Below are positions 1 to 64,000 of a stretch of DNA of 64,000 nt, one piece after another (position 1 is the stretch's first letter; each line of letters opens with the position of its first letter). Under the pieces are notes generated by a model. The model did not search any database. It was not told where the DNA came from and saw only the letters and a list, made by a program, of their open reading frames with translations. Source of the stretch: Sphingosinicella microcystinivorans (lineage in GTDB: Bacteria; Pseudomonadota; Alphaproteobacteria; Sphingomonadales; Sphingomonadaceae); contig NZ_CP116005.1 in assembly GCF_027941835.1 (NCBI RefSeq), positions 1,193,501-1,257,500 of the forward strand, read 5' to 3'. Both the position numbers and the translations under genes were made by a program.

Positions 1-57
1 GCGCAGCGCTACCGCACCAATCCCGCCTGTCGCGCCGATCGGTTTTTCGAAGACTGA
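1..57 (+). CDS. Possible 3' end of an upstream gene (partial)
   Basis: Frame 1 is open from the left edge for 18 codons and ends with TGA at 55-57; the visible tail reads AQRYRTNPACRADRFFED. It is too short to identify and is listed only because the frame is open and ends cleanly just before a gene-poor stretch. It could be chance. Confidence 0.2.
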   Translation, partial: AQRYRTNPACRADRFFED

Positions 58-360
58 ACCAGGCTCAGAAAGCAGCAGGAGAATGCGAAGTTCTGGGCGA
101 GGAGCACAAGCACAGATCAACGTAGGCATGGCCGGGCTCGCGCGCAGCCTCGAACGCGATACACAGATAGAATCGTTCCTCCACCCGCGTGCACGTGAGC
201 TCGGACTCTTCCTGCCATTCGAAGCAAACTGTCCCGTGAGCTATCACACTGGTTCGGGCTCGGCCGGTGGTGAGAGCTCGGGCGACAGCTTTACCGACAA
301 GCCAGATTCCACGGTGGTGCTAAGGCGATGAGACGGTATGGGCGACGCTTGGGTCTGCCT
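58..360. other. Gene-poor stretch, no supported feature
   Basis: About 300 bases before the 3' end of the first NTF2-like gene. Short open frames exist on both strands (for example 83-331 on the plus strand), but none has a convincing ribosome binding site or a recognisable protein. No terminator with a T-run and no tRNA-like fold was seen. Confidence 0.4.
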
Positions 361-759
361 TCAGACGAGCACATTCTTCCCGCTCATGTAGACATATACT
401 TCCTGGAACTTGCCGTCGCGTACACGCCAGAAGTTCGTGTTGAAAAGCTGCGTCACCTCACCATCATGCCCAGTCAAGAGAGCTTCAAAACTGGCACTGA
501 TACGACCGTTCGCAGAATCCACAGTGCACACGAAATCCTTATGCACGATTTCCTTATAGGATCGGAAAAAGTCCTCGAACATTCTCTTGATATCGGCTTT
601 GCCCGCATGGCGGGTAAAGCTGGTCTGGACGGTGAATAATGCTTCGTCGTGAAAACAGGCAAGCGTGCCGTCGAGGTTCTTCGCATCGACACTGGCGAAA
701 TACTTTTGCGTCGCGAGCTGGATCAATCCATCACGGTCGAGCGTGGGCTGATACTGCAT
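361..759 (-). CDS. NTF2-like (SnoaL-type) protein 1
   Basis: A 132-residue protein filling a single NTF2-like cone-shaped fold. It opens with a helical part (QKYFASVDAKNLDGTLACF), has a central helix (IKRMFEDFFRSYKEI) and ends in beta-strands (FQEVYVYMSGKNVLV). It is clearly a paralogue of the next gene upstream, sharing the KYF-x-x-VD-x-KNL start and the VYVYMSG end. Such proteins are either small isomerases, dehydratases or cyclases, or ligand-binding subunits; the substrate is unknown. ATG at 759 overlaps the upstream stop by one base (TGATG) behind a GGGAGA ribosome site, so it is translationally coupled. Last gene of the racemase operon. Confidence 0.8.
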   Translation of the reverse strand: MQYQPTLDRDGLIQLATQKYFASVDAKNLDGTLACFHDEALFTVQTSFTRHAGKADIKRMFEDFFRSYKEIVHKDFVCTVDSANGRISASFEALLTGHDGEVTQLFNTNFWRVRDGKFQEVYVYMSGKNVLV

Positions 760-1196
760 CAGATATCTCCCTTCTTCAGAAGATTGTCACCGCTCATATA
801 GACATAGACGCGATGGAAGAGCCGGTCCTTGAGATAGAAGCGGTTGGCGTTCTCGTACCGCAACTCGCTTCCTCCATTGGGCGTGATGAGCACGGTGAAC
901 TGCGCGTTCACGGCATTGGCCTGTGGATCGGCGGTAATCACGAAATTGCCATGCCAGATATCGGAGAAATCGGCGAAGAGCTTGCGAAACATCGCCGCCA
1001 CACCCTCATCACGGCCGCGATGCACGGTGTTGCTCGTCACCTCGGTCAGCACCGCGTCTTCGGTGAAGCAATTCAGGATCTGGGCGAGATTCTTGTTGTC
1101 GACACCATCGAAATAGCGCTTCGTGACAATGTCGACATAAAAGGGATAGGGTAAGGGCTTGGCACATGGGCCCGCTTCAGTCCAGTTTCCAGACAT
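759..1196 (-). CDS. NTF2-like (SnoaL-type) protein 2
   Basis: A 145-residue NTF2-like protein when started at the ATG at 1196, which overlaps the upstream racemase stop as TGATG. The open frame continues back to a TTG at 1205, but the coupled ATG with GGAAAGG about nine bases before it is preferred. Key stretches are RYFDGVDNKNLAQILNCF and RVYVYMSGDNLL, matching its downstream paralogue. The pair probably arose by tandem duplication and may form a heteromer or act on related intermediates. No catalytic residues can be assigned with confidence. It belongs to the accessory catabolic block and presumably shares its promoter with the racemase gene. Confidence 0.8.
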   Translation of the reverse strand: MSGNWTEAGPCAKPLPYPFYVDIVTKRYFDGVDNKNLAQILNCFTEDAVLTEVTSNTVHRGRDEGVAAMFRKLFADFSDIWHGNFVITADPQANAVNAQFTVLITPNGGSELRYENANRFYLKDRLFHRVYVYMSGDNLLKKGDI

Positions 1197-1939
1197 CAGA
1201 ACCAACCTTTCCGGATTTCGGCATCCTTTGGGACTTCGGGACAGGGATAAGCACGCTTGGAATGGCTCAGCCCTAACTCGATCAGGGTTTCGAGTTGTTT
1301 GTATGCAACGAGACCGGGATTGATCACCGGCACCGGCAATTCGCTGGCAAGATAGTTGGCGGACTGGTGCATCGTGGTGCTGCCCAGCACGATCACGTCG
1401 GCGCCATCTTCCTCGATCGCACGCATCGCTTCCTCCTTGAGCCTGGCAAAGATCACCTCTTCCTTGCCAGCCAGCAGTTCGCTCAGATCCGGTCGCGTGT
1501 TGATCGACCGCACCGAAGCGAGGCGATCGTCGATGCCATATTCCCTGATCGTCTTTTCATAGAGCGGGAACCATTGAGGCCACATGGTGAGCACGGTGAA
1601 CTGCTTGCCCAGCATCATCGCAGCGCAGAAAGCCGCCTCGCCCGGCCCCACGACGGGAATCGACAGGCGGGAGCGCAACGCTCGAAGACCAGAATCGCTC
1701 ACTGTATCGATCAACACGCCCGCATAGCCCTCGCCCTCGGCGCTGACACCAGTCTGGAACACCGTCCAGTCCATGAGAAGCATGTCGTGGTAGCTGTCGC
1801 CAAGCGCCGCCCCCCAGGGCACCGCCACAAATTCGGGTACGAAACCTGAGCGTATCACAGATGGGGGCAATTGCGACGCACGGTTGGCGACGCCGGCGGC
1901 ATCCATCGGAATCGGCACGATGACTTTTATACGTTTCAT
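1196..1939 (-). CDS. Asp/Glu/hydantoin racemase-superfamily protein lacking both catalytic cysteines
   Basis: A 247-residue protein with the two-lobed Asp/Glu racemase fold. The first catalytic region reads IDTVSDSGL, so the usual first cysteine is Thr79; the second reads VLGSTTM, so the usual second cysteine is Ser187. The remaining family features are present, such as IPVVGPGEAAF near residues 94-104. A two-base racemase as in hydantoin or allantoin racemases therefore looks unlikely; isomerase, decarboxylase or binding roles are possible. First gene of a three-gene coupled operon with two NTF2-like proteins, transcribed away from the GntR gene. A TTGTATACAA palindrome at 1973-1982 lies 34 bases upstream of its start. 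Confidence 0.8.
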   Translation of the reverse strand: MKRIKVIVPIPMDAAGVANRASQLPPSVIRSGFVPEFVAVPWGAALGDSYHDMLLMDWTVFQTGVSAEGEGYAGVLIDTVSDSGLRALRSRLSIPVVGPGEAAFCAAMMLGKQFTVLTMWPQWFPLYEKTIREYGIDDRLASVRSINTRPDLSELLAGKEEVIFARLKEEAMRAIEEDGADVIVLGSTTMHQSANYLASELPVPVINPGLVAYKQLETLIELGLSHSKRAYPCPEVPKDAEIRKGWF

Positions 1940-1972
1940 GCTACTGCCCTTCGCTGACCAAATGCAGAATTA

Positions 1973-1982
1973 TTGTATACAA
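1973..1982. promoter_or_regulatory. Candidate GntR operator (TTGTATACAA), site 1
   Basis: Perfect 10-bp palindrome in the 119-bp divergent region between the racemase operon (minus) and the GntR gene (plus). The same TGTATAC core occurs in all main intergenic regions of the block. It is placed to control both the regulator itself and the racemase operon. Confidence 0.6.
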
Positions 1983-2058
1983 AATATCTGGTCAAGTGCG
2001 AAAATAGGCTTATAAAGGAAATAAGAGCCGACAAAAATGAGTACAAAGGAGCTCAACC

Positions 2059-2733
2059 ATGTCCAAAGCTGCCGAACATGCCTATCTTGAAATAAAGTCC
2101 CGTATTCTTTCAGGACTGTTGCAGCCGGGCGTCCAACTCCGGGAAGAAGAACTGGCAGCGCTGTGCGGGGTCAGCCGCACCCCTGTCCGCGACGCACTCA
2201 AACGGCTTGAGGCGGAGTTTTTCATACGCAGGACTGATGCCGCGCGGACCTTCGTCTGCGACTGGTCGCTAGATGACATCGACGAGATGTTCGCACTGCG
2301 CGGGATGTTGGAGGGACATGCAGCAGCGCGTTGTGCGGCGCGGATGGACCGCACCGACCTATGCGAGCTTCAGGCCATCAACGACCGGCTGGCCGAGGCG
2401 CTTAGGACACCCGGAGAGGTGTTCCAGGATTTTCTGCAACTCAATGCCCAGTTTCACAACAAGATACTCGACTCCGCAGGGTCCCATCGTCTTTCGGGTA
2501 TGCTGGGCCGCCTGATCGAACAGCCCGTCGTTCAGCAGACCGCGCGGCAATATGATCGCGCACAGCTTATCCAGAGCCAAACCGAACACGCCGAGCTTCT
2601 TGCCGCCTTTTCGCGGCGCGACGCCGAATGGGCGCGTTCGATCATGATGAGTCACATTCGGCGCGCGTTCCACGCATTCGCCGATAAATTTCAGCAAACC
2701 CGCGTTGCTGTGGCCAACCAAACCCGTCCCTGA
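2059..2733 (+). CDS. GntR-family transcriptional regulator, FCD (FadR) subgroup
   Basis: A 224-residue regulator. The N-terminal winged helix-turn-helix covers roughly residues 8-70, with the typical PGVQLREEELAALCGVSRTP stretch, and is followed by an all-helical FCD ligand domain (about 80-210) carrying candidate metal or ligand residues in FLQLNAQFHNKIL and the late TEHAELL and SHIRRAF histidines. FCD proteins usually repress catabolic genes until a carboxylate inducer binds. It sits divergent from the racemase operon, directly upstream of the metallo-beta-lactamase and TauE genes, and is the only regulator in the block, so it is the likely reader of the GTATAC palindromes. The ATG at 2059 is preceded by AAAGGAG. 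Confidence 0.9.
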   Translation: MSKAAEHAYLEIKSRILSGLLQPGVQLREEELAALCGVSRTPVRDALKRLEAEFFIRRTDAARTFVCDWSLDDIDEMFALRGMLEGHAAARCAARMDRTDLCELQAINDRLAEALRTPGEVFQDFLQLNAQFHNKILDSAGSHRLSGMLGRLIEQPVVQQTARQYDRAQLIQSQTEHAELLAAFSRRDAEWARSIMMSHIRRAFHAFADKFQQTRVAVANQTRP

Positions 2734-2740
2734 GGCATTG

Positions 2741-3658
2741 ATGGTCGACTCATCTCTTTTGAACGCCAGAGCAATCATCGAGTCCGGCCGGGCGGCGCCC
2801 GCACTTGTCCGCACCTTTTTCGACAAGGATACGTTCACCGCCACTCATCTCCTCTGGGACCCGGCCACATACCGGGCGGCAGTGATCGACAGCGTACTCG
2901 ATTTCGACCCCGCCTCCGGCCGCACCGCAACACGCTCTGCCGACGCGGTTATCGCCTGTGTCGCCGAAGAAGACCTCACCGTCGACTGGCACCTGGAAAC
3001 CCATGTCCATGCCGATCATCTTTCGGCTGCGCCCTACCTCAAGGAACGGCTGGGCGGCACGATCGCTATCGGCAAGGATATCGTCACTGTCCAGCGCACG
3101 TTCGGCAAGGTGTTCAACGAGGACACCCGTTTCGCTTACGACGGATCACAGTTCGACCACTTATTCGGCAATGGCGACCGCTTCCGGATTGGGTCGATCG
3201 AGGCAATCGCGCTTCACGTTCCCGGCCACACGCCGGCAGACATGGCGTATGTGATCGGCGATGCAACTTTCGTGGGTGATACGCTGTTCATGCCCGATTA
3301 TGGGACCGCGCGCACCGATTTCCCCGGCGGCAGTGCGCGCCAGCTCTACCGCTCAATTCGGCGCCTGCTCTCGCTGCCCGATGAGACGCGGCTTTTCCTC
3401 TGCCATGACTATAAGGCGGCGGGTCGCGACAACTTCGCCTGGGAGACCACGGTCGCCGCCGAGCGGACGGGAAATATCCATGTCCGCGACGGAACGACCG
3501 AGGACACCTTCGTCACGATGCGCGAAGCACGGGATGCGGCGCTCGGGATGCCCCGCCTGATACTTCCCTCCATCCAAGTCAACATGCGAGCCGGGCGGTT
3601 GCCCGAGCCCGAGGGCAATGGCGTGCACTATCTCAAGCTGCCGATCAACATGTTCTAG
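2741..3658 (+). CDS. Metallo-beta-lactamase-fold protein, persulfide dioxygenase (ETHE1/Blh) type
   Basis: A 305-residue protein starting at ATG 2741, eight bases after the GntR stop; the open frame runs further back into gntR but that part is not family-like. The metal motif THVHADHL is at residues 87-94, followed by VPGHTP, VGDTLF and LFLCHDY ligands. The PDYGTARTDFPGG stretch is typical of persulfide dioxygenases and Blh proteins rather than glyoxalase II or lactonases. Such enzymes oxidise glutathione persulfide to sulfite using one Fe(II). Its neighbour is a TauE/SafE exporter and a DUF442 protein (the usual N-terminal half of Blh) is encoded in the same block, which supports a sulfur-detoxification role. 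Confidence 0.85.
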   Translation: MVDSSLLNARAIIESGRAAPALVRTFFDKDTFTATHLLWDPATYRAAVIDSVLDFDPASGRTATRSADAVIACVAEEDLTVDWHLETHVHADHLSAAPYLKERLGGTIAIGKDIVTVQRTFGKVFNEDTRFAYDGSQFDHLFGNGDRFRIGSIEAIALHVPGHTPADMAYVIGDATFVGDTLFMPDYGTARTDFPGGSARQLYRSIRRLLSLPDETRLFLCHDYKAAGRDNFAWETTVAAERTGNIHVRDGTTEDTFVTMREARDAALGMPRLILPSIQVNMRAGRLPEPEGNGVHYLKLPINMF

Positions 3659-3661
3659 GCA

Positions 3662-4444
3662 ATGATGCTCGAACCTCTCCAGTATGCGCTTGGCGCCGTC
3701 TCGGGCTCGTTGGTAGGCTTCATCCTAGGGCTGATCGGGGGTGGGGGCTCGATCCTCGCAGTACCGCTGATGGTCTATCTGGTGGGTGTTCCCAATCCGC
3801 ATATCGCGATCGGTACAAGTGCGCTCGCGGTCGCGGTCAACGCCGGTATCAACCTTATCGCTCACGCGCGCACGCGCGCCGTCAAATGGCAGTGCGCGAG
3901 CATCTACGCCGCGGCAGGCATGATTGGCGCCTATTTCGGGTCGAGTGCAGGCAAGGTTTTCGACGGGCATCGCCTGCTCTTCCTGTTCGCGCTGCTGATG
4001 ATCGCGGTGGGCGTGTTGATGCTGCGAAAGCGTAGCGACTCCGGCAATCCCGATGTGGAATGCCAACGCCATAATGCTCCCAAGGTAATCGTTTATGGTA
4101 GTATGACCGGCTTGTTTTCTGGCTTTTTCGGTATTGGCGGCGGCTTCTTGATCGTACCCGGGCTGATAGCCGCGACAGGGATGCCGATGATCAACGCGAT
4201 CGGATCTTCGTTGGTCGCGGTGACCGTGTTCGGGTTCACCACCGCGATCAATTATGCCGCGTCCGGCCTCGTCGACTGGCCGCTCGCCGTTGTCTTCATC
4301 GCTGGCGGCATCGCCGGCGGCATTGCAGGCATCTTCGCGTCACGCAGGCTTTACACTCGAAAAGGCGCGCTCAATCTCGTATTCAGCGGCATGATCTTCA
4401 TGGTGGCAGCCTATATCATCTTCGACTTCATCACAAAGCCCTGA
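3662..4444 (+). CDS. TauE/SafE-family sulfite or organosulfur exporter
   Basis: A 260-residue membrane protein with about eight hydrophobic segments arranged as two homologous halves; each half begins with a glycine-rich segment (GFILGLIGGGGSILAVP and GLFSGFFGIGGGFLIVP), the TauE signature. Start is ATG 3662, two bases after the upstream stop (a second ATG follows at 3665). Members export sulfite, sulfoacetate or related anions. Paired with a persulfide dioxygenase it would remove the sulfite produced. Its 3' end overlaps the convergent amidohydrolase gene by 14 bases. Confidence 0.85.
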   Translation: MMLEPLQYALGAVSGSLVGFILGLIGGGGSILAVPLMVYLVGVPNPHIAIGTSALAVAVNAGINLIAHARTRAVKWQCASIYAAAGMIGAYFGSSAGKVFDGHRLLFLFALLMIAVGVLMLRKRSDSGNPDVECQRHNAPKVIVYGSMTGLFSGFFGIGGGFLIVPGLIAATGMPMINAIGSSLVAVTVFGFTTAINYAASGLVDWPLAVVFIAGGIAGGIAGIFASRRLYTRKGALNLVFSGMIFMVAAYIIFDFITKP

Positions 4445-5081
4445 TCGCCGCGATCTTGTCCAGCAGCAGCGCCGAGGAGACGACATCGGCATATTTCTGG
4501 TCGAGATCGAAAAGATTCTGGCGATGGACGACCGGATCGCGATCGGCCGAGGCATCGTCTGCCACCAGTGCGCGAAAACCGTAACACAGCGCATCGAGTG
4601 CGGACGCGCGCACGCAGCCCGACGTGGAAAAGCCAGTGACGACGCAAGTATCGCACCTCAGCGCGTGCAGCGTCGAGGCGAGGCTCGTGCCGAAAAACGC
4701 ACTGGGATATTGCTTGGTAATCACCAGATCGCCGCGAAACGGTGTCAGCCGAGGATCGAAGTCGCCGAGCGGGTTTCCCTCGTCAAAACAGGCGAGCGCG
4801 CGCACGCGGCGATAGAACAGTCCCCCGTTGGTACCGCCGGGCTGGTAGAGGACGCGGGTAAAGACCACCGGCAGTTCCGCCGCACGAAAAGCATCGGCAA
4901 GCGTGATATTGACCGCGAGTGCGGCTTCTCCTGTTGTGAGGTAGAGGGGGGATTCCGGCACCAGATAGGCCCGCGCTACATCGACAATGATAAGCGCCGG
5001 GTGCTGGCCAAGGCCAAGCGTACCGCCAAAGCCCGCCCGGGCATAGTCGGCGGACAACGCTTTACCTTCCTCTACACTCAT
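4431..5081 (-). CDS. Isochorismatase-superfamily amidohydrolase, N-carbamoylsarcosine amidase-like
   Basis: A 216-residue cysteine hydrolase. The catalytic triad is visible as Asp34 (IIVDVARAY), Lys123 (VITKQYPSAFFGT) and Cys156 (TSGCVRASALDA). The YARAGFGGTLGLGQHPAL leader and the PESPLY stretch resemble N-carbamoylsarcosine amidase more than nicotinamidase or isochorismatase. Those enzymes cleave N-carbamoyl amino acids to amino acid, CO2 and ammonia, exactly the product type of an ATP-dependent N-methylhydantoinase, and a hydantoinase A/B pair lies in the same block. Its start codon abuts the stop of the CoA-transferase gene with no gap. The true substrate is an inference. Confidence 0.75.
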   Translation of the reverse strand: MSVEEGKALSADYARAGFGGTLGLGQHPALIIVDVARAYLVPESPLYLTTGEAALAVNITLADAFRAAELPVVFTRVLYQPGGTNGGLFYRRVRALACFDEGNPLGDFDPRLTPFRGDLVITKQYPSAFFGTSLASTLHALRCDTCVVTGFSTSGCVRASALDALCYGFRALVADDASADRDPVVHRQNLFDLDQKYADVVSSALLLDKIAAIRAL

Positions 5082-6272
5082 CTAGATCACGCCCTCCTCG
5101 CGCAACGCCTCCATCTCGGTGTTGCTCATACCGAGCAGGCCGCCATAGATTTCTTCATTATGTGCGCCGATCATGGGGCCCGGCCAAGCGATTTCGCCCG
5201 GCGTCTCGGACAGCTTGGGAAACACCGACTGCATCACCAGATTACTGAATTCGGGATGTGCCACCTTCACCAGCGCCTCGCGCGCTGTGAACTGCGGATC
5301 AGCCAGCATGTCGTCGGCACGATATATCTTGCCAGCGGGCACGCCCCCGGCATCGAGCAGCACGAGAAGATCGGCTGTCTTGAATCCACGCGTCCATTCG
5401 GAGATCAGCGCATCGAGTTCCTCCTGATGTTCGCCCCGCGCGGCATGGTCCGCGTAGCGTGGATCGACCGCAAGCTCCGGCCTACCCATCGTGTCAGCCA
5501 ACCGCGACCAGACCGAGTCCTGATTGGCGCCGATCAATATCTCGCCATCGGTGCAAGGATAGACATTGGACGGCGCGATCTTGGGCAGGATAGAGCCGGT
5601 GCGCTCGCGGATGAGCCCGGCCTCTGTATATTCGGGCACAGTCGATTCCATCACCGCCAGCACCGATTCATAAATGGCGGCGTCGACCACCTGTCCCTCT
5701 GCGGTGACATGACGCCGATGAAGGGCCATCAGTGCGCCAAGGCAGGCGAAGGTCGCGGCGAGCGAGTCCCCGATCGAAAGCCCGATCCGTGATGGAGGGG
5801 TGGAGGGATCGCCGGCAAGATAGCGCATCCCGCCCATCGCCTCGCCAATCGAGCCATAGCCCGCGCGGCCGGCATAGGGGCCCGTCTGACCAAAGCCCGA
5901 CACACGCACCATGATCAGGCCCTTGTTGATCGCGCGGAGCTCCTCGTAGCTGAGATTCCATTTCTCAAGGGTGCCAGGCCGGAAATTCTCAAGCAGGAAA
6001 TCGGCATTCTTCAGGAGGCGACGGACGATATCCTGACCTTTGGCAGAGCGCAGGTTGAGCGTGATGCATTTCTTGTTGCGACCCACAACCGGAAACCAGA
6101 CAGGCTTGCCCTGTCCCCACTGACGCATCGGATCGCCCTGACCCGGCAATTCGATCTTGATCACCTCGGCGCCATGATCGGCCATGAGCTGGCCACAGAA
6201 AGGACCAGCGATAAGCTGTCCCATTTCGATCATCCGAAGTCCAACAAGGGCTCCGTGCCTATTTTCAGCCAT
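5082..6272 (-). CDS. Class III CoA-transferase (CaiB/BaiF family)
   Basis: A 396-residue protein with the family's interlocked-ring fold. Near the start MIEMGQLIAGPFCGQLMADHG and VIKIE are typical, and the catalytic aspartate is Asp169 in LSIGDSLAATFA. The mid-region NLRSAKGQDIVRRLLKNADF and ENFRPGTLEKW are also characteristic. It moves CoA between carboxylic acids, so an acid intermediate of the pathway is probably activated as a thioester; alpha-methylacyl-CoA racemase is the other activity in the family. ATG at 6272 is preceded by AGAGGAGAG. A 99-base gap separates it from the upstream DUF442 gene; downstream it is fused head to tail with the amidohydrolase gene without spacing. Confidence 0.88.
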   Translation of the reverse strand: MAENRHGALVGLRMIEMGQLIAGPFCGQLMADHGAEVIKIELPGQGDPMRQWGQGKPVWFPVVGRNKKCITLNLRSAKGQDIVRRLLKNADFLLENFRPGTLEKWNLSYEELRAINKGLIMVRVSGFGQTGPYAGRAGYGSIGEAMGGMRYLAGDPSTPPSRIGLSIGDSLAATFACLGALMALHRRHVTAEGQVVDAAIYESVLAVMESTVPEYTEAGLIRERTGSILPKIAPSNVYPCTDGEILIGANQDSVWSRLADTMGRPELAVDPRYADHAARGEHQEELDALISEWTRGFKTADLLVLLDAGGVPAGKIYRADDMLADPQFTAREALVKVAHPEFSNLVMQSVFPKLSETPGEIAWPGPMIGAHNEEIYGGLLGMSNTEMEALREEGVI

Positions 6273-6371
6273 TGTCTCTCCTCTGTTTGGAAGACAGCTG
6301 AGCGCCCGCCCGATTCGTCCTGTGCATAATCGGGGTGAAGGAAGAGCCGCTCATGTGAAGCCCCCGCGTCT

Positions 6372-6791
6372 CTAAACGAACCCCAAGCCGCTCATCTTGC
6401 TCAGATCGATCTTCGCCCGGCTCACCGCCTCGATCGCATCGGCGCGATCTTCGGGTTCGGCAGCGAGCACCCACATCGCCGCAGCGCGCATTCCCGAACG
6501 GCAGAAAGCAAGCACCTTGCCCCCACCCGCTCGGCCCAGCGCCTCGCGAAAGGCGTCAACCGACGGTTCGGTCCATTTCCCCGCAACAACCGGGATATGG
6601 ATATAGTCTATCCCGTGTACGGCCAGCGCCTGGCCGACCGAAGCGCTTCCAGGCTGACCTTCCTCCTCTCCGTCCGGGCGGTTGTTGATAACGAGTGTAA
6701 AGCCCTGTGCGGCGATCCCGGGGAGGTGATCGGGCAGGAGCTGGCCACACACCGTAAAGCTGGGCGCGATCTCGACGAGCTGGGGCGACAT
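6372..6791 (-). CDS. DUF442 phosphatase-like protein (stand-alone Blh N-terminal domain)
   Basis: A 139-residue protein with a dual-specificity-phosphatase-like fold; the P-loop reads CRSGMR at residues 97-102, matching the CRTGTR-type loop of TIGR01244/DUF442 proteins. In many bacteria this domain is fused to the N-terminus of a persulfide-dioxygenase (Blh); here it stands alone about 2 kb from such a gene and in another operon. It may have rhodanese-like sulfurtransferase or phosphatase activity. The ATG at 6791 with an AGAGAG ribosome site is preferred to the TTG at 6815 that overlaps the upstream stop. Confidence 0.75.
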   Translation of the reverse strand: MSPQLVEIAPSFTVCGQLLPDHLPGIAAQGFTLVINNRPDGEEEGQPGSASVGQALAVHGIDYIHIPVVAGKWTEPSVDAFREALGRAGGGKVLAFCRSGMRAAAMWVLAAEPEDRADAIEAVSRAKIDLSKMSGLGFV

Positions 6792-6811
6792 GTTCTCTCT
6801 GTTCCCGGAGC

Positions 6812-7618
6812 TCAACCGATCGGGTGACGCGCCATCCAGTCGGTGAGCACGTCGACTGTCTCCTGCGGCTTCTCGATCATGTAGAATGTACCGCCGCAGC
6901 CTGCGATAAGCGCTGTTTCAACATCGCCCGCGATCCCCTGCTCGACCTGTCGGATCGCATGTTGGTTGGCCTCGTTACCGGCCACGCCGACATCGCCCAT
7001 CAGAAGTAGCGTCGGACAACTGATCTTGGGAAGATCGGAGCTGCGGTCGCTGACCTTCATCCCAGCCCACAGGGCGCGAAACGCCTCCGGATCGAGATTG
7101 GCGCACAGCGTAGAGGATTCCCACTCTCCCATTTCCTTGGTCATGTGAGGTGAACTGAAGCGCTCGACGATGATCTTTGACCAGAATTCCAGGGAATCGA
7201 ACGCATAGGAGAGTTCGACGCCAGCATCAAAAACGTGCTTGATCGTGCGTTTCGGGCTGTACCAAGGGAAAAGGATGAGGCTCGCTGTGCGGTCCGGATA
7301 GTCCGCCGCGAACTTGACGGCGATATGGCTGCACGCGCAACCCCAGATATGTGCCTTTTCAACCCCGGCATCATCCATGATCGCCAGCAGGTCGGCCGCC
7401 TGGTCGGCATAGTCGGCATAGTGCACTTCGGGCAAGGGGCGCGACTTGCCTACCCCCCGGAAATCCCAGTTCAGCACTGATGCCTTTTCCTTGAGGAGCG
7501 GGGTCACATAATCGAACTGGTTGGACACAAGCCCGATCCCACCGATGCAGGCGATGGTGTCACCGCTGCCTTCAACTTCGTACCAGAGCTTCGCCCCATT
7601 TGCCTCTACGATCGGCAT
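6812..7618 (-). CDS. Alpha/beta-hydrolase-fold protein 1, catalytic triad absent
   Basis: A 268-residue protein that follows the alpha/beta-hydrolase layout: oxyanion-type turn (CIGGIGLVSNQFDYV), DFRGVGKS turn, nucleophile elbow after a strand (HIWGCACSHIA) and a C-terminal cap and helix. At the nucleophile position, however, Ala95 replaces serine, Gly211 stands where the acid is expected (MGDVGV), and Gly243 stands where the histidine is expected (GCGGTFYMIE). The paralogue at 10164-10970 has the same losses. It is therefore not an ordinary serine hydrolase; Cys96, Ser97 or a non-covalent mechanism are alternatives. It lies between the TonB receptor gene and the DUF442 gene, 21 and 20 bases away. 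Confidence 0.82.
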   Translation of the reverse strand: MPIVEANGAKLWYEVEGSGDTIACIGGIGLVSNQFDYVTPLLKEKASVLNWDFRGVGKSRPLPEVHYADYADQAADLLAIMDDAGVEKAHIWGCACSHIAVKFAADYPDRTASLILFPWYSPKRTIKHVFDAGVELSYAFDSLEFWSKIIVERFSSPHMTKEMGEWESSTLCANLDPEAFRALWAGMKVSDRSSDLPKISCPTLLLMGDVGVAGNEANQHAIRQVEQGIAGDVETALIAGCGGTFYMIEKPQETVDVLTDWMARHPIG

Positions 7619-7639
7619 ATTCTATCTCCTGAAACCAGA

Positions 7640-10099
7640 TTAGAAACGTACCTTGCCCTCGACACCCACCAATCGGTGCGCGCCCTGGAAAATGAAGGCG
7701 CCGCCGAACTCTGGCGCCGGAATGACTTCGCGTAGATATTTCTTGTTGAAAAGATTTTGGGCGAATAGCGTGATTCCCCAGTTTTCCATCTCGAAGCCTG
7801 CACGCAAATTTGTGGTATGATAGGCGTCCCGGCGCGTCTTGCCCATGTCGGAAGGCACGCCATTGAGCGTCGGCGAGAGACCGTGGACAACATGGAACCA
7901 CGTCGGCCCGGTCATCTGCCAATCCAACCGCGCGCGGAAGTCAATGTCCGACGTGACGGGCAACACGAGGTCGCCGCCCGCATTCAGCGTATACTTGGGC
8001 GCGTAAGGAATGGGCACACCTTCCGTGCCGACGCGAGTCGTGTTCTTGACGACCTTGGTGTCCATGAGGTTAGCCCCCGCATAGAGGGAGAACGCCTGCG
8101 ACACCTTGTAGTTCGCATTGAGTTCGACACCCGCTGCGCGCGCCTTGTCGATGTTGGTTACCTGGCGGAGCAGGCCGAAGGCGCCGACGAAGAACTCGAA
8201 GAACTGCATGTTCTTGATCTCGGTCCAGTATACCGAACCGTCAGCGGTAAGGCGGCCGCCGAGCGTATTGGCCTTGAAGCCCGCCTCGAACGCGCTGCTG
8301 GTCTCTTTCTTGAAACTGTCCTGCACATTGATCGTGGCGCCCAACGGTTCGTTGAGAAACAGATCAATCGTTGCCTTGCTTCCCTGGCTGTTGAAGCCGC
8401 CGCTGCGGAAACCCACACCCCAGCTTCCGAACAGCGTCAGCTCGCGGGAGGCATCCCACGTCACACTGATCTTCGGCTGGAGCTGCTCGAAGGTTCTCTT
8501 CTGGTCGGGCAATACGCCCGCAGGATTAATTGCAGGATTGAGGCCCGGATTGAGCGGCGCGCCGCCGATAAATGGACCGCCATCGAAGACGATGTAGCGC
8601 GTGCGAGCATCGGTCGGCACCAGGTTATGGACCTTGCGTTTCTCACGGTCGTAGCGCAGCGCTGCGGAAAATTCGAGTTCAGGCGTAAGGTCATAGGAAG
8701 CCTGACCGAACACGGCATAAACTTTGCTGTCGTATTTGTCCCAGGACAGCGCTTCCGTCGGGCTGCTAGACGACGGTGCGTTGTAGAGGGAGCGAATGAT
8801 CGGCCCGCCAGTGTCGATGCCTTGGGCTACCCCCACCTCACGATTGATATCGAGGAAATAGAGGCCTGCGACCCAGTCAAACGCATTGTTGCCGCTTGAT
8901 CCCAGACGAATCTCGAAACTCAGATCCTTCTGGTTGCGGACCTGATATTGATAGCCATCGCAGGTTGTGGGTGTGGTCGGGCCAAAAATCGACGTTTCAG
9001 GCGTCGGCCCCAGCGCCTGCGGGCCGGGCAGAACAAAGCCCGCATCGTAGAGCGCAGCCGTCGAAGCGCGGCAAGACGGCTCCTGAAAGAAGAATCCGAA
9101 GCCGCCGCTGGTGCCGTCCGCCAGCCATTCGTTCCGGATGTTGCTATAGAGCACCCAGGCGTTCAGCAGAACCGTGTCGAATTCATGCGTCAGCTTGATC
9201 GACGCATCAAATGAGTCCTGGATGTTGGACGGATCGACATTGGCGACAAACTCATATTTCTTGTGATCGTTGACGTCTTCGAAGAAAAGCGGATTGTCGA
9301 GGAAGTCGGCGAAAGCGGGAAGCGCGAAGGCAGCGTTGAAGCTCGCTGGCCCCGCCGAGACATGACCGACATGGATCTTGGCGTCTATTTCGGTTCCGCC
9401 ACCCGTCCAGACGAGACGACCGTCGAAGTTATAGCCCTCGTAGTCGTCGACTACTCTGGCGTTCAGATAGCGATTCCTGAAGAAGCCATCGGTTGTGCGG
9501 TAGTCCGCGTGGAGGCTCGCGGCTAGGCTTCCCGGGACAATCGGCAGGTTCAAGGTTGCCGAGGCGAAGTAGCTGTTGTGCTCGCCTCCCGAAGCCTTGG
9601 CCTCGAAGCCCAATTCGTCGCCGGGCTTGTTGGTCGTGATGATGAATGCGCCCGCCGAGGCATTGCGGCCATAGAGCGCGCTTTGCGGACCTTTCAGAAC
9701 CTCGATCTGACGCAGATTGGCATATTCGCGGTTGAGCGCGGCCGGATTGGTCATAACGATACCATCGACGATCAGCGCGTAGCTGTTCTCTGTATCTTTG
9801 GCACCGTTTATGCCGCGAATGCTGACCTGAGTATCACCGACTTCGGCCGTCTGGACCAGAGACACGCCGGGCGTCAATCGAATGAAATCCTCCGCCCGCA
9901 CGACGCCTGCCGTCTCAAGCATGTCCTGCGTCAGCGCAGTAACAGTCGCGGGAACATCCTGAAGGCGCTCGCTCATTTTTCGCGCCGTGACAATGATCGC
10001 CCCACTGTCATCGAGCGGTTCCTGCTCTTGTGCGCGGGCCGTTCCCGTGAGCGCAAGAGCCGCCACACCGGTAAGAAAAAATTGAGAGCTTCTCTTCAT
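7640..10099 (-). CDS. TonB-dependent outer-membrane receptor
   Basis: An 819-residue receptor starting at ATG 10099; the frame continues upstream but the signal peptide starts here (MKRSSQFFLTGVAALALTG, cleaved near ARAQ). A TonB-box-like strand (GAIIVTARK) is followed by the plug domain (DVPATVTALTQDMLE, LTPGVSLVQ, ISIRGI-type strand) and a 22-strand barrel ending in a terminal phenylalanine (GVEGKVRF). Sphingomonads use such receptors for many aromatic and heterocyclic carbon sources. Sandwiched between two alpha/beta-hydrolase-fold paralogues in one operon, it is probably the uptake route for the substrate of this block. Confidence 0.92.
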   Translation of the reverse strand: MKRSSQFFLTGVAALALTGTARAQEQEPLDDSGAIIVTARKMSERLQDVPATVTALTQDMLETAGVVRAEDFIRLTPGVSLVQTAEVGDTQVSIRGINGAKDTENSYALIVDGIVMTNPAALNREYANLRQIEVLKGPQSALYGRNASAGAFIITTNKPGDELGFEAKASGGEHNSYFASATLNLPIVPGSLAASLHADYRTTDGFFRNRYLNARVVDDYEGYNFDGRLVWTGGGTEIDAKIHVGHVSAGPASFNAAFALPAFADFLDNPLFFEDVNDHKKYEFVANVDPSNIQDSFDASIKLTHEFDTVLLNAWVLYSNIRNEWLADGTSGGFGFFFQEPSCRASTAALYDAGFVLPGPQALGPTPETSIFGPTTPTTCDGYQYQVRNQKDLSFEIRLGSSGNNAFDWVAGLYFLDINREVGVAQGIDTGGPIIRSLYNAPSSSSPTEALSWDKYDSKVYAVFGQASYDLTPELEFSAALRYDREKRKVHNLVPTDARTRYIVFDGGPFIGGAPLNPGLNPAINPAGVLPDQKRTFEQLQPKISVTWDASRELTLFGSWGVGFRSGGFNSQGSKATIDLFLNEPLGATINVQDSFKKETSSAFEAGFKANTLGGRLTADGSVYWTEIKNMQFFEFFVGAFGLLRQVTNIDKARAAGVELNANYKVSQAFSLYAGANLMDTKVVKNTTRVGTEGVPIPYAPKYTLNAGGDLVLPVTSDIDFRARLDWQMTGPTWFHVVHGLSPTLNGVPSDMGKTRRDAYHTTNLRAGFEMENWGITLFAQNLFNKKYLREVIPAPEFGGAFIFQGAHRLVGVEGKVRF

Positions 10100-10163
10100 G
10101 AGACGTACCTTCCCCCCTGATTTTCGTTTGGTCACACCGTCTGAATTATCGAGCAGCCAACGC

Positions 10164-10970
10164 TCAGCGCGCCGGATGACGCGTCATCCAGTCCGCCAGA
10201 GCAGCGACGGTTTCCTCGGGCCGCTCGATCATGAAATAAGTACCGCCGCTGTCGGCGACGAGCCTCGACTCGAAATCGCCCTTGACAGCGTTGCGTACCT
10301 TCTCGATTTCACGCCGATTTGCCTCTGAACCGGCAACGCCGGCATCACCCATCAGCAACAACACGGGCGCCTGCACCTTCGGCAGGTCACAGCTCCGGTC
10401 GCTGTCCTTCATCGAACTCCAGTGGATCCGGAACATTTCCGGAGACAGGTTACCGAGGAGTTTCGGTACCTCCCAATCGACCATCTTGGCCTTGTAGTTC
10501 TCCGTCGTGAATTTCGTTGCAATGACCTTCGCCCAATACTCAAGCGAATTGAAAGCGAGTGACAACTCGACGCCCGCATCGAAGATATGGCTGATCGTCT
10601 TCTTGGGACTATACCACGGGAAAAAGATCAGGCTCGCCGTCCGCTCCGGATATTTTGCTGCAAAGCGTACCCCGATGTGACTGCAGGCGGCTGCCCATAT
10701 GTGCGCCTTTTCGATCCCCGCAGCATCCATCACCGCCAAAAGATCCTCGGCCTGATCGGCATAGTCGTCGTAATTGACCTGCGGCACAGGCATCGACTTG
10801 CCAACTCCCCGCAGATCCCAGTTGATCACCTTGGCCTGGCGCGCGAGCAGCGGCGTGACGAAATCAAACTGATTGGATACCAGCCCCATTCCGCCAATGC
10901 AGACGATAGGTTCGCCCGCACCTTGAACATCATACCAGATTTGCGCGCTATTCGATTCCACTGTGGGCAT
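10164..10970 (-). CDS. Alpha/beta-hydrolase-fold protein 2, catalytic triad absent
   Basis: A 268-residue paralogue of the protein at 6812-7618, identical in length when started at ATG 10970 behind GGAGGGAG. Shared stretches include VSNQFD, VTPLL, WDLRGVGKS and the DYADQAEDLLAVMD helix. The nucleophile elbow reads IWAAACSHIG, so Ala95 replaces the serine; the histidine position is Gly243 (DSGGTYFMIE) and the acid position is also glycine (MGDAGV). Conservation of the fold with loss of the same residues in both copies argues for a shared special function rather than decay. First gene of the six-gene minus-strand operon, 64 bases ahead of the TonB receptor gene; two GTATAC palindromes lie upstream. 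Confidence 0.82.
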   Translation of the reverse strand: MPTVESNSAQIWYDVQGAGEPIVCIGGMGLVSNQFDFVTPLLARQAKVINWDLRGVGKSMPVPQVNYDDYADQAEDLLAVMDAAGIEKAHIWAAACSHIGVRFAAKYPERTASLIFFPWYSPKKTISHIFDAGVELSLAFNSLEYWAKVIATKFTTENYKAKMVDWEVPKLLGNLSPEMFRIHWSSMKDSDRSCDLPKVQAPVLLLMGDAGVAGSEANRREIEKVRNAVKGDFESRLVADSGGTYFMIERPEETVAALADWMTRHPAR

Positions 10971-11007
10971 TCGAGACTCCCTCCAAGGCGACTCCATTGA
11001 GTCAATT

Positions 11008-11015
11008 TGTATACA
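11008..11015. promoter_or_regulatory. Candidate GntR operator (TTTGTATACATT), site 2
   Basis: TGTATACA core palindrome with AT-rich flanks, 38 bases upstream of the alpha/beta-hydrolase 2 start, where a bound repressor would block transcription of the uptake operon. Confidence 0.55.
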
Positions 11016-11268
11016 TTTCTACAGATGGCGTCAATAGATCACCTGAGAAAAATCCCTTTCAACTCTCAAGACGCGATTTTCTTGAAGAGGCTTCCAGCAA
11101 CGTTCATGATTGCAGGAGCTACCTTTGCATATCGCATATAATTCTGCAGAATCTGGCGCGCCCGTTCCACGGGACCACAACCTGTCCGTCCGCCTTTGAG
11201 CGTGCCGCTGCGCCTTTGGCAGGAGACCCGCATTCAGATCCTCGCCCTACCTTTACGCAGGTATATAA

Positions 11269-11276
11269 TGTATACA
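11269..11276. promoter_or_regulatory. Candidate GntR operator (AATGTATACACT), site 3
   Basis: TGTATACA core palindrome 254 bases upstream of site 2's centre-to-core neighbour, just beyond the hyuB stop codon. It could be an auxiliary operator that loops with site 2. Confidence 0.45.
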
Positions 11277-11289
11277 CTCCAGCCTATTA

Positions 11290-13146
11290 TTACCAGACAG
11301 GTTGGCGCGGCGCGGTCAGGCCGGTTTCAGCGAAACACGCAGCACGCAGTGTCTCGATGTCAGCGCCGAAATTGAACACACCCAGGCTCGCCGGGCGCTC
11401 GGCACGCATTCTGGTGCGCAGCACCTCGGTCGCACTGGCATCGACATTGCCATCAGCCGCTATCACAACCCCAAATCGGCGCGCGCCTTCGACGGTAACA
11501 AGACCCTGCCTGATTTCCTTCGCTATCAGTTCCGGATCACGGTCGAGCGGATCTCCCCAGCCACCGCCACCCCAAGTGATGAAATGGAGTTGATCTCCCG
11601 CCTCAACCTCAAGTCGGTCGATCTTGTTGGGAACAATAGTCTGCGTCCCGTCCGGCCTTTCGTGAATCTTGCGCGCCCGCGCACCCGGATCACCCCCGTT
11701 TACGCCCCAGGGATAGGTGAACCAGCGATCGTCATGAATCGAGACGACGCCTGAGGCGAGGAAGCGGTAGCTCATCAGAATGCCGTTGCCACCACGGTGG
11801 AGCCCGGCTCCGCCAGTGTCGGCGAGCGCCTCGTAGCGCTCGATCCGCAGCGGGAAATAGCGTTCGAGAAATTCATTGGGAACATTGGTGAAACCTGGCC
11901 ACAACGAGTGGCCATCGGGCCCGTCACCGAGCGGACGGCCGGGAATGCCGCCGAAACCGATCTGGAAGAGCTGGAACCAGTTCCCTTCCGCCTCGCGGCC
12001 GGAATACATGAGGTGGGGGCTCGAAGAGAAGCCCGCGGCGTTCAGGAATTCGGGGGTACGCTGACCGAGCAGCCCACCAAGAATATCGAAGATACGCCCG
12101 AGAGCGTGCGTGCGCCCGGACAACGCTGCGGGAAACTTTGGCTTGAGCAGTGAACCTTCAGGAATCCGCACCTCAATCAAGTCGTAGAAACCATCATTGA
12201 ACAATATCTGCGGATCAAAGACCATGATCATGTAAATTCCAAAGAACATTTTGAACATGTTCTCGTTAAGATAAAAGTTGATCGATGCGTTCGATTGTGG
12301 GTCGGTTCCCGCGAAATCGAGCACGACACGTTCGCCCTCGCGCCACATGGAACAGCGGATTCGATAGGGACCATAGCCAATCCCGTCGTCACAGATATAA
12401 TCTTCGAATGAGACCGGCTCCTCACCTATCGAACTCTGGATCAGCGCTTTCATCGCGCGATGGTTGCGATCGAGCAATGCCTGGGTTGCAGACACATACA
12501 CATCATCGCCGAAGCGATCGCATAGCTCGTTGACACGCCGTGCAGCGACGCGGCACGAGGCGATCAGCGCATTGAGATCGGCAGCGCACCAGTCGGGCTT
12601 GCGCGTCTGGTGCATGACAAGACGGACGAGATCGTCGTTGCGCTCGCCACGACGGAAAATCTTCACTGGCGGAATCCGAACGCCTTCTTCGAAGATGCTG
12701 TGCGCGTCGATCGGCATACTACCCGCGACCTTGCCGCCTATGTCGGACTGATGGCCGAACATGGCCGTCCAAGCCACCAGACGTCCGACATGAAAGACAG
12801 GCAGAAGAACCAGCCAGTCGTTGCTGTGCGAGATCGCACCCTCGCAACTATACGGATCGGACAGGAAGATCATATCTCCCTCCTCGATCGTTCCATCATA
12901 GCCCTTGAGGAAACCATCGATGAAACTGCCAAACTGGCCGACGATCATTTTACCTTGGCGATCGGCGATCAGTGGGAACGCATCCCCCTGTTCGCGGATG
13001 CCGGGAGAGATCGCGGTGCGCACCAGCGTCGCGTCCATCTCGACACGCGCATTTCGAAGCGCATTTTCAATCAGGTCGAGCGTTACCGGATCAATTGCCG
13101 TCGGAACGAAAGGAACGGAGTTTTCCTCGATGATATGGGTGGGCAT
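11290..13146 (-). CDS. hyuB: Hydantoinase B / oxoprolinase beta-subunit family protein
   Basis: A 618-residue protein of the HyuB/oxoprolinase-B/acetone-carboxylase-alpha family. It begins with AIDPVTLDLIENALRNARVEMD, has DPYSCEGAISHSNDW (family DPY-GG-TH region) and ends with the glycine-rich WGGGGWGDPLDRDP signature. With the HyuA subunit encoded just upstream (ten-base gap) it should form an ATP-dependent cyclic amide hydrolase such as N-methylhydantoinase or 5-oxoprolinase; acetophenone- or acetone-carboxylase-like activity is an alternative. The presence of a carbamoyl-amidase-like gene in the block favours the hydantoinase reading. Confidence 0.9.
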   Translation of the reverse strand: MPTHIIEENSVPFVPTAIDPVTLDLIENALRNARVEMDATLVRTAISPGIREQGDAFPLIADRQGKMIVGQFGSFIDGFLKGYDGTIEEGDMIFLSDPYSCEGAISHSNDWLVLLPVFHVGRLVAWTAMFGHQSDIGGKVAGSMPIDAHSIFEEGVRIPPVKIFRRGERNDDLVRLVMHQTRKPDWCAADLNALIASCRVAARRVNELCDRFGDDVYVSATQALLDRNHRAMKALIQSSIGEEPVSFEDYICDDGIGYGPYRIRCSMWREGERVVLDFAGTDPQSNASINFYLNENMFKMFFGIYMIMVFDPQILFNDGFYDLIEVRIPEGSLLKPKFPAALSGRTHALGRIFDILGGLLGQRTPEFLNAAGFSSSPHLMYSGREAEGNWFQLFQIGFGGIPGRPLGDGPDGHSLWPGFTNVPNEFLERYFPLRIERYEALADTGGAGLHRGGNGILMSYRFLASGVVSIHDDRWFTYPWGVNGGDPGARARKIHERPDGTQTIVPNKIDRLEVEAGDQLHFITWGGGGWGDPLDRDPELIAKEIRQGLVTVEGARRFGVVIAADGNVDASATEVLRTRMRAERPASLGVFNFGADIETLRAACFAETGLTAPRQPVW

Positions 13147-13156
13147 GGTGCGTTCC

Positions 13157-15205
13157 TCAAGCGGGCGTGATCAGGAGATTGCCGAAATCATCGACCTCGG
13201 CGACATGACGGGCGTGAATGAGCGTGGTGGAATCCATCTCGACCAGGATCGCCGGCCCTTTGATGCTGTCGCCCGCCAGCAGCTTGCCGCGGTCGTAAAT
13301 AATTGCAGGCTGAGCACAGCCGTCCATCCACAACATATGGTCGCGCAACTTGGCCCGTGCCGGATTACCGTCGCCGCGTTCGAGCGGACGTGCCACAAGG
13401 TCAAGCACGGGCCCCAAGGCTGCCACGCGCAGGTTTACGAGTTCGTGCTCGCTTGCCATGTTGAATGTGAACAGCCGATGATGCTCTTCATCGAAGCGCC
13501 GCGTGATCCCTGCGATGCTATCGCGCGCAAGCGTTTCGCGATCGATGGTCAGGGGTACCTCAAACGCCTGCCCCGCATAGCGCACATCTATCTCGAACTC
13601 GGTGGTGACGTCGCCCACGGCGACGCCCTCGGCGATCAGCGTCGCACGTGTCTGCTCCTGCATTTCGTCGAGCAGCGACAGGATTTCCGCTTCGCCGGTT
13701 TGACTTGCACGCTTGGAGAACGAGCGCGCGGTCTCCGTTCGCATCCGTGTCGTCGCATCTCCCAGCGCACACAACACGCCCGGGGAAATCGGTGAGACGG
13801 CGGGCCACGACTGCATCAGCGCTGCCACGGCGTTAACGTGAAGCGGCCCGGCGCCACCGAAGCCCATCAGTGCGAAATCGCGCGGATCATAGCCCTGCTG
13901 GACAGAGACCAGCCGCAGCGCGCCGAACATATTTTCGTTAACGATCGCAATGATCCCGGCGGCAGCCTCCATTAAGGGCAGATCGAGCGTATCGGCGATC
14001 TTCTGCACCGATCGCGCTGCGGCTTGGCGGTCGAGTTGAAAACTTCCACCCAACAGATTTTCGGGCAGATAGCCGAGAACGACGTTGGCATCTGTCACCG
14101 TAGGCTCGATGCCACCCTTGCCGTAGGCAACCGGGCCGGGCGCAGCACCCGCCGACTGCGGCCCGACACGCAGTGCTCCGGTCAGTTCGGGGACATAGGC
14201 GATTGATCCACCGCCTGCACCGACCGTCTTGACGTCAAGCGATGAAGCGCGGACTGACAGGTGGCCGACGTCTGTCGTGCGTACACGCCGCGGCTCCAGA
14301 TTTTCGATCAATGCGACATCAGTCGAGGTCCCGCCGACATCAAGGGTCAATATGTTGCGCAGGCCGGCATTTCGCGCGACCCACAGCGCTCCTGCAACGC
14401 CGCCGGCAGGGCCCGACATTAACAGCGAGACTGGCTGTTCCTCGGCCTTTTCCGAACTCATCAAACCGCCATCCGAGCGCAGCAGCGCGGTGCGTCCCTG
14501 CATCCCCACACCGCGCAGGTTGTCGCGCAGGTTGCGGACATAGCGGCCGACCACAGGGCGCACGGAAGCGTTGGCCACAGTGGTGAGCGTGCGCTCGTAT
14601 TCCTGCATCTCAGGCAAGATCTCATGGCTGAGCGACACCGGCACATCCGGCATGATTTCGCGGGCAAGCGCCCCCACCATCTGCTCGTGCCGCCCATCGA
14701 CGTAGCTATTGATGAGCGCAACCGTTACGGCCTCGACACCCGAGGCCTTGAGACTTTCGAGGGTACGCCGAATCTCGGCCTCGTCGAGTGGACGGACTTC
14801 CTCGCCGTAAGCGCTGAGTCGCCCCTCAATCTCATAGGTATCCTCCAGTGCAGCAAGCGGTTCAGGCTTCGGCCAAACAATCCAACCGGCGAGACCACCC
14901 GGCACAAGGCTACGCGCAATCTGGAGAACATGGCGATATCCGCGCGTGACGACGAGCCCTACGCGCGCGCCTTTGCCTTCTAGAACAGCATTGGTAGCGA
15001 CGGTGGTGCCGTGGAGCAGCACCTCGACCTGCTCCGGACTTATCCCCGCCTGACAACAGATGGCGTGAACGCCGTCTAGGATACCATGGCTGCTGTCATC
15101 AGGCGTCGAGGGGGTCTTGTGACGCCAGAAAGAGCCTGAGTCTTCGTCGAACAGAAGCAGATCGGTGAAGGTCCCCCCCACATCCACGCCCAACCGGTAC
15201 CCCAT
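13157..15205 (-). CDS. hyuA: Hydantoinase A / oxoprolinase alpha-subunit family protein
   Basis: A 682-residue ASKHA-fold ATPase. The N-terminal phosphate loop reads RLGVDVGGTFTDLLLF; HGTTVATNAVLEGKGARVGLV and a second conserved block LLMSGPAGGVAGALWVA are hallmarks of HyuA. It activates the amide oxygen of the substrate with ATP for ring opening by HyuB. The ATG at 15205 is used here; the frame extends one codon further to a TTG. A GGGGTGA stretch precedes it. Transcribed with hyuB as a two-gene unit whose promoter must lie in the AT-rich region at 15206-15700, which carries two GTATAC palindromes. Confidence 0.9.
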   Translation of the reverse strand: MGYRLGVDVGGTFTDLLLFDEDSGSFWRHKTPSTPDDSSHGILDGVHAICCQAGISPEQVEVLLHGTTVATNAVLEGKGARVGLVVTRGYRHVLQIARSLVPGGLAGWIVWPKPEPLAALEDTYEIEGRLSAYGEEVRPLDEAEIRRTLESLKASGVEAVTVALINSYVDGRHEQMVGALAREIMPDVPVSLSHEILPEMQEYERTLTTVANASVRPVVGRYVRNLRDNLRGVGMQGRTALLRSDGGLMSSEKAEEQPVSLLMSGPAGGVAGALWVARNAGLRNILTLDVGGTSTDVALIENLEPRRVRTTDVGHLSVRASSLDVKTVGAGGGSIAYVPELTGALRVGPQSAGAAPGPVAYGKGGIEPTVTDANVVLGYLPENLLGGSFQLDRQAAARSVQKIADTLDLPLMEAAAGIIAIVNENMFGALRLVSVQQGYDPRDFALMGFGGAGPLHVNAVAALMQSWPAVSPISPGVLCALGDATTRMRTETARSFSKRASQTGEAEILSLLDEMQEQTRATLIAEGVAVGDVTTEFEIDVRYAGQAFEVPLTIDRETLARDSIAGITRRFDEEHHRLFTFNMASEHELVNLRVAALGPVLDLVARPLERGDGNPARAKLRDHMLWMDGCAQPAIIYDRGKLLAGDSIKGPAILVEMDSTTLIHARHVAEVDDFGNLLITPA

Positions 15206-15466
15206 CAACTCACCCCTTTTCCTGGAATATCAACCACTCTCGATCCGAGACCTCTTGCATTGTCCGAGTTCGTCAGCATCTTGTTATCGTAACGATTCCG
15301 ACATCGGCCGTTTCGAAACAGGCGCCGAGTTGGCCGAGGCCTGTCACGATGCACCGGGCCCGGCGCCCAAGTTCCGCAAATTATGGACGGCATCTATTTC
15401 GTCCTCAGAAAATTCGTAGACTCTCCAGGGGGCCACCGCAGACCGACCCACAGAATCCTTCATGAG

Positions 15467-15480
15467 ATTTGTATACAAAT
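15467..15480. promoter_or_regulatory. Candidate GntR operator (ATTTGTATACAAAT), site 4
   Basis: The best copy: a perfect 14-bp palindrome, 262 bases upstream of the hyuA start. It defines the likely consensus for the other four sites. Confidence 0.65.
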
Positions 15481-15655
15481 TTTAATGCCGCACAAGAGGA
15501 GGAAACGAATCTCCTCTCAATTTTCGGCTTCGGGGTTGGTCGAAAACTTTACGCATATAGGGACAGGCCGTTAGGAAATCCGGGCAATTTGAGCTAGTTT
15601 AAAGCCTAATCGAACTGCCCCGCCCTTTGCGTCCCTCTCTTTATAAATTCAATTT

Positions 15656-15663
15656 TGTATACT
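15656..15663. promoter_or_regulatory. Candidate GntR operator (TTTTGTATACTC), site 5
   Basis: A GTATAC core with a good left flank and a degenerate right flank, about 180 bases beyond site 4. Possibly an auxiliary site for hyuAB. Confidence 0.4.
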
Positions 15664-15895
15664 CTGGCAGTGCAAATACCATTTCCGCCTTGTCAGGAAG
15701 GACGAAGCTGCCACTCGAAACAAACCGCTTGATTGAAGAAGACTTTTCCTCCGAACGGCTGCTTTAGAGCGCCTGCCGAATAGGGAACTGAACCGTCCCT
15801 TGAGAGGGAATTCCGATCAACGTGTCGATTTGCCCACTCGACCAAGTGCCAATCTAAAGTTCGATTCGCAAATTATAATGATGGTGCTTTATGGA

Positions 15896-15979
15896 ACCGG
15901 AGCGCAGCGTACTTACAGTACGTGAGCACCGGAAGCGCAGAAAGCCGCCGTTTGCAGCCCGCCATGGGCGGAATGGCGG
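15896..15979. repeat. Structured repeat at the accessory/core border
   Basis: Two near-identical words, ACCGGAGCGCAG (15896-15907) and ACCGGAAGCGCAG (15928-15940), flank a hairpin made of CGTACT and AGTACG with a 3-base loop (15908-15922). A second hairpin follows: CCGCCAT (15959-15965) and ATGGCGG (15973-15979) with a 7-base loop. There is no T-run, so it is not an ordinary terminator. It resembles a REP-like or element-end sequence; only one copy was noticed in this window. Confidence 0.45.
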
Positions 15980-15985
15980 CCGGTC

Positions 15986-16564
15986 CTACGCTTCGAGTTC
16001 CGTGTCCCAATAGAGGTAATCGCGCCACGTCTCATGGAGGTGGTGCGGCGGGAACGCCCGGCCGTTCACCTGCAGCTCGTGCGCGGTCGGCTGGCGCGGC
16101 GCCGAGCGCAGCGCCATGTGCGCCTCCGCCGGCGTGCGCCCGCCCTTGCGCAGGTTGCAGGGCGCGCAGGCCGTGGTGACGTTCGCCCACGTCGTGCGCC
16201 CGCCGTAGGCGCGCGGCACCACGTGATCGAAGGTGAGCTCGCCGCGCCCGCCGCAATACTGGCAGGAGAAGCGGTCGCGCAGGAACAGGTTGAAGCGCGT
16301 GAACGCCGGGTGCGCCGACGGCTTCACATAGTCCCTGAGCGCGATGACCGAGGGCAGCCGCATCGCGAAGCGCGGGCTGTGCACGACGCGGTCGTATTCG
16401 GCGACGACCGAGACCCGGTCGAGGAACGCCGCCTTGATCGCGGTCTGCCACGACCACAGGCTCAGCGGATAATAGGACAGCGGCGTGTAGTCGGCGTTCA
16501 GCACCAGCGCCGGGCAGCTCTCCGGCGAAACCGCGCGCGCATCGAGAAGTTCTGTCGTGTACAT
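15986..16564 (-). CDS. HNH endonuclease family protein
   Basis: A 192-residue protein started at ATG 16562-16564, preceded by AAAGGG; the open frame runs upstream to 16636 but without family similarity. The N-terminal part ([19 protein letters not shown]) is typical of this widespread alphaproteobacterial HNH family. The nuclease module has a first zinc pair CQYCG, then [29 protein letters not shown] with the second cysteine pair. The cellular role is unknown; the family is chromosomal and not linked to phage here. Divergent from gluQ. Confidence 0.88.
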
Positions 16565-16690
16565 GCACCCTTTGCCCGCCTGTCCGCGGACCACCGGGGC
16601 GCTACCCGTACCCTGTCGCACGCAAGGCGGCCGCACCGGCCGTCCGCAACCTTACCGCACGCACCATACAGTGTATTGTGTGTCGCCGCT

Positions 16691-17584
16691 ATGACACCAC
16701 TTGATCTGGGGTCAGGTCAATGCACTTTGCGCGAGGCCGCACAGAATTTCAGGGGAGGGCCCGCCATAACGGTCGTCACGCGCTTCGCGCCGAGCCCCAC
16801 GGGGCGGCTGCATCTCGGCCACGCCTTCTCGGCGCTCTCGGCGTTCCGCTTCGCGGAGATGCACGGCGGCCGCTTTCTGCTGCGCATCGAGGACATCGAC
16901 ACCGGGCGTTGCCGTCCCGAGTTCACGGACGGCATCCTCGAGGACCTCGCCTGGCTCGGCCTCGCGTGGGAAACGCCGGTGCGCCGCCAGTCCGAGCACA
17001 TGGAGGACTATGCCGCGGCGCTCGCGCGGCTGAAGGCGATGGAGGTCGTCTACCCCTGCTTCTGCACGCGCGCCGACATCGCTGCGGCGGCCGCGGCCCC
17101 GCACGGCGCGCAGCCGCTCTATCCGGGCACGTGCCGGGCGCTCGACGCGGAAACGCGGGCGCGGCGCATGGCCGGGCCGCACGCCTGGCGCCTCGACGTC
17201 GGCCGCGCCGCCGCCCTCGCCGGGCCGCTTTCGTGGCACGACGCGGCGCGCGGCGAGATCGCGGCGACGCCCGGGGCCGAGGGCGATGTCGTGCTCGCGC
17301 GCAAGGACGCGGGCACCAGCTACCATCTCTCCGTCACCGTCGACGACGCCCTGCAAGGCGTCACCGACGTGGTGCGCGGCGAGGACCTGTTCCCGGCGAC
17401 GCACATCCACCGGCTGCTGCAGGCGCTGCTCGGGCTACGGACGCCGCGCTACCATCATCACGCGCTGCTGACCGGCCCGGAGGGCAAGCGCCTCGCCAAG
17501 CGCGACCGCGCCGAGACATTGGCCGCGCTTCGGGCTTGGGGCATCACGCCGGAGGCCATAAAGCATCAACTCGGCTTTGCCTGA
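16691..17584 (+). CDS. gluQ: Glutamyl-Q tRNA(Asp) synthetase
   Basis: About 297 residues: a truncated class I glutamyl-tRNA synthetase without the anticodon domain. It has VTRFAPSPTGRLHLGHA (HIGH motif), a zinc site from CFCTR and LYPGTC, and a KMSKS-like GKRLAKRDRAETL. It attaches glutamate to the queuosine base of tRNA(Asp). Start is uncertain: the in-frame ATG at 16691 has no ribosome site, while a strong AGGGGAGGG at about 16750 is followed only by ATA (16766) in frame, immediately before the conserved start ITVVTRFAPS. The ATG is kept by convention. A YhhQ queuosine-precursor transporter is encoded 14 kb away. Confidence 0.9.
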   Translation: MTPLDLGSGQCTLREAAQNFRGGPAITVVTRFAPSPTGRLHLGHAFSALSAFRFAEMHGGRFLLRIEDIDTGRCRPEFTDGILEDLAWLGLAWETPVRRQSEHMEDYAAALARLKAMEVVYPCFCTRADIAAAAAAPHGAQPLYPGTCRALDAETRARRMAGPHAWRLDVGRAAALAGPLSWHDAARGEIAATPGAEGDVVLARKDAGTSYHLSVTVDDALQGVTDVVRGEDLFPATHIHRLLQALLGLRTPRYHHHALLTGPEGKRLAKRDRAETLAALRAWGITPEAIKHQLGFA

Positions 17585-17642
17585 CGCGGCGACTTTTGTT
17601 AGGCGGTCCCCGCCGGGGGGCGAGAAACGAGGAGATCGACAC

Positions 17643-18593
17643 GTGTGGCGTATCGCGCTCGCCGCTCCCCTTTGCATTGCCGCCGCCGCTGCGGCTGCCC
17701 AGACGCCGCCCGCGGAGGCGCCCGAGGAAAAGCCCGCCGAGGGCGTGCTGCCCGCGCCCGTCGCCGAGATGATCCGCGCCGCGGAGCCCGGCCAACTCGA
17801 CACCATCGCCGCGCTCGCCCGGCGCACGCAGCCGCAGGCGATCGCGGAGATCGACGCGCTGGTCTCGGAAATCCGCGCCGCGCACGAGGCCGAGAAGCAG
17901 CGCAGGCAGGCGCTCGCCACGCAGGGCTTCACCAACGGCTGGGAGGGCGAGGCCGCGCTCGGCGCGACCTTCACCAGCGGCAACACCGACCAGCAGGGCG
18001 CCTCCGGCAAGATCGACCTCGTGAAGCAGGGCCTGACGTGGCGGCACCGGCTGTTCGCCGAGGCCGACTTCCAGGAATCGGACGGCGCGCGCACGCGCGA
18101 GCGCTACGGCGCCTCCTATCAGGCCGACCACCGCTTCAGCCCGCGCTTCTACACCTTCGGCTTCGTCGGCTGGGAAAGCGACCGTTTCGCGGGCTTCACC
18201 CGCCGCTTCACCGAATCCGCCGGTTTCGGCTGGATCGCGGCGCAGCGCCCCCGGCTCCGGCTGGCGTTCGAAGGCGGCCCGGCGCACCGGCAGACGCGCC
18301 TCGCCTTCGACGAGCTGGAGCCGGACGCGGACCGGAGCCGCAGCGAGCTCAGCGTGCGCGGCAAGACGAACCTGCGCTGGACGGTGATCGGCGACCTCAT
18401 CTTCACGGAGGACGCGGGCTTCATCGTCGGCAGCGGCAACGACACGCTGTTCGCGAACAGCGCGCTCACCACCAAGCTCGTCGGCAATCTCTCGACGCGC
18501 CTGTCGTTCGACGTGAAGCACGAAACCGATCCGCCCGACGAGCGGGTGAAGACCGACACGGTGACGCGCGCGAGCCTCGTCTACAAGTTCTGA
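17643..18593 (+). CDS. DUF481 (YdiY-like) outer-membrane protein
   Basis: A 316-residue secreted protein from a GTG start at 17643 with GAGGAG upstream. The signal peptide is WRIALAAPLCIAAAAAAAQ, followed by an acidic proline-rich spacer and a helical segment (about 50-100). From roughly residue 105 on (GWEGEAALGATFTSGNTDQQ) it has alternating beta-strands of the DUF481 family, ending in VYKF with a C-terminal phenylalanine as in outer-membrane barrels. Function is not established; members are often salt-, acid- or envelope-stress related. It follows gluQ by 58 bases. Confidence 0.8.
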   Translation: MWRIALAAPLCIAAAAAAAQTPPAEAPEEKPAEGVLPAPVAEMIRAAEPGQLDTIAALARRTQPQAIAEIDALVSEIRAAHEAEKQRRQALATQGFTNGWEGEAALGATFTSGNTDQQGASGKIDLVKQGLTWRHRLFAEADFQESDGARTRERYGASYQADHRFSPRFYTFGFVGWESDRFAGFTRRFTESAGFGWIAAQRPRLRLAFEGGPAHRQTRLAFDELEPDADRSRSELSVRGKTNLRWTVIGDLIFTEDAGFIVGSGNDTLFANSALTTKLVGNLSTRLSFDVKHETDPPDERVKTDTVTRASLVYKF

Positions 18594-18650
18594 TCGCCGT
18601 TCGCACGCGGGCGCGTGACATGCGCGCCGAAACCCGTATGAGTCTCGGGC

Positions 18651-18854
18651 ATGACCGGATTCGTCATCGTCCTCATCGTTCTCGGCGCGCTTGCGACCGC
18701 CGCGGTCCTCGTGCGCGGCGTCATCGTGATGGCGCGCGGCAAGGACATCACCGGCCGGCAGTCGAACCGGCTGATGAGCTACCGCGTGATGCTGCAGGGG
18801 CTGACCGTCGCCCTCGTCATCATCCTCATCCTGATGACCCGGAACGGCGGCTGA
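18651..18854 (+). CDS. HIG1-domain twin-transmembrane small protein
   Basis: A 67-residue protein with two hydrophobic helices (residues 3-27 and about 45-62) linked by a basic loop with the family hallmark ARGKDITGRQSNRLMSYRV. HIG1-type proteins associate with cytochrome oxidase supercomplexes in mitochondria and some alphaproteobacteria. It stops three bases before the next gene, which is typical of its conserved pairing with the cobalamin adenosyltransferase gene in this group. Confidence 0.85.
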   Translation: MTGFVIVLIVLGALATAAVLVRGVIVMARGKDITGRQSNRLMSYRVMLQGLTVALVIILILMTRNGG

Positions 18855-18856
18855 AC

Positions 18857-19417
18857 ATGGTGAAGCTCAACAAGATCTACACGCGCACCGGCGACGACGG
18901 CACCACCGGCCTCGTCGACGGCAGCCGCCGCGCCAAGCACGACGCGCGCGTCGCCGCCTACGGCACCGCCGACGAGGCGAACAGCGCGGTCGGCATCGCC
19001 CGGCTCCATACCGAAGGCGAGACGGACGCGATGCTGGCGCGCATCCAGAACGACCTGTTCGATCTCGGCGCGGACCTCGCGACGCCGGGCGGGATCGAGG
19101 GGGCGCTGCGCGTCACGCAGGCGCAGGTCGACCGGCTCGAGCGCGAGATCGACGCGATGAACGCCGGGCTCCAGCCGCTCAGGAGCTTCATCCTGCCCGG
19201 CGGGTCGGCGCTCGCCGCGCAGCTTCACATGGCGCGCACCATCGTCCGCCGCGCCGAGCGCATCGCCGTGGAGGCGAACGAGACGGACCCGCTCGGCGAC
19301 CTGCCGATCAAATATCTGAACCGTTTGTCCGATCATTTGTTTGTGATGGCACGTCACTGCAACGACAAGGGCAGGGCCGACGTGCTCTGGGTCCCCGGCG
19401 CGAACCGGGAAGCCTGA
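18857..19417 (+). CDS. Cob(I)alamin adenosyltransferase, PduO type
   Basis: A 186-residue enzyme that transfers the adenosyl group of ATP to cob(I)alamin. The ATP-binding N-terminus KIYTRTGDDGTTGLVDGSR and the late helix LPIKYLNRLSDHLFVMAR are diagnostic of PduO. ATG 18857 is two bases after the HIG1 stop and therefore coupled to it. It supplies adenosylcobalamin to B12-dependent mutases; no mutase is encoded in the window. Confidence 0.93.
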   Translation: MVKLNKIYTRTGDDGTTGLVDGSRRAKHDARVAAYGTADEANSAVGIARLHTEGETDAMLARIQNDLFDLGADLATPGGIEGALRVTQAQVDRLEREIDAMNAGLQPLRSFILPGGSALAAQLHMARTIVRRAERIAVEANETDPLGDLPIKYLNRLSDHLFVMARHCNDKGRADVLWVPGANREA

Positions 19418-19446
19418 ACGCGGCCCTTCCCGAACGGGGAGGACGC

Positions 19447-20673
19447 ATGGCTTCACGAACGGTTTCCGCGCACGGCGCGCTCCGCCGGTTCCTGCAGGAC
19501 ACGCGGCGGCGCAGCCTCGATCTCGCCGCCCCGCTTTCGGACGCCGATGCGAGCGCGCAGTCCATGCCGGACGCGAGTCCCGCGAAATGGCACCTCGCGC
19601 ACACGACATGGTTCTTCGAGACCTTCGTGCTGACGCCGCACGCGCCGGGCTACCGCGCGTTCGATCCGGCCTTCGGCTTCCTGTTCAACAGCTACTACGA
19701 GGCGGCCGGGCCGCGCCTCCGCCGCGACCGGCGCGGAATGCTGACGCGCCCGGCGCTGGCCGAGGTCCTCGCGTGGCGCGCGCACGTCGATGCCGCGCTG
19801 GAGGACGCGCTCGATTCGCTCGCCGACGCCGCGCGGGCGCGCGTCATGCTCGGCTGCCACCACGAGCAGCAGCACCAGGAGCTGCTGCTGACGGACATAT
19901 TGCACCTGTTCGCTGAAAACCCGCTCGCTCCCGTCTATGCGGCCGACGCGCCTTTCCCGGCAGCAGCGCACGATGCGGCCCACGACTGGGCGGCGCATCC
20001 GGGCGGCGTCGTGTCCATCGGCCACGCCGGAGACGGCTTCGCCTTCGATTGCGAAACCCCGCGCCACCGGGTGCTGCTCGAACCCTTCGCGCTCGGTTCG
20101 CGGCTGGTGACGAACGCCGAATGGACCGCGTTCATCGACGACGGCGGCTACCGCACGCCGACGCTCTGGCTTTCGGACGGCTGGGCGTGGGCGGAGCGCG
20201 AAGACATTCGCGCACCGCTCTACTGGCGGCGGGAAGACGGCGGCTGGTCCGCGATGACGCTCCGCGGCCGGATGCCCGTCGATCCCGCCGCGCCTGCGAC
20301 CCATGTCGGCTATTTCGAGGCCGATGCCTTCGCGCGCTGGGCCGGCGCGCGCCTGCCGCGCGAGGCGGAATGGGAGGCGATGGCGGCAATGGCGGCAGTG
20401 GCAACAGGGGCGGCGGCGGAAACGCCCGCGCTCTCGCAGATGGACGGCGCCTGCTGGCAATGGACGCAAAGTGCCTACGCCGCCTACCCCCGCTTCCGCC
20501 CGGCGGCGGGCGCCGTCGGCGAGTACAACGGCAAGTTCATGTGCGGGCAGTTCGTGCTGAAAGGATCGTCGTGCGTGACGCCCGCCGGCCACAGCCGCCC
20601 CGGCTACCGCAACTTCTTCTATCCCCGCCAGCGCTGGCAGTTCACCAGCGTGCGGCTGGCGAAGGACATCTAG
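19447..20673 (+). CDS. egtB: Ergothioneine biosynthesis sulfoxide synthase EgtB
   Basis: A 408-residue protein with an N-terminal DinB-like four-helix domain and a C-terminal formylglycine-generating-enzyme-like domain. Iron ligands are His52 (WHLAHTTWF) and the HxxxHxE set His139, His143, Glu145 in CHHEQQHQELLL. The C-terminal domain shows LVTNAEWTAFIDDGGY, RLPREAEWEAMA and GHSRPGYRNFFYP. It joins trimethylhistidine with a thiol donor using O2. It is transcribed with egtD 13 bases downstream. A glutathione/cysteine donor preference cannot be read from sequence. Confidence 0.94.
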   Translation: MASRTVSAHGALRRFLQDTRRRSLDLAAPLSDADASAQSMPDASPAKWHLAHTTWFFETFVLTPHAPGYRAFDPAFGFLFNSYYEAAGPRLRRDRRGMLTRPALAEVLAWRAHVDAALEDALDSLADAARARVMLGCHHEQQHQELLLTDILHLFAENPLAPVYAADAPFPAAAHDAAHDWAAHPGGVVSIGHAGDGFAFDCETPRHRVLLEPFALGSRLVTNAEWTAFIDDGGYRTPTLWLSDGWAWAEREDIRAPLYWRREDGGWSAMTLRGRMPVDPAAPATHVGYFEADAFARWAGARLPREAEWEAMAAMAAVATGAAAETPALSQMDGACWQWTQSAYAAYPRFRPAAGAVGEYNGKFMCGQFVLKGSSCVTPAGHSRPGYRNFFYPRQRWQFTSVRLAKDI

Positions 20674-20686
20674 GAACGGACCCGTC

Positions 20687-21679
20687 ATGACGTCAGATGC
20701 CGAAACCCTGCCCCCGGAAACTTCGCCCGCATCGCCTTCTCCCGCAGCCGATTTCGCCGACGCCGTGGTGCGGGGCCTGTCGCAGCCCCGCAAGGTGATC
20801 CCCGCGCGCTACCTCTACGACCGGCGCGGCTCCGAGCTCTTCGAGGCAATCACCGCGCTTCCCGAATATTATCCGACCCGCACCGAGACCGGCCTTCTGG
20901 ACGCGCACGCGTCGGAGATCGGCCGGATCGCGGGGACCGGCAAGGTGGTCGTCGAATTCGGCTCGGGCTCCTCGACGAAAACCCCCGTCTTCGTGAAAGC
21001 CGCCCGCGCCGCCGCCTACGTGCCGATCGACATTTCCGAAGGTTTCCTGCGCGACGCCGCGACCCGGCTGTCGCGCCTGCTGCCGGGTCTCGACATCCTG
21101 CCGGTCGCGGCGGACTTCGCGAAGCCGATCGCGCTCCCGGGTGCGGTCGAGGGCCGCCCGATGATCGGCTTCTTTCCCGGCTCCACCATCGGCAACTTCG
21201 CGCACGCCGCCGCCGTCGACCTGCTGCGCGCCTTCCGCGCCACGCTCGGCGCGGACCCGTGGCTCGCCATCGGCATCGACCTGCGCAAGAACCCGCGCCT
21301 GATCGAGGCGGCATACGACGATTCCGCGGGCGTGACCGCCGCGTTCAACCTGAACCTGCTCGCGCGCATCAACCGCGAGCTCGGCGGCGACATACCGCTC
21401 GGCGCCTTCGAGCACCGCGCGGTGTGGAACGACGATGCGGGGCGCATCGAGATGCACCTCGCCGCGGCGCGCGACGTGCGCTTTCACGCCGCGGGCGGCA
21501 GCTTCAGCCTCCGCGAGGGCGAGACGATCCACACCGAGAACAGCCACAAGTACACGATCGAGGAGGCGCGCCTGCTCGCCCGCGCCGCCGGGTGGCGGCC
21601 CGTCCGCTGGTGGATCGACGCGCGCGGCCTGTTCAGCCTGCACCTGTGGCGCGGCGGTGCGGACGCGATGGAGCCGTGA
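20687..21679 (+). CDS. egtD: L-histidine N(alpha)-methyltransferase EgtD
   Basis: A 330-residue SAM-dependent methyltransferase that makes trimethylhistidine. Visible motifs are VIPARYLYDRRGSELFE, the SAM-binding VVVEFGSGSSTKT, YVPIDIS, and FFPGSTIGNF, followed by the C-terminal IHTENSHKYTIEEA substrate loop. Together with EgtB it forms the minimal ergothioneine pathway; the C-S lyase EgtE is not encoded in the window. The following 156 bases up to 21835 hold no clear gene. Confidence 0.94.
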   Translation: MTSDAETLPPETSPASPSPAADFADAVVRGLSQPRKVIPARYLYDRRGSELFEAITALPEYYPTRTETGLLDAHASEIGRIAGTGKVVVEFGSGSSTKTPVFVKAARAAAYVPIDISEGFLRDAATRLSRLLPGLDILPVAADFAKPIALPGAVEGRPMIGFFPGSTIGNFAHAAAVDLLRAFRATLGADPWLAIGIDLRKNPRLIEAAYDDSAGVTAAFNLNLLARINRELGGDIPLGAFEHRAVWNDDAGRIEMHLAAARDVRFHAAGGSFSLREGETIHTENSHKYTIEEARLLARAAGWRPVRWWIDARGLFSLHLWRGGADAMEP

Positions 21680-21835
21680 CGCGCGATTTCGCGCGATTTG
21701 ACGATGATCTGACGGAGCGTTCGCGGGGCGGCTGACGCTGGCGGCCTAGAAGGGCGTGTGTCGGCGGTGGTGGTCGCAGCCGCTGCCGGCACGGAATTCT
21801 TCTTTAAAAGCCCTCGTCTTCGAAAGCCCCGTTCC

Positions 21836-22063
21836 ATGCCGTCCGATCTCAAGCGCATCCTCCTCGCCGCCGCGCTCGCCGCCGCCGCGTTCAACGCCAC
21901 CGCGCCCGCGAAGCGCGCGCCCGACATGCCCGGCGCGCCGCCGGTCGCCGCCGCCGCGGACTCGGCCCGGCCGATCGTCGTCGCCGAACACCGGCCGAGC
22001 CGGATTCGCATCGGGCGGTGCGGCGAGGACGGGCTGCCGTTTGCCAATCTTCTGGAAATATGA
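21836..22063 (+). CDS. Small hypothetical protein with N-terminal hydrophobic segment
   Basis: A 75-residue frame from ATG 21836 with a basic start, an alanine-rich hydrophobic stretch (ILLAAALAAAAF) and an alanine/proline-rich tail. It looks like a small secreted or membrane-anchored protein. The composition is common in high-GC shadow frames and the ribosome site (GAAAGCC) is weak, so reality is uncertain. It lies between egtD and the YcaO locus. Confidence 0.35.
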   Translation: MPSDLKRILLAAALAAAAFNATAPAKRAPDMPGAPPVAAAADSARPIVVAEHRPSRIRIGRCGEDGLPFANLLEI

Positions 22064-22146
22064 CGTTCACCGTCTTTGTCTCTGGCGCTTTTCCCGTGCC
22101 GGACGTAGGCAAGGCGCACTGAATCCATCAGGCAGGAGGCAGACAC

Positions 22147-22419
22147 ATGGCGACTCCCCCAACGATTACACGCGTTCAGCTCGGCGGTTCCAGCGACCCG
22201 ACCTTCGTCATCAAGGACGGCGAGACCTATTACGTCACCCAGTCGGTCGCCACCTACGATCTCAAGCAGGCGAAGTCCGATCAGGAGAAGGCGGACGTCG
22301 AGGCGCTGATCCGCATCTTCGAAGCCGCGAAGAAGGCGGGCGATTCGGTCGAGGCCGTGAAGCTGCCGAAATCCAACAACGTGATGTCCTTCCAGCAGAC
22401 CTGGTTCGGCAACCGCTAG
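22147..22419 (+). CDS. 90-residue protein upstream of YcaO-TfuA, candidate modification substrate
   Basis: A soluble 90-residue protein with a very good ribosome site (AGGAGG, 8-9 bases before ATG). It begins MATPPTITRVQLGGSSDPTF, contains a likely beta-hairpin (VIKDGETYYVTQSVATYDL), a charged helix (about 38-66) and a conserved-looking tail SFQQTWFGNR. It has no cysteine and no signal peptide. I do not recognise the family. Its place 16 bases before ycaO, and the small CCGG-AACG-CCGG hairpin between them, is what one expects of a RiPP precursor or a dedicated protein substrate of the YcaO-TfuA pair. It could equally be an accessory or leader-binding protein. Confidence 0.75.
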   Translation: MATPPTITRVQLGGSSDPTFVIKDGETYYVTQSVATYDLKQAKSDQEKADVEALIRIFEAAKKAGDSVEAVKLPKSNNVMSFQQTWFGNR

Positions 22420-22420
22420 A

Positions 22421-22432
22421 CCGGAACGCCGG
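22421..22432 (+). other. Small hairpin between the 90-residue gene and ycaO
   Basis: CCGG-AACG-CCGG, a 4-bp stem with a 4-base loop directly after the stop codon. Too weak for a terminator, but could tune read-through or protect the upstream message. Confidence 0.25.
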
Positions 22433-22435
22433 CTT

Positions 22436-23629
22436 GTGACGCAGGGTGACGCTGCCGAAGCCCGGCGGCGGACGGCTCTTCATGGCTGCACCGCACCGGC
22501 GCCCGCGTGGCTGCCGCTGGTGCCGCCGTCCGACCGCTGGCGCGCGGTCGACGCCGCCGCGTTGCTGTCGCGTCTCGGCCCGGCGCTCGACTGGGCGGGC
22601 GTCACCCGGATCGGCGAGGTGACGCATCTCGACCGCATCGGCCTTCCTGTGTTTCAGGCGGTGCGCCCGATGAGCCGGTCGCTCGCCGTGCATCAGGGCA
22701 AGGGGCGGTGCGAGGCCGACGCGCGTATATCCGCCGCGATGGAGGCGATCGAGGGGGCCTGCGCGGAATCCGTGCAGGCGGACGGGCCGCTGTGCCGCTA
22801 CGACGCCCTTGCCGAAGACGCCCGCCTGCCCCGCTTCCTCGATTACGGCGAAGTGCGGCCGAGCCAGTCGGGCTGGGCGGACGCCCCCGTCCGCTGGCAC
22901 GCGGCGGAGCGCTTCCCGGAGGGCGGTCGCGTGTTCGTGCCCTTCGACACGGTCTCGGTGGATTTCACCTTCGAGGGCGACAGCCCGTTCGCGCGGTCCA
23001 GCCTCGGCCTCGGCGCGGGGGCGAGCCTCGAGGACGCCACCGTCGCCGCGCTTCTGGAGCGGATCGAGCGCGACGCGCAGGCGTACTGGCTGAAAAGCGG
23101 CATGGCCGGGCAGGCGCGGGCGCGCGTCGATCTGCTGACGATCGAGGCGCCGTGGTTCCGCGCGCTCGCGGAGCATCTCGCCCGTCTCGGCATCGCCGTC
23201 GCCGTCTACGTGGTGGAGGGCGCCGGGCGGCTGCCCGTCGTCATGTGCCGTCTCGACGATCCGGGCTATGCGCCCTCGTTCCTCGGCGCCGCCTGCCGCC
23301 CCGATCCCGACGACGCGCTGTTCCGCGCCTTCGCCGAGGCGGCGCAGTCGCGCCTCACCATCATCAGCGGCGCGCGCGACGACATCGCGCCGGAGGAGCC
23401 GACCGAGGCCGGGCACCGCGCGCTCGGCGCGCCGACCGGCACGAGCACGGACTGGCGCCGCGTCCGCGACGCCTATTCCGAACGCCCGTCGCTCGACACG
23501 CTATGCGCGCGCCTCGCGCAGGACGGCGTGCGCGACATGGTGCGCTGCGACCTCTCCCCGCCCCGCAGCGACGTCCATGTCGTCCGGCTATGGATGCCGG
23601 ACATGCTGGGCTCCGAACAATGCCTCTAA
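22436..23629 (+). CDS. YcaO-family ATP-dependent cyclodehydratase/thioamide-forming enzyme
   Basis: A 397-residue protein from GTG 22436. The ATP/Mg site is visible in AVHQGKGRCEADARISAAMEAIEGACAE and in the second block LEDATVAALLERIERDA, both standard for YcaO. The C-terminus (VHVVRLWMPDMLGSEQCL) lacks the proline-rich end of azoline-forming enzymes. YcaO enzymes phosphorylate backbone amides; together with TfuA they install thioamides (as on methyl-coenzyme M reductase) and take part in trifolitoxin maturation. tfuA overlaps its last ten bases, so the two are translationally coupled. No leader-recognition (E1-like) domain was noticed. Confidence 0.92.
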   Translation: MTQGDAAEARRRTALHGCTAPAPAWLPLVPPSDRWRAVDAAALLSRLGPALDWAGVTRIGEVTHLDRIGLPVFQAVRPMSRSLAVHQGKGRCEADARISAAMEAIEGACAESVQADGPLCRYDALAEDARLPRFLDYGEVRPSQSGWADAPVRWHAAERFPEGGRVFVPFDTVSVDFTFEGDSPFARSSLGLGAGASLEDATVAALLERIERDAQAYWLKSGMAGQARARVDLLTIEAPWFRALAEHLARLGIAVAVYVVEGAGRLPVVMCRLDDPGYAPSFLGAACRPDPDDALFRAFAEAAQSRLTIISGARDDIAPEEPTEAGHRALGAPTGTSTDWRRVRDAYSERPSLDTLCARLAQDGVRDMVRCDLSPPRSDVHVVRLWMPDMLGSEQCL

Positions 23630-24333
23630 GTGTATACATCGGCCCGACCCTCCCCCCCGCAAATCGCCCCGCCGCCGACAACATCGTCTACTTCCCCCCG
23701 GCAAGCGCCGGAGACATGCTGGCACTGGCAAAGCAGCCGCCACACCGCGTCCTCCTCATCGACGGCATCTTCGAGGCCGCAAGAGCACCGTGGCACAAGG
23801 AGATTCTCGTCCTCCTCGCCGAAGGCTTCGACGTCTGGGGCGCCGCCAGTCTCGGCGCGCTCCGCGCCGCCGAGCTGCACCGCTTCGGGATGCGCCCCGA
23901 AGGCGCCATCGCGCGGAGCTATGCTGCCGGCCGCATCGTCGGCGACGACGAGGTCGCCGTGGCCCACGCCCCGGCGGCGCTCGGCCACCGGGCGCTTTCG
24001 CTGGCGCAGGTCGATGTCCGTGCGACCCTCGCCGCCGCGCTCCGCGCCCGCGTGCTGACCGGAGACGAAGCCCGCCGCCTGCGCGCCGCATCGCACGCGA
24101 TCTTCTTCAAGGACCGCACGATGCCCGCGCTGCAGTCCGCCGCCGCGGGCTTGCTGCCGCCGGACCGCGCGGCGCGTTTCACCGCGTGGCTGCCCACCGG
24201 CTTCGTCTCGCAGAAGGCCCGCGACGCGCAGGCCGCCATCGCCGCCGCGCTCGCCGCGCCGTTCGTGCCCTGCCGCCGCCCGCTGCCGCCCGAGACGCTG
24301 TTCCTCAAGCGGCTTCGGGATGAGCGTTCCTGA
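23620..24333 (+). CDS. TfuA-like protein, partner of YcaO
   Basis: A 237-residue protein starting inside the end of ycaO. The core TfuA motifs are VYIGPTL, the ILLIDGIF-type strand (VLLIDGIFEAARAPWHKEIL) and GAASLGALRAAELHRFG. TfuA is thought to deliver or activate sulfide for backbone thioamidation by YcaO. The remaining C-terminal half is alanine-rich and less conserved. Its last 29 bases overlap the convergent BTAD regulator gene. The TGTATACA at 23631-23638 is part of codons 4-6 and is not read as an operator. Confidence 0.9.
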   Translation: MPLSVYIGPTLPPANRPAADNIVYFPPASAGDMLALAKQPPHRVLLIDGIFEAARAPWHKEILVLLAEGFDVWGAASLGALRAAELHRFGMRPEGAIARSYAAGRIVGDDEVAVAHAPAALGHRALSLAQVDVRATLAAALRARVLTGDEARRLRAASHAIFFKDRTMPALQSAAAGLLPPDRAARFTAWLPTGFVSQKARDAQAAIAAALAAPFVPCRRPLPPETLFLKRLRDERS

Positions 24334-26317
24334 GCACGGGCCCCAGATACGAGAAGAACAGCGACCAGTGCTCGGCCTTCCGGAACGGCAGGTGCGCGCG
24401 CAGCCACGAGACCATGTCGCCGTCCGTCATCGGCGCGTCGGGCGACCAGATCGCCGCGATGCGCCGCCGCCACGCCGCCGCCATCGCCGGGCCCGCCGGG
24501 TGCCCGACCGCGCAGCTCGCCAGCACGCCGTAGAGGTCGGCGAACAGCGTCGGCTCCACGATCAGGTCGAAATAGGCGACCGCCTCGTCGGGCTTCCGCT
24601 GCATCAGCCTCAGGAAGCCGAGGTCCTCGAAGAAATTATCGTTGGGCAGCGGATCGAGATCGAGGCAGCGTTGCAGATAGTCGCCGCCCTTCGCGTGCTC
24701 GCCGAGGAAGATGAGGCCGAACGCCGCTTCCTTGATCCGTTCCGAATGATAGGGGTTCAGCTCCACCGCCTTTTCGAAATGCGCGTATGCGGCATCCCAC
24801 CCGCCGCGCCAGAGCTGGCACCAGCCCATCACCGTGTAGCCGTGGATATGGCCGCGATCGAGCGACAGCGAGGTCTTGGCGAGTTCGAAGGCGCGCACGC
24901 GGTTCGGCGCGGGGTCCACGCCGGCGACCTTGTAGAAATAGTTGGTGTTGTAGAGCCGGATGAGATGCGGATAGGCGACGGCGAGTTCAGGCGCGTCGGC
25001 GATCACGCCTTCCAGCAGCCGTGCGGCCTCCTTCGCCTCCGCGAGCGTCGATGCCGTGCGGGCGCGGTGGCGGGCGACGAGGTAGCGGTCGTAGACGGCG
25101 CTCGGCTGCGCGCGCGGCACGGCGTCGCGCTCGACGCGCGGCGTCACCGCGCCGATGATCCGGTCCACCATCGCGTCGATGGCTTCCTGGAGATCATGAA
25201 TCTCGATCGACACGGGATTCGACCAGACGACCGAACGATCCGACAGGCGCGTCAGCACCGGCGTCACCCGCATGTGCGAGCCTGACTGCCGGAGCGTCGC
25301 GGTGAGAGCGTAGGCGATCGTTCCCGCGCCGAACATCGGCACCTCGTCCGACGAGGGCATACGGTCCTCCACCAGCACGCGCAGGTCCTTGAAGCGGGAG
25401 AGACCGGACAGCACCTCCTCGCGCACGCCGTCCGCGAGATGCAGCAGGCTGCCCGCGAAGCCGGTTTCGACGAACGGGCACACCAGCAGCAGCGGCGGCC
25501 CGTCATGCGCGGGGAGCGCCGGAAGCACGGGCGCGGCCGGGGCCACCGGCTCGATCGCCGCCGTCACCGGCATGCCAGCGACCGCGGCGAGCGCCTCGAG
25601 CGCGGCGGCGCCGGGCACGGTGCCCAGCTCGGCGGCGAGATAGTCGCGCAGCTTCTGGAAGCGGCGATGGGCGATCGGCGCCGCGCCGCGCATCGCATCG
25701 GCGCGCATGGCGAGAACAGTGACCTCCTCGTCGCCCGGATCGCGCAGCAGATAATGGTCGGCGATGCGCCGTGCCGATTCGGCGTCGCCGGTTTCGATGG
25801 CGCCCGCGAGACCGCGCCGTGCAGCATCGGCGAGCCGCGCGTCGAAATCGGCGCGCGCCAGCATGAGCCATTCGTCATACTCGTCGCTGACGAACAGCCC
25901 GCCGAGCAGCTGTTCCCGCCCCGCCGCCTCGATCGCGTCGGCGATGCTTGCGGGCGGCCCCGCGATCGCGGCCTCGATGTCGGCGACATCGCTCACCCAC
26001 CCGCCATTCAGCGAGACGCTTTCCCGGTCCGAGGACAGGATGTCGACGCCGCTCGCCGCGCCGGCGCTGCGCACTTCGAGCAGGCATTGCCGCAGGCTGC
26101 CGCGCGCCTGCGCCTCGCCGCGATCCCCCCAGAAGAGGTCGGCGAGCCGGGCGCGCGGCGCTATGTACCCGCGCGAGAGGGCGAGATAGGCGACAAGCGC
26201 GCGGGCGCGTTTGGAGCGCGGCGTGACATCCGTGCCGCCGACGCTGAACCGCACCTCTCCCAAGAGCTGCAAACGCAAATGCGCGCCACCGCCGCCTGGC
26301 GATGTCTCCCTGTTCAC
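24305..26317 (-). CDS. BTAD/SARP-type regulator with TPR repeats
   Basis: A 670-residue protein. Residues about 12-110 form an OmpR-like winged helix (LRLQLLGEVRFSVGG, SKRARALVAYLALS, LADLFWGDRGEAQARGSLRQCL), residues about 110-260 a bacterial transcriptional activator domain, then a middle beta-rich segment (LLLVCPFVETGFAGSLLHL, reminiscent of TolB-N/FlgO-like domains) and a TPR array from about residue 420 (AYAHFEKAVELNPYHSERI, YLQRCLDLDPLP). It belongs to the class sitting next to specialised-metabolism or adenylate-cyclase-like genes. It is convergent with tfuA with a 29-base overlap, and divergent from etfB. It may control the YcaO-TfuA locus. Confidence 0.82.
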   Translation of the reverse strand: MNRETSPGGGGAHLRLQLLGEVRFSVGGTDVTPRSKRARALVAYLALSRGYIAPRARLADLFWGDRGEAQARGSLRQCLLEVRSAGAASGVDILSSDRESVSLNGGWVSDVADIEAAIAGPPASIADAIEAAGREQLLGGLFVSDEYDEWLMLARADFDARLADAARRGLAGAIETGDAESARRIADHYLLRDPGDEEVTVLAMRADAMRGAAPIAHRRFQKLRDYLAAELGTVPGAAALEALAAVAGMPVTAAIEPVAPAAPVLPALPAHDGPPLLLVCPFVETGFAGSLLHLADGVREEVLSGLSRFKDLRVLVEDRMPSSDEVPMFGAGTIAYALTATLRQSGSHMRVTPVLTRLSDRSVVWSNPVSIEIHDLQEAIDAMVDRIIGAVTPRVERDAVPRAQPSAVYDRYLVARHRARTASTLAEAKEAARLLEGVIADAPELAVAYPHLIRLYNTNYFYKVAGVDPAPNRVRAFELAKTSLSLDRGHIHGYTVMGWCQLWRGGWDAAYAHFEKAVELNPYHSERIKEAAFGLIFLGEHAKGGDYLQRCLDLDPLPNDNFFEDLGFLRLMQRKPDEAVAYFDLIVEPTLFADLYGVLASCAVGHPAGPAMAAAWRRRIAAIWSPDAPMTDGDMVSWLRAHLPFRKAEHWSLFFSYLGPVLRNAHPEAA

Positions 26318-26484
26318 GACCGACCCCGACTGCTTCTTTTTTAGAGTTGCACCATTCTGGCACGCGAATTCTTCACGTCAAACGGTGAGTTGCGCGCCTT
26401 GGGCGTTGACACGCCCGCCCTGTTGACGCAGGTCGTCGCGCGATCCGGTTCCATGAGGCCGGGCCAGCTTTCCGGAGGATGCGC
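26318..26484. promoter_or_regulatory. Divergent promoter region between BTAD regulator and etfB
   Basis: 167 bases. Two GTTGAC words (26405-26410 and 26422-26427), 17 bases apart, could be -35-like elements or binding repeats for the etfB promoter. GGAGG at 26474-26478 is the etfB ribosome site and decides its start. Confidence 0.35.
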
Positions 26485-27234
26485 ATGAAGGTCCTGGTGC
26501 CCGTGAAGCGGGTGATTGATTACAACGTGAAGGCTCGGGTGAAGTCCGACCAGTCGGGCGTCGAGCTTGCCAACGTCAAGATGAGCATGAACCCCTTTGA
26601 CGAGATCGCCGTCGAGGAGGCGATCCGCCTGAAGGAGAAGGGCGCGGCGACCGAGATCGTCGTGGTTTCCATCGGCGTCCAGCAATGCCAGGAGACGCTC
26701 CGCACGGCGCTCGCGATGGGCGCCGACCGCGGCATCCTCGTCACCACCGACGTCGCCACCGAGCCGCTCGCGGTCGCCAAGATCCTCGCGAAGATCGCCG
26801 AGGCGGAAGGCCCCGGCCTCATCATCCTCGGCAAGCAGGCGATCGACGACGACGCCAACCAGACCGGCCAGATGCTCGCCGCGCTGCTCGGCTGGGCGCA
26901 GGGCACCTTCGCCTCCAAGGTCGAGATCGCGGGCGACAAGGTGAACGTGACGCGCGAGGTCGACGGCGGCCTCGAGACGCTGAGCCTGAAGGCCCCGGCG
27001 ATCATCACCACCGACCTTCGCCTCAATGAGCCGCGCTACGCGTCGCTGCCGAACATCATGAAGGCGAAGTCCAAGCCCATCGACAGCAAGACGCCCGCCG
27101 ACTACGGCGTCGACGTCACCCCACGCCTGAAGACGCTGAAAGTCACCGAGCCGCCCAAGCGGCAGGCGGGCATCAAGGTCGATTCGGTCGACGCCCTTGT
27201 CGGCAAACTCAAGGAAATGGGAGCGATCGCATGA
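26485..27234 (+). CDS. etfB: Electron transfer flavoprotein subunit beta
   Basis: A 249-residue subunit starting at the ATG at 26485, six bases after GGAGG; the ATG two codons earlier abuts the ribosome site and is rejected. [18 protein letters not shown], the AMP-binding region around [18 protein letters not shown] and the signature [23 protein letters not shown]-type block are all present. With EtfA it carries electrons from acyl-CoA dehydrogenases to the ubiquinone pool. etfA overlaps by four bases (ATGA). Confidence 0.95.
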
Positions 27235-28160
27235 GCGTCCTCGTCCTCGCTGAACACGACAACGCCTCGATCAAGGACGCGACGCGTGTCGCCGTGACCG
27301 CCGCGACGAAGCTCGGCGGCGACGTGCACGTGCTCGTCGCCGGACAGGGCGCGCAGGGCGCCGCCGATGCCGCCGCGAAGATCGCGGGCGTCGCCAAGGT
27401 GCTGCTCGCCGACGACGCGGCCTATGCCAACGGCCTTGCCGAGAACGTCGCGCCGCTCATCGAAGGCCTGATGGCGAACTACGACGCGCTCGTCGCCCCC
27501 GCCACGACATCGGCCAAGAACATCGCGCCGCGCGTCGCCGCGAAGCTCGACAGCCAGCAGATCTCCGAGATCACCGGCATCGTCGACGCAAACACGTTCG
27601 AGCGGCCGATCTATGCCGGCAACGCCATCGCCACCGTGCAGTCGGGCGATGCGAAGAAGGTGATCACCGTGCGCGGCACCGCCTTCGAGAAGGCCGGCGA
27701 CGGCGGCTCGGCGAGCATCGAGACGGTCGCGGGCGCGGGCGATGCGGGGCTTTCGAGCTTCGTCGGCGCCGAGATCGCCAAGCTGGAGCGCCCGGAGCTG
27801 ACCGCCGCGAAGATCATCGTGTCGGGCGGCCGTGCGCTGAAGGACAGCGAGACGTTCCAGCAGGTCATCTTCCCGCTCGCCGACAAGCTCGGCGCGGCGG
27901 TCGGCGCCAGCCGCGCCGCCGTCGACGCGGGCTACGTGCCGAACGACTATCAGGTCGGCCAGACCGGCAAGATCGTCGCGCCGGAAGTCTACTTCGCCAT
28001 CGGCATCTCGGGCGCCATCCAGCACCTCGCCGGCATGAAGGACTCAAAGATCATCGTCGCCATCAACAAGGACGAGGACGCCCCGATCTTCCAGGTCGCG
28101 GACCTCGGCCTCGTCGGCGACCTCTTCAACATCGTGCCCGAACTCACGCAGAAGGTCTGA
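27231..28160 (+). CDS. etfA: Electron transfer flavoprotein subunit alpha
   Basis: A 309-residue subunit with an N-terminal nucleotide-fold domain ([19 protein letters not shown]) and the C-terminal FAD-binding domain: [46 protein letters not shown] and the ending [20 protein letters not shown]. The ATGA overlap with etfB ensures balanced synthesis of the heterodimer. The beta-oxidation-type dehydrogenase gene follows after four bases. Confidence 0.96.
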
Positions 28161-28164
28161 GCTC

Positions 28165-29028
28165 ATGAAATCGGTCGGCGTCATCGGCTCTGGCCTGATG
28201 GGCAACGGCATCGCGCATGTCTCCGCGCTCGCCGGCTTCGACGTCATCCTTTCGGATGTCGAGCTGGCACGCGCCGAGGCCGGCAAGGCGGTGATCGAGA
28301 AGAACCTCGGCCGCGCCGTCGCCAAGGGCACGATGCAAGTCGATGAAGTGGAGGCCACGCTCGCGCGCATCCGCCTGACCACCGACCCCGCCGATTTCGG
28401 GACTTGCGACCTCGTGATCGAGGCTGCGACGGAGAACGAGAGCGTCAAGAAGGCGATCTTCAAGGGCCTCGCCCTGAAGGACACCGCGCTCCTCGCCTCC
28501 AACACCTCGTCGATCTCGATCACGCGGCTGGCGGCGGCGACGGACCGGCCGGACCGCTTCGTCGGCCTGCATTTCTTCAACCCCGTGCCGGTGATGAAGC
28601 TCGTGGAGATCATCCGCGGCCTCGCCACCTCGGACGCCACCACGGCGGCGATGCACGATTTCTGCAAGGCGATCGGTAAGACCACGGTCGAGGCGCTCGA
28701 CAGCCCGGCGTTCATCGTCAACCGCGTGCTGTGCCCGATGCTGAACGAGGCGATCTTCGCGCTCGGCGAGGGCGTCGGCTCGGTGGTGGACATCGACCAG
28801 GGGATGCGGCTCGGCGCCAATCACCCGATGGGCCCGCTGACGCTCGCCGATTTCGTCGGCCTCGACACGCTGCTCAGCGTCATGCACGTGATGCAGGAGG
28901 CGACCGGCGATCCCAAGTATCGCCCTGCGCCGCTGCTGGTGAAGTACGTCGAGGCCGGCTGGTACGGCCGGAAGTCCGGCAAGGGCTTCTACGACTATTC
29001 GGGCGAGGCGCCGGTTCCCACCCGCTAA
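28165..29028 (+). CDS. 3-hydroxybutyryl-CoA dehydrogenase
   Basis: A 287-residue NAD-dependent L-3-hydroxyacyl-CoA dehydrogenase of the short FadB-C-domain type. The Rossmann start is [24 protein letters not shown]; the catalytic and substrate stretch is [19 protein letters not shown], and the C-terminal domain has [21 protein letters not shown] and [18 protein letters not shown]. It works in butanoate/PHB or fatty-acid turnover and its position after etfBA fits beta-oxidation electron flow. Its 3' end overlaps the convergent nucleoside transporter gene by four bases. Confidence 0.95.
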
Positions 29029-30257
29029 ACGGAAAGCAGCAGGCCCGCGAGGGCCGCGCTCATCAGGTTCGCAAGGCTGCCCGCGACGAGCGCCTTGATG
29101 CCGAGCTTCGCGATCATCGGACGCTGGCTCGGCGCGAGGCTGCCCGTCACCGCCATCTGGATCGCGATCGAGCTGAAGTTGGCGAAACCGCAGAGCGCGA
29201 AGGTGACGATCGCCACGGTCGCGGGTGACAATGCTGCCTGCTGCGCGCTGAGATCGATGTAGGCGACGAATTCGTTGAGGACGACCTTGGTGCCGAAGAG
29301 GCCGCCCGCGATCCCGGCTTCGTCCCACGGCACGCCGAGCAGGTACATCACCGGCGCGAACACGTGGCCGATGAGCTGCTGGAAGGTGAGCCCCTCCAGC
29401 CCGAACCAGTTGCCGACGCCCGAAAGCAGCCCGTTCGCGAGCGCGACCAGCGCCACGAACGCCAGCACCATCGCGCCCACCGCGACCGCGAGCTTCACGC
29501 CGGTCTGCGCGCCCTGCGCCGCCGCCATGATGATGTTCGCGGGCTTTTCCTCATCATGATCCGAAATCTCCACCACCTCGCCGTGCGTGCGCGCGAGATC
29601 GGCGGGATCGTCGGGCATGATGAGCTTCGCCATCAATATGCCGCCCGGCGCCGCCATGAAGCTCGCCGCGAGCAGGTAGTCGATGCTGATGCCCATCGAC
29701 GCATAGGCGGCAAGGATCGTGCCCGCGACGCCCGCCATGCCGGACGACATCACGGCGAAGAGCTGCGCGGGGCTGAGTCCGGCGAGATAGGGGCGGATGA
29801 CGAGCGGCGATTCGCTCTGGCCGACGAAGATGTTCGACGCCGCGCACAGCGATTCGACCTTACTGATGCCGGTGATCCTTTCGAGCGCACCGCCGATCCA
29901 GCGGATGACGAGCTGCATCACGCCGAGGTGATAGAGGATGGCGATGAGCGCGGCGAAGAAGATGATCGTCGGCAGCGCCTGAAAGGCGAAGCTCTGCCCG
30001 AGCGGATCGCCGAGCAGCCTGCCGAACAGGAATTCCGAGCCCGCCCGCGCATAGCCGAGAAGCTCGCCGACGCCCGAGGACAGCCATGCCAGCGCGCGCC
30101 GCCCGGCGGGCACATAGAGCACGAGAACGGCGATTCCGGCCTGAAGCGCGAACGCCGCGCCGACGACGCGCAGGCGGATGGCACCCCGGTTCGAGGACAG
30201 CAGAACGGCGATGGCGAGGATGAGCGCAATGCCGCCGAGGCCGATCAGTATCCGCAT
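29025..30257 (-). CDS. Concentrative nucleoside transporter (CNT/NupC family)
   Basis: A 410-residue inner-membrane protein with repeated hydrophobic segments. The CNT substrate motif [17 protein letters not shown] and the later [16 protein letters not shown] and [17 protein letters not shown] blocks are clear. It imports nucleosides using an ion gradient. Divergent from the yhhQ gene across an 80-base region. Confidence 0.93.
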
Positions 30258-30321
30258 TGTCCCCCCGGCGAAGATTGGCTCCAGACGGCCAAGCTATATA
30301 TCTTTCTCGGGCCGCGAAAAG

Positions 30322-30334
30322 CCGTTAGCAACGG
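30322..30334 (+). promoter_or_regulatory. Start-proximal hairpin in front of yhhQ
   Basis: CCGTT-AGC-AACGG, a perfect 5-bp stem with a 3-base loop that ends three bases before the yhhQ ATG, where a ribosome site would be expected. It does not fit the preQ1 riboswitch consensus that I know, but could occlude initiation. Confidence 0.35.
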
Positions 30335-30337
30335 GCG

Positions 30338-30973
30338 ATGACGACCGCCGCCATGCCGCTTTCCCGCTCGCTCTTCGTCCTCTCGATCCTCTACGGCGGC
30401 ATGACCTGCATCGCCGGCATCCTCGGCAACAAGCAGGTGGCGCTGGGGCCGCTCGCGGTCGAGGCGGGCATCTTCGCCTTCCTGCTGCTCGTGGTGCTGT
30501 CGAGCGCGGTCGCCGAGCTTCACGGCCGCGAGACGGCGAACCGGCTGGTGCTGCTCGGTTTCCTGCCGCTTCTGGTGTCGATGCTGCTGATCCTCGCCGT
30601 GCTCGCGCTTCCCGCCGCGCCCGCGATGGACCCGGAGCGGCTGGCCGGATTCCAGCTCGTGCTGGCGCAGAGCCCACGCCTGATGGGCGCGGGGATCGTC
30701 GCCTACGGCATCTCGCAGCTTCTGAACGTCGGCGTGTTCAGCCTGCTGCGGCGCGAGGGCGGGCTCCTCTGGCTGCGCGGCGCGCTCGCCAGCGTGCTCT
30801 CGCAGATCGTCGACACGCTGATCTTCATCACGCTCGCCTTCTACGGCGTCTTCCCGATCCTCGATCTGATGATCGGCCAGATGCTGACGAAGGTGGTGCT
30901 GTCGGTCGTGCTGGTGCCGCCGCTGATCCAAGGCTTCGTGGCGCTCGGCCGGAAGCTCGACGCGCGCGCTTAA
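30338..30973 (+). CDS. yhhQ: Queuosine precursor transporter (YhhQ family)
   Basis: A 211-residue membrane protein of the VUT1/DUF165 family with about six hydrophobic segments. The family features CIAGILGNKQVALGPL, LSSAVAELHGRETANR and the late SQIVDTLIFITLAFYG-x-x-P and GQMLTKVVLSVVLVPP are visible. It takes up preQ0 or preQ1 for tRNA queuosine. The local presence of gluQ, which glutamylates queuosine in tRNA(Asp), fits. The last four bases overlap the convergent CDF gene. Confidence 0.88.
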   Translation: MTTAAMPLSRSLFVLSILYGGMTCIAGILGNKQVALGPLAVEAGIFAFLLLVVLSSAVAELHGRETANRLVLLGFLPLLVSMLLILAVLALPAAPAMDPERLAGFQLVLAQSPRLMGAGIVAYGISQLLNVGVFSLLRREGGLLWLRGALASVLSQIVDTLIFITLAFYGVFPILDLMIGQMLTKVVLSVVLVPPLIQGFVALGRKLDARA

Positions 30974-31917
30974 TGGCAGACGGGCGCGTGATCGCCGTCC
31001 TCGATCTCCACGGTGGCGTGATCGACGTGGAAGCGCGTCTTGAGGCGCTCCCGGATCGCGGTCTTGACCAGAGCGGGTGAGGCGTCGGCGCGGATACGGG
31101 CGTGGAGCGTCGCCATCGGCCGCTCCTCGCTGATCGACCAGACATGGATGTGGTGGACGCTTTCGACGCCGTCGACATTGGCGGCGAGATCGGCGGCAAC
31201 CGTGTCCGCCTCCATGCCGCTCGGCGCGCCTTCGAGAAGGATATGCGCGGAATCGCGCGTGACGGCCCACGCGCTCCTGAGGATGATGAGCGCGACGAAC
31301 ACCGACAGCAGCGGGTCGGCCGCCGTCCAGCCGGTCCGCATGATGATGAGCGCGGCGGCGATGGTGCCCACCGAGCCGAGCAGATCGCCCGCGACATGCG
31401 CGAGCGCGCCGCGGATGTTGAGATTGCTGCGGTCCGCACCCAGCAGCATCCAGAAGGCGAGAATATTGACGAAAAGGCCGAGCACCGCGACCGAGAGCAT
31501 CGTCGGCGCCGCGATCGGCGGCGGGGCTTGCAGCCGCTCCGCCGCTTCCCAGAGGATGACCGCCGCGATCACGAACAGGCTGAGCCCGTTCACGAACGCC
31601 ACCAGCACCGAGAAGCGGTCGAAACCGTAGGTCCGCCGCCAGTCGGCGGGGCGGCCCGCGAGGTGGAAGCCGAACCATGCCAGCGCGAGCGCGGCGAAAT
31701 CGGTGAGCATGTGGCCCGCGTCGGCGAGCAGCGCCAGCGAGCCCGACACGACGCCGCCGACCACCTCGGCGAACATGAAGCTGCCCGTGAGCAGAGCGGC
31801 GAGGCCGACGCGCCGCTGGTTGCCCGCGCCGACCTTCGGCGCATGAGAATGGCCGGGACCGTGATCGTGGCCGTGATCATGCCCGCGATGGTCGTGGTGA
31901 TCGTGATCGCCGCCCAT
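30970..31917 (-). CDS. Cation diffusion facilitator (zinc exporter)
   Basis: A 315-residue CDF transporter. It starts with a histidine-rich metal-binding tail (HDHHDHRGHDHGHDHG), followed by six membrane segments carrying the metal sites (LLADAGHMLTDFAALALA, about residues 63-80, and ALAHVAGDLLGSVG), and a cytosolic C-terminal ferredoxin-like domain (HHIHVWSISEERPMATLHARI). It is closest in layout to ZitB/CzcD zinc exporters. A Zur-box-like palindrome sits 48 bases before its start. Confidence 0.92.
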   Translation of the reverse strand: MGGDHDHHDHRGHDHGHDHGPGHSHAPKVGAGNQRRVGLAALLTGSFMFAEVVGGVVSGSLALLADAGHMLTDFAALALAWFGFHLAGRPADWRRTYGFDRFSVLVAFVNGLSLFVIAAVILWEAAERLQAPPPIAAPTMLSVAVLGLFVNILAFWMLLGADRSNLNIRGALAHVAGDLLGSVGTIAAALIIMRTGWTAADPLLSVFVALIILRSAWAVTRDSAHILLEGAPSGMEADTVAADLAANVDGVESVHHIHVWSISEERPMATLHARIRADASPALVKTAIRERLKTRFHVDHATVEIEDGDHAPVCH

Positions 31918-31964
31918 AGGCCGCCTATGCCCCCGTATACGCTCTTATGTCAATAAAAACAGAA

Positions 31965-31979
31965 TGTTATGAGATAACA
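31965..31979. promoter_or_regulatory. Candidate Zur box (TGTTATGAGATAACA)
   Basis: Perfect 6+6 inverted repeat with a 3-base centre, within an AT-rich patch between the CDF zinc exporter (minus) and argB (plus). It closely matches the TGTTAT-n3-ATAACA layout of proteobacterial Zur operators. Confidence 0.55.
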
Positions 31980-32051
31980 CGCTCCGCGCTCTTTCCCTTT
32001 CGCGCCGAGCCTTTATAGCGGCGCACGATGACGCCTGAGGAGTCCTGCCGA

Positions 32052-32954
32052 ATGTCCGCCGACCACACGCCCGATCCGGCCATGCTCGCCAAGGCCGAAA
32101 CGCTGACCGAGGCGCTGCCGTTCATCCAGAAATACGTGGGGCGCACCTTCGTGGTGAAATACGGCGGCCACGCGATGGGGGACCCCGAACGCGCGATCGA
32201 CTTCGCCGAGGACGTGGTGCTGCTGAAGGCGATCGGCATCAACCCGATCGTCGTGCACGGCGGCGGGCCGCAGATCGGCACCATGCTCGGGCGGCTCGGC
32301 ATCAAGTCGGAGTTCGTCGACGGCCTTCGCGTCACCGACGCCGCCACCGCCGAGGTCGCCGAAATGGTGCTGGCGGGGGCCATCAACAAGGACCTCGTGA
32401 GCTGGATCGGCCGCGCAGGCGGCACCGCCGTCGGCATTTCCGGCAAGGACGCCCGGCTCGTGACGGCGCGCAAGCTGACACGGACGGCGCGCGACCCGGA
32501 CAGCGCCATCGAGCGCATCGTCGATCTCGGCTTCGTCGGCGAGCCGGTCGCGGTGAACGCCAAGATCCTCGACCTGATGACGCGCTCCGACGTCATCCCC
32601 GTCGTCGCGCCGATCGCCGAGGACGCCGAAGGCCACACGTACAACATCAACGCCGACACGATGGCGGGCGCGATCGCGAGCGCCGTGGGCGCGGCGCGGC
32701 TGATGCTGCTGACCGACGTTCCGGGCGTGCTCGCCAAGGACAGGTCGCTGCTCTCCGACCTCTCCCCGGGCCGTATCGAGGAACTGATCGCCGACGGCAC
32801 GATTTCGGGCGGCATGATCCCGAAGCTCGAGACCTGCCTCGCCGCGGTGACGGGCGGCGTCGAGGCCGCGGTCATTCTTGACGGCCGCGTGCCGCACGCG
32901 CTGCTGCTGGAGATCTTCACGCGCAAGGGCGCGGGCACGCTCGTTCGCGCCTAA
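32052..32954 (+). CDS. argB: Acetylglutamate kinase
   Basis: A 300-residue amino-acid-kinase-fold enzyme phosphorylating N-acetylglutamate in arginine synthesis. The start is ATG 32052 with GAGGAG upstream; an earlier ATG at 32028 lacks a ribosome site. Motifs: [12 protein letters not shown], the glycine-rich [33 protein letters not shown] and [28 protein letters not shown]. An intrinsic terminator follows the stop codon at once. Confidence 0.96.
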
Positions 32955-32974
32955 AGTTGCGCGGCGCAACTTTT
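32955..32974 (+). terminator. Intrinsic terminator of argB
   Basis: A 7-bp stem (AGTTGCG/CGCAACT, loop CGG) directly after the stop, followed by TTTT. It also abuts the convergent MFS gene's stop codon. Confidence 0.75.
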
Positions 32975-34248
32975 CAGGCGGTGCCGAGGGCCTGCCGGAT
33001 GCGGTGAATCCGAAGGCAGGGGATCACGATCAGCAGGTTGGCGAGCCCGACCGCGAGCAGGATCTGCGGCACGTCGAGCCCGGCCTTCAGCAGCACGCTG
33101 GACCCCAGCGCCGCAGCGACCATGAAGCCCGAGTTGACGATGTTGTTCGCCGCGATCGTGCGCGCCCGCGCCGAAGGATCGCTCGCCGTTTGCAGCAGCG
33201 CGTAAAGCGGCACGATGAACGCGCCCGCCGCCACCGACAGCCCGAAGAGGTCGAGCACGATCCGCCAGCTTTCCGGATCGGCGAGGAACGCGCCGACGCC
33301 GATCAGTTCGGCGTGCGGCGCGTCGAACGCGCGGATCGCGAAGTAGAGATCGGCGATGAACGCCGTCATCAGCACTGCCGACGCGGGCGCGTAACGGACG
33401 GAGACGGCGCCTTTCAGGAGACGCGCGACGACGAGCGATCCCGTCGCGACACCGACCGAGAAGATGGTGAGGAACAGCGTCGCCACGGTTTCCGCTCCGC
33501 CGAGGTCGCCCTTCACCAGCGGCACGAACAGGCTGGTGAAGACCGCGCCCACCGACCAGAACCACGAGACGGCGAGCACCGCGCGGCCGAGCTGCGGATC
33601 GCGCGTCACCTCCCGCGTGATGCGGAGCGCGCTTGCAAGGATGTTCCATTCGATGCGCGCGCGGCCGGGGGGCGGCGCCGCGGGCACCTGCCGACCGCTG
33701 AGATAGCCGAACACCGCGACCGCAACGATCGCCCACGCCGAGACCTCCGTAGCGAGCAGGCCGCCCGCGACCTGCCCGGTGAGGATGGCGACGAATGTTC
33801 CCGCCTCGACGAGCCCCGTGCCCGTGAGCACCTCCTTCGGTGCGAGATGCTGCGGCAGGATCGCATACTTGATCGGCCCGAAGAAGGTGGAGTGCAGGCC
33901 CATCGAAAACAGCACCAGCATCATCAGCGGCACCGAGCCCAGCGTCAGCGCCGCAGCGCCGACCAGCATGATGCCGATTTCCGCCGCCTTGATGATGCGG
34001 ACGAGCCGCGCCTTGTCGACGCTGTCGGCGATCTGCCCGGCCAATGCTGAGAACAGCACGAACGGCAGGATGAACACGCCCGCCGCCAAGGTGACGATCT
34101 GCGCCGAGGCCGCCGTGTCCCCCGCGAGCAGCGTGTAGGTGATGAGGAACAGCATCGCCGTCTTGTAGAAATTGTCGTTGAACGCCCCGAGGAACTGGGT
34201 GGCGAACAGCGGCCCGAACCGGCGCGCGGCGAGAAGAGGGATGCCCAC
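32974..34248 (-). CDS. MFS transporter, LplT-like
   Basis: A 424-residue, roughly 12-helix transporter from a GTG start at 34248 (VGIPLLAARRFGPLFATQF); the frame runs upstream to 34527 but that part is arginine-rich and not membrane-like. The LGAFNDNFYKTAMLF and FSALAGQIADSVDKARLVRI stretches resemble lysophospholipid transporter LplT and the MFS half of Aas-like fusions. No acyltransferase gene is adjacent, so the substrate remains open. Convergent with argB. Confidence 0.82.
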   Translation of the reverse strand: MGIPLLAARRFGPLFATQFLGAFNDNFYKTAMLFLITYTLLAGDTAASAQIVTLAAGVFILPFVLFSALAGQIADSVDKARLVRIIKAAEIGIMLVGAAALTLGSVPLMMLVLFSMGLHSTFFGPIKYAILPQHLAPKEVLTGTGLVEAGTFVAILTGQVAGGLLATEVSAWAIVAVAVFGYLSGRQVPAAPPPGRARIEWNILASALRITREVTRDPQLGRAVLAVSWFWSVGAVFTSLFVPLVKGDLGGAETVATLFLTIFSVGVATGSLVVARLLKGAVSVRYAPASAVLMTAFIADLYFAIRAFDAPHAELIGVGAFLADPESWRIVLDLFGLSVAAGAFIVPLYALLQTASDPSARARTIAANNIVNSGFMVAAALGSSVLLKAGLDVPQILLAVGLANLLIVIPCLRIHRIRQALGTA

Positions 34249-34350
34249 GGCGGCGGACGCTAGCGCGGCGCACGAACGCGCGAAAGCCCGTCCTTGCGGA
34301 AAACGGCGGCACGGGCCAGAATTGCCGCCTGAAATCAGGGAGTCTGGACC

Positions 34351-34713
34351 ATGGCGAGCAGACCGGAAGCACAGGGTTTCGATCTCAACCGGCCGACCAT
34401 CGTGGCGCTGCTGATCCTCGTGGGCGCGGTTTCGGGCCTGCCGACGCTCGTCGGCGCGATCCTCGCCTACATCTGGCGCGGCGCGGCCGAGAACGCGCCG
34501 TGGGAGGAAAGCCATTTCGCCTATCATATCCGCGGCTTCTGGATCACGGTCGTCGCGGTGATCGCGCTCGCCGTGCTGAGCATCCTCACGCTCGGCCTGC
34601 TCGCGCCGCTGTTCGGCCTCGTTTCGATCTGGCTCGTCGTGCGCGCCATCGTCTCGATCGCGAAGGCGCAGCGCCGCGAGCCCATGCCCGATCCCAACAC
34701 CTATTTGTGGTAA
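34351..34713 (+). CDS. DUF4870-type small membrane protein
   Basis: A 120-residue protein with hydrophobic segments at about 17-42, 63-90 and 86-106 and the family-like EESHFAYHIRGFWITVVAV stretch. The role of this family is unknown. It starts at ATG 34351 after a short divergent region shared with the MFS gene and lies 47 bases before acs; co-transcription with acs is possible. Confidence 0.8.
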   Translation: MASRPEAQGFDLNRPTIVALLILVGAVSGLPTLVGAILAYIWRGAAENAPWEESHFAYHIRGFWITVVAVIALAVLSILTLGLLAPLFGLVSIWLVVRAIVSIAKAQRREPMPDPNTYLW

Positions 34714-34760
34714 TCCTTGCGGCCGAAGCGCCGCGACAGTTCCTGGGGAGAGATTGACCG

Positions 34761-36710
34761 ATGAGCGACGCCGCGACCGCGACGTATCCCGTTCCCGCGC
34801 ATACCGCCGCGCGCACGATCTGCGACGCGGACACCTATGAAACGATGTACCGGCGTTCGGTCGCCGACCCGGACGGCTTCTGGCGCGAGCAGATCGGGCT
34901 TCTCGACTGGACGAAGCCGCCGACGGTGATGGGCAACTGGTCGTTCGATCCAGTCGACATCAAGTGGTTCGAGGACGGCGTGCTCAACGCCTGCGTCAAC
35001 TGCGTCGACCGGCACCTGCCGGCACGCGCGGCACAGCCTGCCATCGTCTGGGAGGCGGACGATCCCGACACGCCTTCCGTGACGCTGACTTACGCCGAAC
35101 TCCACGCCGAGGTGTGCCGCTTCGCGAACGCGCTGAAGGCGATGGGCGTCGCTAAGGGCGACCGCGTGACCGTCTACCTGCCGATGATCCCGGAGGCCGC
35201 CGTCGCCATGTTGGCGTGCGCCCGCATCGGCGCAGTGCACAGCGTCGTCTTCGCGGGCTTTTCGGCGGATGCCGTCGCCGGGCGTATCGACGATGCGAAG
35301 AGCGATTTCGTCATCACCGCCGACGAGGGGCGGCGCGGCGGCAAGACGATCCCGCTGAAGCTCACCATCGACGACGCCATCGCCAAGGCATGGCACGAGG
35401 TGAAGGGCGTGCTCGTCGTGCGCAACACGGGCGCTGCGGTGCCGATGACGTGCGACCGCGACCTGTGGTGGCACGAGGCGCGCGAGGCGGCCTCCGCCGA
35501 TTGCCCGGCCGAGCCGATGAACGCCGAGGACCCGCTGTTCATCCTCTACACATCGGGTTCCACCGGGAAGCCGAAGGGCGTGCTGCACACCACGGGCGGC
35601 TATCTGGTCTGGACCGCGCTCACCTTCAAGTACGCGTTCGACTGGCGCGACGAGGGCGCGCTCCACTGGTGCACCGCCGACGTGGGCTGGGTCACCGGGC
35701 ACAGCTACATCGTCTACGGCCCGCTCGCGAACGGCGCCTCGACGCTGATGTTCGAGGGCGTGCCCAACTATCCGGCGGTCGACCGCTTCTGGGCGGTGAT
35801 CGAGAAGCACGGGCCCGCCACCTTCTATACCGCGCCGACCGCGCTCCGCGCGCTGATGCGCGAAGGCGACGCGCCCGTGCTGAAGCACGACCTGTCCTCG
35901 CTCCGGCTGCTCGGCACCGTGGGCGAGCCGATCAACCCGGAGGCGTGGCTCTGGTATCACCGCGTCGCGGGCAAGGGGCGCCTGCCGATCATCGACACGT
36001 GGTGGCAGACGGAAACCGGCGGCATCCTGATCTCGCCGCTTCCCGGCGCGATCCCGACCAAGCCGGGTAGCGCGACGCAGCCGTTCTTCGGCATCGAGCC
36101 CGCGCTCGTGGACGCGGACGGCAAGTTCGTCGACGGTCCGGCCTCGGGCAATCTCGTCCTCAGGCGCTCGTGGCCGGGGCAGGCGCGCAGCCTCTACGGC
36201 GATCACCAGCGCTTCGCCGAGACCTATTTCTCCGCCTACAAGGGCCTCTACTTCACCGGCGACGGATCGCGCCGCGACGCGGACGGCTACTGGTGGATCA
36301 CCGGCCGCGTCGACGACGTGCTCAACGTCTCCGGCCACCGGCTGGGCACGGCCGAGGTGGAATCGGCGCTCGTCGGCCACCCGAAGGTCGCCGAGGCCGC
36401 GGTCGTCGGCTATCCGCACGACATCAAGGGCCAGGGCATCTACTGCTACGTGACGCCGATCGCGGGCGTGGAGGGCGACGCGGCGCTGGAAGCCGAGCTG
36501 AAGGCGGAGGTGCGCCGCGAGATCGGCCCCATCGCGACGCCCGACCACATCCATTTCACCCCGGCGCTCCCCAAGACGCGCTCCGGCAAGATCATGCGGC
36601 GCATCCTCCGCAAGATCGCCGAGAACGACTTCGGGTCGCTCGGCGACACGACGACGCTTGCCGACCCGTCCGTCGTCGACAGCCTGATCGCGGGGCGCAA
36701 GAACAGGTAA
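34761..36710 (+). CDS. acs: Acetyl-CoA synthetase
   Basis: A 649-residue AMP-forming acyl-CoA synthetase of normal length for Acs. Motifs are [20 protein letters not shown] (ATP loop), the acetate-pocket WWQTETGG and the C-terminal [15 protein letters not shown] whose lysine is the conserved acetylation and catalytic residue. The N-terminal [18 protein letters not shown] and FDPVDIKWF are typical of Acs rather than propionyl-CoA synthetase. GGGGAGAG precedes the ATG. It feeds acetate into central metabolism. Confidence 0.96.
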
Positions 36711-36751
36711 GCAGCAACCGAATCATAACGTGTGCGGGCTACGCGGGAACG

Positions 36752-36779
36752 ATTGCCGGGACCGCCCAACTCCGGCAAT
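36752..36779 (+). repeat. Inverted repeat after acs
   Basis: ATTGCCGG and CCGGCAAT, an 8-bp stem around a 12-base loop, 41 bases past the acs stop. No T-run follows; it may act as a processing or weak termination structure. Confidence 0.4.
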
Positions 36780-36857
36780 ATGCGTCCCGGCTGCGGGCGG
36801 CGCCGGAAACGGCGACAGGGGTTTCGCCAACCAGCATATTTGAACATGGGGAAGACT

Positions 36858-37631
36858 ATGAAAATCCTGAAGACACTTGGCCTCGGCGTTGCCGTGGCCG
36901 CCATGGCCGCCGCATCGGGCACGGCATCCGCGCAATCCCAGTCCTCCGCGCGCAAGGCGCAGACGAAGAGCATGCAGGAGATCCCGGTCTGCCAGAAGCG
37001 GCTGGGCACCGTCTCCATCGTCGAGCCGGACACCAACTGGTGGCAGCAGCTCGGCCTCGGCAGCCCGGAGGCGATCATCAAGCTGTTCGTGATGAAGTCC
37101 GGCTGCTTCGGCCTCGTCGATCGCGGCAAGGGCCTCGCCAGCCGCAACATCGAACGTGCGCTCGCCGATTCGGGCGAACTGCAGAAGAACTCCAACATCG
37201 GCCGCGCGCAGGTGAAGGCCGCCGACTACTTCATCGTTCCCGATCTCGTTTCCAAGAACGAGAACTCGGGCGGCGGCGGCATCGGCGCGATCGCGGGCGG
37301 CCTGCTCGGCAGCCGCACGCTCGGCGTGCTCGCGGGCGGGCTTTCGACGAAGAGCAAGGAAGCCAACGTCATGCTGACGCTGGTCAATTCGCGCACGACC
37401 GAGCAGGAGCGCATGACCGAAGGCTATTTCCGCAAGAAGGACCTGGCGTGGGCAGCCGGCGGCGGCGGCGGCTGGTGGGGCGGCTTCGGCGGCGTCGGCG
37501 GCGGCAGCTATGCCAACACAGAGATCGGCCAGGTCATCACGCTCGCCTATCTCGACGCCTACAAGCAGCTGGTGACGCAGCTCGGCGGCCTGCCGGAAGA
37601 CCCGAGCGCCGCGGCGCCGGTCGCGCAGTAA
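36858..37631 (+). CDS. CsgG/HfaB-like secreted protein
   Basis: A 257-residue protein from ATG 36858 (an alternative ATG lies at 36846) with a signal peptide ending in ASGTASAQ. The body includes IVEPDTNWWQQLGLGSPEAIIKLF, CFGLVDRGKGL and GRAQVKAADYFIVPDLVS, which match the CsgG-type curli/holdfast assembly family, plus glycine-rich stretches (GGGGGWWGGFGGVGGGSY). It has no lipobox cysteine, unlike classical CsgG, so it may be a periplasmic or outer-membrane CsgG-like pore subunit. A strong terminator follows. Confidence 0.72.
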   Translation: MKILKTLGLGVAVAAMAAASGTASAQSQSSARKAQTKSMQEIPVCQKRLGTVSIVEPDTNWWQQLGLGSPEAIIKLFVMKSGCFGLVDRGKGLASRNIERALADSGELQKNSNIGRAQVKAADYFIVPDLVSKNENSGGGGIGAIAGGLLGSRTLGVLAGGLSTKSKEANVMLTLVNSRTTEQERMTEGYFRKKDLAWAAGGGGGWWGGFGGVGGGSYANTEIGQVITLAYLDAYKQLVTQLGGLPEDPSAAAPVAQ

Positions 37632-37646
37632 GCCTGCCAACACCGG

Positions 37647-37683
37647 AAAAGGGCGGCCCTGCGAACGGGGCCGCCCTTTTTCT
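37647..37683 (+). terminator. Strong intrinsic terminator
   Basis: A 12-bp perfect stem (AAAAGGGCGGCC/GGCCGCCCTTTT) around a 10-base loop, followed by further T residues. It ends the CsgG-like gene. Confidence 0.85.
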
Positions 37684-37700
37684 TTGCGTGGGAAAAGCCG

Positions 37701-38201
37701 TTGACCGGGAAAACCGTCTGGAAAGGCCGCTTCCTCGAAACCGTCGTCGACGGACGCTGGGAATATGTGCGCCGCACGCGCGGCATCGGCGCCGCGGTGA
37801 TCCTCGCCCAGACGGAAGCGGACGAGATCGTGCTCGTCGAGCAATACCGCGTTCCGCTCGGCGCGCGCTGCCTCGAGCTTCCCGCCGGCCTCGTCGGCGA
37901 CGACGGCCCCGAAGAGGTGCTGACGGCCGCGCGCCGCGAGCTTGAGGAGGAGACCGGCTTCCACGCCGAAACTGTGGAGAACATGGGAGTCTTCACCTCC
38001 TCTCCCGGCCTGACGAGCGAACATTTCACGCTGGTGCGGGCGAAGGGGCTTGTCCGTGTCGGCTCCGGCGGAGGCGTCGGCAGCGAGGACATCGCCGTCC
38101 ACTGCGTTCCGCTTCGAACGCTGCCGGATTTCATCGCCGAAAAGCGCCGCGCGGGCGTGATGATCGACGTCCGCCTGCTCGCCGCGATGACCCTGCTGTG
38201 A
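37701..38201 (+). CDS. Nudix hydrolase, ADP-ribose pyrophosphatase-like
   Basis: A 166-residue enzyme from a TTG start. The Nudix helix is clear as EEVLTAARRELEEETGF, preceded by VEQYRVPLGARCLELPAGLVG as in ADP-ribose pyrophosphatases. It hydrolyses nucleoside diphosphate derivatives such as ADP-ribose. No ATG or GTG start in frame fits better. It precedes folE by 48 bases. Confidence 0.87.
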   Translation: MTGKTVWKGRFLETVVDGRWEYVRRTRGIGAAVILAQTEADEIVLVEQYRVPLGARCLELPAGLVGDDGPEEVLTAARRELEEETGFHAETVENMGVFTSSPGLTSEHFTLVRAKGLVRVGSGGGVGSEDIAVHCVPLRTLPDFIAEKRRAGVMIDVRLLAAMTLL

Positions 38202-38249
38202 GGGCGCGGGACTTGCGGCGAGCGGCGGTCGGCGTCTAGGGGGATAGGC

Positions 38250-38837
38250 ATGACCGCATCCAACGACCGCGACAACGGCATCCCGGAAGACGTGCTCGCG
38301 TCCGTCCGCCGTCTCATCGAATGGGCGGGCGACGATCCCGCGCGCGAGGGACTTGCCGACACGCCCGGCCGCGTCGCGCGCGCCTACCGCGAGTATTTCC
38401 GCGGCTATGACGAAGATCCTGCGCTCCATCTTTCGCGCACCTTCGAGGAGGTCGGCGGCTACGACGAGATCGTGCTGCTGCGCGACATCGCCTTCCAGTC
38501 GCACTGCGAGCACCACATGGCGCCGATCATCGGCAAGGCCCACATCGCCTATCTGCCGGGCGACCGCGTCGTCGGCATCTCGAAGCTCGCGCGCGTGCTG
38601 AAGGGCTTCGCCTCCCGCCTCCAGGTGCAGGAGCGGCTGACCGCCGAGGTCGCCGACTGCATCTGGGAGCACCTGCAGCCGCGCGGCGTCGCCGTCGTCA
38701 TCGAGGCGGCGCACGCCTGCATGTCCGCACGCGGCGTCAACACGCCCGGCGTCACCATGACGACGAGCCGCATGATGGGCGTGTTCCGCGAGGACGAACG
38801 CAGCCGCGAGGAAGTGCTGAGCCTGATGGGGCTGTAG
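38250..38837 (+). CDS. folE: GTP cyclohydrolase I
   Basis: A 195-residue enzyme starting folate (and queuosine-type pterin) synthesis from GTP. Zinc ligands lie in [19 protein letters not shown] and [35 protein letters not shown] is the conserved core. Length and motifs are standard for the type IA family. Tail to tail with the diheme cytochrome gene with a four-base gap. Confidence 0.96.
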
Positions 38838-38841
38838 CCCC

Positions 38842-39858
38842 TCACCGCATCGCGGCGATCCAGTCGCGCACCAGCGCGAGGGCCGCTTCGTCAGGCTGCG
38901 TGCGGCCGAGTTCCGGCATCATGACGCCGGGTTCCGTGGACTCCATCCGGTAATAGAGGATCGAGCGCTCGGGGTGGCCGGGGTCGATGGAGACCATGCT
39001 CCCGCCCGAGCCGCGTCCCGCCGCGACCGGCCCCTTGCCGATGCCGATGTGCGGGCCGGAGGGCGTTTCCCACGTGAGGAACAGGCCGGAGTTCGAAGCG
39101 GGGCCGTCGGGCTTGTGGCAATGGCCGCAATTGACGTCGAGATACGCGCGGGCACGGCGTTCGAGGCTTTCGCCTGCGTCCTTCCAGTCGGGAAGGCGCG
39201 GCGCATCCTTGGGCACGCCCGTGAGCAGGCCGAGGCGGGTGAGACGAACGAGGTTGTTCTCGCCCTGAAAGTCGTGGTTGAGGTTCCGCGCCTTCGGGCC
39301 GATCGGCACCAGCGCATTGCCCGTGGCGTGGCAGCCCTTGCACTGGTTGACGTTCGGCACCTGCCAGTCGAGCGCAAGCCGTTTCCCCGCCCCGTCATGC
39401 CCGGTGACAGCGACCCGCACGCCTGCGCGCTTCAGCGTGGCGACGCTGTCGTCGGCGTTCCACACGTAGGGCCATGCCTTCCAGCCGTCCGCCTGATGCA
39501 CGAGCAGCCGCGTCTCGATGAGATCGAGGCTGCCGTCGGCGCGCGCGAAGCCGAAATGCTTGATGAGCACGCTGCCCAACGGGATGTCGAGCAGCCCTTC
39601 CCCGTCGTAGCGCGCGGTCTTGCCCTCCGGCACGTAGAGGAAGCGCGCCTTGTCGGCGTGGTCCGAGAACAGCGGCGTCGCGAGGCCGTAGGGCACGACG
39701 CGCGCGTTCGGCTGCGCCGCGCCGCTGTCAAGGAACAGGCCGGTTTCGGCGAGCGTTGCGGGCGCCGCCGCACCTGCAAGAACCGCGTCGTTCACCGCGG
39801 GCGGCGCGGCGGAGGCGACCGGCAGCGCGGCCGCGAGCATAGCAGCGGCGCGAAGCAT
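38842..39858 (-). CDS. SO2930/HNE_0200-type diheme c cytochrome-like protein
   Basis: A 338-residue exported protein with a short signal peptide (MLRAAAMLAAALPVASAAP). Two heme-binding motifs, CKGCH (about residue 173) and CGHCH (about 244), identify a diheme cytochrome c of a poorly known family that is habitually paired with a parallel beta-helix protein. Its start overlaps the beta-helix gene's stop by one base (TGATG). Substrate and partner are unknown; electron transfer during oxidation of an exported substrate is an inference. Confidence 0.8.
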   Translation of the reverse strand: MLRAAAMLAAALPVASAAPPAVNDAVLAGAAAPATLAETGLFLDSGAAQPNARVVPYGLATPLFSDHADKARFLYVPEGKTARYDGEGLLDIPLGSVLIKHFGFARADGSLDLIETRLLVHQADGWKAWPYVWNADDSVATLKRAGVRVAVTGHDGAGKRLALDWQVPNVNQCKGCHATGNALVPIGPKARNLNHDFQGENNLVRLTRLGLLTGVPKDAPRLPDWKDAGESLERRARAYLDVNCGHCHKPDGPASNSGLFLTWETPSGPHIGIGKGPVAAGRGSGGSMVSIDPGHPERSILYYRMESTEPGVMMPELGRTQPDEAALALVRDWIAAMR

Positions 39859-41060
39859 CAGGGCATCGGCTGATCGGCCGGAAGCACCACGGCGGCGAGC
39901 GTGCCCGATGCGCCTGCGGGCGCGACCGACGTGGGCTGCGCTTTCGTGGGCGGCGTCCCGGCGACGCCGAGCCCCAGCGACACCATCGGCACGTCGCTCG
40001 CCGGGGTCGTCGTGCCGTCATCCGCCTTGTCGCCGAACCGCGTCACGCCGTCCCACATCACCGGCGGCAGGCCGCCGCCGAGCGCCGCGGCAAGCGCCGC
40101 GCCGCCGGGGAACTTCGGGTCCCAGCCGTTCCGGCCGAGGCTGTTGCCGAAGATGCGGACGTTGCGGGCGAGCGGGTTGTAGCTCGCATCCTCGAAGGGC
40201 CGCGTGTAGGAGACGACCATCACCGCCGCCGTGCGGTTGCCCTCGATGCGGTTGCCCGACACCTCGACGTTCTCGTTCGCCATCACCATGATGCCGAGGC
40301 CCTGCGGCACCTCCGCGACGATGTTCCCGGGCGGCGCGAAGTTGGGCGTGTCGTTGTCGACGACCGTGTTCGAGAAGATGCGCGTCGAGTGCCCGCCCAT
40401 CTTCGGCAGGTTGGGCAGATCGAAGACGAGGATGCCGCCCGTGTTGTGATGCGCGAGGTTGCCGTAGACGTCGGCGTGCTTCGAGTTCTCGATCTCGATA
40501 CCGGCGACGTTGAAGCTGACGCGGTTGTTCCGGACGACGATGGTCTCGGACTGGCCCACGTAGACGCCCGCGTCCGAGCAGGCGATCACCTCCGAGTTCT
40601 GCACCAGCACGTTCGTCGCCTCGACCGGGTAGAGGCCGTAGGCGCCGTTGTCCTTGTGCGGCCCGCGCGTCCAGACGACGCGCAGATTGTCCATCGTGAT
40701 GCGGTCGACGCCCTTCGCCTTGATGCCGTCGCCTTTCGTGTCCTCGACGGCGAAGCCAGTAAGCAGCACGCGGTCCGACGTGACGAGCAGCCCCTCGCCC
40801 GCCCCCGTTTGCCCCTTGAAGCTGAGCACGGTCTTGTCCGGTCCCGCGCCGCGCACCGTCACGCCCGCGACGTCGAGCGACAGGCCGTTCGTCAGCCGGA
40901 ACGTGCCCGCCGCGAGTTCGATCACGTCGCCCGGCTCAGCCTCGATGAGCGCGGTCTGCAGCGTTTCCTGGTCGTTGTCGCCGGGTGCGACCGCGATGGT
41001 CTTCGCCCCCGAGGGCGATGCCGAAACCAGCAGAAAAACCAGCAATGCCTTCGCGTGCAT
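39858..41060 (-). CDS. Parallel beta-helix repeat protein, partner of the diheme cytochrome
   Basis: A 400-residue secreted protein with signal peptide MHAKALLVFLLVSASPSGAK. It contains many right-handed beta-helix rungs of the NosD/pectate-lyase type, for example NVLVQNSEVIACSDAGVYV, NRVSFNVAGIEIENS and NVEVSGNRIEGNRTA. The C-terminal ~60 residues are low-complexity. The family always seems to travel with the diheme cytochrome family; it may bind or cleave a polysaccharide or act as a scaffold. Transcribed divergently from the amidohydrolase gene. Confidence 0.78.
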   Translation of the reverse strand: MHAKALLVFLLVSASPSGAKTIAVAPGDNDQETLQTALIEAEPGDVIELAAGTFRLTNGLSLDVAGVTVRGAGPDKTVLSFKGQTGAGEGLLVTSDRVLLTGFAVEDTKGDGIKAKGVDRITMDNLRVVWTRGPHKDNGAYGLYPVEATNVLVQNSEVIACSDAGVYVGQSETIVVRNNRVSFNVAGIEIENSKHADVYGNLAHHNTGGILVFDLPNLPKMGGHSTRIFSNTVVDNDTPNFAPPGNIVAEVPQGLGIMVMANENVEVSGNRIEGNRTAAVMVVSYTRPFEDASYNPLARNVRIFGNSLGRNGWDPKFPGGAALAAALGGGLPPVMWDGVTRFGDKADDGTTTPASDVPMVSLGLGVAGTPPTKAQPTSVAPAGASGTLAAVVLPADQPMP

Positions 41061-41091
41061 TCCGTCCCTCCTCCCCGTTTTCCGGCCATTA

Positions 41092-41106
41092 TCGTCAGCT
41101 TGACGA
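41092..41106. promoter_or_regulatory. Operator-like palindrome in a divergent promoter
   Basis: TCGTCA-GCT-TGACGA, a perfect 6+6 inverted repeat centred between the beta-helix operon (minus, start 41060) and the amidohydrolase gene (plus, start 41156). Confidence 0.4.
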
Positions 41107-41155
41107 AGGCGGACAACCCTGCGGAAACTGAGCGGGAACCTTGAGGGAGGTGGAC

Positions 41156-42898
41156 ATGCACGACATCGTGATCCGCGGCGGAACGATCGTGGACGGCAGC
41201 GGCGGCGCGCCGTTCATCGGCGACATCGCCATCGACGACGGCCGCATCAGCGCAGTCGGCAGCGTGAACGGCGCGGGCCGGGAGGAGATCGACGCGCGCG
41301 GGCAGATCGTGACGCCCGGCTTCGTCGACATCCACACGCACTACGACGGGCAGGCGACGTGGGATGACGTCATGGCCCCCTCCGCATGGCACGGCGTGAC
41401 GACGGTGATCATGGGCAATTGCGGCGTCGGCTTCGCGCCCGCGCACCCGGACCGCCACCAGTGGCTGATCGGCCTGATGGAAGGCGTCGAGGACATTCCC
41501 GGCACCGCGCTCGCCGAGGGCATGACGTGGAACTGGGAGAGTTTCCCCGAATATCTCGACGCGCTGGAGGCGCTGCCGCGCACCATCGACGTCGCCTGCC
41601 ACGTGCCCCACGGCGCCGTGCGCGCTTATGTGATGGGCGATCGCGGCGCGGCGAACGAAGCGCCGACCGCGGACGAGATCGAGGCCATGTCGGGAATCGT
41701 CGAGGAGGGCCTGCGCGCCGGCGCGCTCGGCTTCTCGACCTCGCGCACCGTCATCCACAAGTCGGTGGACGGCGAACTGGTGCCCGGCACCACCGCCACC
41801 GCCGAGGAGCTGATCGGCATCGGCCGCGCCATGGGCCGCGTCGGCCACGGCGTGTTCGAAATGGCCTCCGACCTGATGCCGGAATGGAACGAGTTCGACT
41901 GGATGACGCGCCTGTCGAAGGAAACCGCGATGCCGGTGACCTTCGCCATGCTGCAATCGCCGCTGAAGGCCATGCACTGGACCGACCAGATGGCCGCGAC
42001 CAAGGCCGCGAACGACGACGGCGCCAACATCCGCGCGCAGATCTCGCTGCGCGGCACCGGCGTGCTGATGGCGTGGCGCGGCACCGTGCACCCCTTCGTG
42101 ATGCGCCCGTCGTGGCAGGCGATCGCCGGAAAGCCCTGGGCCGAGCAACTCGCCATGCTGCGCGACCCGGCGTTCCGCGCGAAGCTGCTCGCCGAGGACA
42201 ACCTGCCGCCGCCGCATCCCGATATGGCCGCGCTGTTCATGCTGGTGACGCAGGGCTGGACGATGCAGTTCCCGCTCGGCGAGGAACCGGACTACGAGCC
42301 CGCCCCCGAACACAGCCTCGCCGCGCTGGCGAAGGCGAGCGGCAGGAGCCCGGCCGAGATCGCCTATGACGTCATGATGGAGGGGGACGGCGCCAGCTTC
42401 ATCTACCTGCCGATCCTCAACTACGTCGACGGCAACCTCGATTTCGTGAAGGGGCTGCTGGAGCGCGACGACACCGTCATCTCGCTGTCGGACGGCGGCG
42501 CGCATTGCGGCACGATCTGCGACGCCGCCTCGCCCACCTTCCTGCTCACGCACTGGGTGAAAGGCCGCGCGCGCGGGCGCATCCCGCTCGAACTCGCGAT
42601 CAGGCGGCAATGCCGGGACACCGCCCTGCTTTACGGCCTCGCCGACCGCGGCCTGCTCGCACCCGGCTATCTCGCCGACGTCAACGTCATCGACCTCGAC
42701 CGTTTGAGGCTCGGCAAGCCGTGGCTCGCCTTCGATCTTCCGGCGGGCGGCAAGCGGCTGCTGCAGACGGCGGAGGGCTACACCGCGACGATCAAGTCCG
42801 GCGCCGTCACCTTCCGGGACGGCGCGGTGCAGGCGGCGCGGCCGGGTCGGGTCGTGCGCGGTCCGCAGGCGGAGCCGTTGCTAATGGCCGCGGAATGA
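41156..42898 (+). CDS. D-aminoacylase / N-acyl-D-amino-acid deacylase family amidohydrolase
   Basis: A 580-residue amidohydrolase from ATG 41156 with AGGGAGG upstream. The metal motif [16 protein letters not shown], the [17 protein letters not shown] loop with its cysteine, and the C-terminal [16 protein letters not shown] aspartate region fit the D-aminoacylase branch. [14 protein letters not shown] is the usual end of the family's small beta-domain. It probably removes acyl groups from N-acyl-D-amino acids or related compounds, although the longer alphaproteobacterial members have unclear substrates. Confidence 0.88.
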
Positions 42899-42912
42899 GC
42901 GAAAAGAGCCCT

Positions 42913-42930
42913 GTATTAGTTGACTGATAC
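42913..42930. promoter_or_regulatory. Imperfect palindrome before lemA
   Basis: GTATTAGT-TG-ACTGATAC, 7 of 8 pairs matched, in the 48-base gap before lemA. Possibly an operator. Confidence 0.3.
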
Positions 42931-42946
42931 GGAAGGGGTTCGTCCG

Positions 42947-43528
42947 ATGCGCAAGTTCCTGCTCCCGTTTTTCGCCCTGCTGACGCTCACGGCGTGCGGC
43001 ATCAACACCGTGCCGACCCGCGAGGAGGCCGTGAAGGCGGCGTGGGCCGAGGTGGAAAGCCAGTACCAGCGGCGCGCGGACCTGATCCCGAACCTCGTCG
43101 CCACGGTGAAGGGCTTCGCCGCGCAGGAGCGCGAGGTGCTGGAAGCCGTGACGCAGGCGCGCGCCTCCGCGACGCAGACGACGATCAGCGCCGACCAGCT
43201 CACCGACCCCGCCGCCGTCGAGCGTTTCCAGGCCGCGCAGGACCAGCTTTCCGGCGCGCTTTCCCGCCTGCTCGTCACCGTCGAGCGCTACCCGGACCTG
43301 AAATCGAACGAGAATTTCCTCGCGCTGCAATCGCAGCTCGAAGGCACCGAGAACCGCATCACCGTCGCGCGGCGCGACTACAACCAGGCGGTGCAGGCCT
43401 ACAACACCGAGATCCGCACCTTCCCGAGCCTGATCGCGGCGAAGTTCATCTACGGCGCCGAGCCCATCACGCCGTTCAAGGCCACGACGCAGGGAGCCGA
43501 AACCGCGCCGACCGTGTCGTTCGAATAA
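42947..43528 (+). CDS. lemA: LemA family lipoprotein-like protein
   Basis: A 193-residue protein with a lipoprotein signal (LLTLTACG; cysteine at residue 18 when started at ATG 42947) and LemA's helical core: ESQYQRRADLIPNLVATVKGFA, a heptad-rich middle, and RRDYNQAVQAYNTEIRTFPS. GGAAGGGG precedes the ATG. LemA usually precedes TPM-domain (YgcG) genes, as here, and affects membrane-stress responses; its molecular role is unknown. Confidence 0.92.
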   Translation: MRKFLLPFFALLTLTACGINTVPTREEAVKAAWAEVESQYQRRADLIPNLVATVKGFAAQEREVLEAVTQARASATQTTISADQLTDPAAVERFQAAQDQLSGALSRLLVTVERYPDLKSNENFLALQSQLEGTENRITVARRDYNQAVQAYNTEIRTFPSLIAAKFIYGAEPITPFKATTQGAETAPTVSFE

Positions 43529-43530
43529 AG

Positions 43531-44313
43531 ATGCACCGGCTGCTCGCGTGCCTCGCCGCGCTGCTGCTGGCGTTCCCGGCGGCAGCGCAGCAGTTCCCCA
43601 AGCTTTCGGGGCGCGTCGTCGATGCCGCGGACCTGCTGTCGCCGGAAACCGAGGCCGCGCTCGCCGAGAAGCTGCAAACGCTGGAGGATACGACGACGCG
43701 CCAGCTCGTCGTCGCCACCATCCCCGACCTTCAGGGCTATGACATCGCCGACTACGGCTACCGGCTCGGCCGCGCATGGGGAATCGGGCAGGGCGAGGCG
43801 GACAACGGCGCGCTGCTGATCGTCGCGCCCAACGAGCGCAAGGTGCGCATCGAGGTCGGCTACGGGCTCGAGGGCTATCTGACCGACGCCCTCTCCTCCG
43901 TCATCATCAACCGCCAGATCGTGCCGCGCTTCCGCGACGGCGACATGGAAGGCGGTGTCGTCGCGGGCGCCGACGCCATCGTCGCCCAGCTCTCGCTGCC
44001 GCCCGAGGAAGCCCGCGCCAACCTGATCGCCGCACGCGAGCGGCGGCAGGAGGAAACCCGGCACGGCCTCGGACTCATCCCGACCATCCTCGTCATCTGG
44101 TTCGTGTTCTGGATGCTGCGCGGCGTGCTCGGCGGCAAGCGGCGGCGCGGGCGCGGCGGTCCCATCATCATCTGGGGGCCGGGAAGCGGTGGCCGGAGCA
44201 GCGGCTGGGGCGGTAGCGGCTGGGGCGGCGGTTCCTCCGGAGGCTTCGGCGGTGGCGGATTTTCAGGGGGCGGCGGCAGCTTCGGCGGCGGCGGCGCGAG
44301 CGGGAGCTGGTGA
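43531..44313 (+). CDS. TPM-domain (YgcG) membrane protein with glycine/serine-rich tail
   Basis: A 260-residue protein with signal peptide (MHRLLACLAALLLAFPAAAQ), a periplasmic TPM domain (about 25-165; RVVDAADLLSPETEAALAEK, QLVVATIPDLQGYDI, RKVRIEVGYGLEGYLTDALS), one membrane helix (IPTILVIWFVFWML) and a long Gly/Ser-rich tail (about 200-260). The layout is normal for YgcG proteins. It starts two bases after lemA and its stop overlaps the next start (TGATG). Confidence 0.92.
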   Translation: MHRLLACLAALLLAFPAAAQQFPKLSGRVVDAADLLSPETEAALAEKLQTLEDTTTRQLVVATIPDLQGYDIADYGYRLGRAWGIGQGEADNGALLIVAPNERKVRIEVGYGLEGYLTDALSSVIINRQIVPRFRDGDMEGGVVAGADAIVAQLSLPPEEARANLIAARERRQEETRHGLGLIPTILVIWFVFWMLRGVLGGKRRRGRGGPIIIWGPGSGGRSSGWGGSGWGGGSSGGFGGGGFSGGGGSFGGGGASGSW

Positions 44314-44984
44314 TGCGGCTGACGAACGACGAGCACGCGCGCGTCAGTGACGCCATTACGTCAGCGGAACGGACCACCTCCGGAGAGATATTCTGCGTCG
44401 TCACGCGGCGGACGGACGACTACCGCGCCGTCCCCTTCGCCTGGGCCGCGCTTGCCGCGATCGTGCTGCCGCCGATGCTGCTTTGGCTCGGCGTCCCCGA
44501 CCCGCTGTGGTTCACCAGCGGCGGCTGGAGCGACGGCGGACACCCCGCGCCGCGTCTCGTCATCGCGCTCTACGCCTCGCTCTCGGTGCTGCTGTTCGTC
44601 GCGGCCTTCCTCATCGTGCGCTTGCCGCCCGTCCTGCGCCTGCTGACGCCGCGCTCGCTGAAACGCAGCGCCGTGCACCGTGCGGCAGTGGAAAGCTTCC
44701 TCTCGCACGGCATCCATGTGACCGAAGACCGCACGGGCGTGCTCATCTTTCTGTCGCTCGACGATCATGTCGCTGAAATCGTTGCCGACGAAGGCATCTA
44801 TGATAGGGTCGAGCACGAGGTCTGGGGCGATGCGCTGGATGCGTTGCTCGCCGAGGTTCGGGACGGCAGGATTGCGGACGGTTTCGTCAAGGCGATCGGA
44901 ATGTGCGGGGCCGTGCTGTCGGCCCACTTCCCGCCGTGCGCGCGCAATCCCAACGAACTTCCGGACAGGCTGATCGAGATCTAG
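44313..44984 (+). CDS. Second TPM-domain membrane protein
   Basis: A 223-residue protein with an early TPM beginning (VSDAITSAERTTSGEIFCVV), two membrane helices (about 43-62 and 85-107) and the second half of the TPM domain in the cytosol or periplasm (GVLIFLSLDDHVAEIVADEGIYDRV). This split arrangement is usual for the third gene of lemA operons. ATG at 44313 shares its first base with the stop codon of the previous gene. Confidence 0.88.
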   Translation: MRLTNDEHARVSDAITSAERTTSGEIFCVVTRRTDDYRAVPFAWAALAAIVLPPMLLWLGVPDPLWFTSGGWSDGGHPAPRLVIALYASLSVLLFVAAFLIVRLPPVLRLLTPRSLKRSAVHRAAVESFLSHGIHVTEDRTGVLIFLSLDDHVAEIVADEGIYDRVEHEVWGDALDALLAEVRDGRIADGFVKAIGMCGAVLSAHFPPCARNPNELPDRLIEI

Positions 44985-45002
44985 CGTGCAAGGGGACTGA
45001 AA

Positions 45003-45425
45003 ATGCTGAATGAATTCAAGGCTTTCATTGCAAAGGGCAACGTGCTCGACCTCGCCGTCGCCGTCATCATCGGCGGCGCCTTCGGCACCATCGTCAGTTC
45101 GCTGACCGAAGACGTCATCATGCCCGTCGTGGGCGCGATCTTCGGCGGTCTCGACTTTTCGGCGCTGTTCGTGCGTCTGGGTTCCGTGCCGGAAGGCTAT
45201 GCCGGTTCGCTCACCGACTATGCCGCGCTCAAGGAAGCCGGCGTGCCGATGCTCGGCTACGGCGCGTTCATCACCGCCGCGATCAACTTCCTGATCCTCG
45301 CCTTCATCATCTTCCTGCTGGTGCGCACGGCGAACAAGCTGATCGCGAAGAAGGAAGAGGCGCCGGCCGGTCCGAGCGAGGAGGTGGTGCTGCTCCGCGA
45401 GATCCGCGATTCGCTGAAGAAGTAA
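45003..45425 (+). CDS. mscL: Large-conductance mechanosensitive channel
   Basis: A 140-residue channel with the N-terminal amphipathic helix and first pore helix [37 protein letters not shown], a periplasmic loop, and the second helix [30 protein letters not shown], then a charged C-terminal bundle. It acts as an emergency release valve in osmotic downshock. A bidirectional-type terminator follows. Confidence 0.97.
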
Positions 45426-45438
45426 CTCACCGGCAATT

Positions 45439-45475
45439 GAAGGGGCCCGCACGACAGGTTTCGTGCGGCCCCTTC
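45439..45475. terminator. Hairpin terminator between mscL and parB
   Basis: A long inverted repeat (GAAGGGGC ... GCCCCTTC with inner CGCACGA/TCGTGCG and a 6-base loop). It sits between convergent genes and can serve both, although the T-runs are poor. Confidence 0.7.
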
Positions 45476-45489
45476 CGTATCCTGTTCGC

Positions 45490-46404
45490 CTAGAAGCGCT
45501 CGCCCGAAAGCCGCTGGCAGAGCATGTCGAGCTGGTCGAGATCGCTGTAGAACAGCGTCAGGCGGCCGCCTTCCCCATCGAATTCGAGACGCACCCGGAG
45601 GCCGAGCTGCTCGGCGAGCTGGCCTTCCAGCGATTCGAGATCGGCGCTGCGGGCCGTCTCCCGCGGCGCGGACTTGCGGGGCGCGCGCGGCTTTTTCGCC
45701 CGCGCCTCGACCTCGCGCACCGAAAGGCCCATCTGCACAACGTCGCGCGCCAACGCCGACGGATCGGGCGCCGTGAGCAGCGCGCGCGCATGGCCCATCG
45801 TCAGCCGCCCCTCGATCAGCAGCTCGCGGACATCGTCTGGAAGATCGAGCAGGCGGACCATGTTCGCGACATGGCTGCGCGACTTGCCGACGATGCGGGC
45901 GATGTCCTCCTGCGTGTGGCCGTAGTCGTCGATCAGCCGCTTGTAGCCTTCCGCCTCTTCGATCGCGTTCAGGTCCTGGCGCTGCACGTTCTCGACGAGC
46001 GCGACCTCGAACGCTTCCTCGTCGGTGAGGCGGCGGACGAGCACGGGCACGTCGTGAAGCTGCGCCGCCTGCGCCGCGCGCCAGCGGCGTTCGCCCGCCA
46101 CGATCTCGAAGCGGCCGCCGTCCACGGGGCGCACGAGGATCGGCTGCAGAAGGCCCTGCCGCTTCACCGATGCGATGAGCTCGGCCTGCGCCGTCTCGTC
46201 GAAGCGGCGGCGCGGCTGCTTCGGGTTCGGCGAGATCATCGCCATCGGGAGCATCTGCGCGCCCATGCTGCTGCCCGCGTCGCCCGCGGGAACCGCCGGA
46301 GCGGTTCCCGGCTCGCTGCGCGGCGGCGCGACGGCGCTGCCCATCTCCTCAAGCAGGGCGGACAGGCCGCGGCCGAGGCCGGTGGGACGCTTAGGCTGGG
46401 ACAT
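45490..46404 (-). CDS. parB: Chromosome partitioning protein ParB
   Basis: A 304-residue CTPase and parS-binding protein. The N-terminus GLGRGLSALLEEMG, the CTP-binding domain with PNPKQPRRRFDE and VAGERRWRAAQAA, and the helix-turn-helix around YGHTQEDIARIVGKSRSHVANMVRLLDLP are diagnostic; a C-terminal dimer domain follows (LAEQLGLRVRLEFDGEGG). It loads at the TGTTTCACGTGAAACA sites nearby and works with ParA, encoded 20 bases upstream. Confidence 0.97.
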   Translation of the reverse strand: MSQPKRPTGLGRGLSALLEEMGSAVAPPRSEPGTAPAVPAGDAGSSMGAQMLPMAMISPNPKQPRRRFDETAQAELIASVKRQGLLQPILVRPVDGGRFEIVAGERRWRAAQAAQLHDVPVLVRRLTDEEAFEVALVENVQRQDLNAIEEAEGYKRLIDDYGHTQEDIARIVGKSRSHVANMVRLLDLPDDVRELLIEGRLTMGHARALLTAPDPSALARDVVQMGLSVREVEARAKKPRAPRKSAPRETARSADLESLEGQLAEQLGLRVRLEFDGEGGRLTLFYSDLDQLDMLCQRLSGERF

Positions 46405-46424
46405 GAACGAATGCTTTCAAAGGA

Positions 46425-47207
46425 TTAGGCGGCGCGGGCGTGCGGTTCCGTCCGCCCCAGAAGCTCGCGGGACAGGTCGATATAGGCTTCGGATCCCGCG
46501 CAGCGGTGATCGTAGACGAGCGCCGGCAGCCCGTGGCTCGGCGCCTCGGACAGGCGGACGTTGCGCGGAATGATCGTCTCGAACACGATCTTGCCGAGCA
46601 CGGCGCGCACGTCGGCGGCGACCTGTTCCGACAGGCGGTTGCGCTTGTCGTACATGGTGAGCACCACGCCGATGATGTTGAGCCGCTGGTTGTAGCCCGC
46701 GCGCACGCGCTCCACCGTGTTCAGAAGCTGGCTGAGGCCTTCGAGCGCGAAAAACTCGCACTGGAGCGGCACGAGCAGCGACTGCGCGGCGACCATGGCG
46801 TTCATGGTGAGGATACCGAGCGACGGCGGACAGTCGATGATGATGTAGTCGTAGACCTGCATCGCGGGCGCCTGCAGCGCGGTGTCGAGGCGGTGGATGC
46901 GCCCCTCCATTTCGACGAGCTCGACCTCGGCGCCCGACAGGTCGACCGTCGAGGGGATCAGCGACAGGCGCGGGATCGCGGTGGCGACCACCGCGTCGGC
47001 CGCGCTGCACGCGCCGATGAGCATGTCGTAGCTCGTGCGCTGGCGCGCATTCTGGTCGACGCCGACGCCGGTCGAGCTGTTGCCCTGCGGATCGAGATCG
47101 ACGATCAGCACGCGCCGCCCGGTCGCGGCGATCGCCGTCGCGACGTTAATGGCGGTCGTGGTCTTGCCGACGCCGCCCTTCTGATTTGCCACCGCGATCC
47201 TGATCAC
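46425..47207 (-). CDS. parA: Chromosome partitioning ATPase ParA
   Basis: A 260-residue Walker-type ATPase with the deviant Walker A NQKGGVGKTTTAINVATA, VLIVDLDPQGNSSTGVG and DYIIIDCPPSLG. Its ATG overlaps the rsmG stop (four bases) and parB follows after 20 bases, giving the conserved rsmG-parA-parB order of origin regions. Confidence 0.97.
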   Translation of the reverse strand: MIRIAVANQKGGVGKTTTAINVATAIAATGRRVLIVDLDPQGNSSTGVGVDQNARQRTSYDMLIGACSAADAVVATAIPRLSLIPSTVDLSGAEVELVEMEGRIHRLDTALQAPAMQVYDYIIIDCPPSLGILTMNAMVAAQSLLVPLQCEFFALEGLSQLLNTVERVRAGYNQRLNIIGVVLTMYDKRNRLSEQVAADVRAVLGKIVFETIIPRNVRLSEAPSHGLPALVYDHRCAGSEAYIDLSRELLGRTEPHARAA

Positions 47208-47860
47208 CGACGCCTCCGCACACTTCGCGCCCGCACGATCCGCCCGCGCGGATCGGTAAGGCTGGGTATCAACTCATGTTCGAAAACGAAGCGGCGCCGG
47301 GCTTCGGCAAGCTCGTCCTCGACCGCCGCGCCTTTGAGCAGCAGCCATGTGCAGGACTTTGCCGCATAGGGTTCGCCCCAGTCAAACAGCTTCGCGAGCG
47401 GGGCGCAGGCGCGGGCGGTGATGTAGTCGAACTTGACGGCGGCGAGCGATTCCACGCGTTGATTCAATATCTTGACACCTGGGCCGAGTCCGAGCTCATC
47501 GCGCACGGTTTCGAGGAACAATGTCTTCTTGCGAATCGAATCGACGAGCGTGACCGAATCACCCGTGAGCAGCGCGATGACCATGCCGGGAAAGCCCGCG
47601 CCGCTCCCGATGTCGAGCCATGTCGGCCGATGCGCCGCGCCTTCGCGGTCGGCGAGGCGGAGGAGCTGCGCCGAATCGGCGAAATGGCGGACCCAGACGT
47701 GGGGCAGCGTCGCCGGGCCGACGAGGTTGAACTTCGCCTGCCATGCCGCGAGCAGCGCGGCATAGGTATCGAGCTTCGCCAATGTTTCACGTGAAACATC
47801 GAACGTCGCCGCGAACCAGTCGCGCCCGTCCTCCGGGCGCTCAGGCGGCGCGTTTGACAT
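47204..47860 (-). CDS. rsmG: 16S rRNA (guanine-527-N7)-methyltransferase
   Basis: A 218-residue SAM methyltransferase starting at ATG 47860, inside the last 20 bases of mnmG; the open frame extends further but is not conserved. Motif I is [18 protein letters not shown], and [18 protein letters not shown] is the typical post-motif. It methylates G527 of 16S rRNA. A parS site is embedded in its early coding region (codons for DVSRET). Confidence 0.95.
47783..47798. other. parS centromere site 1
   Basis: Perfect TGTTTCACGTGAAACA inside rsmG, the ParB-binding palindrome. Confidence 0.92.
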
Positions 47861-49688
47861 GGCGGAGAAGCGCGGTGAGGGCCGCGGGGGTGACACCGGC
47901 GACCCGCGCGGCCGCCCCGAGACTGTCGGGCCGGGCGCGGTTCAGCCGGTCGATCATCTCATTGGAAAGACCCCCGACACCGGAATAGTCGAGGTCGCGC
48001 GGCAAACGCAGCGCCTCGTCGCGGCGGAACGCGTCGATCTCGACCGACTGCCGTTCGAGATAGACCGCGTAGCGCGCGTCGGTATGAAGCTGCTCGGCGT
48101 ATCCGGGCGCGATGTCGGCCAGCTCCGGCCAAACCGCCGCGGCGTCGGCCCATGCGACTTCGGGAAACCGCAGCCATTCGAACGCCGAGCGCGCGACGCC
48201 GTCTTGCCGGACGGCGAGGCCCTGACGCTGCAACCGGGCGGGCGAAGCGCGCGCCGTGTCGAGCAGCGCCTTTCCCTTCGCGAGCGCTTCCGCCCGTTCC
48301 CGATAGAGGCGCGCGCGCGCTCCCCCGAGGAGCCCGAGCGCGATCGCCTTCTCCGAAAGCCGCTGGTCGGCGTTGTCGGCGCGGAGGTGGAGACGATACT
48401 CGGCACGCGAGGTGAACATGCGATAGGGCTCGGTCACGCCCTGCGTGACGAGGTCGTCGATCATCACGCCGATATAGGATTCTGCGCGGTCGAACCCGGC
48501 CGGCTCCAGACCGAGCGCGGTCCGCGCGGCGTTCAGCCCCGCCACCAGCCCCTGCCCCGCGGCTTCCTCGTAGCCGGTCGTCCCGTTGATCTGCCCGGCG
48601 AAAAACAGGCGCGGGATCGCATGGAGTTCGAGCGTCCGCGACAGCGCGCGCGGGTCGATATAGTCGTACTCGATCGCATAGCCCGGCCGCGCGATCTCGA
48701 CATGCTCCAGTCCGGCGAGCGTGCGAAGAAACGCCAGCTGCACATCGGCGGGAAGCGACGTGGAAAGGCCGTTGGGATAGACGAGCGGATCGTCGAGGCC
48801 TTCCGGCTCGAGGAAGACCTGGTGCCCGTCCCGGTCCCCGAAACGCATCACCTTGTCCTCGATCGACGGGCAGTAGCGCGGGCCGGTGCCCTCGATGCGG
48901 CCGCTGTACACCGCGCTGTCGTGGATGTTCTCGCGGATGATGTCGTGCGTCGCGACATTGGTGCGCGTGATGCCGCAACTCAGCTGCGGGTTCACCGCCC
49001 TGCGCGTCGTCGCGGCGAAGAAGGACGGCGTCTCGTCGCCCGCCTGCCAGCCCACCCGGGTCCAGTCGATGGTGCGGCCGTCGAGGCGCGCGGGCGTGCC
49101 CGTCTTCAGACGCGCCATCGGCAATCCGAGAGCGCGAAGGCGGCGGGCGAGCGCGACGGACGACGCCTCGCCGACCCTGCCGCCCGCGCGGACATCGCCG
49201 CCCACGTGAATGACGCCGCCGAGAAAAGTCCCGGTCGCCAGCACGACCGTGCGCGCCGCGATCGTCACGCCGTCGGACAGCACGACGCCGGAAACCCCGC
49301 CGGTGTCCACGAGCAGGTCGTCGACGCGCGCGTCCAGAACGGCGAGACCCGCCTGCGCGTCGATCGCCCGCTGCATCGCCCGGCGGTAGAGCTTGCGGTC
49401 GGCCTGCGCGCGCGGGCCCTGCACGGCGGGCCCCTTGCGGCGATTCAGCAGACGGTACTGGATGGCGGCCGCGTCGGCGACTTCCGACATCGCGCCGCCC
49501 AGCGCGTCGATTTCCCGAACGATATGGCCTTTGCCGAGACCGCCGATGGCCGGGTTACACGACATGACGCCGATGGTGTCGCGTCCGGGCGTCACGAGCA
49601 AAGTGTGCGCGCCGACCCGCGCGGCGGCAGTCGCCGCCTCGCAGCCGGCATGTCCGGCCCCGATCACGAGTACGTCGAATCGTTCCAT
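47841..49688 (-). CDS. mnmG: tRNA uridine-5-carboxymethylaminomethyl enzyme MnmG
   Basis: A 615-residue FAD enzyme. The FAD loop is [46 protein letters not shown] and [22 protein letters not shown] are signature blocks; the C-terminus has [21 protein letters not shown] for tRNA binding. With MnmE it modifies wobble uridine 34. It is separated from mnmE by 99 bases that hold two parS sites. Confidence 0.97.
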
Positions 49689-49732
49689 GATGCGAGACGA
49701 CCTATCCGAATCGGCGCTTCGTGTCGACGTGG

Positions 49733-49748
49733 TGTTTCACGTGAAACA
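49733..49748. other. parS centromere site 2
   Basis: Perfect TGTTTCACGTGAAACA in the mnmE-mnmG gap, 39 bases from site 3. Confidence 0.93.
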
Positions 49749-49771
49749 CTGAGAGCGAAAATTGCGCCCGA

Positions 49772-49787
49772 TGTTTCACGTGAAACA
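49772..49787. other. parS centromere site 3
   Basis: Perfect TGTTTCACGTGAAACA, ending one base before the stop codon of mnmE. Confidence 0.93.
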
Positions 49788-51104
49788 TCATTTGCCGATG
49801 CAGAAGCGCCCGAACACAATATCCAGTATGTCCTCGACCCCGACACGGCCTGTCAGGCGGCCCAGCGAACGCATCGCCGTCCGCAAGGATTCCGCCCGAA
49901 GCACCACGTCATTCTCTCCGGCGGCCGTGCCCAGCGCATCCCTGCATTCCGCCAGCGCGGCCCTCTGACGCTCGTGCGTCACCAGCGCGTCCTGCCCCGA
50001 CCCCGCCAGCCTTCGGGCGTGATCGACGAGCAGTGCCTCGAGCGACGCAAGGCCCTCGCCGGTGATCGCCGACACGCGAAGCCGCTGCTCCTGCTCGTGC
50101 CCCTGTTCTGGCGGATCGGGCCGAAGGTCCGCCTTCGACTCCACGACCACCGCTCCCGTGGGCACATCCCCGTCACGCCCTTCGGGACCGACGAGAAAGA
50201 GAACGAGGTCCGCTTCCTCGGCGCGGGCACGGGCACGCCGGACGCCTTCCGCTTCGATGACGCCTTCCGTTTCGCGCAGGCCCGCCGTGTCGACAAGCGT
50301 CGCGGGAACGCCCCCGAGGTCGAGATGCACTTCTATGAGGTCGCGCGTCGTCCCCGCCTCCGGCGAAACGATCGCGACATCGCGCCTTGCCAGCGCGTTG
50401 ATCAGGCTCGACTTCCCCGCGTTCGGCGCGCCGAGCAAAACAATCGTGAGTCCCCGCCGCAGCCGTTCGGCGAACCGGTAACGGGCCAGATGCCGGTCGA
50501 TCTCCGCGCCGAGCGCCGCGATCCCCGGTCCCTGATCGTCAACGAGCCGCGCGCTGACATCCTCCTCGTCCTCCCCGAAATCGAGCGCCGCCTCGGTTTC
50601 GGCAAGGATCGAAAGCAGCCGGGCGTGCCAGGCTTCGGCAAGCGCCTTCAATCCGCCCGACGCCTGCCGCAGCGCCTGCCGCCGCTGCGCCTCCGTCTCC
50701 GCGTCGATCAGGTCCGCGAGCCCCTCCGCCTGCGTCAGATCGAGCTTGCCGTTGTCGAACGCGCGGCGCGCGAATTCGCCGGGCTCCGCGGGGCGCAGGC
50801 CGTCCATCCCGCCGAGCGCTCCCAGCAGCGCGGCGACCACCGCCGGACCCCCCGTGACGTGCAACTCGGCGACGTCCTCGCCCGTGAAGCTGGCGGGCGC
50901 CGGGAACCACAGCACGAGCGCATCGTCGATCGCGTCTCCGTCCGGCGCCCGCAAGCGCACGAGCGCCGCCCGCCGCGGCGACGGCAGTCGCCGCGCAAGC
51001 GCCCGAAGCGCCGCGCCCGCTGCCGGGCCGGAGACACGCACGACCGCGACACCGGCGGGCGGTCGCCCCGACGACAGCGAGAATATCGTTTTCTTTTCAA
51101 TCAT
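49788..51104 (-). CDS. mnmE: tRNA modification GTPase MnmE
   Basis: A 438-residue protein with the N-terminal folate-binding domain (IFSLSSGRPPAGVAVVRVSG), a helical domain, the inserted G domain (G1 GAPNAGKSSLINAL, G3 DTAG, reduced G4 SKAD) and the invariant C-terminal CIGK carrying the essential cysteine. It partners MnmG. The N- and C-terminal motifs confirm that the frame is complete. Confidence 0.97.
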   Translation of the reverse strand: MIEKKTIFSLSSGRPPAGVAVVRVSGPAAGAALRALARRLPSPRRAALVRLRAPDGDAIDDALVLWFPAPASFTGEDVAELHVTGGPAVVAALLGALGGMDGLRPAEPGEFARRAFDNGKLDLTQAEGLADLIDAETEAQRRQALRQASGGLKALAEAWHARLLSILAETEAALDFGEDEEDVSARLVDDQGPGIAALGAEIDRHLARYRFAERLRRGLTIVLLGAPNAGKSSLINALARRDVAIVSPEAGTTRDLIEVHLDLGGVPATLVDTAGLRETEGVIEAEGVRRARARAEEADLVLFLVGPEGRDGDVPTGAVVVESKADLRPDPPEQGHEQEQRLRVSAITGEGLASLEALLVDHARRLAGSGQDALVTHERQRAALAECRDALGTAAGENDVVLRAESLRTAMRSLGRLTGRVGVEDILDIVFGRFCIGK

Positions 51105-51138
51105 TTGAGTGTGACGTCATGGCGTCTTCGCGGCGTCT

Positions 51139-51390
51139 CTAGCCCTTCTTGCCGCCCGTGACGCCCCCGGTCATGGCGTTCCACATCGCCTTCTGCACCT
51201 CGCCGATGCCGCTCGCCGCGCTCGGCAGCCAGTTCGACATCAGGCGCTCGACGTCGCCCGCCGTGATGCCGTCCTTCATCAGGCCGGTCATGCGGTCGAT
51301 ATAGAGGTCGTGCAGCGGCCGGACATCCGGAAGCCCCATGAAGGCGCGCGCCTCCTCGGGCGTGCAGTCGATCTCGATATTCACCTTCAT
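51139..51390 (-). CDS. DUF6489 family small protein
   Basis: An 83-residue protein (VNIEIDCTPEEARAFMGLPD, then VQKAMWNAMTGG) preceded by AGGAGGGG at a good distance from ATG 51390. It is a small conserved protein of sphingomonads with no known function. The start resembles poly-granule or membrane-associated small helices, but I would not assign a role. It lies between mnmE and the divergent dienelactone hydrolase gene. Confidence 0.82.
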   Translation of the reverse strand: MKVNIEIDCTPEEARAFMGLPDVRPLHDLYIDRMTGLMKDGITAGDVERLMSNWLPSAASGIGEVQKAMWNAMTGGVTGGKKG

Positions 51391-51513
51391 GGCGCCCCTC
51401 CTCTTGTGAAAGCCGCACGGCGGCGGATAGGGTTCGACGCTAGAGCCTGATCGCTCGAGATGGAAGCGAAGCGGCGACGAAAGATCACAAGCGGCAAGCG
51501 AAAGGTCAGAGAC

Positions 51514-52218
51514 ATGGGAGAAACGATCCGAATCGAAACGCTGGACGGCGACGGCAGCTTCAGCGCCTATCTCGCGAAGCCCGAGGGCGCCGGCCCCTTC
51601 CCCGGTATCGTCGTCATCCAGGAGATCTTCGGCGTCAACGCCGGAATCCGCGCGATGTGCGACGACTGGGCGAAGGCCGGCTTCATCGCGCTCGCGCCCG
51701 ACATGTTCTGGCGGCTGCAGCCCGGCGTCGAACTCACCGACAAGACCAAGGCCGAGTGGGACGAAGCCATCGGCCTGATGACGCGCTTCGACATCGACCC
51801 CGGTATCCGCGACATCGAGGCGGCGCTTCGCGCGCTGAGGGCACGTCCCGATTCGAACGGCAAGGCCGGCACCGTCGGCTTCTGCCTCGGCGGGCGCATG
51901 GCCTATCTTTCGGGAACGCGCACCGACACCGACGCTTCGGTCGCCTACTACGGCGGCGGCATCGACCAGTATCTCGGCGAATCCCACGCCATCGCCCGGC
52001 CGATGCTGCTCCATTTCGCCGAGGAGGACGGCTTCATCGACAAGGTGGCGCAGGCGAAGATCCGCGAGGCGCTTTCCGGCCACCCGCGCGTGACGCTGCA
52101 CTTCTACCCCGGCGTCGACCATGCCTTCGCGCGCGTCGACGGCACGCACCGGGACGAGGCCGCCGCCGGACTCGCCAACGGCCGCACGCTCGACTTCTTC
52201 CGGGCGCACCTTGGCTGA
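51514..52218 (+). CDS. Dienelactone hydrolase family protein
   Basis: A 234-residue alpha/beta hydrolase from ATG 51514. The nucleophile is the cysteine in GTVGFCLGGRMAYL; the acid and histidine are in HFAEEDGFID and YPGVDHAFAR. IVVIQEIFGVNAGIRAM with its glutamate is typical of dienelactone hydrolases. The family acts on lactones of chloroaromatic breakdown but many chromosomal copies have broader esterase roles. The next gene's TTG start overlaps its end. Confidence 0.9.
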   Translation: MGETIRIETLDGDGSFSAYLAKPEGAGPFPGIVVIQEIFGVNAGIRAMCDDWAKAGFIALAPDMFWRLQPGVELTDKTKAEWDEAIGLMTRFDIDPGIRDIEAALRALRARPDSNGKAGTVGFCLGGRMAYLSGTRTDTDASVAYYGGGIDQYLGESHAIARPMLLHFAEEDGFIDKVAQAKIREALSGHPRVTLHFYPGVDHAFARVDGTHRDEAAAGLANGRTLDFFRAHLG

Positions 52219-52714
52219 CCCCATTGTCATCAGGGCCGTTCAAGCCGCCGACGCGCGCGGCATTCTCGACATCGTCAATGACGCCATCCTCAACACGACC
52301 GCGTGGTACGATCATGTGCCGTGGACCCCGGAACGCGTTACCGAATGGCAGACTGCAAAGGCAGCGGATGGGTGGCCGGTGATCGTCGCGGAAGCGCCGG
52401 GCGGGAGCGTCGCCGGTTTCGGCAGCTTCGGTCCCTTCCGTGCCCGGCAGGCCTACGCGAAAACGGCGGAGCATTCCGTCTACGTTGCCAAAGCATACCG
52501 TGGTCAGGGTTGTGGCCGCCGACTCCTCGAAGCGCTCGTCGAAGAGGCGCGCGCCCGCAGCCTGCATACGCTCATCGGCGGGGTCGATTCCGAAAATGGC
52601 GGCAGTCTTGCCTTTCACCGCGCACTCGGCTTCGAGGAAGCCGGGCGGCTACGCGAGGTCGGGCGCAAGTTTGATCGCTGGCTGACGCTCGTGTTCATGC
52701 AGAAGCTGCTGTGA
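52211..52714 (+). CDS. GNAT N-acetyltransferase, phosphinothricin acetyltransferase-like
   Basis: A 167-residue acetyltransferase from a TTG at 52211 that overlaps the preceding stop by eight bases. IRAVQAADARGILDIVNDAI, HSVYVAKAYRGQGCGRRLLE (acetyl-CoA loop) and VDSENGGSLAFHRALGFEEAGRL match the Pat/MddA group that acetylates phosphinothricin or methionine sulfone-like amines. The upstream open frame is a shadow of the hydrolase gene. Confidence 0.87.
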   Translation: MADPIVIRAVQAADARGILDIVNDAILNTTAWYDHVPWTPERVTEWQTAKAADGWPVIVAEAPGGSVAGFGSFGPFRARQAYAKTAEHSVYVAKAYRGQGCGRRLLEALVEEARARSLHTLIGGVDSENGGSLAFHRALGFEEAGRLREVGRKFDRWLTLVFMQKLL

Positions 52715-52725
52715 AGGAGTCTCCG

Positions 52726-53700
52726 ATGGCGTATCGAATGGCGTTTCAGAAAACCGGCGGGCCGGAGGTGATCACGCGGCAGGACTTTGCGCCCGCCCCG
52801 CCCGGCCCCGGCGAACTCGCGGTCCGCCATACCGCGATCGGGGTCAACTTCATCGACACCTATCACCGCAGCGGGCTCTATCCGGTGACGCTTCCCGCCG
52901 CGCCCGGCATCGAGGCCGCGGGCGTCGTCGAGGCGGTCGGCGAGGGCGTCGGCGGCTTCGCGCCCGGCGACCGTATCGGCTACTTCACCGGAAAGCCCGG
53001 TGCCTATGCCACGCACCGCAACATCCCGGCCGCGCAGGCGCTGAAGCTTCCGGACGGCCTTGCCGATGACGCGGCGGCGGCGGTGATGCTGAAGGCGGCG
53101 ACCACCGAGTATCTCGTCGAGCGCTGCGCGCGCCTGAAGGCGGGGGACACCGCGCTCGTCCACGCCGCGGCAGGCGGTGTCGGGCTGCTGCTGGTGCAGT
53201 GGCTGAAGGCGATCGGCGTCCGCGTCGCCGCGACGGCCGGATCGGCCGACAAGCAGGCGCTTGCCAAGTCGGCGGGCGCGGACATCGCCTGCGGCTATGC
53301 CGAGGCGGCCGAGGCGGCGCGCGAGATAACGGGCGGCGCCGGCGTCGACGCGGTGTTCGACGGCGTCGGCAAGGCGACGTGGGACGTGTCGCTGGCGGCG
53401 CTCCGCACGCGCGGGCTCCTCGCCAGCTTCGGCAACGCCTCCGGGCCGGTGACGGGCGTCGACCTCGGCATCCTCGCCGCCAGGGGCTCGCTGTTCGTCA
53501 CGCGGCCCACGGTCGTGCATTACTATGGAACGCCGGAGGAATTCCGCGCCGGTTCGGAGCGCTTCCTCGGGATGCTCGCATCGGGCAGGCTGAAAGCCGA
53601 CATCCACCAGCGCCGTGCGCTCGCGGATGCCGCCCAGGTGCACCGCGACCTCGAGGCGCGCAGGACCACGGGCGCGACGATCATGCTTCCGGAGGCGTGA
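52726..53700 (+). CDS. NADPH:quinone oxidoreductase (zeta-crystallin type)
   Basis: A 324-residue medium-chain reductase without zinc ligands. The GVNFIDTYHRSGLYP motif, AAPGIEAAGVVEAVGEGV, and the NADPH loop AAAGGVGLLLVQWLKAIG are the QorA signature. ATG at 52726 follows AAGGAG. It reduces quinones or enones to limit redox cycling. Its last 20 bases overlap the convergent Rnk-like gene. Confidence 0.93.
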   Translation: MAYRMAFQKTGGPEVITRQDFAPAPPGPGELAVRHTAIGVNFIDTYHRSGLYPVTLPAAPGIEAAGVVEAVGEGVGGFAPGDRIGYFTGKPGAYATHRNIPAAQALKLPDGLADDAAAAVMLKAATTEYLVERCARLKAGDTALVHAAAGGVGLLLVQWLKAIGVRVAATAGSADKQALAKSAGADIACGYAEAAEAAREITGGAGVDAVFDGVGKATWDVSLAALRTRGLLASFGNASGPVTGVDLGILAARGSLFVTRPTVVHYYGTPEEFRAGSERFLGMLASGRLKADIHQRRALADAAQVHRDLEARRTTGATIMLPEA

Positions 53701-54079
53701 CCTTCTCGATCCTGAGCACGCGTTCCGTGCCGCTCCGGTCCGGCCAGCGGATCGTCTGCCCTTCGCCGAGCCCGATGAGCCCGGCGCCGACCAGCGAGAG
53801 GATCGAGAGCCTGCCCGCGGCGACATCCGCATCCGGCGGATAGACGAGCTCCACCGTGCGGCGCGCGCCGCTGCCCTCGTCGACGAAATCGACGCGCGCG
53901 CCCATGCGCACGATTCCCTCCGGAAAGGCCTCGCGGCTGTGCACGGTGGCCCGCTCGATCTCGGTCAGGAGCAGCTCCGCGACCTCGGGAAGGCGCGCTT
54001 CGGCGGCGAGGGCGAGGTCTCCGAGCCTTTCGGCCTCGGAATCAATGAGATGAATCGGCGGACGCGCGGCGTCGGTCAT
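53681..54079 (-). CDS. GreA/GreB C-terminal-domain protein, Rnk-like
   Basis: A 132-residue protein: a short helical N-terminus (about 1-45) and a FKBP-like C-terminal domain of the GreA/GreB type, with VRMGARVDFVDEGSGARRTVELVYPPDAD and LSLVGAGLIGLGEGQTIRW. Rnk proteins bind RNA polymerase near the secondary channel without cleavage activity. The acidic tip expected of Gre factors is absent because the coiled-coil is too short. Confidence 0.85.
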   Translation of the reverse strand: MTDAARPPIHLIDSEAERLGDLALAAEARLPEVAELLLTEIERATVHSREAFPEGIVRMGARVDFVDEGSGARRTVELVYPPDADVAAGRLSILSLVGAGLIGLGEGQTIRWPDRSGTERVLRIEKVTPPEA

Positions 54080-54256
54080 GGAACGGATCTTTCTGACGGC
54101 ATTGGGGGAAAACGGCTGAACCCGCCCCGAACCCGTCGGGGCACGCCGTCAGGGTCCGGGGCTAGATGCCCGCCAGAAGCTGGCCTCCGCGACAGAGGCG
54201 GCGTGAGAGGCTGCGCGTATCCATGATCCGGATGCTGTCCGCACTGCCGTGCCGTG
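54080..54256. other. Gap between rnk-like gene and terC
   Basis: 177 bases with a small GC-rich hairpin (CCCCGA/TCGGGG at about 54126-54142) and no T-run or gene. It is the 3' trailer of terC and 5' region of the rnk-like gene. Confidence 0.4.
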
Positions 54257-55009
54257 TCAACCGCCGAACACGCCGAGCGTCATCACGCCCACCGCGGGAT
54301 CGACGATGCCCTCGTAGATCATCTTGAACGCGACATAGATGATGACGAGAAGACCGATGTAGGCGATCCAGCGGAAACGCTCGATGTACTTGGCGATGAT
54401 GTTCGCCGCGACGCCCATCAGCGCCACGGAGAGGATGAGGCCGACGATCAGGATGCCCGGGTGGTCGCGCGCCGCGCCGGCGACCGCGAGCACGTTGTCG
54501 AGGCTCATCGAAACATCGGCGACCGCGACGGCCCAGGCCGCGCCGACGAAGCTCTTCGCCGGGCGGATGCCGGAATCCTCGTCGCCGGCGATCTCGGGCG
54601 AGCCCGGGGACTGGCCCTCGGCGCTTGCCGGATGAAGCTCGCGGTACATCTTCCACGACACCCAGAGCAGGAGGAGCCCGCCCGCGAGGATGAGGCCGAC
54701 GATCTGCATGAGCTGGGTGACGACGAGCGCGAAGGCGATGCGCAGCACGAGCGCGGCAAGCACGCCGATCGCGATCACCTTGCGGCGCTGGTCGGGCGGC
54801 AGGCCCGCCGCGAGCGCGCCGACGACGATGGCGTTGTCGCCGGCGAGAACGATGTCGATCAGCAGCACCTGCGTGAACGCGGCAAGCGCTGCGGGCGACC
54901 CGATGTTCGAGAAGTCGTTGACGATGGCGGCCCAGATGTCGGCGGGGCCTCCGAAGCTCGTCGCCGCGCTTGCGGCGCCTGCCGCGGAGAGGAGAAGGCT
55001 GATGTCCAT
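54257..55009 (-). CDS. TerC family membrane protein
   Basis: A 250-residue protein with seven or more hydrophobic segments and two copies of the TerC acid motif: LLIDIVLAGDNAIVVGALAAG and VAVADVSMSLDNVLAVAGAA. TerC proteins are proposed manganese exporters that help metalate exported enzymes. It lies 22 bases downstream of rho and is probably co-transcribed with it. Confidence 0.9.
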   Translation of the reverse strand: MDISLLLSAAGAASAATSFGGPADIWAAIVNDFSNIGSPAALAAFTQVLLIDIVLAGDNAIVVGALAAGLPPDQRRKVIAIGVLAALVLRIAFALVVTQLMQIVGLILAGGLLLLWVSWKMYRELHPASAEGQSPGSPEIAGDEDSGIRPAKSFVGAAWAVAVADVSMSLDNVLAVAGAARDHPGILIVGLILSVALMGVAANIIAKYIERFRWIAYIGLLVIIYVAFKMIYEGIVDPAVGVMTLGVFGG

Positions 55010-55031
55010 CGGCCGCTAACGCTCCTTCGGC

Positions 55032-56294
55032 TTACTGGTTCATCGCCGCGAAGAAATCGTCGTTGGTCTTGGAATCCTTCATCTTGTCGAGCAGGAATTC
55101 CATCGCGTCGACGGTGCCCATCTGCATGAGGATGCGGCGCAGCACCCACATCTTCGAGAGCTTGTCCTTTTCGACGAGCAGCTCCTCCTTGCGAGTGCCC
55201 GACTTGCCGACGTCGATCGACGGGAAGATGCGCTTGTCGGCGACCTTGCGGTCGAGCACGATCTCGGAGTTGCCGGTGCCCTTGAACTCCTCGAAGATCA
55301 CCTCGTCCATGCGGCTGCCGGTGTCGATGAGCGCGGTGGCGATGATCGAGAGCGAGCCGCCCTCCTCGATGTTGCGCGCGGCGCCGAAGAAGCGCTTCGG
55401 CCGCTGGAGCGCGTTCGCGTCGACGCCGCCCGTGAGCACCTTGCCCGACGACGGCACGACGGTGTTGTAGGCGCGCCCGAGACGCGTGATCGAGTCGAGC
55501 AGGATCACCACGTCCTTCTTGTGCTCGACGAGGCGTTTCGCCTTTTCGATAACCATTTCAGCGACTTGCACGTGACGCGTCGCGGGCTCGTCGAAGGTCG
55601 AGGAGACGACCTCGCCCTTCACGCTGCGCTGCATGTCGGTGACTTCCTCGGGCCGCTCGTCGATCAGCAGCACGATCAGGAACACCTCGGGATGATTGTC
55701 GGTGATCGCCTTGGCGATGTTCTGGAGCAGAACCGTCTTGCCGGTGCGGGGCGGCGCGACGATCAGCGCGCGCTGGCCCTTGCCCTGCGGCGCGATGATG
55801 TCGATGACGCGCGCCGACTTGTCCTTCAGCGTCGGGTCGAGCGTGTCGAGCCGCAGCTTCTCGTCGGGATAGAGCGGCGTCAGGTTGTCGAAATTGACCC
55901 GGTGGCGGACCTGCTCGGGATCGTCGAAGTTGATGAGCGAGAGCTTGGTGAGCGCGAAATAGCGCTCGCCGTCCTTCGGGCCGCGGATCTCGCCCTCGAC
56001 GGTGTCGCCGGTGCGAAGCCCGAACTTGCGGACCTGGTTGGGCGACACGTAGATGTCGTCCGGCCCGGCGAGATAGTTCGCTTCCGGAGAGCGCAGGAAG
56101 CCGAAGCCGTCGGGCAGCACCTCGATGGTGCCGCCGCCCATGATCTGCTCGTCGTTGTCGGCGAGGGCTTTCAGGATCGAGAACAGCAGGTCCTGCTTGC
56201 GCATGGTGGACGCGCCTTCGACGCCGAGTTCTTCGGCCATGGCGACGAGGTCGGCGGGGGTTTTCTTCTTGAGGTCTTTGAGGTGCATGACCAT
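55032..56294 (-). CDS. rho: Transcription termination factor Rho
   Basis: A 420-residue helicase: Rho N domain ([21 protein letters not shown]), RNA-binding cold-shock-like domain ([25 protein letters not shown]), Walker A in [17 protein letters not shown], Walker B ([18 protein letters not shown]) and the Q and R loops ([20 protein letters not shown]). Two ATGs two codons apart are possible; GAAGG fits 56294 better. It belongs to a heme-linked cluster (hemE-hemJ-rho-terC), a common sphingomonad order. Confidence 0.96.
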
Positions 56295-56434
56295 CGGGCG
56301 GAGCCTTCGGTGAATCGTGTGAGTATCGGCGCGAGGGAGAGACGTGGGGAAATCGAAACAATGCCCTGCGCGGGCGCCTCAGGACGAGGACTTGACCCTC
56401 GACTTAGGAAGCGTCCTTCCGGAAGTCAAGCGGA

Positions 56435-56887
56435 TCAGAACGGCCGCACGACCGCGAGCAGCACGACGACGATGACGACGAGGCTCGGGAGTTCGTTCAG
56501 CATACGCAGGCCGCGCTCGCTCACCGGGCGCTCGCCGCGCGCCATCTTCTTCGAAACGCCGACGAGCCAGCCGTGGAAGCCCGAGAACAGGAACACGACC
56601 GCGAGCTTCACCCACAGCCAGAGGTTGCCCGCAAAGCCGATGTTGAAGGCAAGCGCGAGGCCGAGCGCCCACACCATCACCATCGCCGGGCCGACGATGA
56701 TCTTCCTGAGCCGCTCGATGCGCGTGTTCCACAGCGCTTCCTCGGATGAACCCGGCGTAGTCGGATGCTGATAGACGAGATAGCGCGGCAGCATGAACAT
56801 GCCCGCCATCCAGAAGATCACGAAGACGACGTGGAAGGCCCGCACCCAGAGGTGGGCGCCGCCGAGCCAGCCGACCCAGCTTTCCAT
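56435..56887 (-). CDS. hemJ: Protoporphyrinogen oxidase HemJ
   Basis: A 150-residue four-helix membrane protein. The catalytic-site histidines lie in LWVRAFHVVFVIFWMAGMFMLPRYLVYQH, typical of HemJ, and FLFSGFHGWLVGVSKKMARGE is the conserved third region. It oxidises protoporphyrinogen IX in heme synthesis. Its ATG abuts the hemE stop codon, so it is coupled to the uroporphyrinogen decarboxylase gene. Confidence 0.9.
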   Translation of the reverse strand: MESWVGWLGGAHLWVRAFHVVFVIFWMAGMFMLPRYLVYQHPTTPGSSEEALWNTRIERLRKIIVGPAMVMVWALGLALAFNIGFAGNLWLWVKLAVVFLFSGFHGWLVGVSKKMARGERPVSERGLRMLNELPSLVVIVVVLLAVVRPF

Positions 56888-57913
56888 CTAGAGCGGGCTC
56901 CTAATCGCGGCGAGCGCGGCCTCGACGTGCGCGATCGGCGTTTCCTTGTCGATGCCGTGGCCGAGGTTGAAGACGTGCGGCCGCCGGCCGAGGGCGCGGC
57001 GGATGCGCCGGACGGCCCCGGCAAGCGCATCGCCGCCCGCGAGCAGCAGCAGCGGATCGAGATTGCCCTGCACCGGCAGGCCTTCCGGCAGCGCCTCGTC
57101 CGCCCACGCCGGATCGACGGTCTCATCGAGCCCGACCGCATCGACGCGGGTCTCGCGCGCGTAGCGGGCGAGGTTGCCGCCCGCGCCCTTCGGGAAGCCG
57201 ATGACCGGCACGCCCGGGCAGCGCGCCTTCAGCCGCTCCACGATCGCGCGTGTCGGGGCGATCACCCAGCGGTCGAATTCGTCCGGCGCGAGGCTGCCCG
57301 CCCAGCTATCGAAAAGCTGCACGGCATGGACGCCCGCCGCGACCTGCCCGGCGAGGTAATCGACGGTCACGCCCGCGACCGCATCAATGAGCGCGGCGAA
57401 GCGCGCGGGCTCGCGATAGGCCATCAGCCGCGCCGCGGCCTGATCGCGGCTGCCCTCGCCCGCGACCATGTAGGTCGCGACCGTCCACGGCGCGCCCGCG
57501 AAGCCGAGGAAGGCGGTTTCGCCCGGCAGCGCCGCCGCGACCTTGCGGACGGTCCCGTAAACGGCAGCCAGATGCTGCGGCGCCGCGTGCAGGTCCTCGA
57601 GCCGGGCTTCCACGAGCGGCGGCGCAAGCTGCGGCCCCTCGCCCGGCGTGAAGGTCAGCGTCTGGCCCATCGCGTGCGGCACGATCAATATGTCCGAGAA
57701 CAGGATCGCGCCGTCGAAGCCGAAGCGCCGGATCGGTTGCAGCGTGATCTCCGCCGCGGCGTCGTTGTCGTAAACGAGTTCGAGAAACCCGCCCTTCTCG
57801 GCACGCAGCGCGCGATACTCCGGGAGATAACGCCCCGCCTGCCGCATGAACCACACCGGCGGCACGGCTTGCCGTTCTCCGTTCAGCACTGCGAGCAAGG
57901 ACCGGGCCCCCAT
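56888..57913 (-). CDS. hemE: Uroporphyrinogen decarboxylase
   Basis: A 341-residue enzyme that decarboxylates uroporphyrinogen III. PPVWFMRQAGRYLPEYRALRAEKGGFLEL is the N-terminal signature with the substrate arginines, FDGAILFSDILIVPHAMGQTL holds the catalytic aspartate region, and FLGFAGAPWTVATYMVAGEGS and VQLFDSWAGSLAP follow. The gene is the left neighbour of the putative origin, as in Caulobacter. Confidence 0.96.
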   Translation of the reverse strand: MGARSLLAVLNGERQAVPPVWFMRQAGRYLPEYRALRAEKGGFLELVYDNDAAAEITLQPIRRFGFDGAILFSDILIVPHAMGQTLTFTPGEGPQLAPPLVEARLEDLHAAPQHLAAVYGTVRKVAAALPGETAFLGFAGAPWTVATYMVAGEGSRDQAAARLMAYREPARFAALIDAVAGVTVDYLAGQVAAGVHAVQLFDSWAGSLAPDEFDRWVIAPTRAIVERLKARCPGVPVIGFPKGAGGNLARYARETRVDAVGLDETVDPAWADEALPEGLPVQGNLDPLLLLAGGDALAGAVRRIRRALGRRPHVFNLGHGIDKETPIAHVEAALAAIRSPL

Positions 57914-58216
57914 ATCTCTCCCTTAATATATAGATAAATGGATTTGGATGATTGTTGGGCTGGGGATAACGGGGTTTCCCGTGAAGTCCACAGGCAAGCA
58001 TGACGCAGGCGTGGGGCGCGGCCTGCCGGTTTGCGGCGCGCGGCGCGACTTATCCACCGGATTCACAAGACGATGCGGGAACTGTCCACCTGGGGATGAT
58101 CTGCTTATGGCGACCCGCGGAAGGATGCGCGACCGCCCGCTTGCCCGTTATCCCGCGAGTCCTTAAGCGAGTCGTCCGGGGGCTTATCCACAACCGCGCC
58201 GGGAAGGAGGCGACAC
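57914..58216. other. oriC: Putative chromosomal replication origin (oriC)
   Basis: 303 non-coding bases between hemE and ppsR, the same setting as the Caulobacter origin. It has an AT-rich stretch (57919-57955), a perfect DnaA box TTATCCACA at 58184-58192, near-boxes TTATCCACC (58050-58058) and, on the other strand, TTATCCCCA (57961-57969), and further TCCACA/TCCACC words at 57987 and 58085. A TTAA-n7-ATAA element (57923-57937) resembles the CtrA site TTAA-n7-TTAA. The parS cluster is 8-10 kb away. Confidence 0.72.
58184..58192 (+). promoter_or_regulatory. DnaA box, perfect consensus
   Basis: TTATCCACA, 24 bases before the ppsR start at the right end of the origin region. Confidence 0.75.
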
Positions 58217-59047
58217 ATGCGGCTGCACTTGCATCTCGTCTCCGATTCGACCGGCGAAACGCTTGAATCGGTTGCGAAAGCCGGACTCGCGCAGTTCGAG
58301 GACGTCGAGACGATCAAGCATTTCTGGCCGCTCGTCCGATCGAAGGGCCACCTCGACCGCGTGCTGATGGACATCGCCAAGCGCCCCGGCCTCGTGCTGT
58401 TCACGCTGGTGAGCGGCGAGATGCGGACCCACCTCGAGGCGCGCTGCCGTGCGATGGGGCTGCCGGCGGTCGGCGTGCTCGATCCCGTGATCGAGGGCCT
58501 GCAAACCGTGCTCGGCCAGCGCGCCGCCGCCCGGCCAGGCCGCCAGCACCAGATGGACGAGGCCTATTTCCGCCGCGTTGCCGCCATCGACTACACGATG
58601 AACCACGACGACGGGCAGGGCGCCGACAACTGGGAGGAAGCCGACATCCTGCTGATCGGCGTCTCGCGCACCTCGAAGACGCCGACCTCGATCTACCTCG
58701 CCAACCGGGGCTTCAAAACCGCGAACCTGCCGCTGGTGCCGACGAGCCGCCCGCCCGAGCAGCTCTTCCGCCTGTCGAAGCCGATGGTCGTCGGGCTCAC
58801 CACCAATCCCGACCGGCTCGTGCAGGTGCGCCGCAACCGCCTGCTCAGCCTCGCGCAGGCGCCGGAGACCGCCTATGTCGACATGGACGTGGTGACGAAG
58901 GAGGTCGCGGCGGCGCGGCGGCTCTGCGCCGACAACAACTGGCCGGTGATCGACGTGTCGCGCCGCTCGATCGAGGAGACGGCGGCGGCGATCATCAACC
59001 TCTACAACGAGCGCGCCGAGACGCACGCCAACGGTTCGGCGGCATGA
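58217..59047 (+). CDS. Pyruvate,phosphate dikinase / PEP synthase regulatory kinase-phosphatase
   Basis: A 276-residue DUF299 enzyme that phosphorylates and dephosphorylates PPDK or PEP synthase on threonine. RLHLHLVSDSTGETLESVAKA begins the protein and the nucleotide loop is DILLIGVSRTSKTPTSIYLANRG; PLVP and GLTTNPDRLVQVRRNRLL follow. Right neighbour of the putative oriC. The next gene overlaps by four bases (ATGA). Confidence 0.93.
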   Translation: MRLHLHLVSDSTGETLESVAKAGLAQFEDVETIKHFWPLVRSKGHLDRVLMDIAKRPGLVLFTLVSGEMRTHLEARCRAMGLPAVGVLDPVIEGLQTVLGQRAAARPGRQHQMDEAYFRRVAAIDYTMNHDDGQGADNWEEADILLIGVSRTSKTPTSIYLANRGFKTANLPLVPTSRPPEQLFRLSKPMVVGLTTNPDRLVQVRRNRLLSLAQAPETAYVDMDVVTKEVAAARRLCADNNWPVIDVSRRSIEETAAAIINLYNERAETHANGSAA

Positions 59048-59643
59048 CGTCACTCGTTCTTGCGTCGACGAGCGCCTCGCGGCAGGCGATGCTGACCGCG
59101 GCGGCAGTGCCCTTCGAGGCCTTGCCGCCGATGGTCGACGAGGCCGAGCTGAAGCGCGGGCTCGCCGCCGAAGGCGCGGACGCGCGGCGGATCGCGGACG
59201 CGCTCGCCGAGGCGAAGGCGGTGAAGGTGTCGCGGAGGCTGCCGGGCGCGCTAGTGCTCGGCAGCGACTCCGTGGTGGCGCTCGACGACGGCACGCTGAT
59301 CGACAAGGCGCCCGACCGGCAAACGCTCGCCGCCCAGCTCCGGATGCTGCGCGGCCGCGCGCACCGGCTGGTGTCGGCCGCGGTGATCGCGGAGAACGGA
59401 ACGGCCGTCTGGCGTTTCGTCGGTGTCGCGAGGCTCACCATGCGCGACTTTTCGGATGCGTTCCTCGACGCCTATCTCGACGCCTGCGGCGATGTGCTGC
59501 TCGGCTCGGTCGGCGGCTATCATATCGAGGGGCGCGGCGCGCAGCTCTTCGCGCGCATCGACGGCGACCAGTTCACGATCCGCGGCCTGCCGCTTCTGGC
59601 CGTGCTCGATTACCTGAGGACCCGCAGCGTGATGCCGACATGA
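59044..59643 (+). CDS. Maf-family nucleotide pyrophosphatase
   Basis: A 199-residue protein with LVLASTSASRQAMLTAA (substrate loop), LPPMVDEAELK and LVLGSDSVVALDDGTLIDKA, the Maf signatures. It hydrolyses modified nucleoside triphosphates to keep them out of nucleic acids. It overlaps both neighbours by four bases. Confidence 0.92.
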   Translation: MTSLVLASTSASRQAMLTAAAVPFEALPPMVDEAELKRGLAAEGADARRIADALAEAKAVKVSRRLPGALVLGSDSVVALDDGTLIDKAPDRQTLAAQLRMLRGRAHRLVSAAVIAENGTAVWRFVGVARLTMRDFSDAFLDAYLDACGDVLLGSVGGYHIEGRGAQLFARIDGDQFTIRGLPLLAVLDYLRTRSVMPT

Positions 59644-60452
59644 GCCTGCCCTACGCGGAGGTGATCGGGGATCCGATCAGCCATTCCAAGTCTCCCCTCA
59701 TCCACAAATTCTGGCTGGACCGGCTCGGCATCGCCGCCGACTACCGCCGCGCCCACGTGAAGGCGGAAGGCCTTGCCGCCTATATCGAAAGCCGCCGCAG
59801 CGATCCCGACTGGCGCGGCTGCAACGTCACGATTCCGCACAAGATCGCAGTGATGGACCATGTCGCCGACCCAGGCGGCGTCCGCGCGAGCATCGGCGCG
59901 ATGAACACGATCGCGCGCGGCGAGGACGGCGCGCTGTTCGGCACCAACACTGATGCGGGCGGCTTCTTCGCCCCGATTGCGGGGCTCGACCTCGAAGGCC
60001 GGCCGGTGGCCGTGGTGGGCGCGGGCGGCGCGGCACGCGCCGTTCTGTTCGCCCTGTCGAAGGCGAATGTCGGCCCGGTGACGGTGCTGAACCGCAGCCC
60101 GCTGAAGGCGATGGGCCTCCTCGCCGCGTTCGGCCTCGAGGGATCGGCGAAGCCGCTCGATGCGCCGCTTCCCGAGGCGGCGCTGCTGGTGAACGCGAGC
60201 GCGCTCGGCATGACCGGACAGCCGCCGCTCGACCTCGACCTCTCGCCGCTTGCCGAGGACGCCGTCGTCTACGACATCGTCTACAGCCCGCTCGAAACGG
60301 GCCTTTTGAAAGCGGCGGCGGCGCGCGGCCTCGAAACTGTCGATGGGCTCGAAATGCTGATCGGCCAGGCCGCGATCGCCTTCTCGCTGTTCTTCGGCAC
60401 CGCCCCGCCCGAAGGCTGCGAGGACGAACTGAAGGCGCTGCTCGCGCGATGA
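59640..60452 (+). CDS. aroE: Shikimate dehydrogenase
   Basis: A 270-residue NADP-dependent enzyme of aromatic amino-acid synthesis. [24 protein letters not shown] binds shikimate, [16 protein letters not shown] contains the catalytic lysine, and [17 protein letters not shown] is the NADP fold. [17 protein letters not shown] and [14 protein letters not shown] end the protein. It overlaps coaE by four bases. Confidence 0.96.
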
Positions 60453-61186
60453 TCGTCCTCGGCCTCACCGGCTCGATCGGCATGGGCAAGTCGACCGTCG
60501 CGGCGATGCTGCGGCGCGCGGGCGTACCCGTGTTCGACGCCGATGCGGAGGTGCACCGGCTGCAAGGGCCCGGCGGCGCGGCGCTGGCGCCGATCGAGGC
60601 GGCGTTTCCGGGGACGACCGGGCCGAACGGCGTCGACCGCGCGAAGCTCGGCGCGGCGGTGTTCGGGAACGCCGAGGCGCGCCGCCGCCTCGAGGCGATC
60701 GTGCACCCGATGGTGCGGCAGGCGCAGCAGGCGTTCCTAGCGGCGGCGCGGCAAAACCGCGCGGCGATCGTCGCGCTCGACGTTCCGCTGCTCTTCGAGG
60801 GCGGCGGCCATGCCCATGTCGACGCCACCGTCGTCGTGTCCGCGCCCGCGCACGTGCAGCGCCGCCGCGTGCTCGCGCGGCCGGGGATGACGCACGAGAA
60901 GTTCCGCGCCATCCTCGCCACGCAGATGCGCGACCGGGAAAAGCGCCGCCGCGCCGATTTCGTGATCGACACGGGGCAGGGCCTGCGCGAGACGCGGGCC
61001 GAAATCCGTCATCTCGTCTCTTGTCTCCGGCGTCATGGAGTCCGATATTGCAAGACATGCGTGAGGTCATCTTCGACACCGAGACCACGGGTCTCGACCC
61101 GTCGGACGGGCATCGCATCTGCGAGATCGGCTGCGTCGAACTCGTCAACCGCATCGAGACGGGGCGCACGTTCCACGCGTACATAA
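60449..61186 (+). CDS. coaE: Dephospho-CoA kinase with abnormal C-terminal extension
   Basis: A 245-residue frame, longer than the usual ~200. The kinase core is complete: P-loop [47 protein letters not shown] and [11 protein letters not shown]. After [17 protein letters not shown], where the family normally stops, the frame runs about 130 bases into dnaQ and encodes an Arg/Ser/Thr-rich tail ([16 protein letters not shown]). Either the native stop has been lost or there is a frameshift near 61,030. It makes the last step of CoA synthesis. Confidence 0.9.
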
Positions 61187-61743
61187 ACCCGTGCCGCCCG
61201 ATGCCCGCCGAGGCCGAGACGGTGCACGGGCTTTCCGACGCGTTCCTTGCCGACAAGCCGACGTTCGCGGCGATCGCGGCCGAGTTCGTGGCCTTCGTGG
61301 GCGACGCGCGGCTCATCGCGCACAACGCCGAGTTCGACCGCCGCTTCGTGAACTGGGAGCTCCGCAACACGGGGCACGACCAGATCCCGATCGAGCGCGT
61401 GGGCGACACGCTCGTCATGGCGCGCAAGAAATTCCCCGGCGCCAAGCATTCGCTCGACGCGCTGTGCACCCGGTTCAGCATAGATCTCACCGCGCGCGAC
61501 AAGCACGGCGCGCTGCTCGACGCGCAGCTTCTGGCGCGCGTTTACGTGGAGCTGATGGGCGGCCGGCAGATCGGCCTGTCGCTCGGCCAGGCGTCGGCGC
61601 GCGAGGAAACGGTTGCGGTCCGCGTCGAACGCCGCTACGTGGCGCCCCGCCCGCACGCCGCGACGCCTGAGGAGTTGGCGCGGCACGCTGCCTTCCTCAA
61701 GCTCTTGAAGACTCCGCTCTGGGAGCAGACGGGCACGGATTGA
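61057..61743 (+). CDS. dnaQ: DNA polymerase III epsilon subunit (3'-5' exonuclease)
   Basis: A 228-residue DEDDh exonuclease from ATG 61057. The first motif is [12 protein letters not shown], the second [17 protein letters not shown], and the third [17 protein letters not shown] with histidine and aspartate. It proofreads during replication. The start codon is inside the extended coaE frame. A C-terminal linker follows for polymerase alpha binding ([15 protein letters not shown]). Confidence 0.95.
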
Positions 61744-61848
61744 GTCCTGTTGGGGTCGGATGCGCGCCTGCGCGCGCGTCCGGTGACGAGTTTTACCGCC
61801 ATCGCCCGGCATCCGGCGGGCGAGGCCAAGAAGAAAGGATGGGCCGAG

Positions 61849-62433
61849 ATGGATATCCGCGTTTCCGGTCAACAGATTGATGTCGGCTCCTCGCTGACCG
61901 CGCATGTCGACAGCAGTCTCGATGCGATGGTGCAGAAGTACGGCGTGCGCGCCACCGGCGCGAACGTCACGCTGAAGCCGGGTCCGCACGATGCCGGCTT
62001 CGTCTGCGATATCCTGTTGCAGCTGACGCAGGGCCTGGTGCTGAAGGCCTCGGACCGGTCGATGAACGCCGCGCAGTTCGCCTTCGACGGCGCCGCCCAG
62101 AAGATCGACAAGCAGATCCGCCGCTACAAGCGCAGGCTGGAGGATCACCACCGGCTGAACGGCGTGAAGGACGTCGCGTTCGATGCCGAATACCGCGTGC
62201 TGCGCGCGGCGGGCGAGGACGCGGAACAGGCGGACGAGAGCGCCGACAACCCGCTCATCGTCGCCGAGACCCGCGTCGACATTCCCGAGGCGAGCGTGTC
62301 CGACGCCGTGATGATGCTCGACCTCCGGCACACGGGCGCGCTGATGTTCCGCAACAGCAGCACGGGCGCCTACAACATGGTGTACCGCCGCGAGGACGGG
62401 CACATCGGCTGGGTGGAACCGCCCGCCGCCTGA
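61849..62433 (+). CDS. hpf: Ribosome hibernation-promoting factor, long form
   Basis: A 194-residue protein from ATG 61849 (MDIRVSGQQIDVGSSLTAHV). The N-terminal S30AE/YfiA domain covers about 1-105 (QKIDKQIRRYKRRLEDHHR) and the C-terminal dimerisation domain starts near 140 (ETRVDIPEASVSDAVMMLDL, NMVYRREDGHIGWVEP). Long HPF forms 100S dimers in stationary phase. The upstream open frame lacks similarity. ptsN follows after 51 bases, the usual order with the nitrogen PTS. Confidence 0.92.
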   Translation: MDIRVSGQQIDVGSSLTAHVDSSLDAMVQKYGVRATGANVTLKPGPHDAGFVCDILLQLTQGLVLKASDRSMNAAQFAFDGAAQKIDKQIRRYKRRLEDHHRLNGVKDVAFDAEYRVLRAAGEDAEQADESADNPLIVAETRVDIPEASVSDAVMMLDLRHTGALMFRNSSTGAYNMVYRREDGHIGWVEPPAA

Positions 62434-62484
62434 GCGGCGGCGCGTTAACGGCCCCTCCAGACGGCCCGGAGTAGAAGCGCAAGC

Positions 62485-62943
62485 ATGTTCGACCTGGTCA
62501 CACCGCGAACCGTCCACACGGGACTGCGCGCCGGCAGCAAGAAGGCGCTGCTCCAGCAGCTCGCCGCGCTTGCCGCGGCCGTGGTGAACGTGCCCGAGGC
62601 GCGGATCATGGAGGTGCTGCTCGAGCGCGAGCGACTCGGCTCCACCGGGCTCGGCGGCGGCGTCGCGGTGCCGCACGCGCGGCTTCCGGAGCTGAAGACC
62701 GTGCAGGGCCTGTTCGCGAAGCTCGACCCGCCGATCGACTTCGACGCGATCGACCGCCAGCCCGTCGATCTCGTGTTCATGCTGCTCGCGCCCGAGGACG
62801 CCGGCGCCGACCATCTGAAGGCGCTCGCGCAGATCAGCCGCATGTTCCGCGACCGCCGCCTCGTCGACAAGCTGCGCGGCACCAACAATAGTGATGCTCT
62901 TTACGCGCTTTTAAGCGGAGTCGGGCATAGCGAAGCAGCATGA
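62485..62943 (+). CDS. ptsN: Nitrogen-related PTS enzyme IIA
   Basis: A 152-residue EIIA(Ntr) protein with the phosphorylated histidine in GGGVAVPHARL and LERERLGSTGLGGG ahead of it. It relays phosphoryl groups from EI(Ntr)/NPr and regulates potassium and other processes rather than sugar import. The pilZ gene overlaps by four bases. Confidence 0.94.
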   Translation: MFDLVTPRTVHTGLRAGSKKALLQQLAALAAAVVNVPEARIMEVLLERERLGSTGLGGGVAVPHARLPELKTVQGLFAKLDPPIDFDAIDRQPVDLVFMLLAPEDAGADHLKALAQISRMFRDRRLVDKLRGTNNSDALYALLSGVGHSEAA

Positions 62944-63308
62944 GCATCGAAGACACCCAGGCTGAAGGCAAGACGGCGCGCCTCGCGGGCCGCCGTCAGG
63001 TCGTATTCAAGGGCGAGGTTCGCCTGATCGACCGGCAGTTCGGGTGCATCGTGCGCGACATATCGACGAGCGGCGCGCGCATCGCCTGCAAGCAGATGCT
63101 GCCGAAAGGCACCGCGCTCCACCTGTTCCTGCCGAAGTTCGGCACGTTTCCGTGCCTCGTCGCGTGGGCGGACCAGGGGCTGATGGGCCTCGTCTTCGTC
63201 GACGGCGACTCGGGCGGGCTGCAGCGGCTTGGCGACAAGGCGCGTATGCTCGGGCTGCTCGATGCCAAGCCGGATCAGCCGGGACACGCCGCCGCCGCCA
63301 GCGCCTGA
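62940..63308 (+). CDS. PilZ-domain protein
   Basis: A 122-residue single PilZ domain. The RLAGRRQVVFKGEV start carries the arginine motif, and VRDISTSGARIACK corresponds to the D/NxSxxG motif that binds cyclic di-GMP. Target unknown. The overlap with ptsN (ATGA) suggests one transcript. Confidence 0.85.
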   Translation: MSIEDTQAEGKTARLAGRRQVVFKGEVRLIDRQFGCIVRDISTSGARIACKQMLPKGTALHLFLPKFGTFPCLVAWADQGLMGLVFVDGDSGGLQRLGDKARMLGLLDAKPDQPGHAAAASA

Positions 63309-63316
63309 CCGGCGCG

Positions 63317-63640
63317 ATGCGAATCAGGACCGACATCTGGCTCGGCGCGCTTCGCCGCCGCGTCGAGGCCGCGGGCGGATTCGCCACCGTCATCGCCAAG
63401 GGCGAGCCCGATTCGGGTGCCGTCCTGCTGCTGCTGCGCGATTCGTCCGGCACGCTGACGGCGCTTTCCCGCGTCAACATGGGCGACGGCAAGGTCTCGT
63501 GGCAGCCGATCTTCGAAAATCGCGAGGAGCGCGACCCGGCGGCGCAGGACGCGCTCGAAAAACGCAGGAAATTCGATCCCGATCTGTGGATTATCGAACT
63601 GGATGTCGATGATCCGCAACGTTTTGTCGATAAAGATTAA
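63317..63640 (+). CDS. DUF1491 family protein
   Basis: A 107-residue protein: MRIRTDIWLGALRRRVEAAGGFATVIAKGE, a GDGKVSWQPIFE middle and the RRKFDPDLWIIELDVDDPQRFV end are standard for this small alphaproteobacterial family of unknown function. It lies eight bases after the PilZ gene. Confidence 0.88.
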   Translation: MRIRTDIWLGALRRRVEAAGGFATVIAKGEPDSGAVLLLLRDSSGTLTALSRVNMGDGKVSWQPIFENREERDPAAQDALEKRRKFDPDLWIIELDVDDPQRFVDKD

Positions 63641-63805
63641 CGGAATATGTTGACTCCCGACTGTTCGGGAGGCAATTCCCACCGCGAATTTGTTGGGCGC
63701 CATTCCCGGTGGGCAGGCGCTGATGTTGAACTCCCGGCGCTGGCGGCCTGACTTTCGGCCCCGCTCGCCCCTTCGGGCGGCCCCGGACAACGAGCGGACC
63801 CTTCC
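63641..63805. other. Intergenic region before the last gene
   Basis: 165 bases with several short GC-rich inverted words (for example CTCCCGACTGTTCGGGAG, about 63655-63672, a 7-bp imperfect hairpin) but no T-run. Likely holds the trailer of the PilZ/DUF1491 transcript and the next promoter. Confidence 0.35.
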
Positions 63806-64000
63806 ATGTCTAGATCCATACGGGGCATCGGCCTCGTCGCGTCGTGCGCGGCGATGATCGCGATGGTGTGGCCGAGCGCGGCCCCGGTGGCGGGCGACGT
63901 CATCGTCTCCAACCTGAAGCCGGCCTCGATCGCGCTCGACGTGCCGATGGCCGCGCCGCAGGGCCTGCCCTTCTCGCCGATCCGCATCCAAAACGAACTG
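63806..64000 (+). CDS. Exported protein, 3' end beyond the window (partial)
   Basis: 65 codons visible from ATG 63806. It begins with a signal peptide (MSRSIRGIGLVASCAAMIAM) and a short proline/alanine-rich stretch; the frame is open to the edge. In related genomes a secreted cell-wall hydrolase often follows DUF1491, which is only a suggestion here because no catalytic domain is visible. Confidence 0.6.
   Translation, partial: MSRSIRGIGLVASCAAMIAMVWPSAAPVAGDVIVSNLKPASIALDVPMAAPQGLPFSPIRIQNEL

Follow-up and report, generated by a model that had tools for sequence, protein, structure and literature searches.

The question raised by this locus is what a pair of alpha/beta-hydrolase-fold proteins might do once the catalytic triad of the fold is gone. 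Two genes pose it within the 64,000-nucleotide stretch of Sphingosinicella microcystinivorans DNA that was analysed (the window). ABH-A (6812 to 7618, minus strand) and ABH-B (10164 to 10970, minus strand), called A and B below, each encode a 268-residue protein of this fold without the triad, and they flank a TonB-dependent receptor gene (7640 to 10135, minus strand), from which they are 28 and 21 bp away. The initial annotation described this pair of paralogues around the receptor gene, and its coordinates and lengths are confirmed. We consider it likely that A and B arose by duplication within a small PcaD/esterase-type subfamily, which has lost its triad in steps and has been kept for the catabolic pathway of a genomic island.

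The two paralogues and their active sites

The two proteins are 62% identical and align without gaps. The frame of B has an alternative start at 10997 that would give 277 residues; the Met at 10970 corresponds to the start of A. A comparison of the two genes gives a dN of about 0.29 and a saturated dS; A and B have thus both been under strong purifying selection. The scan for promoters and terminators gave results at chance level.

Both proteins match Abhydrolase_1 in Pfam, at 29.8 and 37.4 bits against a cut-off of 25.8. The nearest named family in NCBIfam is PcaD (TIGR02427), for which the 54.1 bits of A and the 47.8 bits of B miss the cut-off of 255.85. Neither protein belongs to the NDRG family (PF03096) by the Pfam scan, where A, at 15.3 bits, stays under the cut-off of 23.3 and B is not listed, and the same scan has no match of A or B to DUF3530 (PF12048) or DUF687 (PF05095) at E 0.01.

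The AlphaFold2 model of B, built from 27 sequences (pLDDT 90.4, pTM 0.91), is predicted to be a complete alpha/beta-hydrolase fold. Superposition of this model on PcaD (PDB accession code: 2xua) with VIA-align gives Z 31.3 and 2.1 Å over 252 residues, and searches with Foldseek and VIA-align return full-length matches to PcaD, esterases and haloperoxidases (Z about 28 to 31 over about 255 residues). The earlier statement that fold motifs and length are well kept is borne out by this structural check, which had been proposed along with it.

The triad positions are another matter. In the MAFFT alignment the nucleophile position, residue 95, is Ala in both A and B, and HMMER aligns this Ala95 with the Ser of GVSMGG in solved esterases. 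The acid position is Gly211 in both proteins and Asp in all 24 other homologues aligned from other alphaproteobacterial genomes; the histidine position is Gly243 in both and, in the same alignment, His in 24 of 24. The three substitutions named in the initial annotation thus hold, with one addition: the histidine loop of A and B is longer by one residue, so that Thr244, which HMMER aligns with the His of Est816, matches the lost histidine as well as Gly243 does. The nucleophile elbow, in turn, is one residue short of G-x-S-x-G-G (GCACS- in A, AAACS- in B). Counting from the strand, the nucleophile corresponds to residue 95; counting from the helix, to residue 94, which is Cys in A and Ala in B. 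The earlier reading of GCACS and AAACS as replacements of G-x-S-x-G was right that the serine is gone, but had missed the shortening. Since the nucleophile-His-acid triad of serine hydrolases is absent, A and B cannot, judged by their residues, be ordinary serine hydrolases.

Could a Ser-His-Asp set have moved elsewhere, the possibility against which the initial annotation had set its own reading? In the alpha/beta-hydrolase superfamily the acid can shift to the end of strand 6 (PMC11878206). The alignment has no acid after beta-6 (residues 114 to 124) in A, in B or in P0003, the one distant relative described below, and none after beta-7 in A and B either. There is also no His between residues 239 and 262, the strand-8 loop, in A or B, and no other Ser-His-Asp set is visible in the two sequences. 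A different relocation would have hydrolysis carried out by Cys96 or Ser97 in the short elbow together with a histidine or acid of the cap (e.g., His98, His128), and C96, S97, H98 and H128 are indeed identical in A and B. As a set, however, these four residues are not kept in P0003, nor are the four histidines common to A and B (H90, H98, H128, H265) kept there as a set. Cys96-Ser97-His98 is common to A and B only, and P0003 has T-G/S at the first two of these positions, so the conservation of Cys96-Ser97 claimed earlier is a property of the pair and does not extend to its relative. In addition, the elbow helix begins at residue 97 in the model of B, and the sequence alignment assigns the usual nucleophile to residue 94 or 95. 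With the acids after beta-6 and beta-7 missing as well, we regard such a relocated catalytic set as improbable.

Relatives and the order of loss

A and B are the only members of their kind in the host genome. No relatives are found in the five other genomes of the genus, nor among the genomes drawn from the order (396), the family (397) and the phylum (398), sets which overlap. A class-wide draw of 385 genomes yields one full-length relative, P0003, in an alphaproteobacterium (genome G799), with 33% identity and E 7e-44; when the class search was repeated from G799, the same genomes were drawn. Pattern scans give no relative either, whether of 84,980 species genomes (with P0002 and with the A/B alignment) or of viral contigs; they depend on exact short motifs, which distant relatives could escape. 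Plasmid searches with P0002 and P0003 return only ordinary hydrolases, by score and by annotation. As covered by these searches, the subfamily comprises three sequences: A, B and P0003.

What P0003 has kept is informative. Its model is confident (pLDDT 93.0) and its nucleophile motif is a normal G-T-S-T-G, while it shares with A and B the Gly at the acid position and Gly-Gly-Thr at the histidine position. In the maximum-likelihood tree, computed with the catalytic columns included, A, B and P0003 form one clade with support 100/100. This clade, together with the serine kept in P0003, means that the triad was lost once, in steps, and that A and B both inherited the loss; on the strength of the tree we reject an independent, parallel loss in the two. 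In the simplest history the acid and the histidine would have been lost first, in the common ancestor of the three; the nucleophile serine and one residue of the elbow would have followed, and the gene would then have been duplicated to give A and B. The initial annotation spoke of selection retaining the proteins without a classical triad and of a lost triad conserved in parallel; dN/dS, alignment and tree agree with the former, whereas the latter amounts to shared ancestry.

Among other homologues the nucleophile can be missing by itself. One (L024, 1495 to 2289) has G-L-A-L-G at this position and another (L038, 1501 to 2301) has G-M-V-G-M-G, and both keep Asp and His.

The triad loss might also be neutral decay of a hydrolase no longer needed on a recently acquired island. 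Decay would fit the composition of the island discussed below, which marks it as recent, and the lack of the pair in other genomes of the genus. Both frames are intact, however, dN stays near 0.29 against a saturated dS, and the shared loss of acid and histidine predates the split from P0003; decay is accordingly a very improbable account. The full-length frames of 268 codons, these dN and dS values and the recurrence of Gly211 and Gly243-Thr244 in a distant relative argue that the loss in A and B is more than chance.

The island, its gene order and a possible function

Positions 1 to 15900 of the window belong to a low-GC stretch (58%, against 69% elsewhere in the window and chromosome) that runs on past the upstream edge of the window for a few kb (L049, 14200 to 19354). 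On its left side are an IS21 pair, a partial tyrosine recombinase and a large serine recombinase, adjoining a PEP carboxylase gene. The stretch looks like a horizontally acquired island, and such an acquisition would explain the absence of A and B from close relatives.

The catabolic neighbours of A and B, besides the TonB receptor, are encoded on the same strand. A HyuB-type hydantoinase/oxoprolinase subunit, caprolactamase beta-like (11290 to 13146, minus strand), and a HyuA-type subunit, caprolactamase alpha-like (13157 to 15208, minus strand), lie on one side. A family III CoA-transferase (5082 to 6272, minus strand) and an isochorismatase-family cysteine amidohydrolase resembling RutB and biuret amidohydrolase (4431 to 5081, minus strand; Asp-Lys-Cys motifs by inspection) lie on the other. 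From HyuA/HyuB and the amidase we infer that the island substrate would be a cyclic amide, imide or ureide. The most likely reading is a lactam- or hydantoin-type catabolic island with A and B as non-hydrolytic pathway proteins.

Sulfur genes are present as well. A Blh-type sulfur transferase/phosphatase-like domain (6372 to 6815, minus strand, with a TTG start as listed) overlaps the stop of ABH-A, and a block on the opposite strand within the island (2059 to 4444, plus strand) holds a GntR/FCD regulator, a Blh-type persulfide dioxygenase domain of the MBL fold and a TauE/SafE exporter. The two halves of the bifunctional Blh are separate genes here, on opposite strands (6372 to 6815, minus; 2705 to 3658, plus), and with the TauE exporter also present this suggests that the island substrate may release sulfide. 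Outside the island, about 10 kb from A and B, are egtB and egtD (19447 to 21679, plus strand); G799 likewise has an egtB some 12 kb away from P0003 (L045, 12256 to 13599), perhaps by coincidence. An ergothioneine-degradation island, as HyuAB, the sulfur genes and the nearby egtBD might indicate, was considered and set aside: among those genes of the island that were inspected, neither an ergothionase nor a thiourocanate hydratase was seen, and the literature on this idea gave nothing usable.

The next question is whether the neighbourhood of P0003 tells the same story. In G799, a homologue of the Asp/Glu/hydantoin racemases and two SnoaL-like genes come after P0003 on its strand. The window has these three genes in the same order at 1939 to 361 on the minus strand: the racemase homologue (1196 to 1939), 75% identical to the gene beside P0003, and two SnoaL-like proteins (759 to 1205 and 361 to 759), 57% and 61% identical to their counterparts in that row. 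The higher conservation of this block and its shared order suggest a link between the hydrolase-fold protein and a defined set of partners, namely the racemase homologue and the two SnoaL-like proteins. In the window A and B are about 5 to 9 kb from the block, with genes of the opposite strand between, an arrangement that weighs against the pathway reading.

The racemase homologue has itself lost both catalytic cysteines, with Thr and Ser (IDTVSDSG, LGSTTMHQ) at the corresponding positions of hydantoin racemase 3qvj. Both cysteines are likewise absent in the aligned members of its subfamily on plasmids of Novosphingobium, Rhizobium, Tistrella and Neorhizobium. In Neorhizobium petrolearium the plasmid that carries this racemase subfamily has it alongside HyuA, HyuB and a cysteine hydrolase, a row which supports a common type of pathway. 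The full set there (L054, 3673 to 11427) comprises HyuB, HyuA, the cysteine hydrolase, two racemase homologues, and PrpD-like, PEP-mutase-like and FAD oxidoreductase genes.

How might A and B serve such a pathway? Most probably each would bind, in what was once the active-site pocket, an intermediate of the pathway such as a ring-opened amide, ureide or enol(ate). Backbone NH groups and residues new to the pocket would then promote a non-covalent step (isomerisation, lyase or hydratase type). We put non-hydrolytic catalysis of this kind at a little under an even chance, a role in ligand binding alone or as a partner subunit somewhat lower, and residual or relocated hydrolysis low indeed, although the serine kept in P0003 means that some residual chemistry could matter.

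The partner role has a specific form, in which A and B are ligand-binding or scaffold subunits, possibly as an A/B heterodimer, for HyuA/HyuB, the amidase or another enzyme of the island. Complete loss of the triad, as in NDRG proteins (PMC7022630), the presence of a paralogous pair within one gene row and the purifying selection on both members would all fit it. P0003, on the other hand, is a single copy with no HyuA or HyuB in the stretch read around it, so that neither a heterodimer nor a HyuAB partner can be a family-wide need. We hold this form to be a real but minority possibility. Because P0003 stands in a compact metabolic gene row, a non-hydrolytic pathway step is preferred over a pure scaffold. 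Of the non-hydrolase functions first proposed, a lyase and a binding partner are plausible, but A and B are unlikely to carry ligands in the periplasm for the TonB receptor, as inspection of the N-termini of A and B finds no recognisable signal peptide. We suggest tentatively that A and B represent an undescribed subfamily of triad-free lyases, isomerases or substrate-handling proteins. Their partners in a mobile pathway for a cyclic amide or ureide would be the two SnoaL-like proteins and the racemase homologue devoid of both catalytic cysteines.

Comparison with known systems

The closest known proteins are PcaD, the 3-oxoadipate enol-lactonase (2xua; TIGR02427), and the esterases Est1 (6eb3) and Est816 (5egn), with which A and B share the whole fold and length and which are their best matches both in structure (2xua, Z 31.3) and among sequence families. 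PcaD, Est1 and Est816 all have Ser-Asp-His triads. A and B differ from them in having no triad and a shortened elbow, and in scoring far under the PcaD cut-off.

Loss of the triad has precedents. In the NDRG family, including human NDRG3, the alpha/beta-hydrolase fold is kept and the triad is wholly replaced by non-reactive residues (PMC7022630); complete substitution is what A and B have in common with these proteins, which, unlike A and B, are eukaryotic signalling proteins. DUF3530 and DUF687 are bacterial triad-less proteins of the fold that have been argued to be non-enzymatic (PMC11878206), but their neighbourhoods, LptD-linked and membrane-linked, differ from that of A and B. Serine-independent carboxy-lyases and cofactor-free enzymes of the fold carry out non-hydrolytic chemistry without the nucleophile serine (PMC11878206). 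The Ser-less carboxy-lyases and cofactor-free dioxygenases keep an acid-His dyad, however, and A, B and P0003, having neither dyad residue, fall outside this group. On bacterial triad-less hydrolases the literature search returned general reviews only.

Triad-less members of the fold are thus already known (NDRG, DUF3530, DUF687 and others), and A and B are a new variant among them. Such members are otherwise mostly eukaryotic signalling proteins or orphan families. In the present pair, which is bacterial, the successive losses from the active site can be put in order, with acid and histidine early and nucleophile later, and can be tied by synteny to a pathway, so that the function of a triad-less alpha/beta-hydrolase fold becomes testable.
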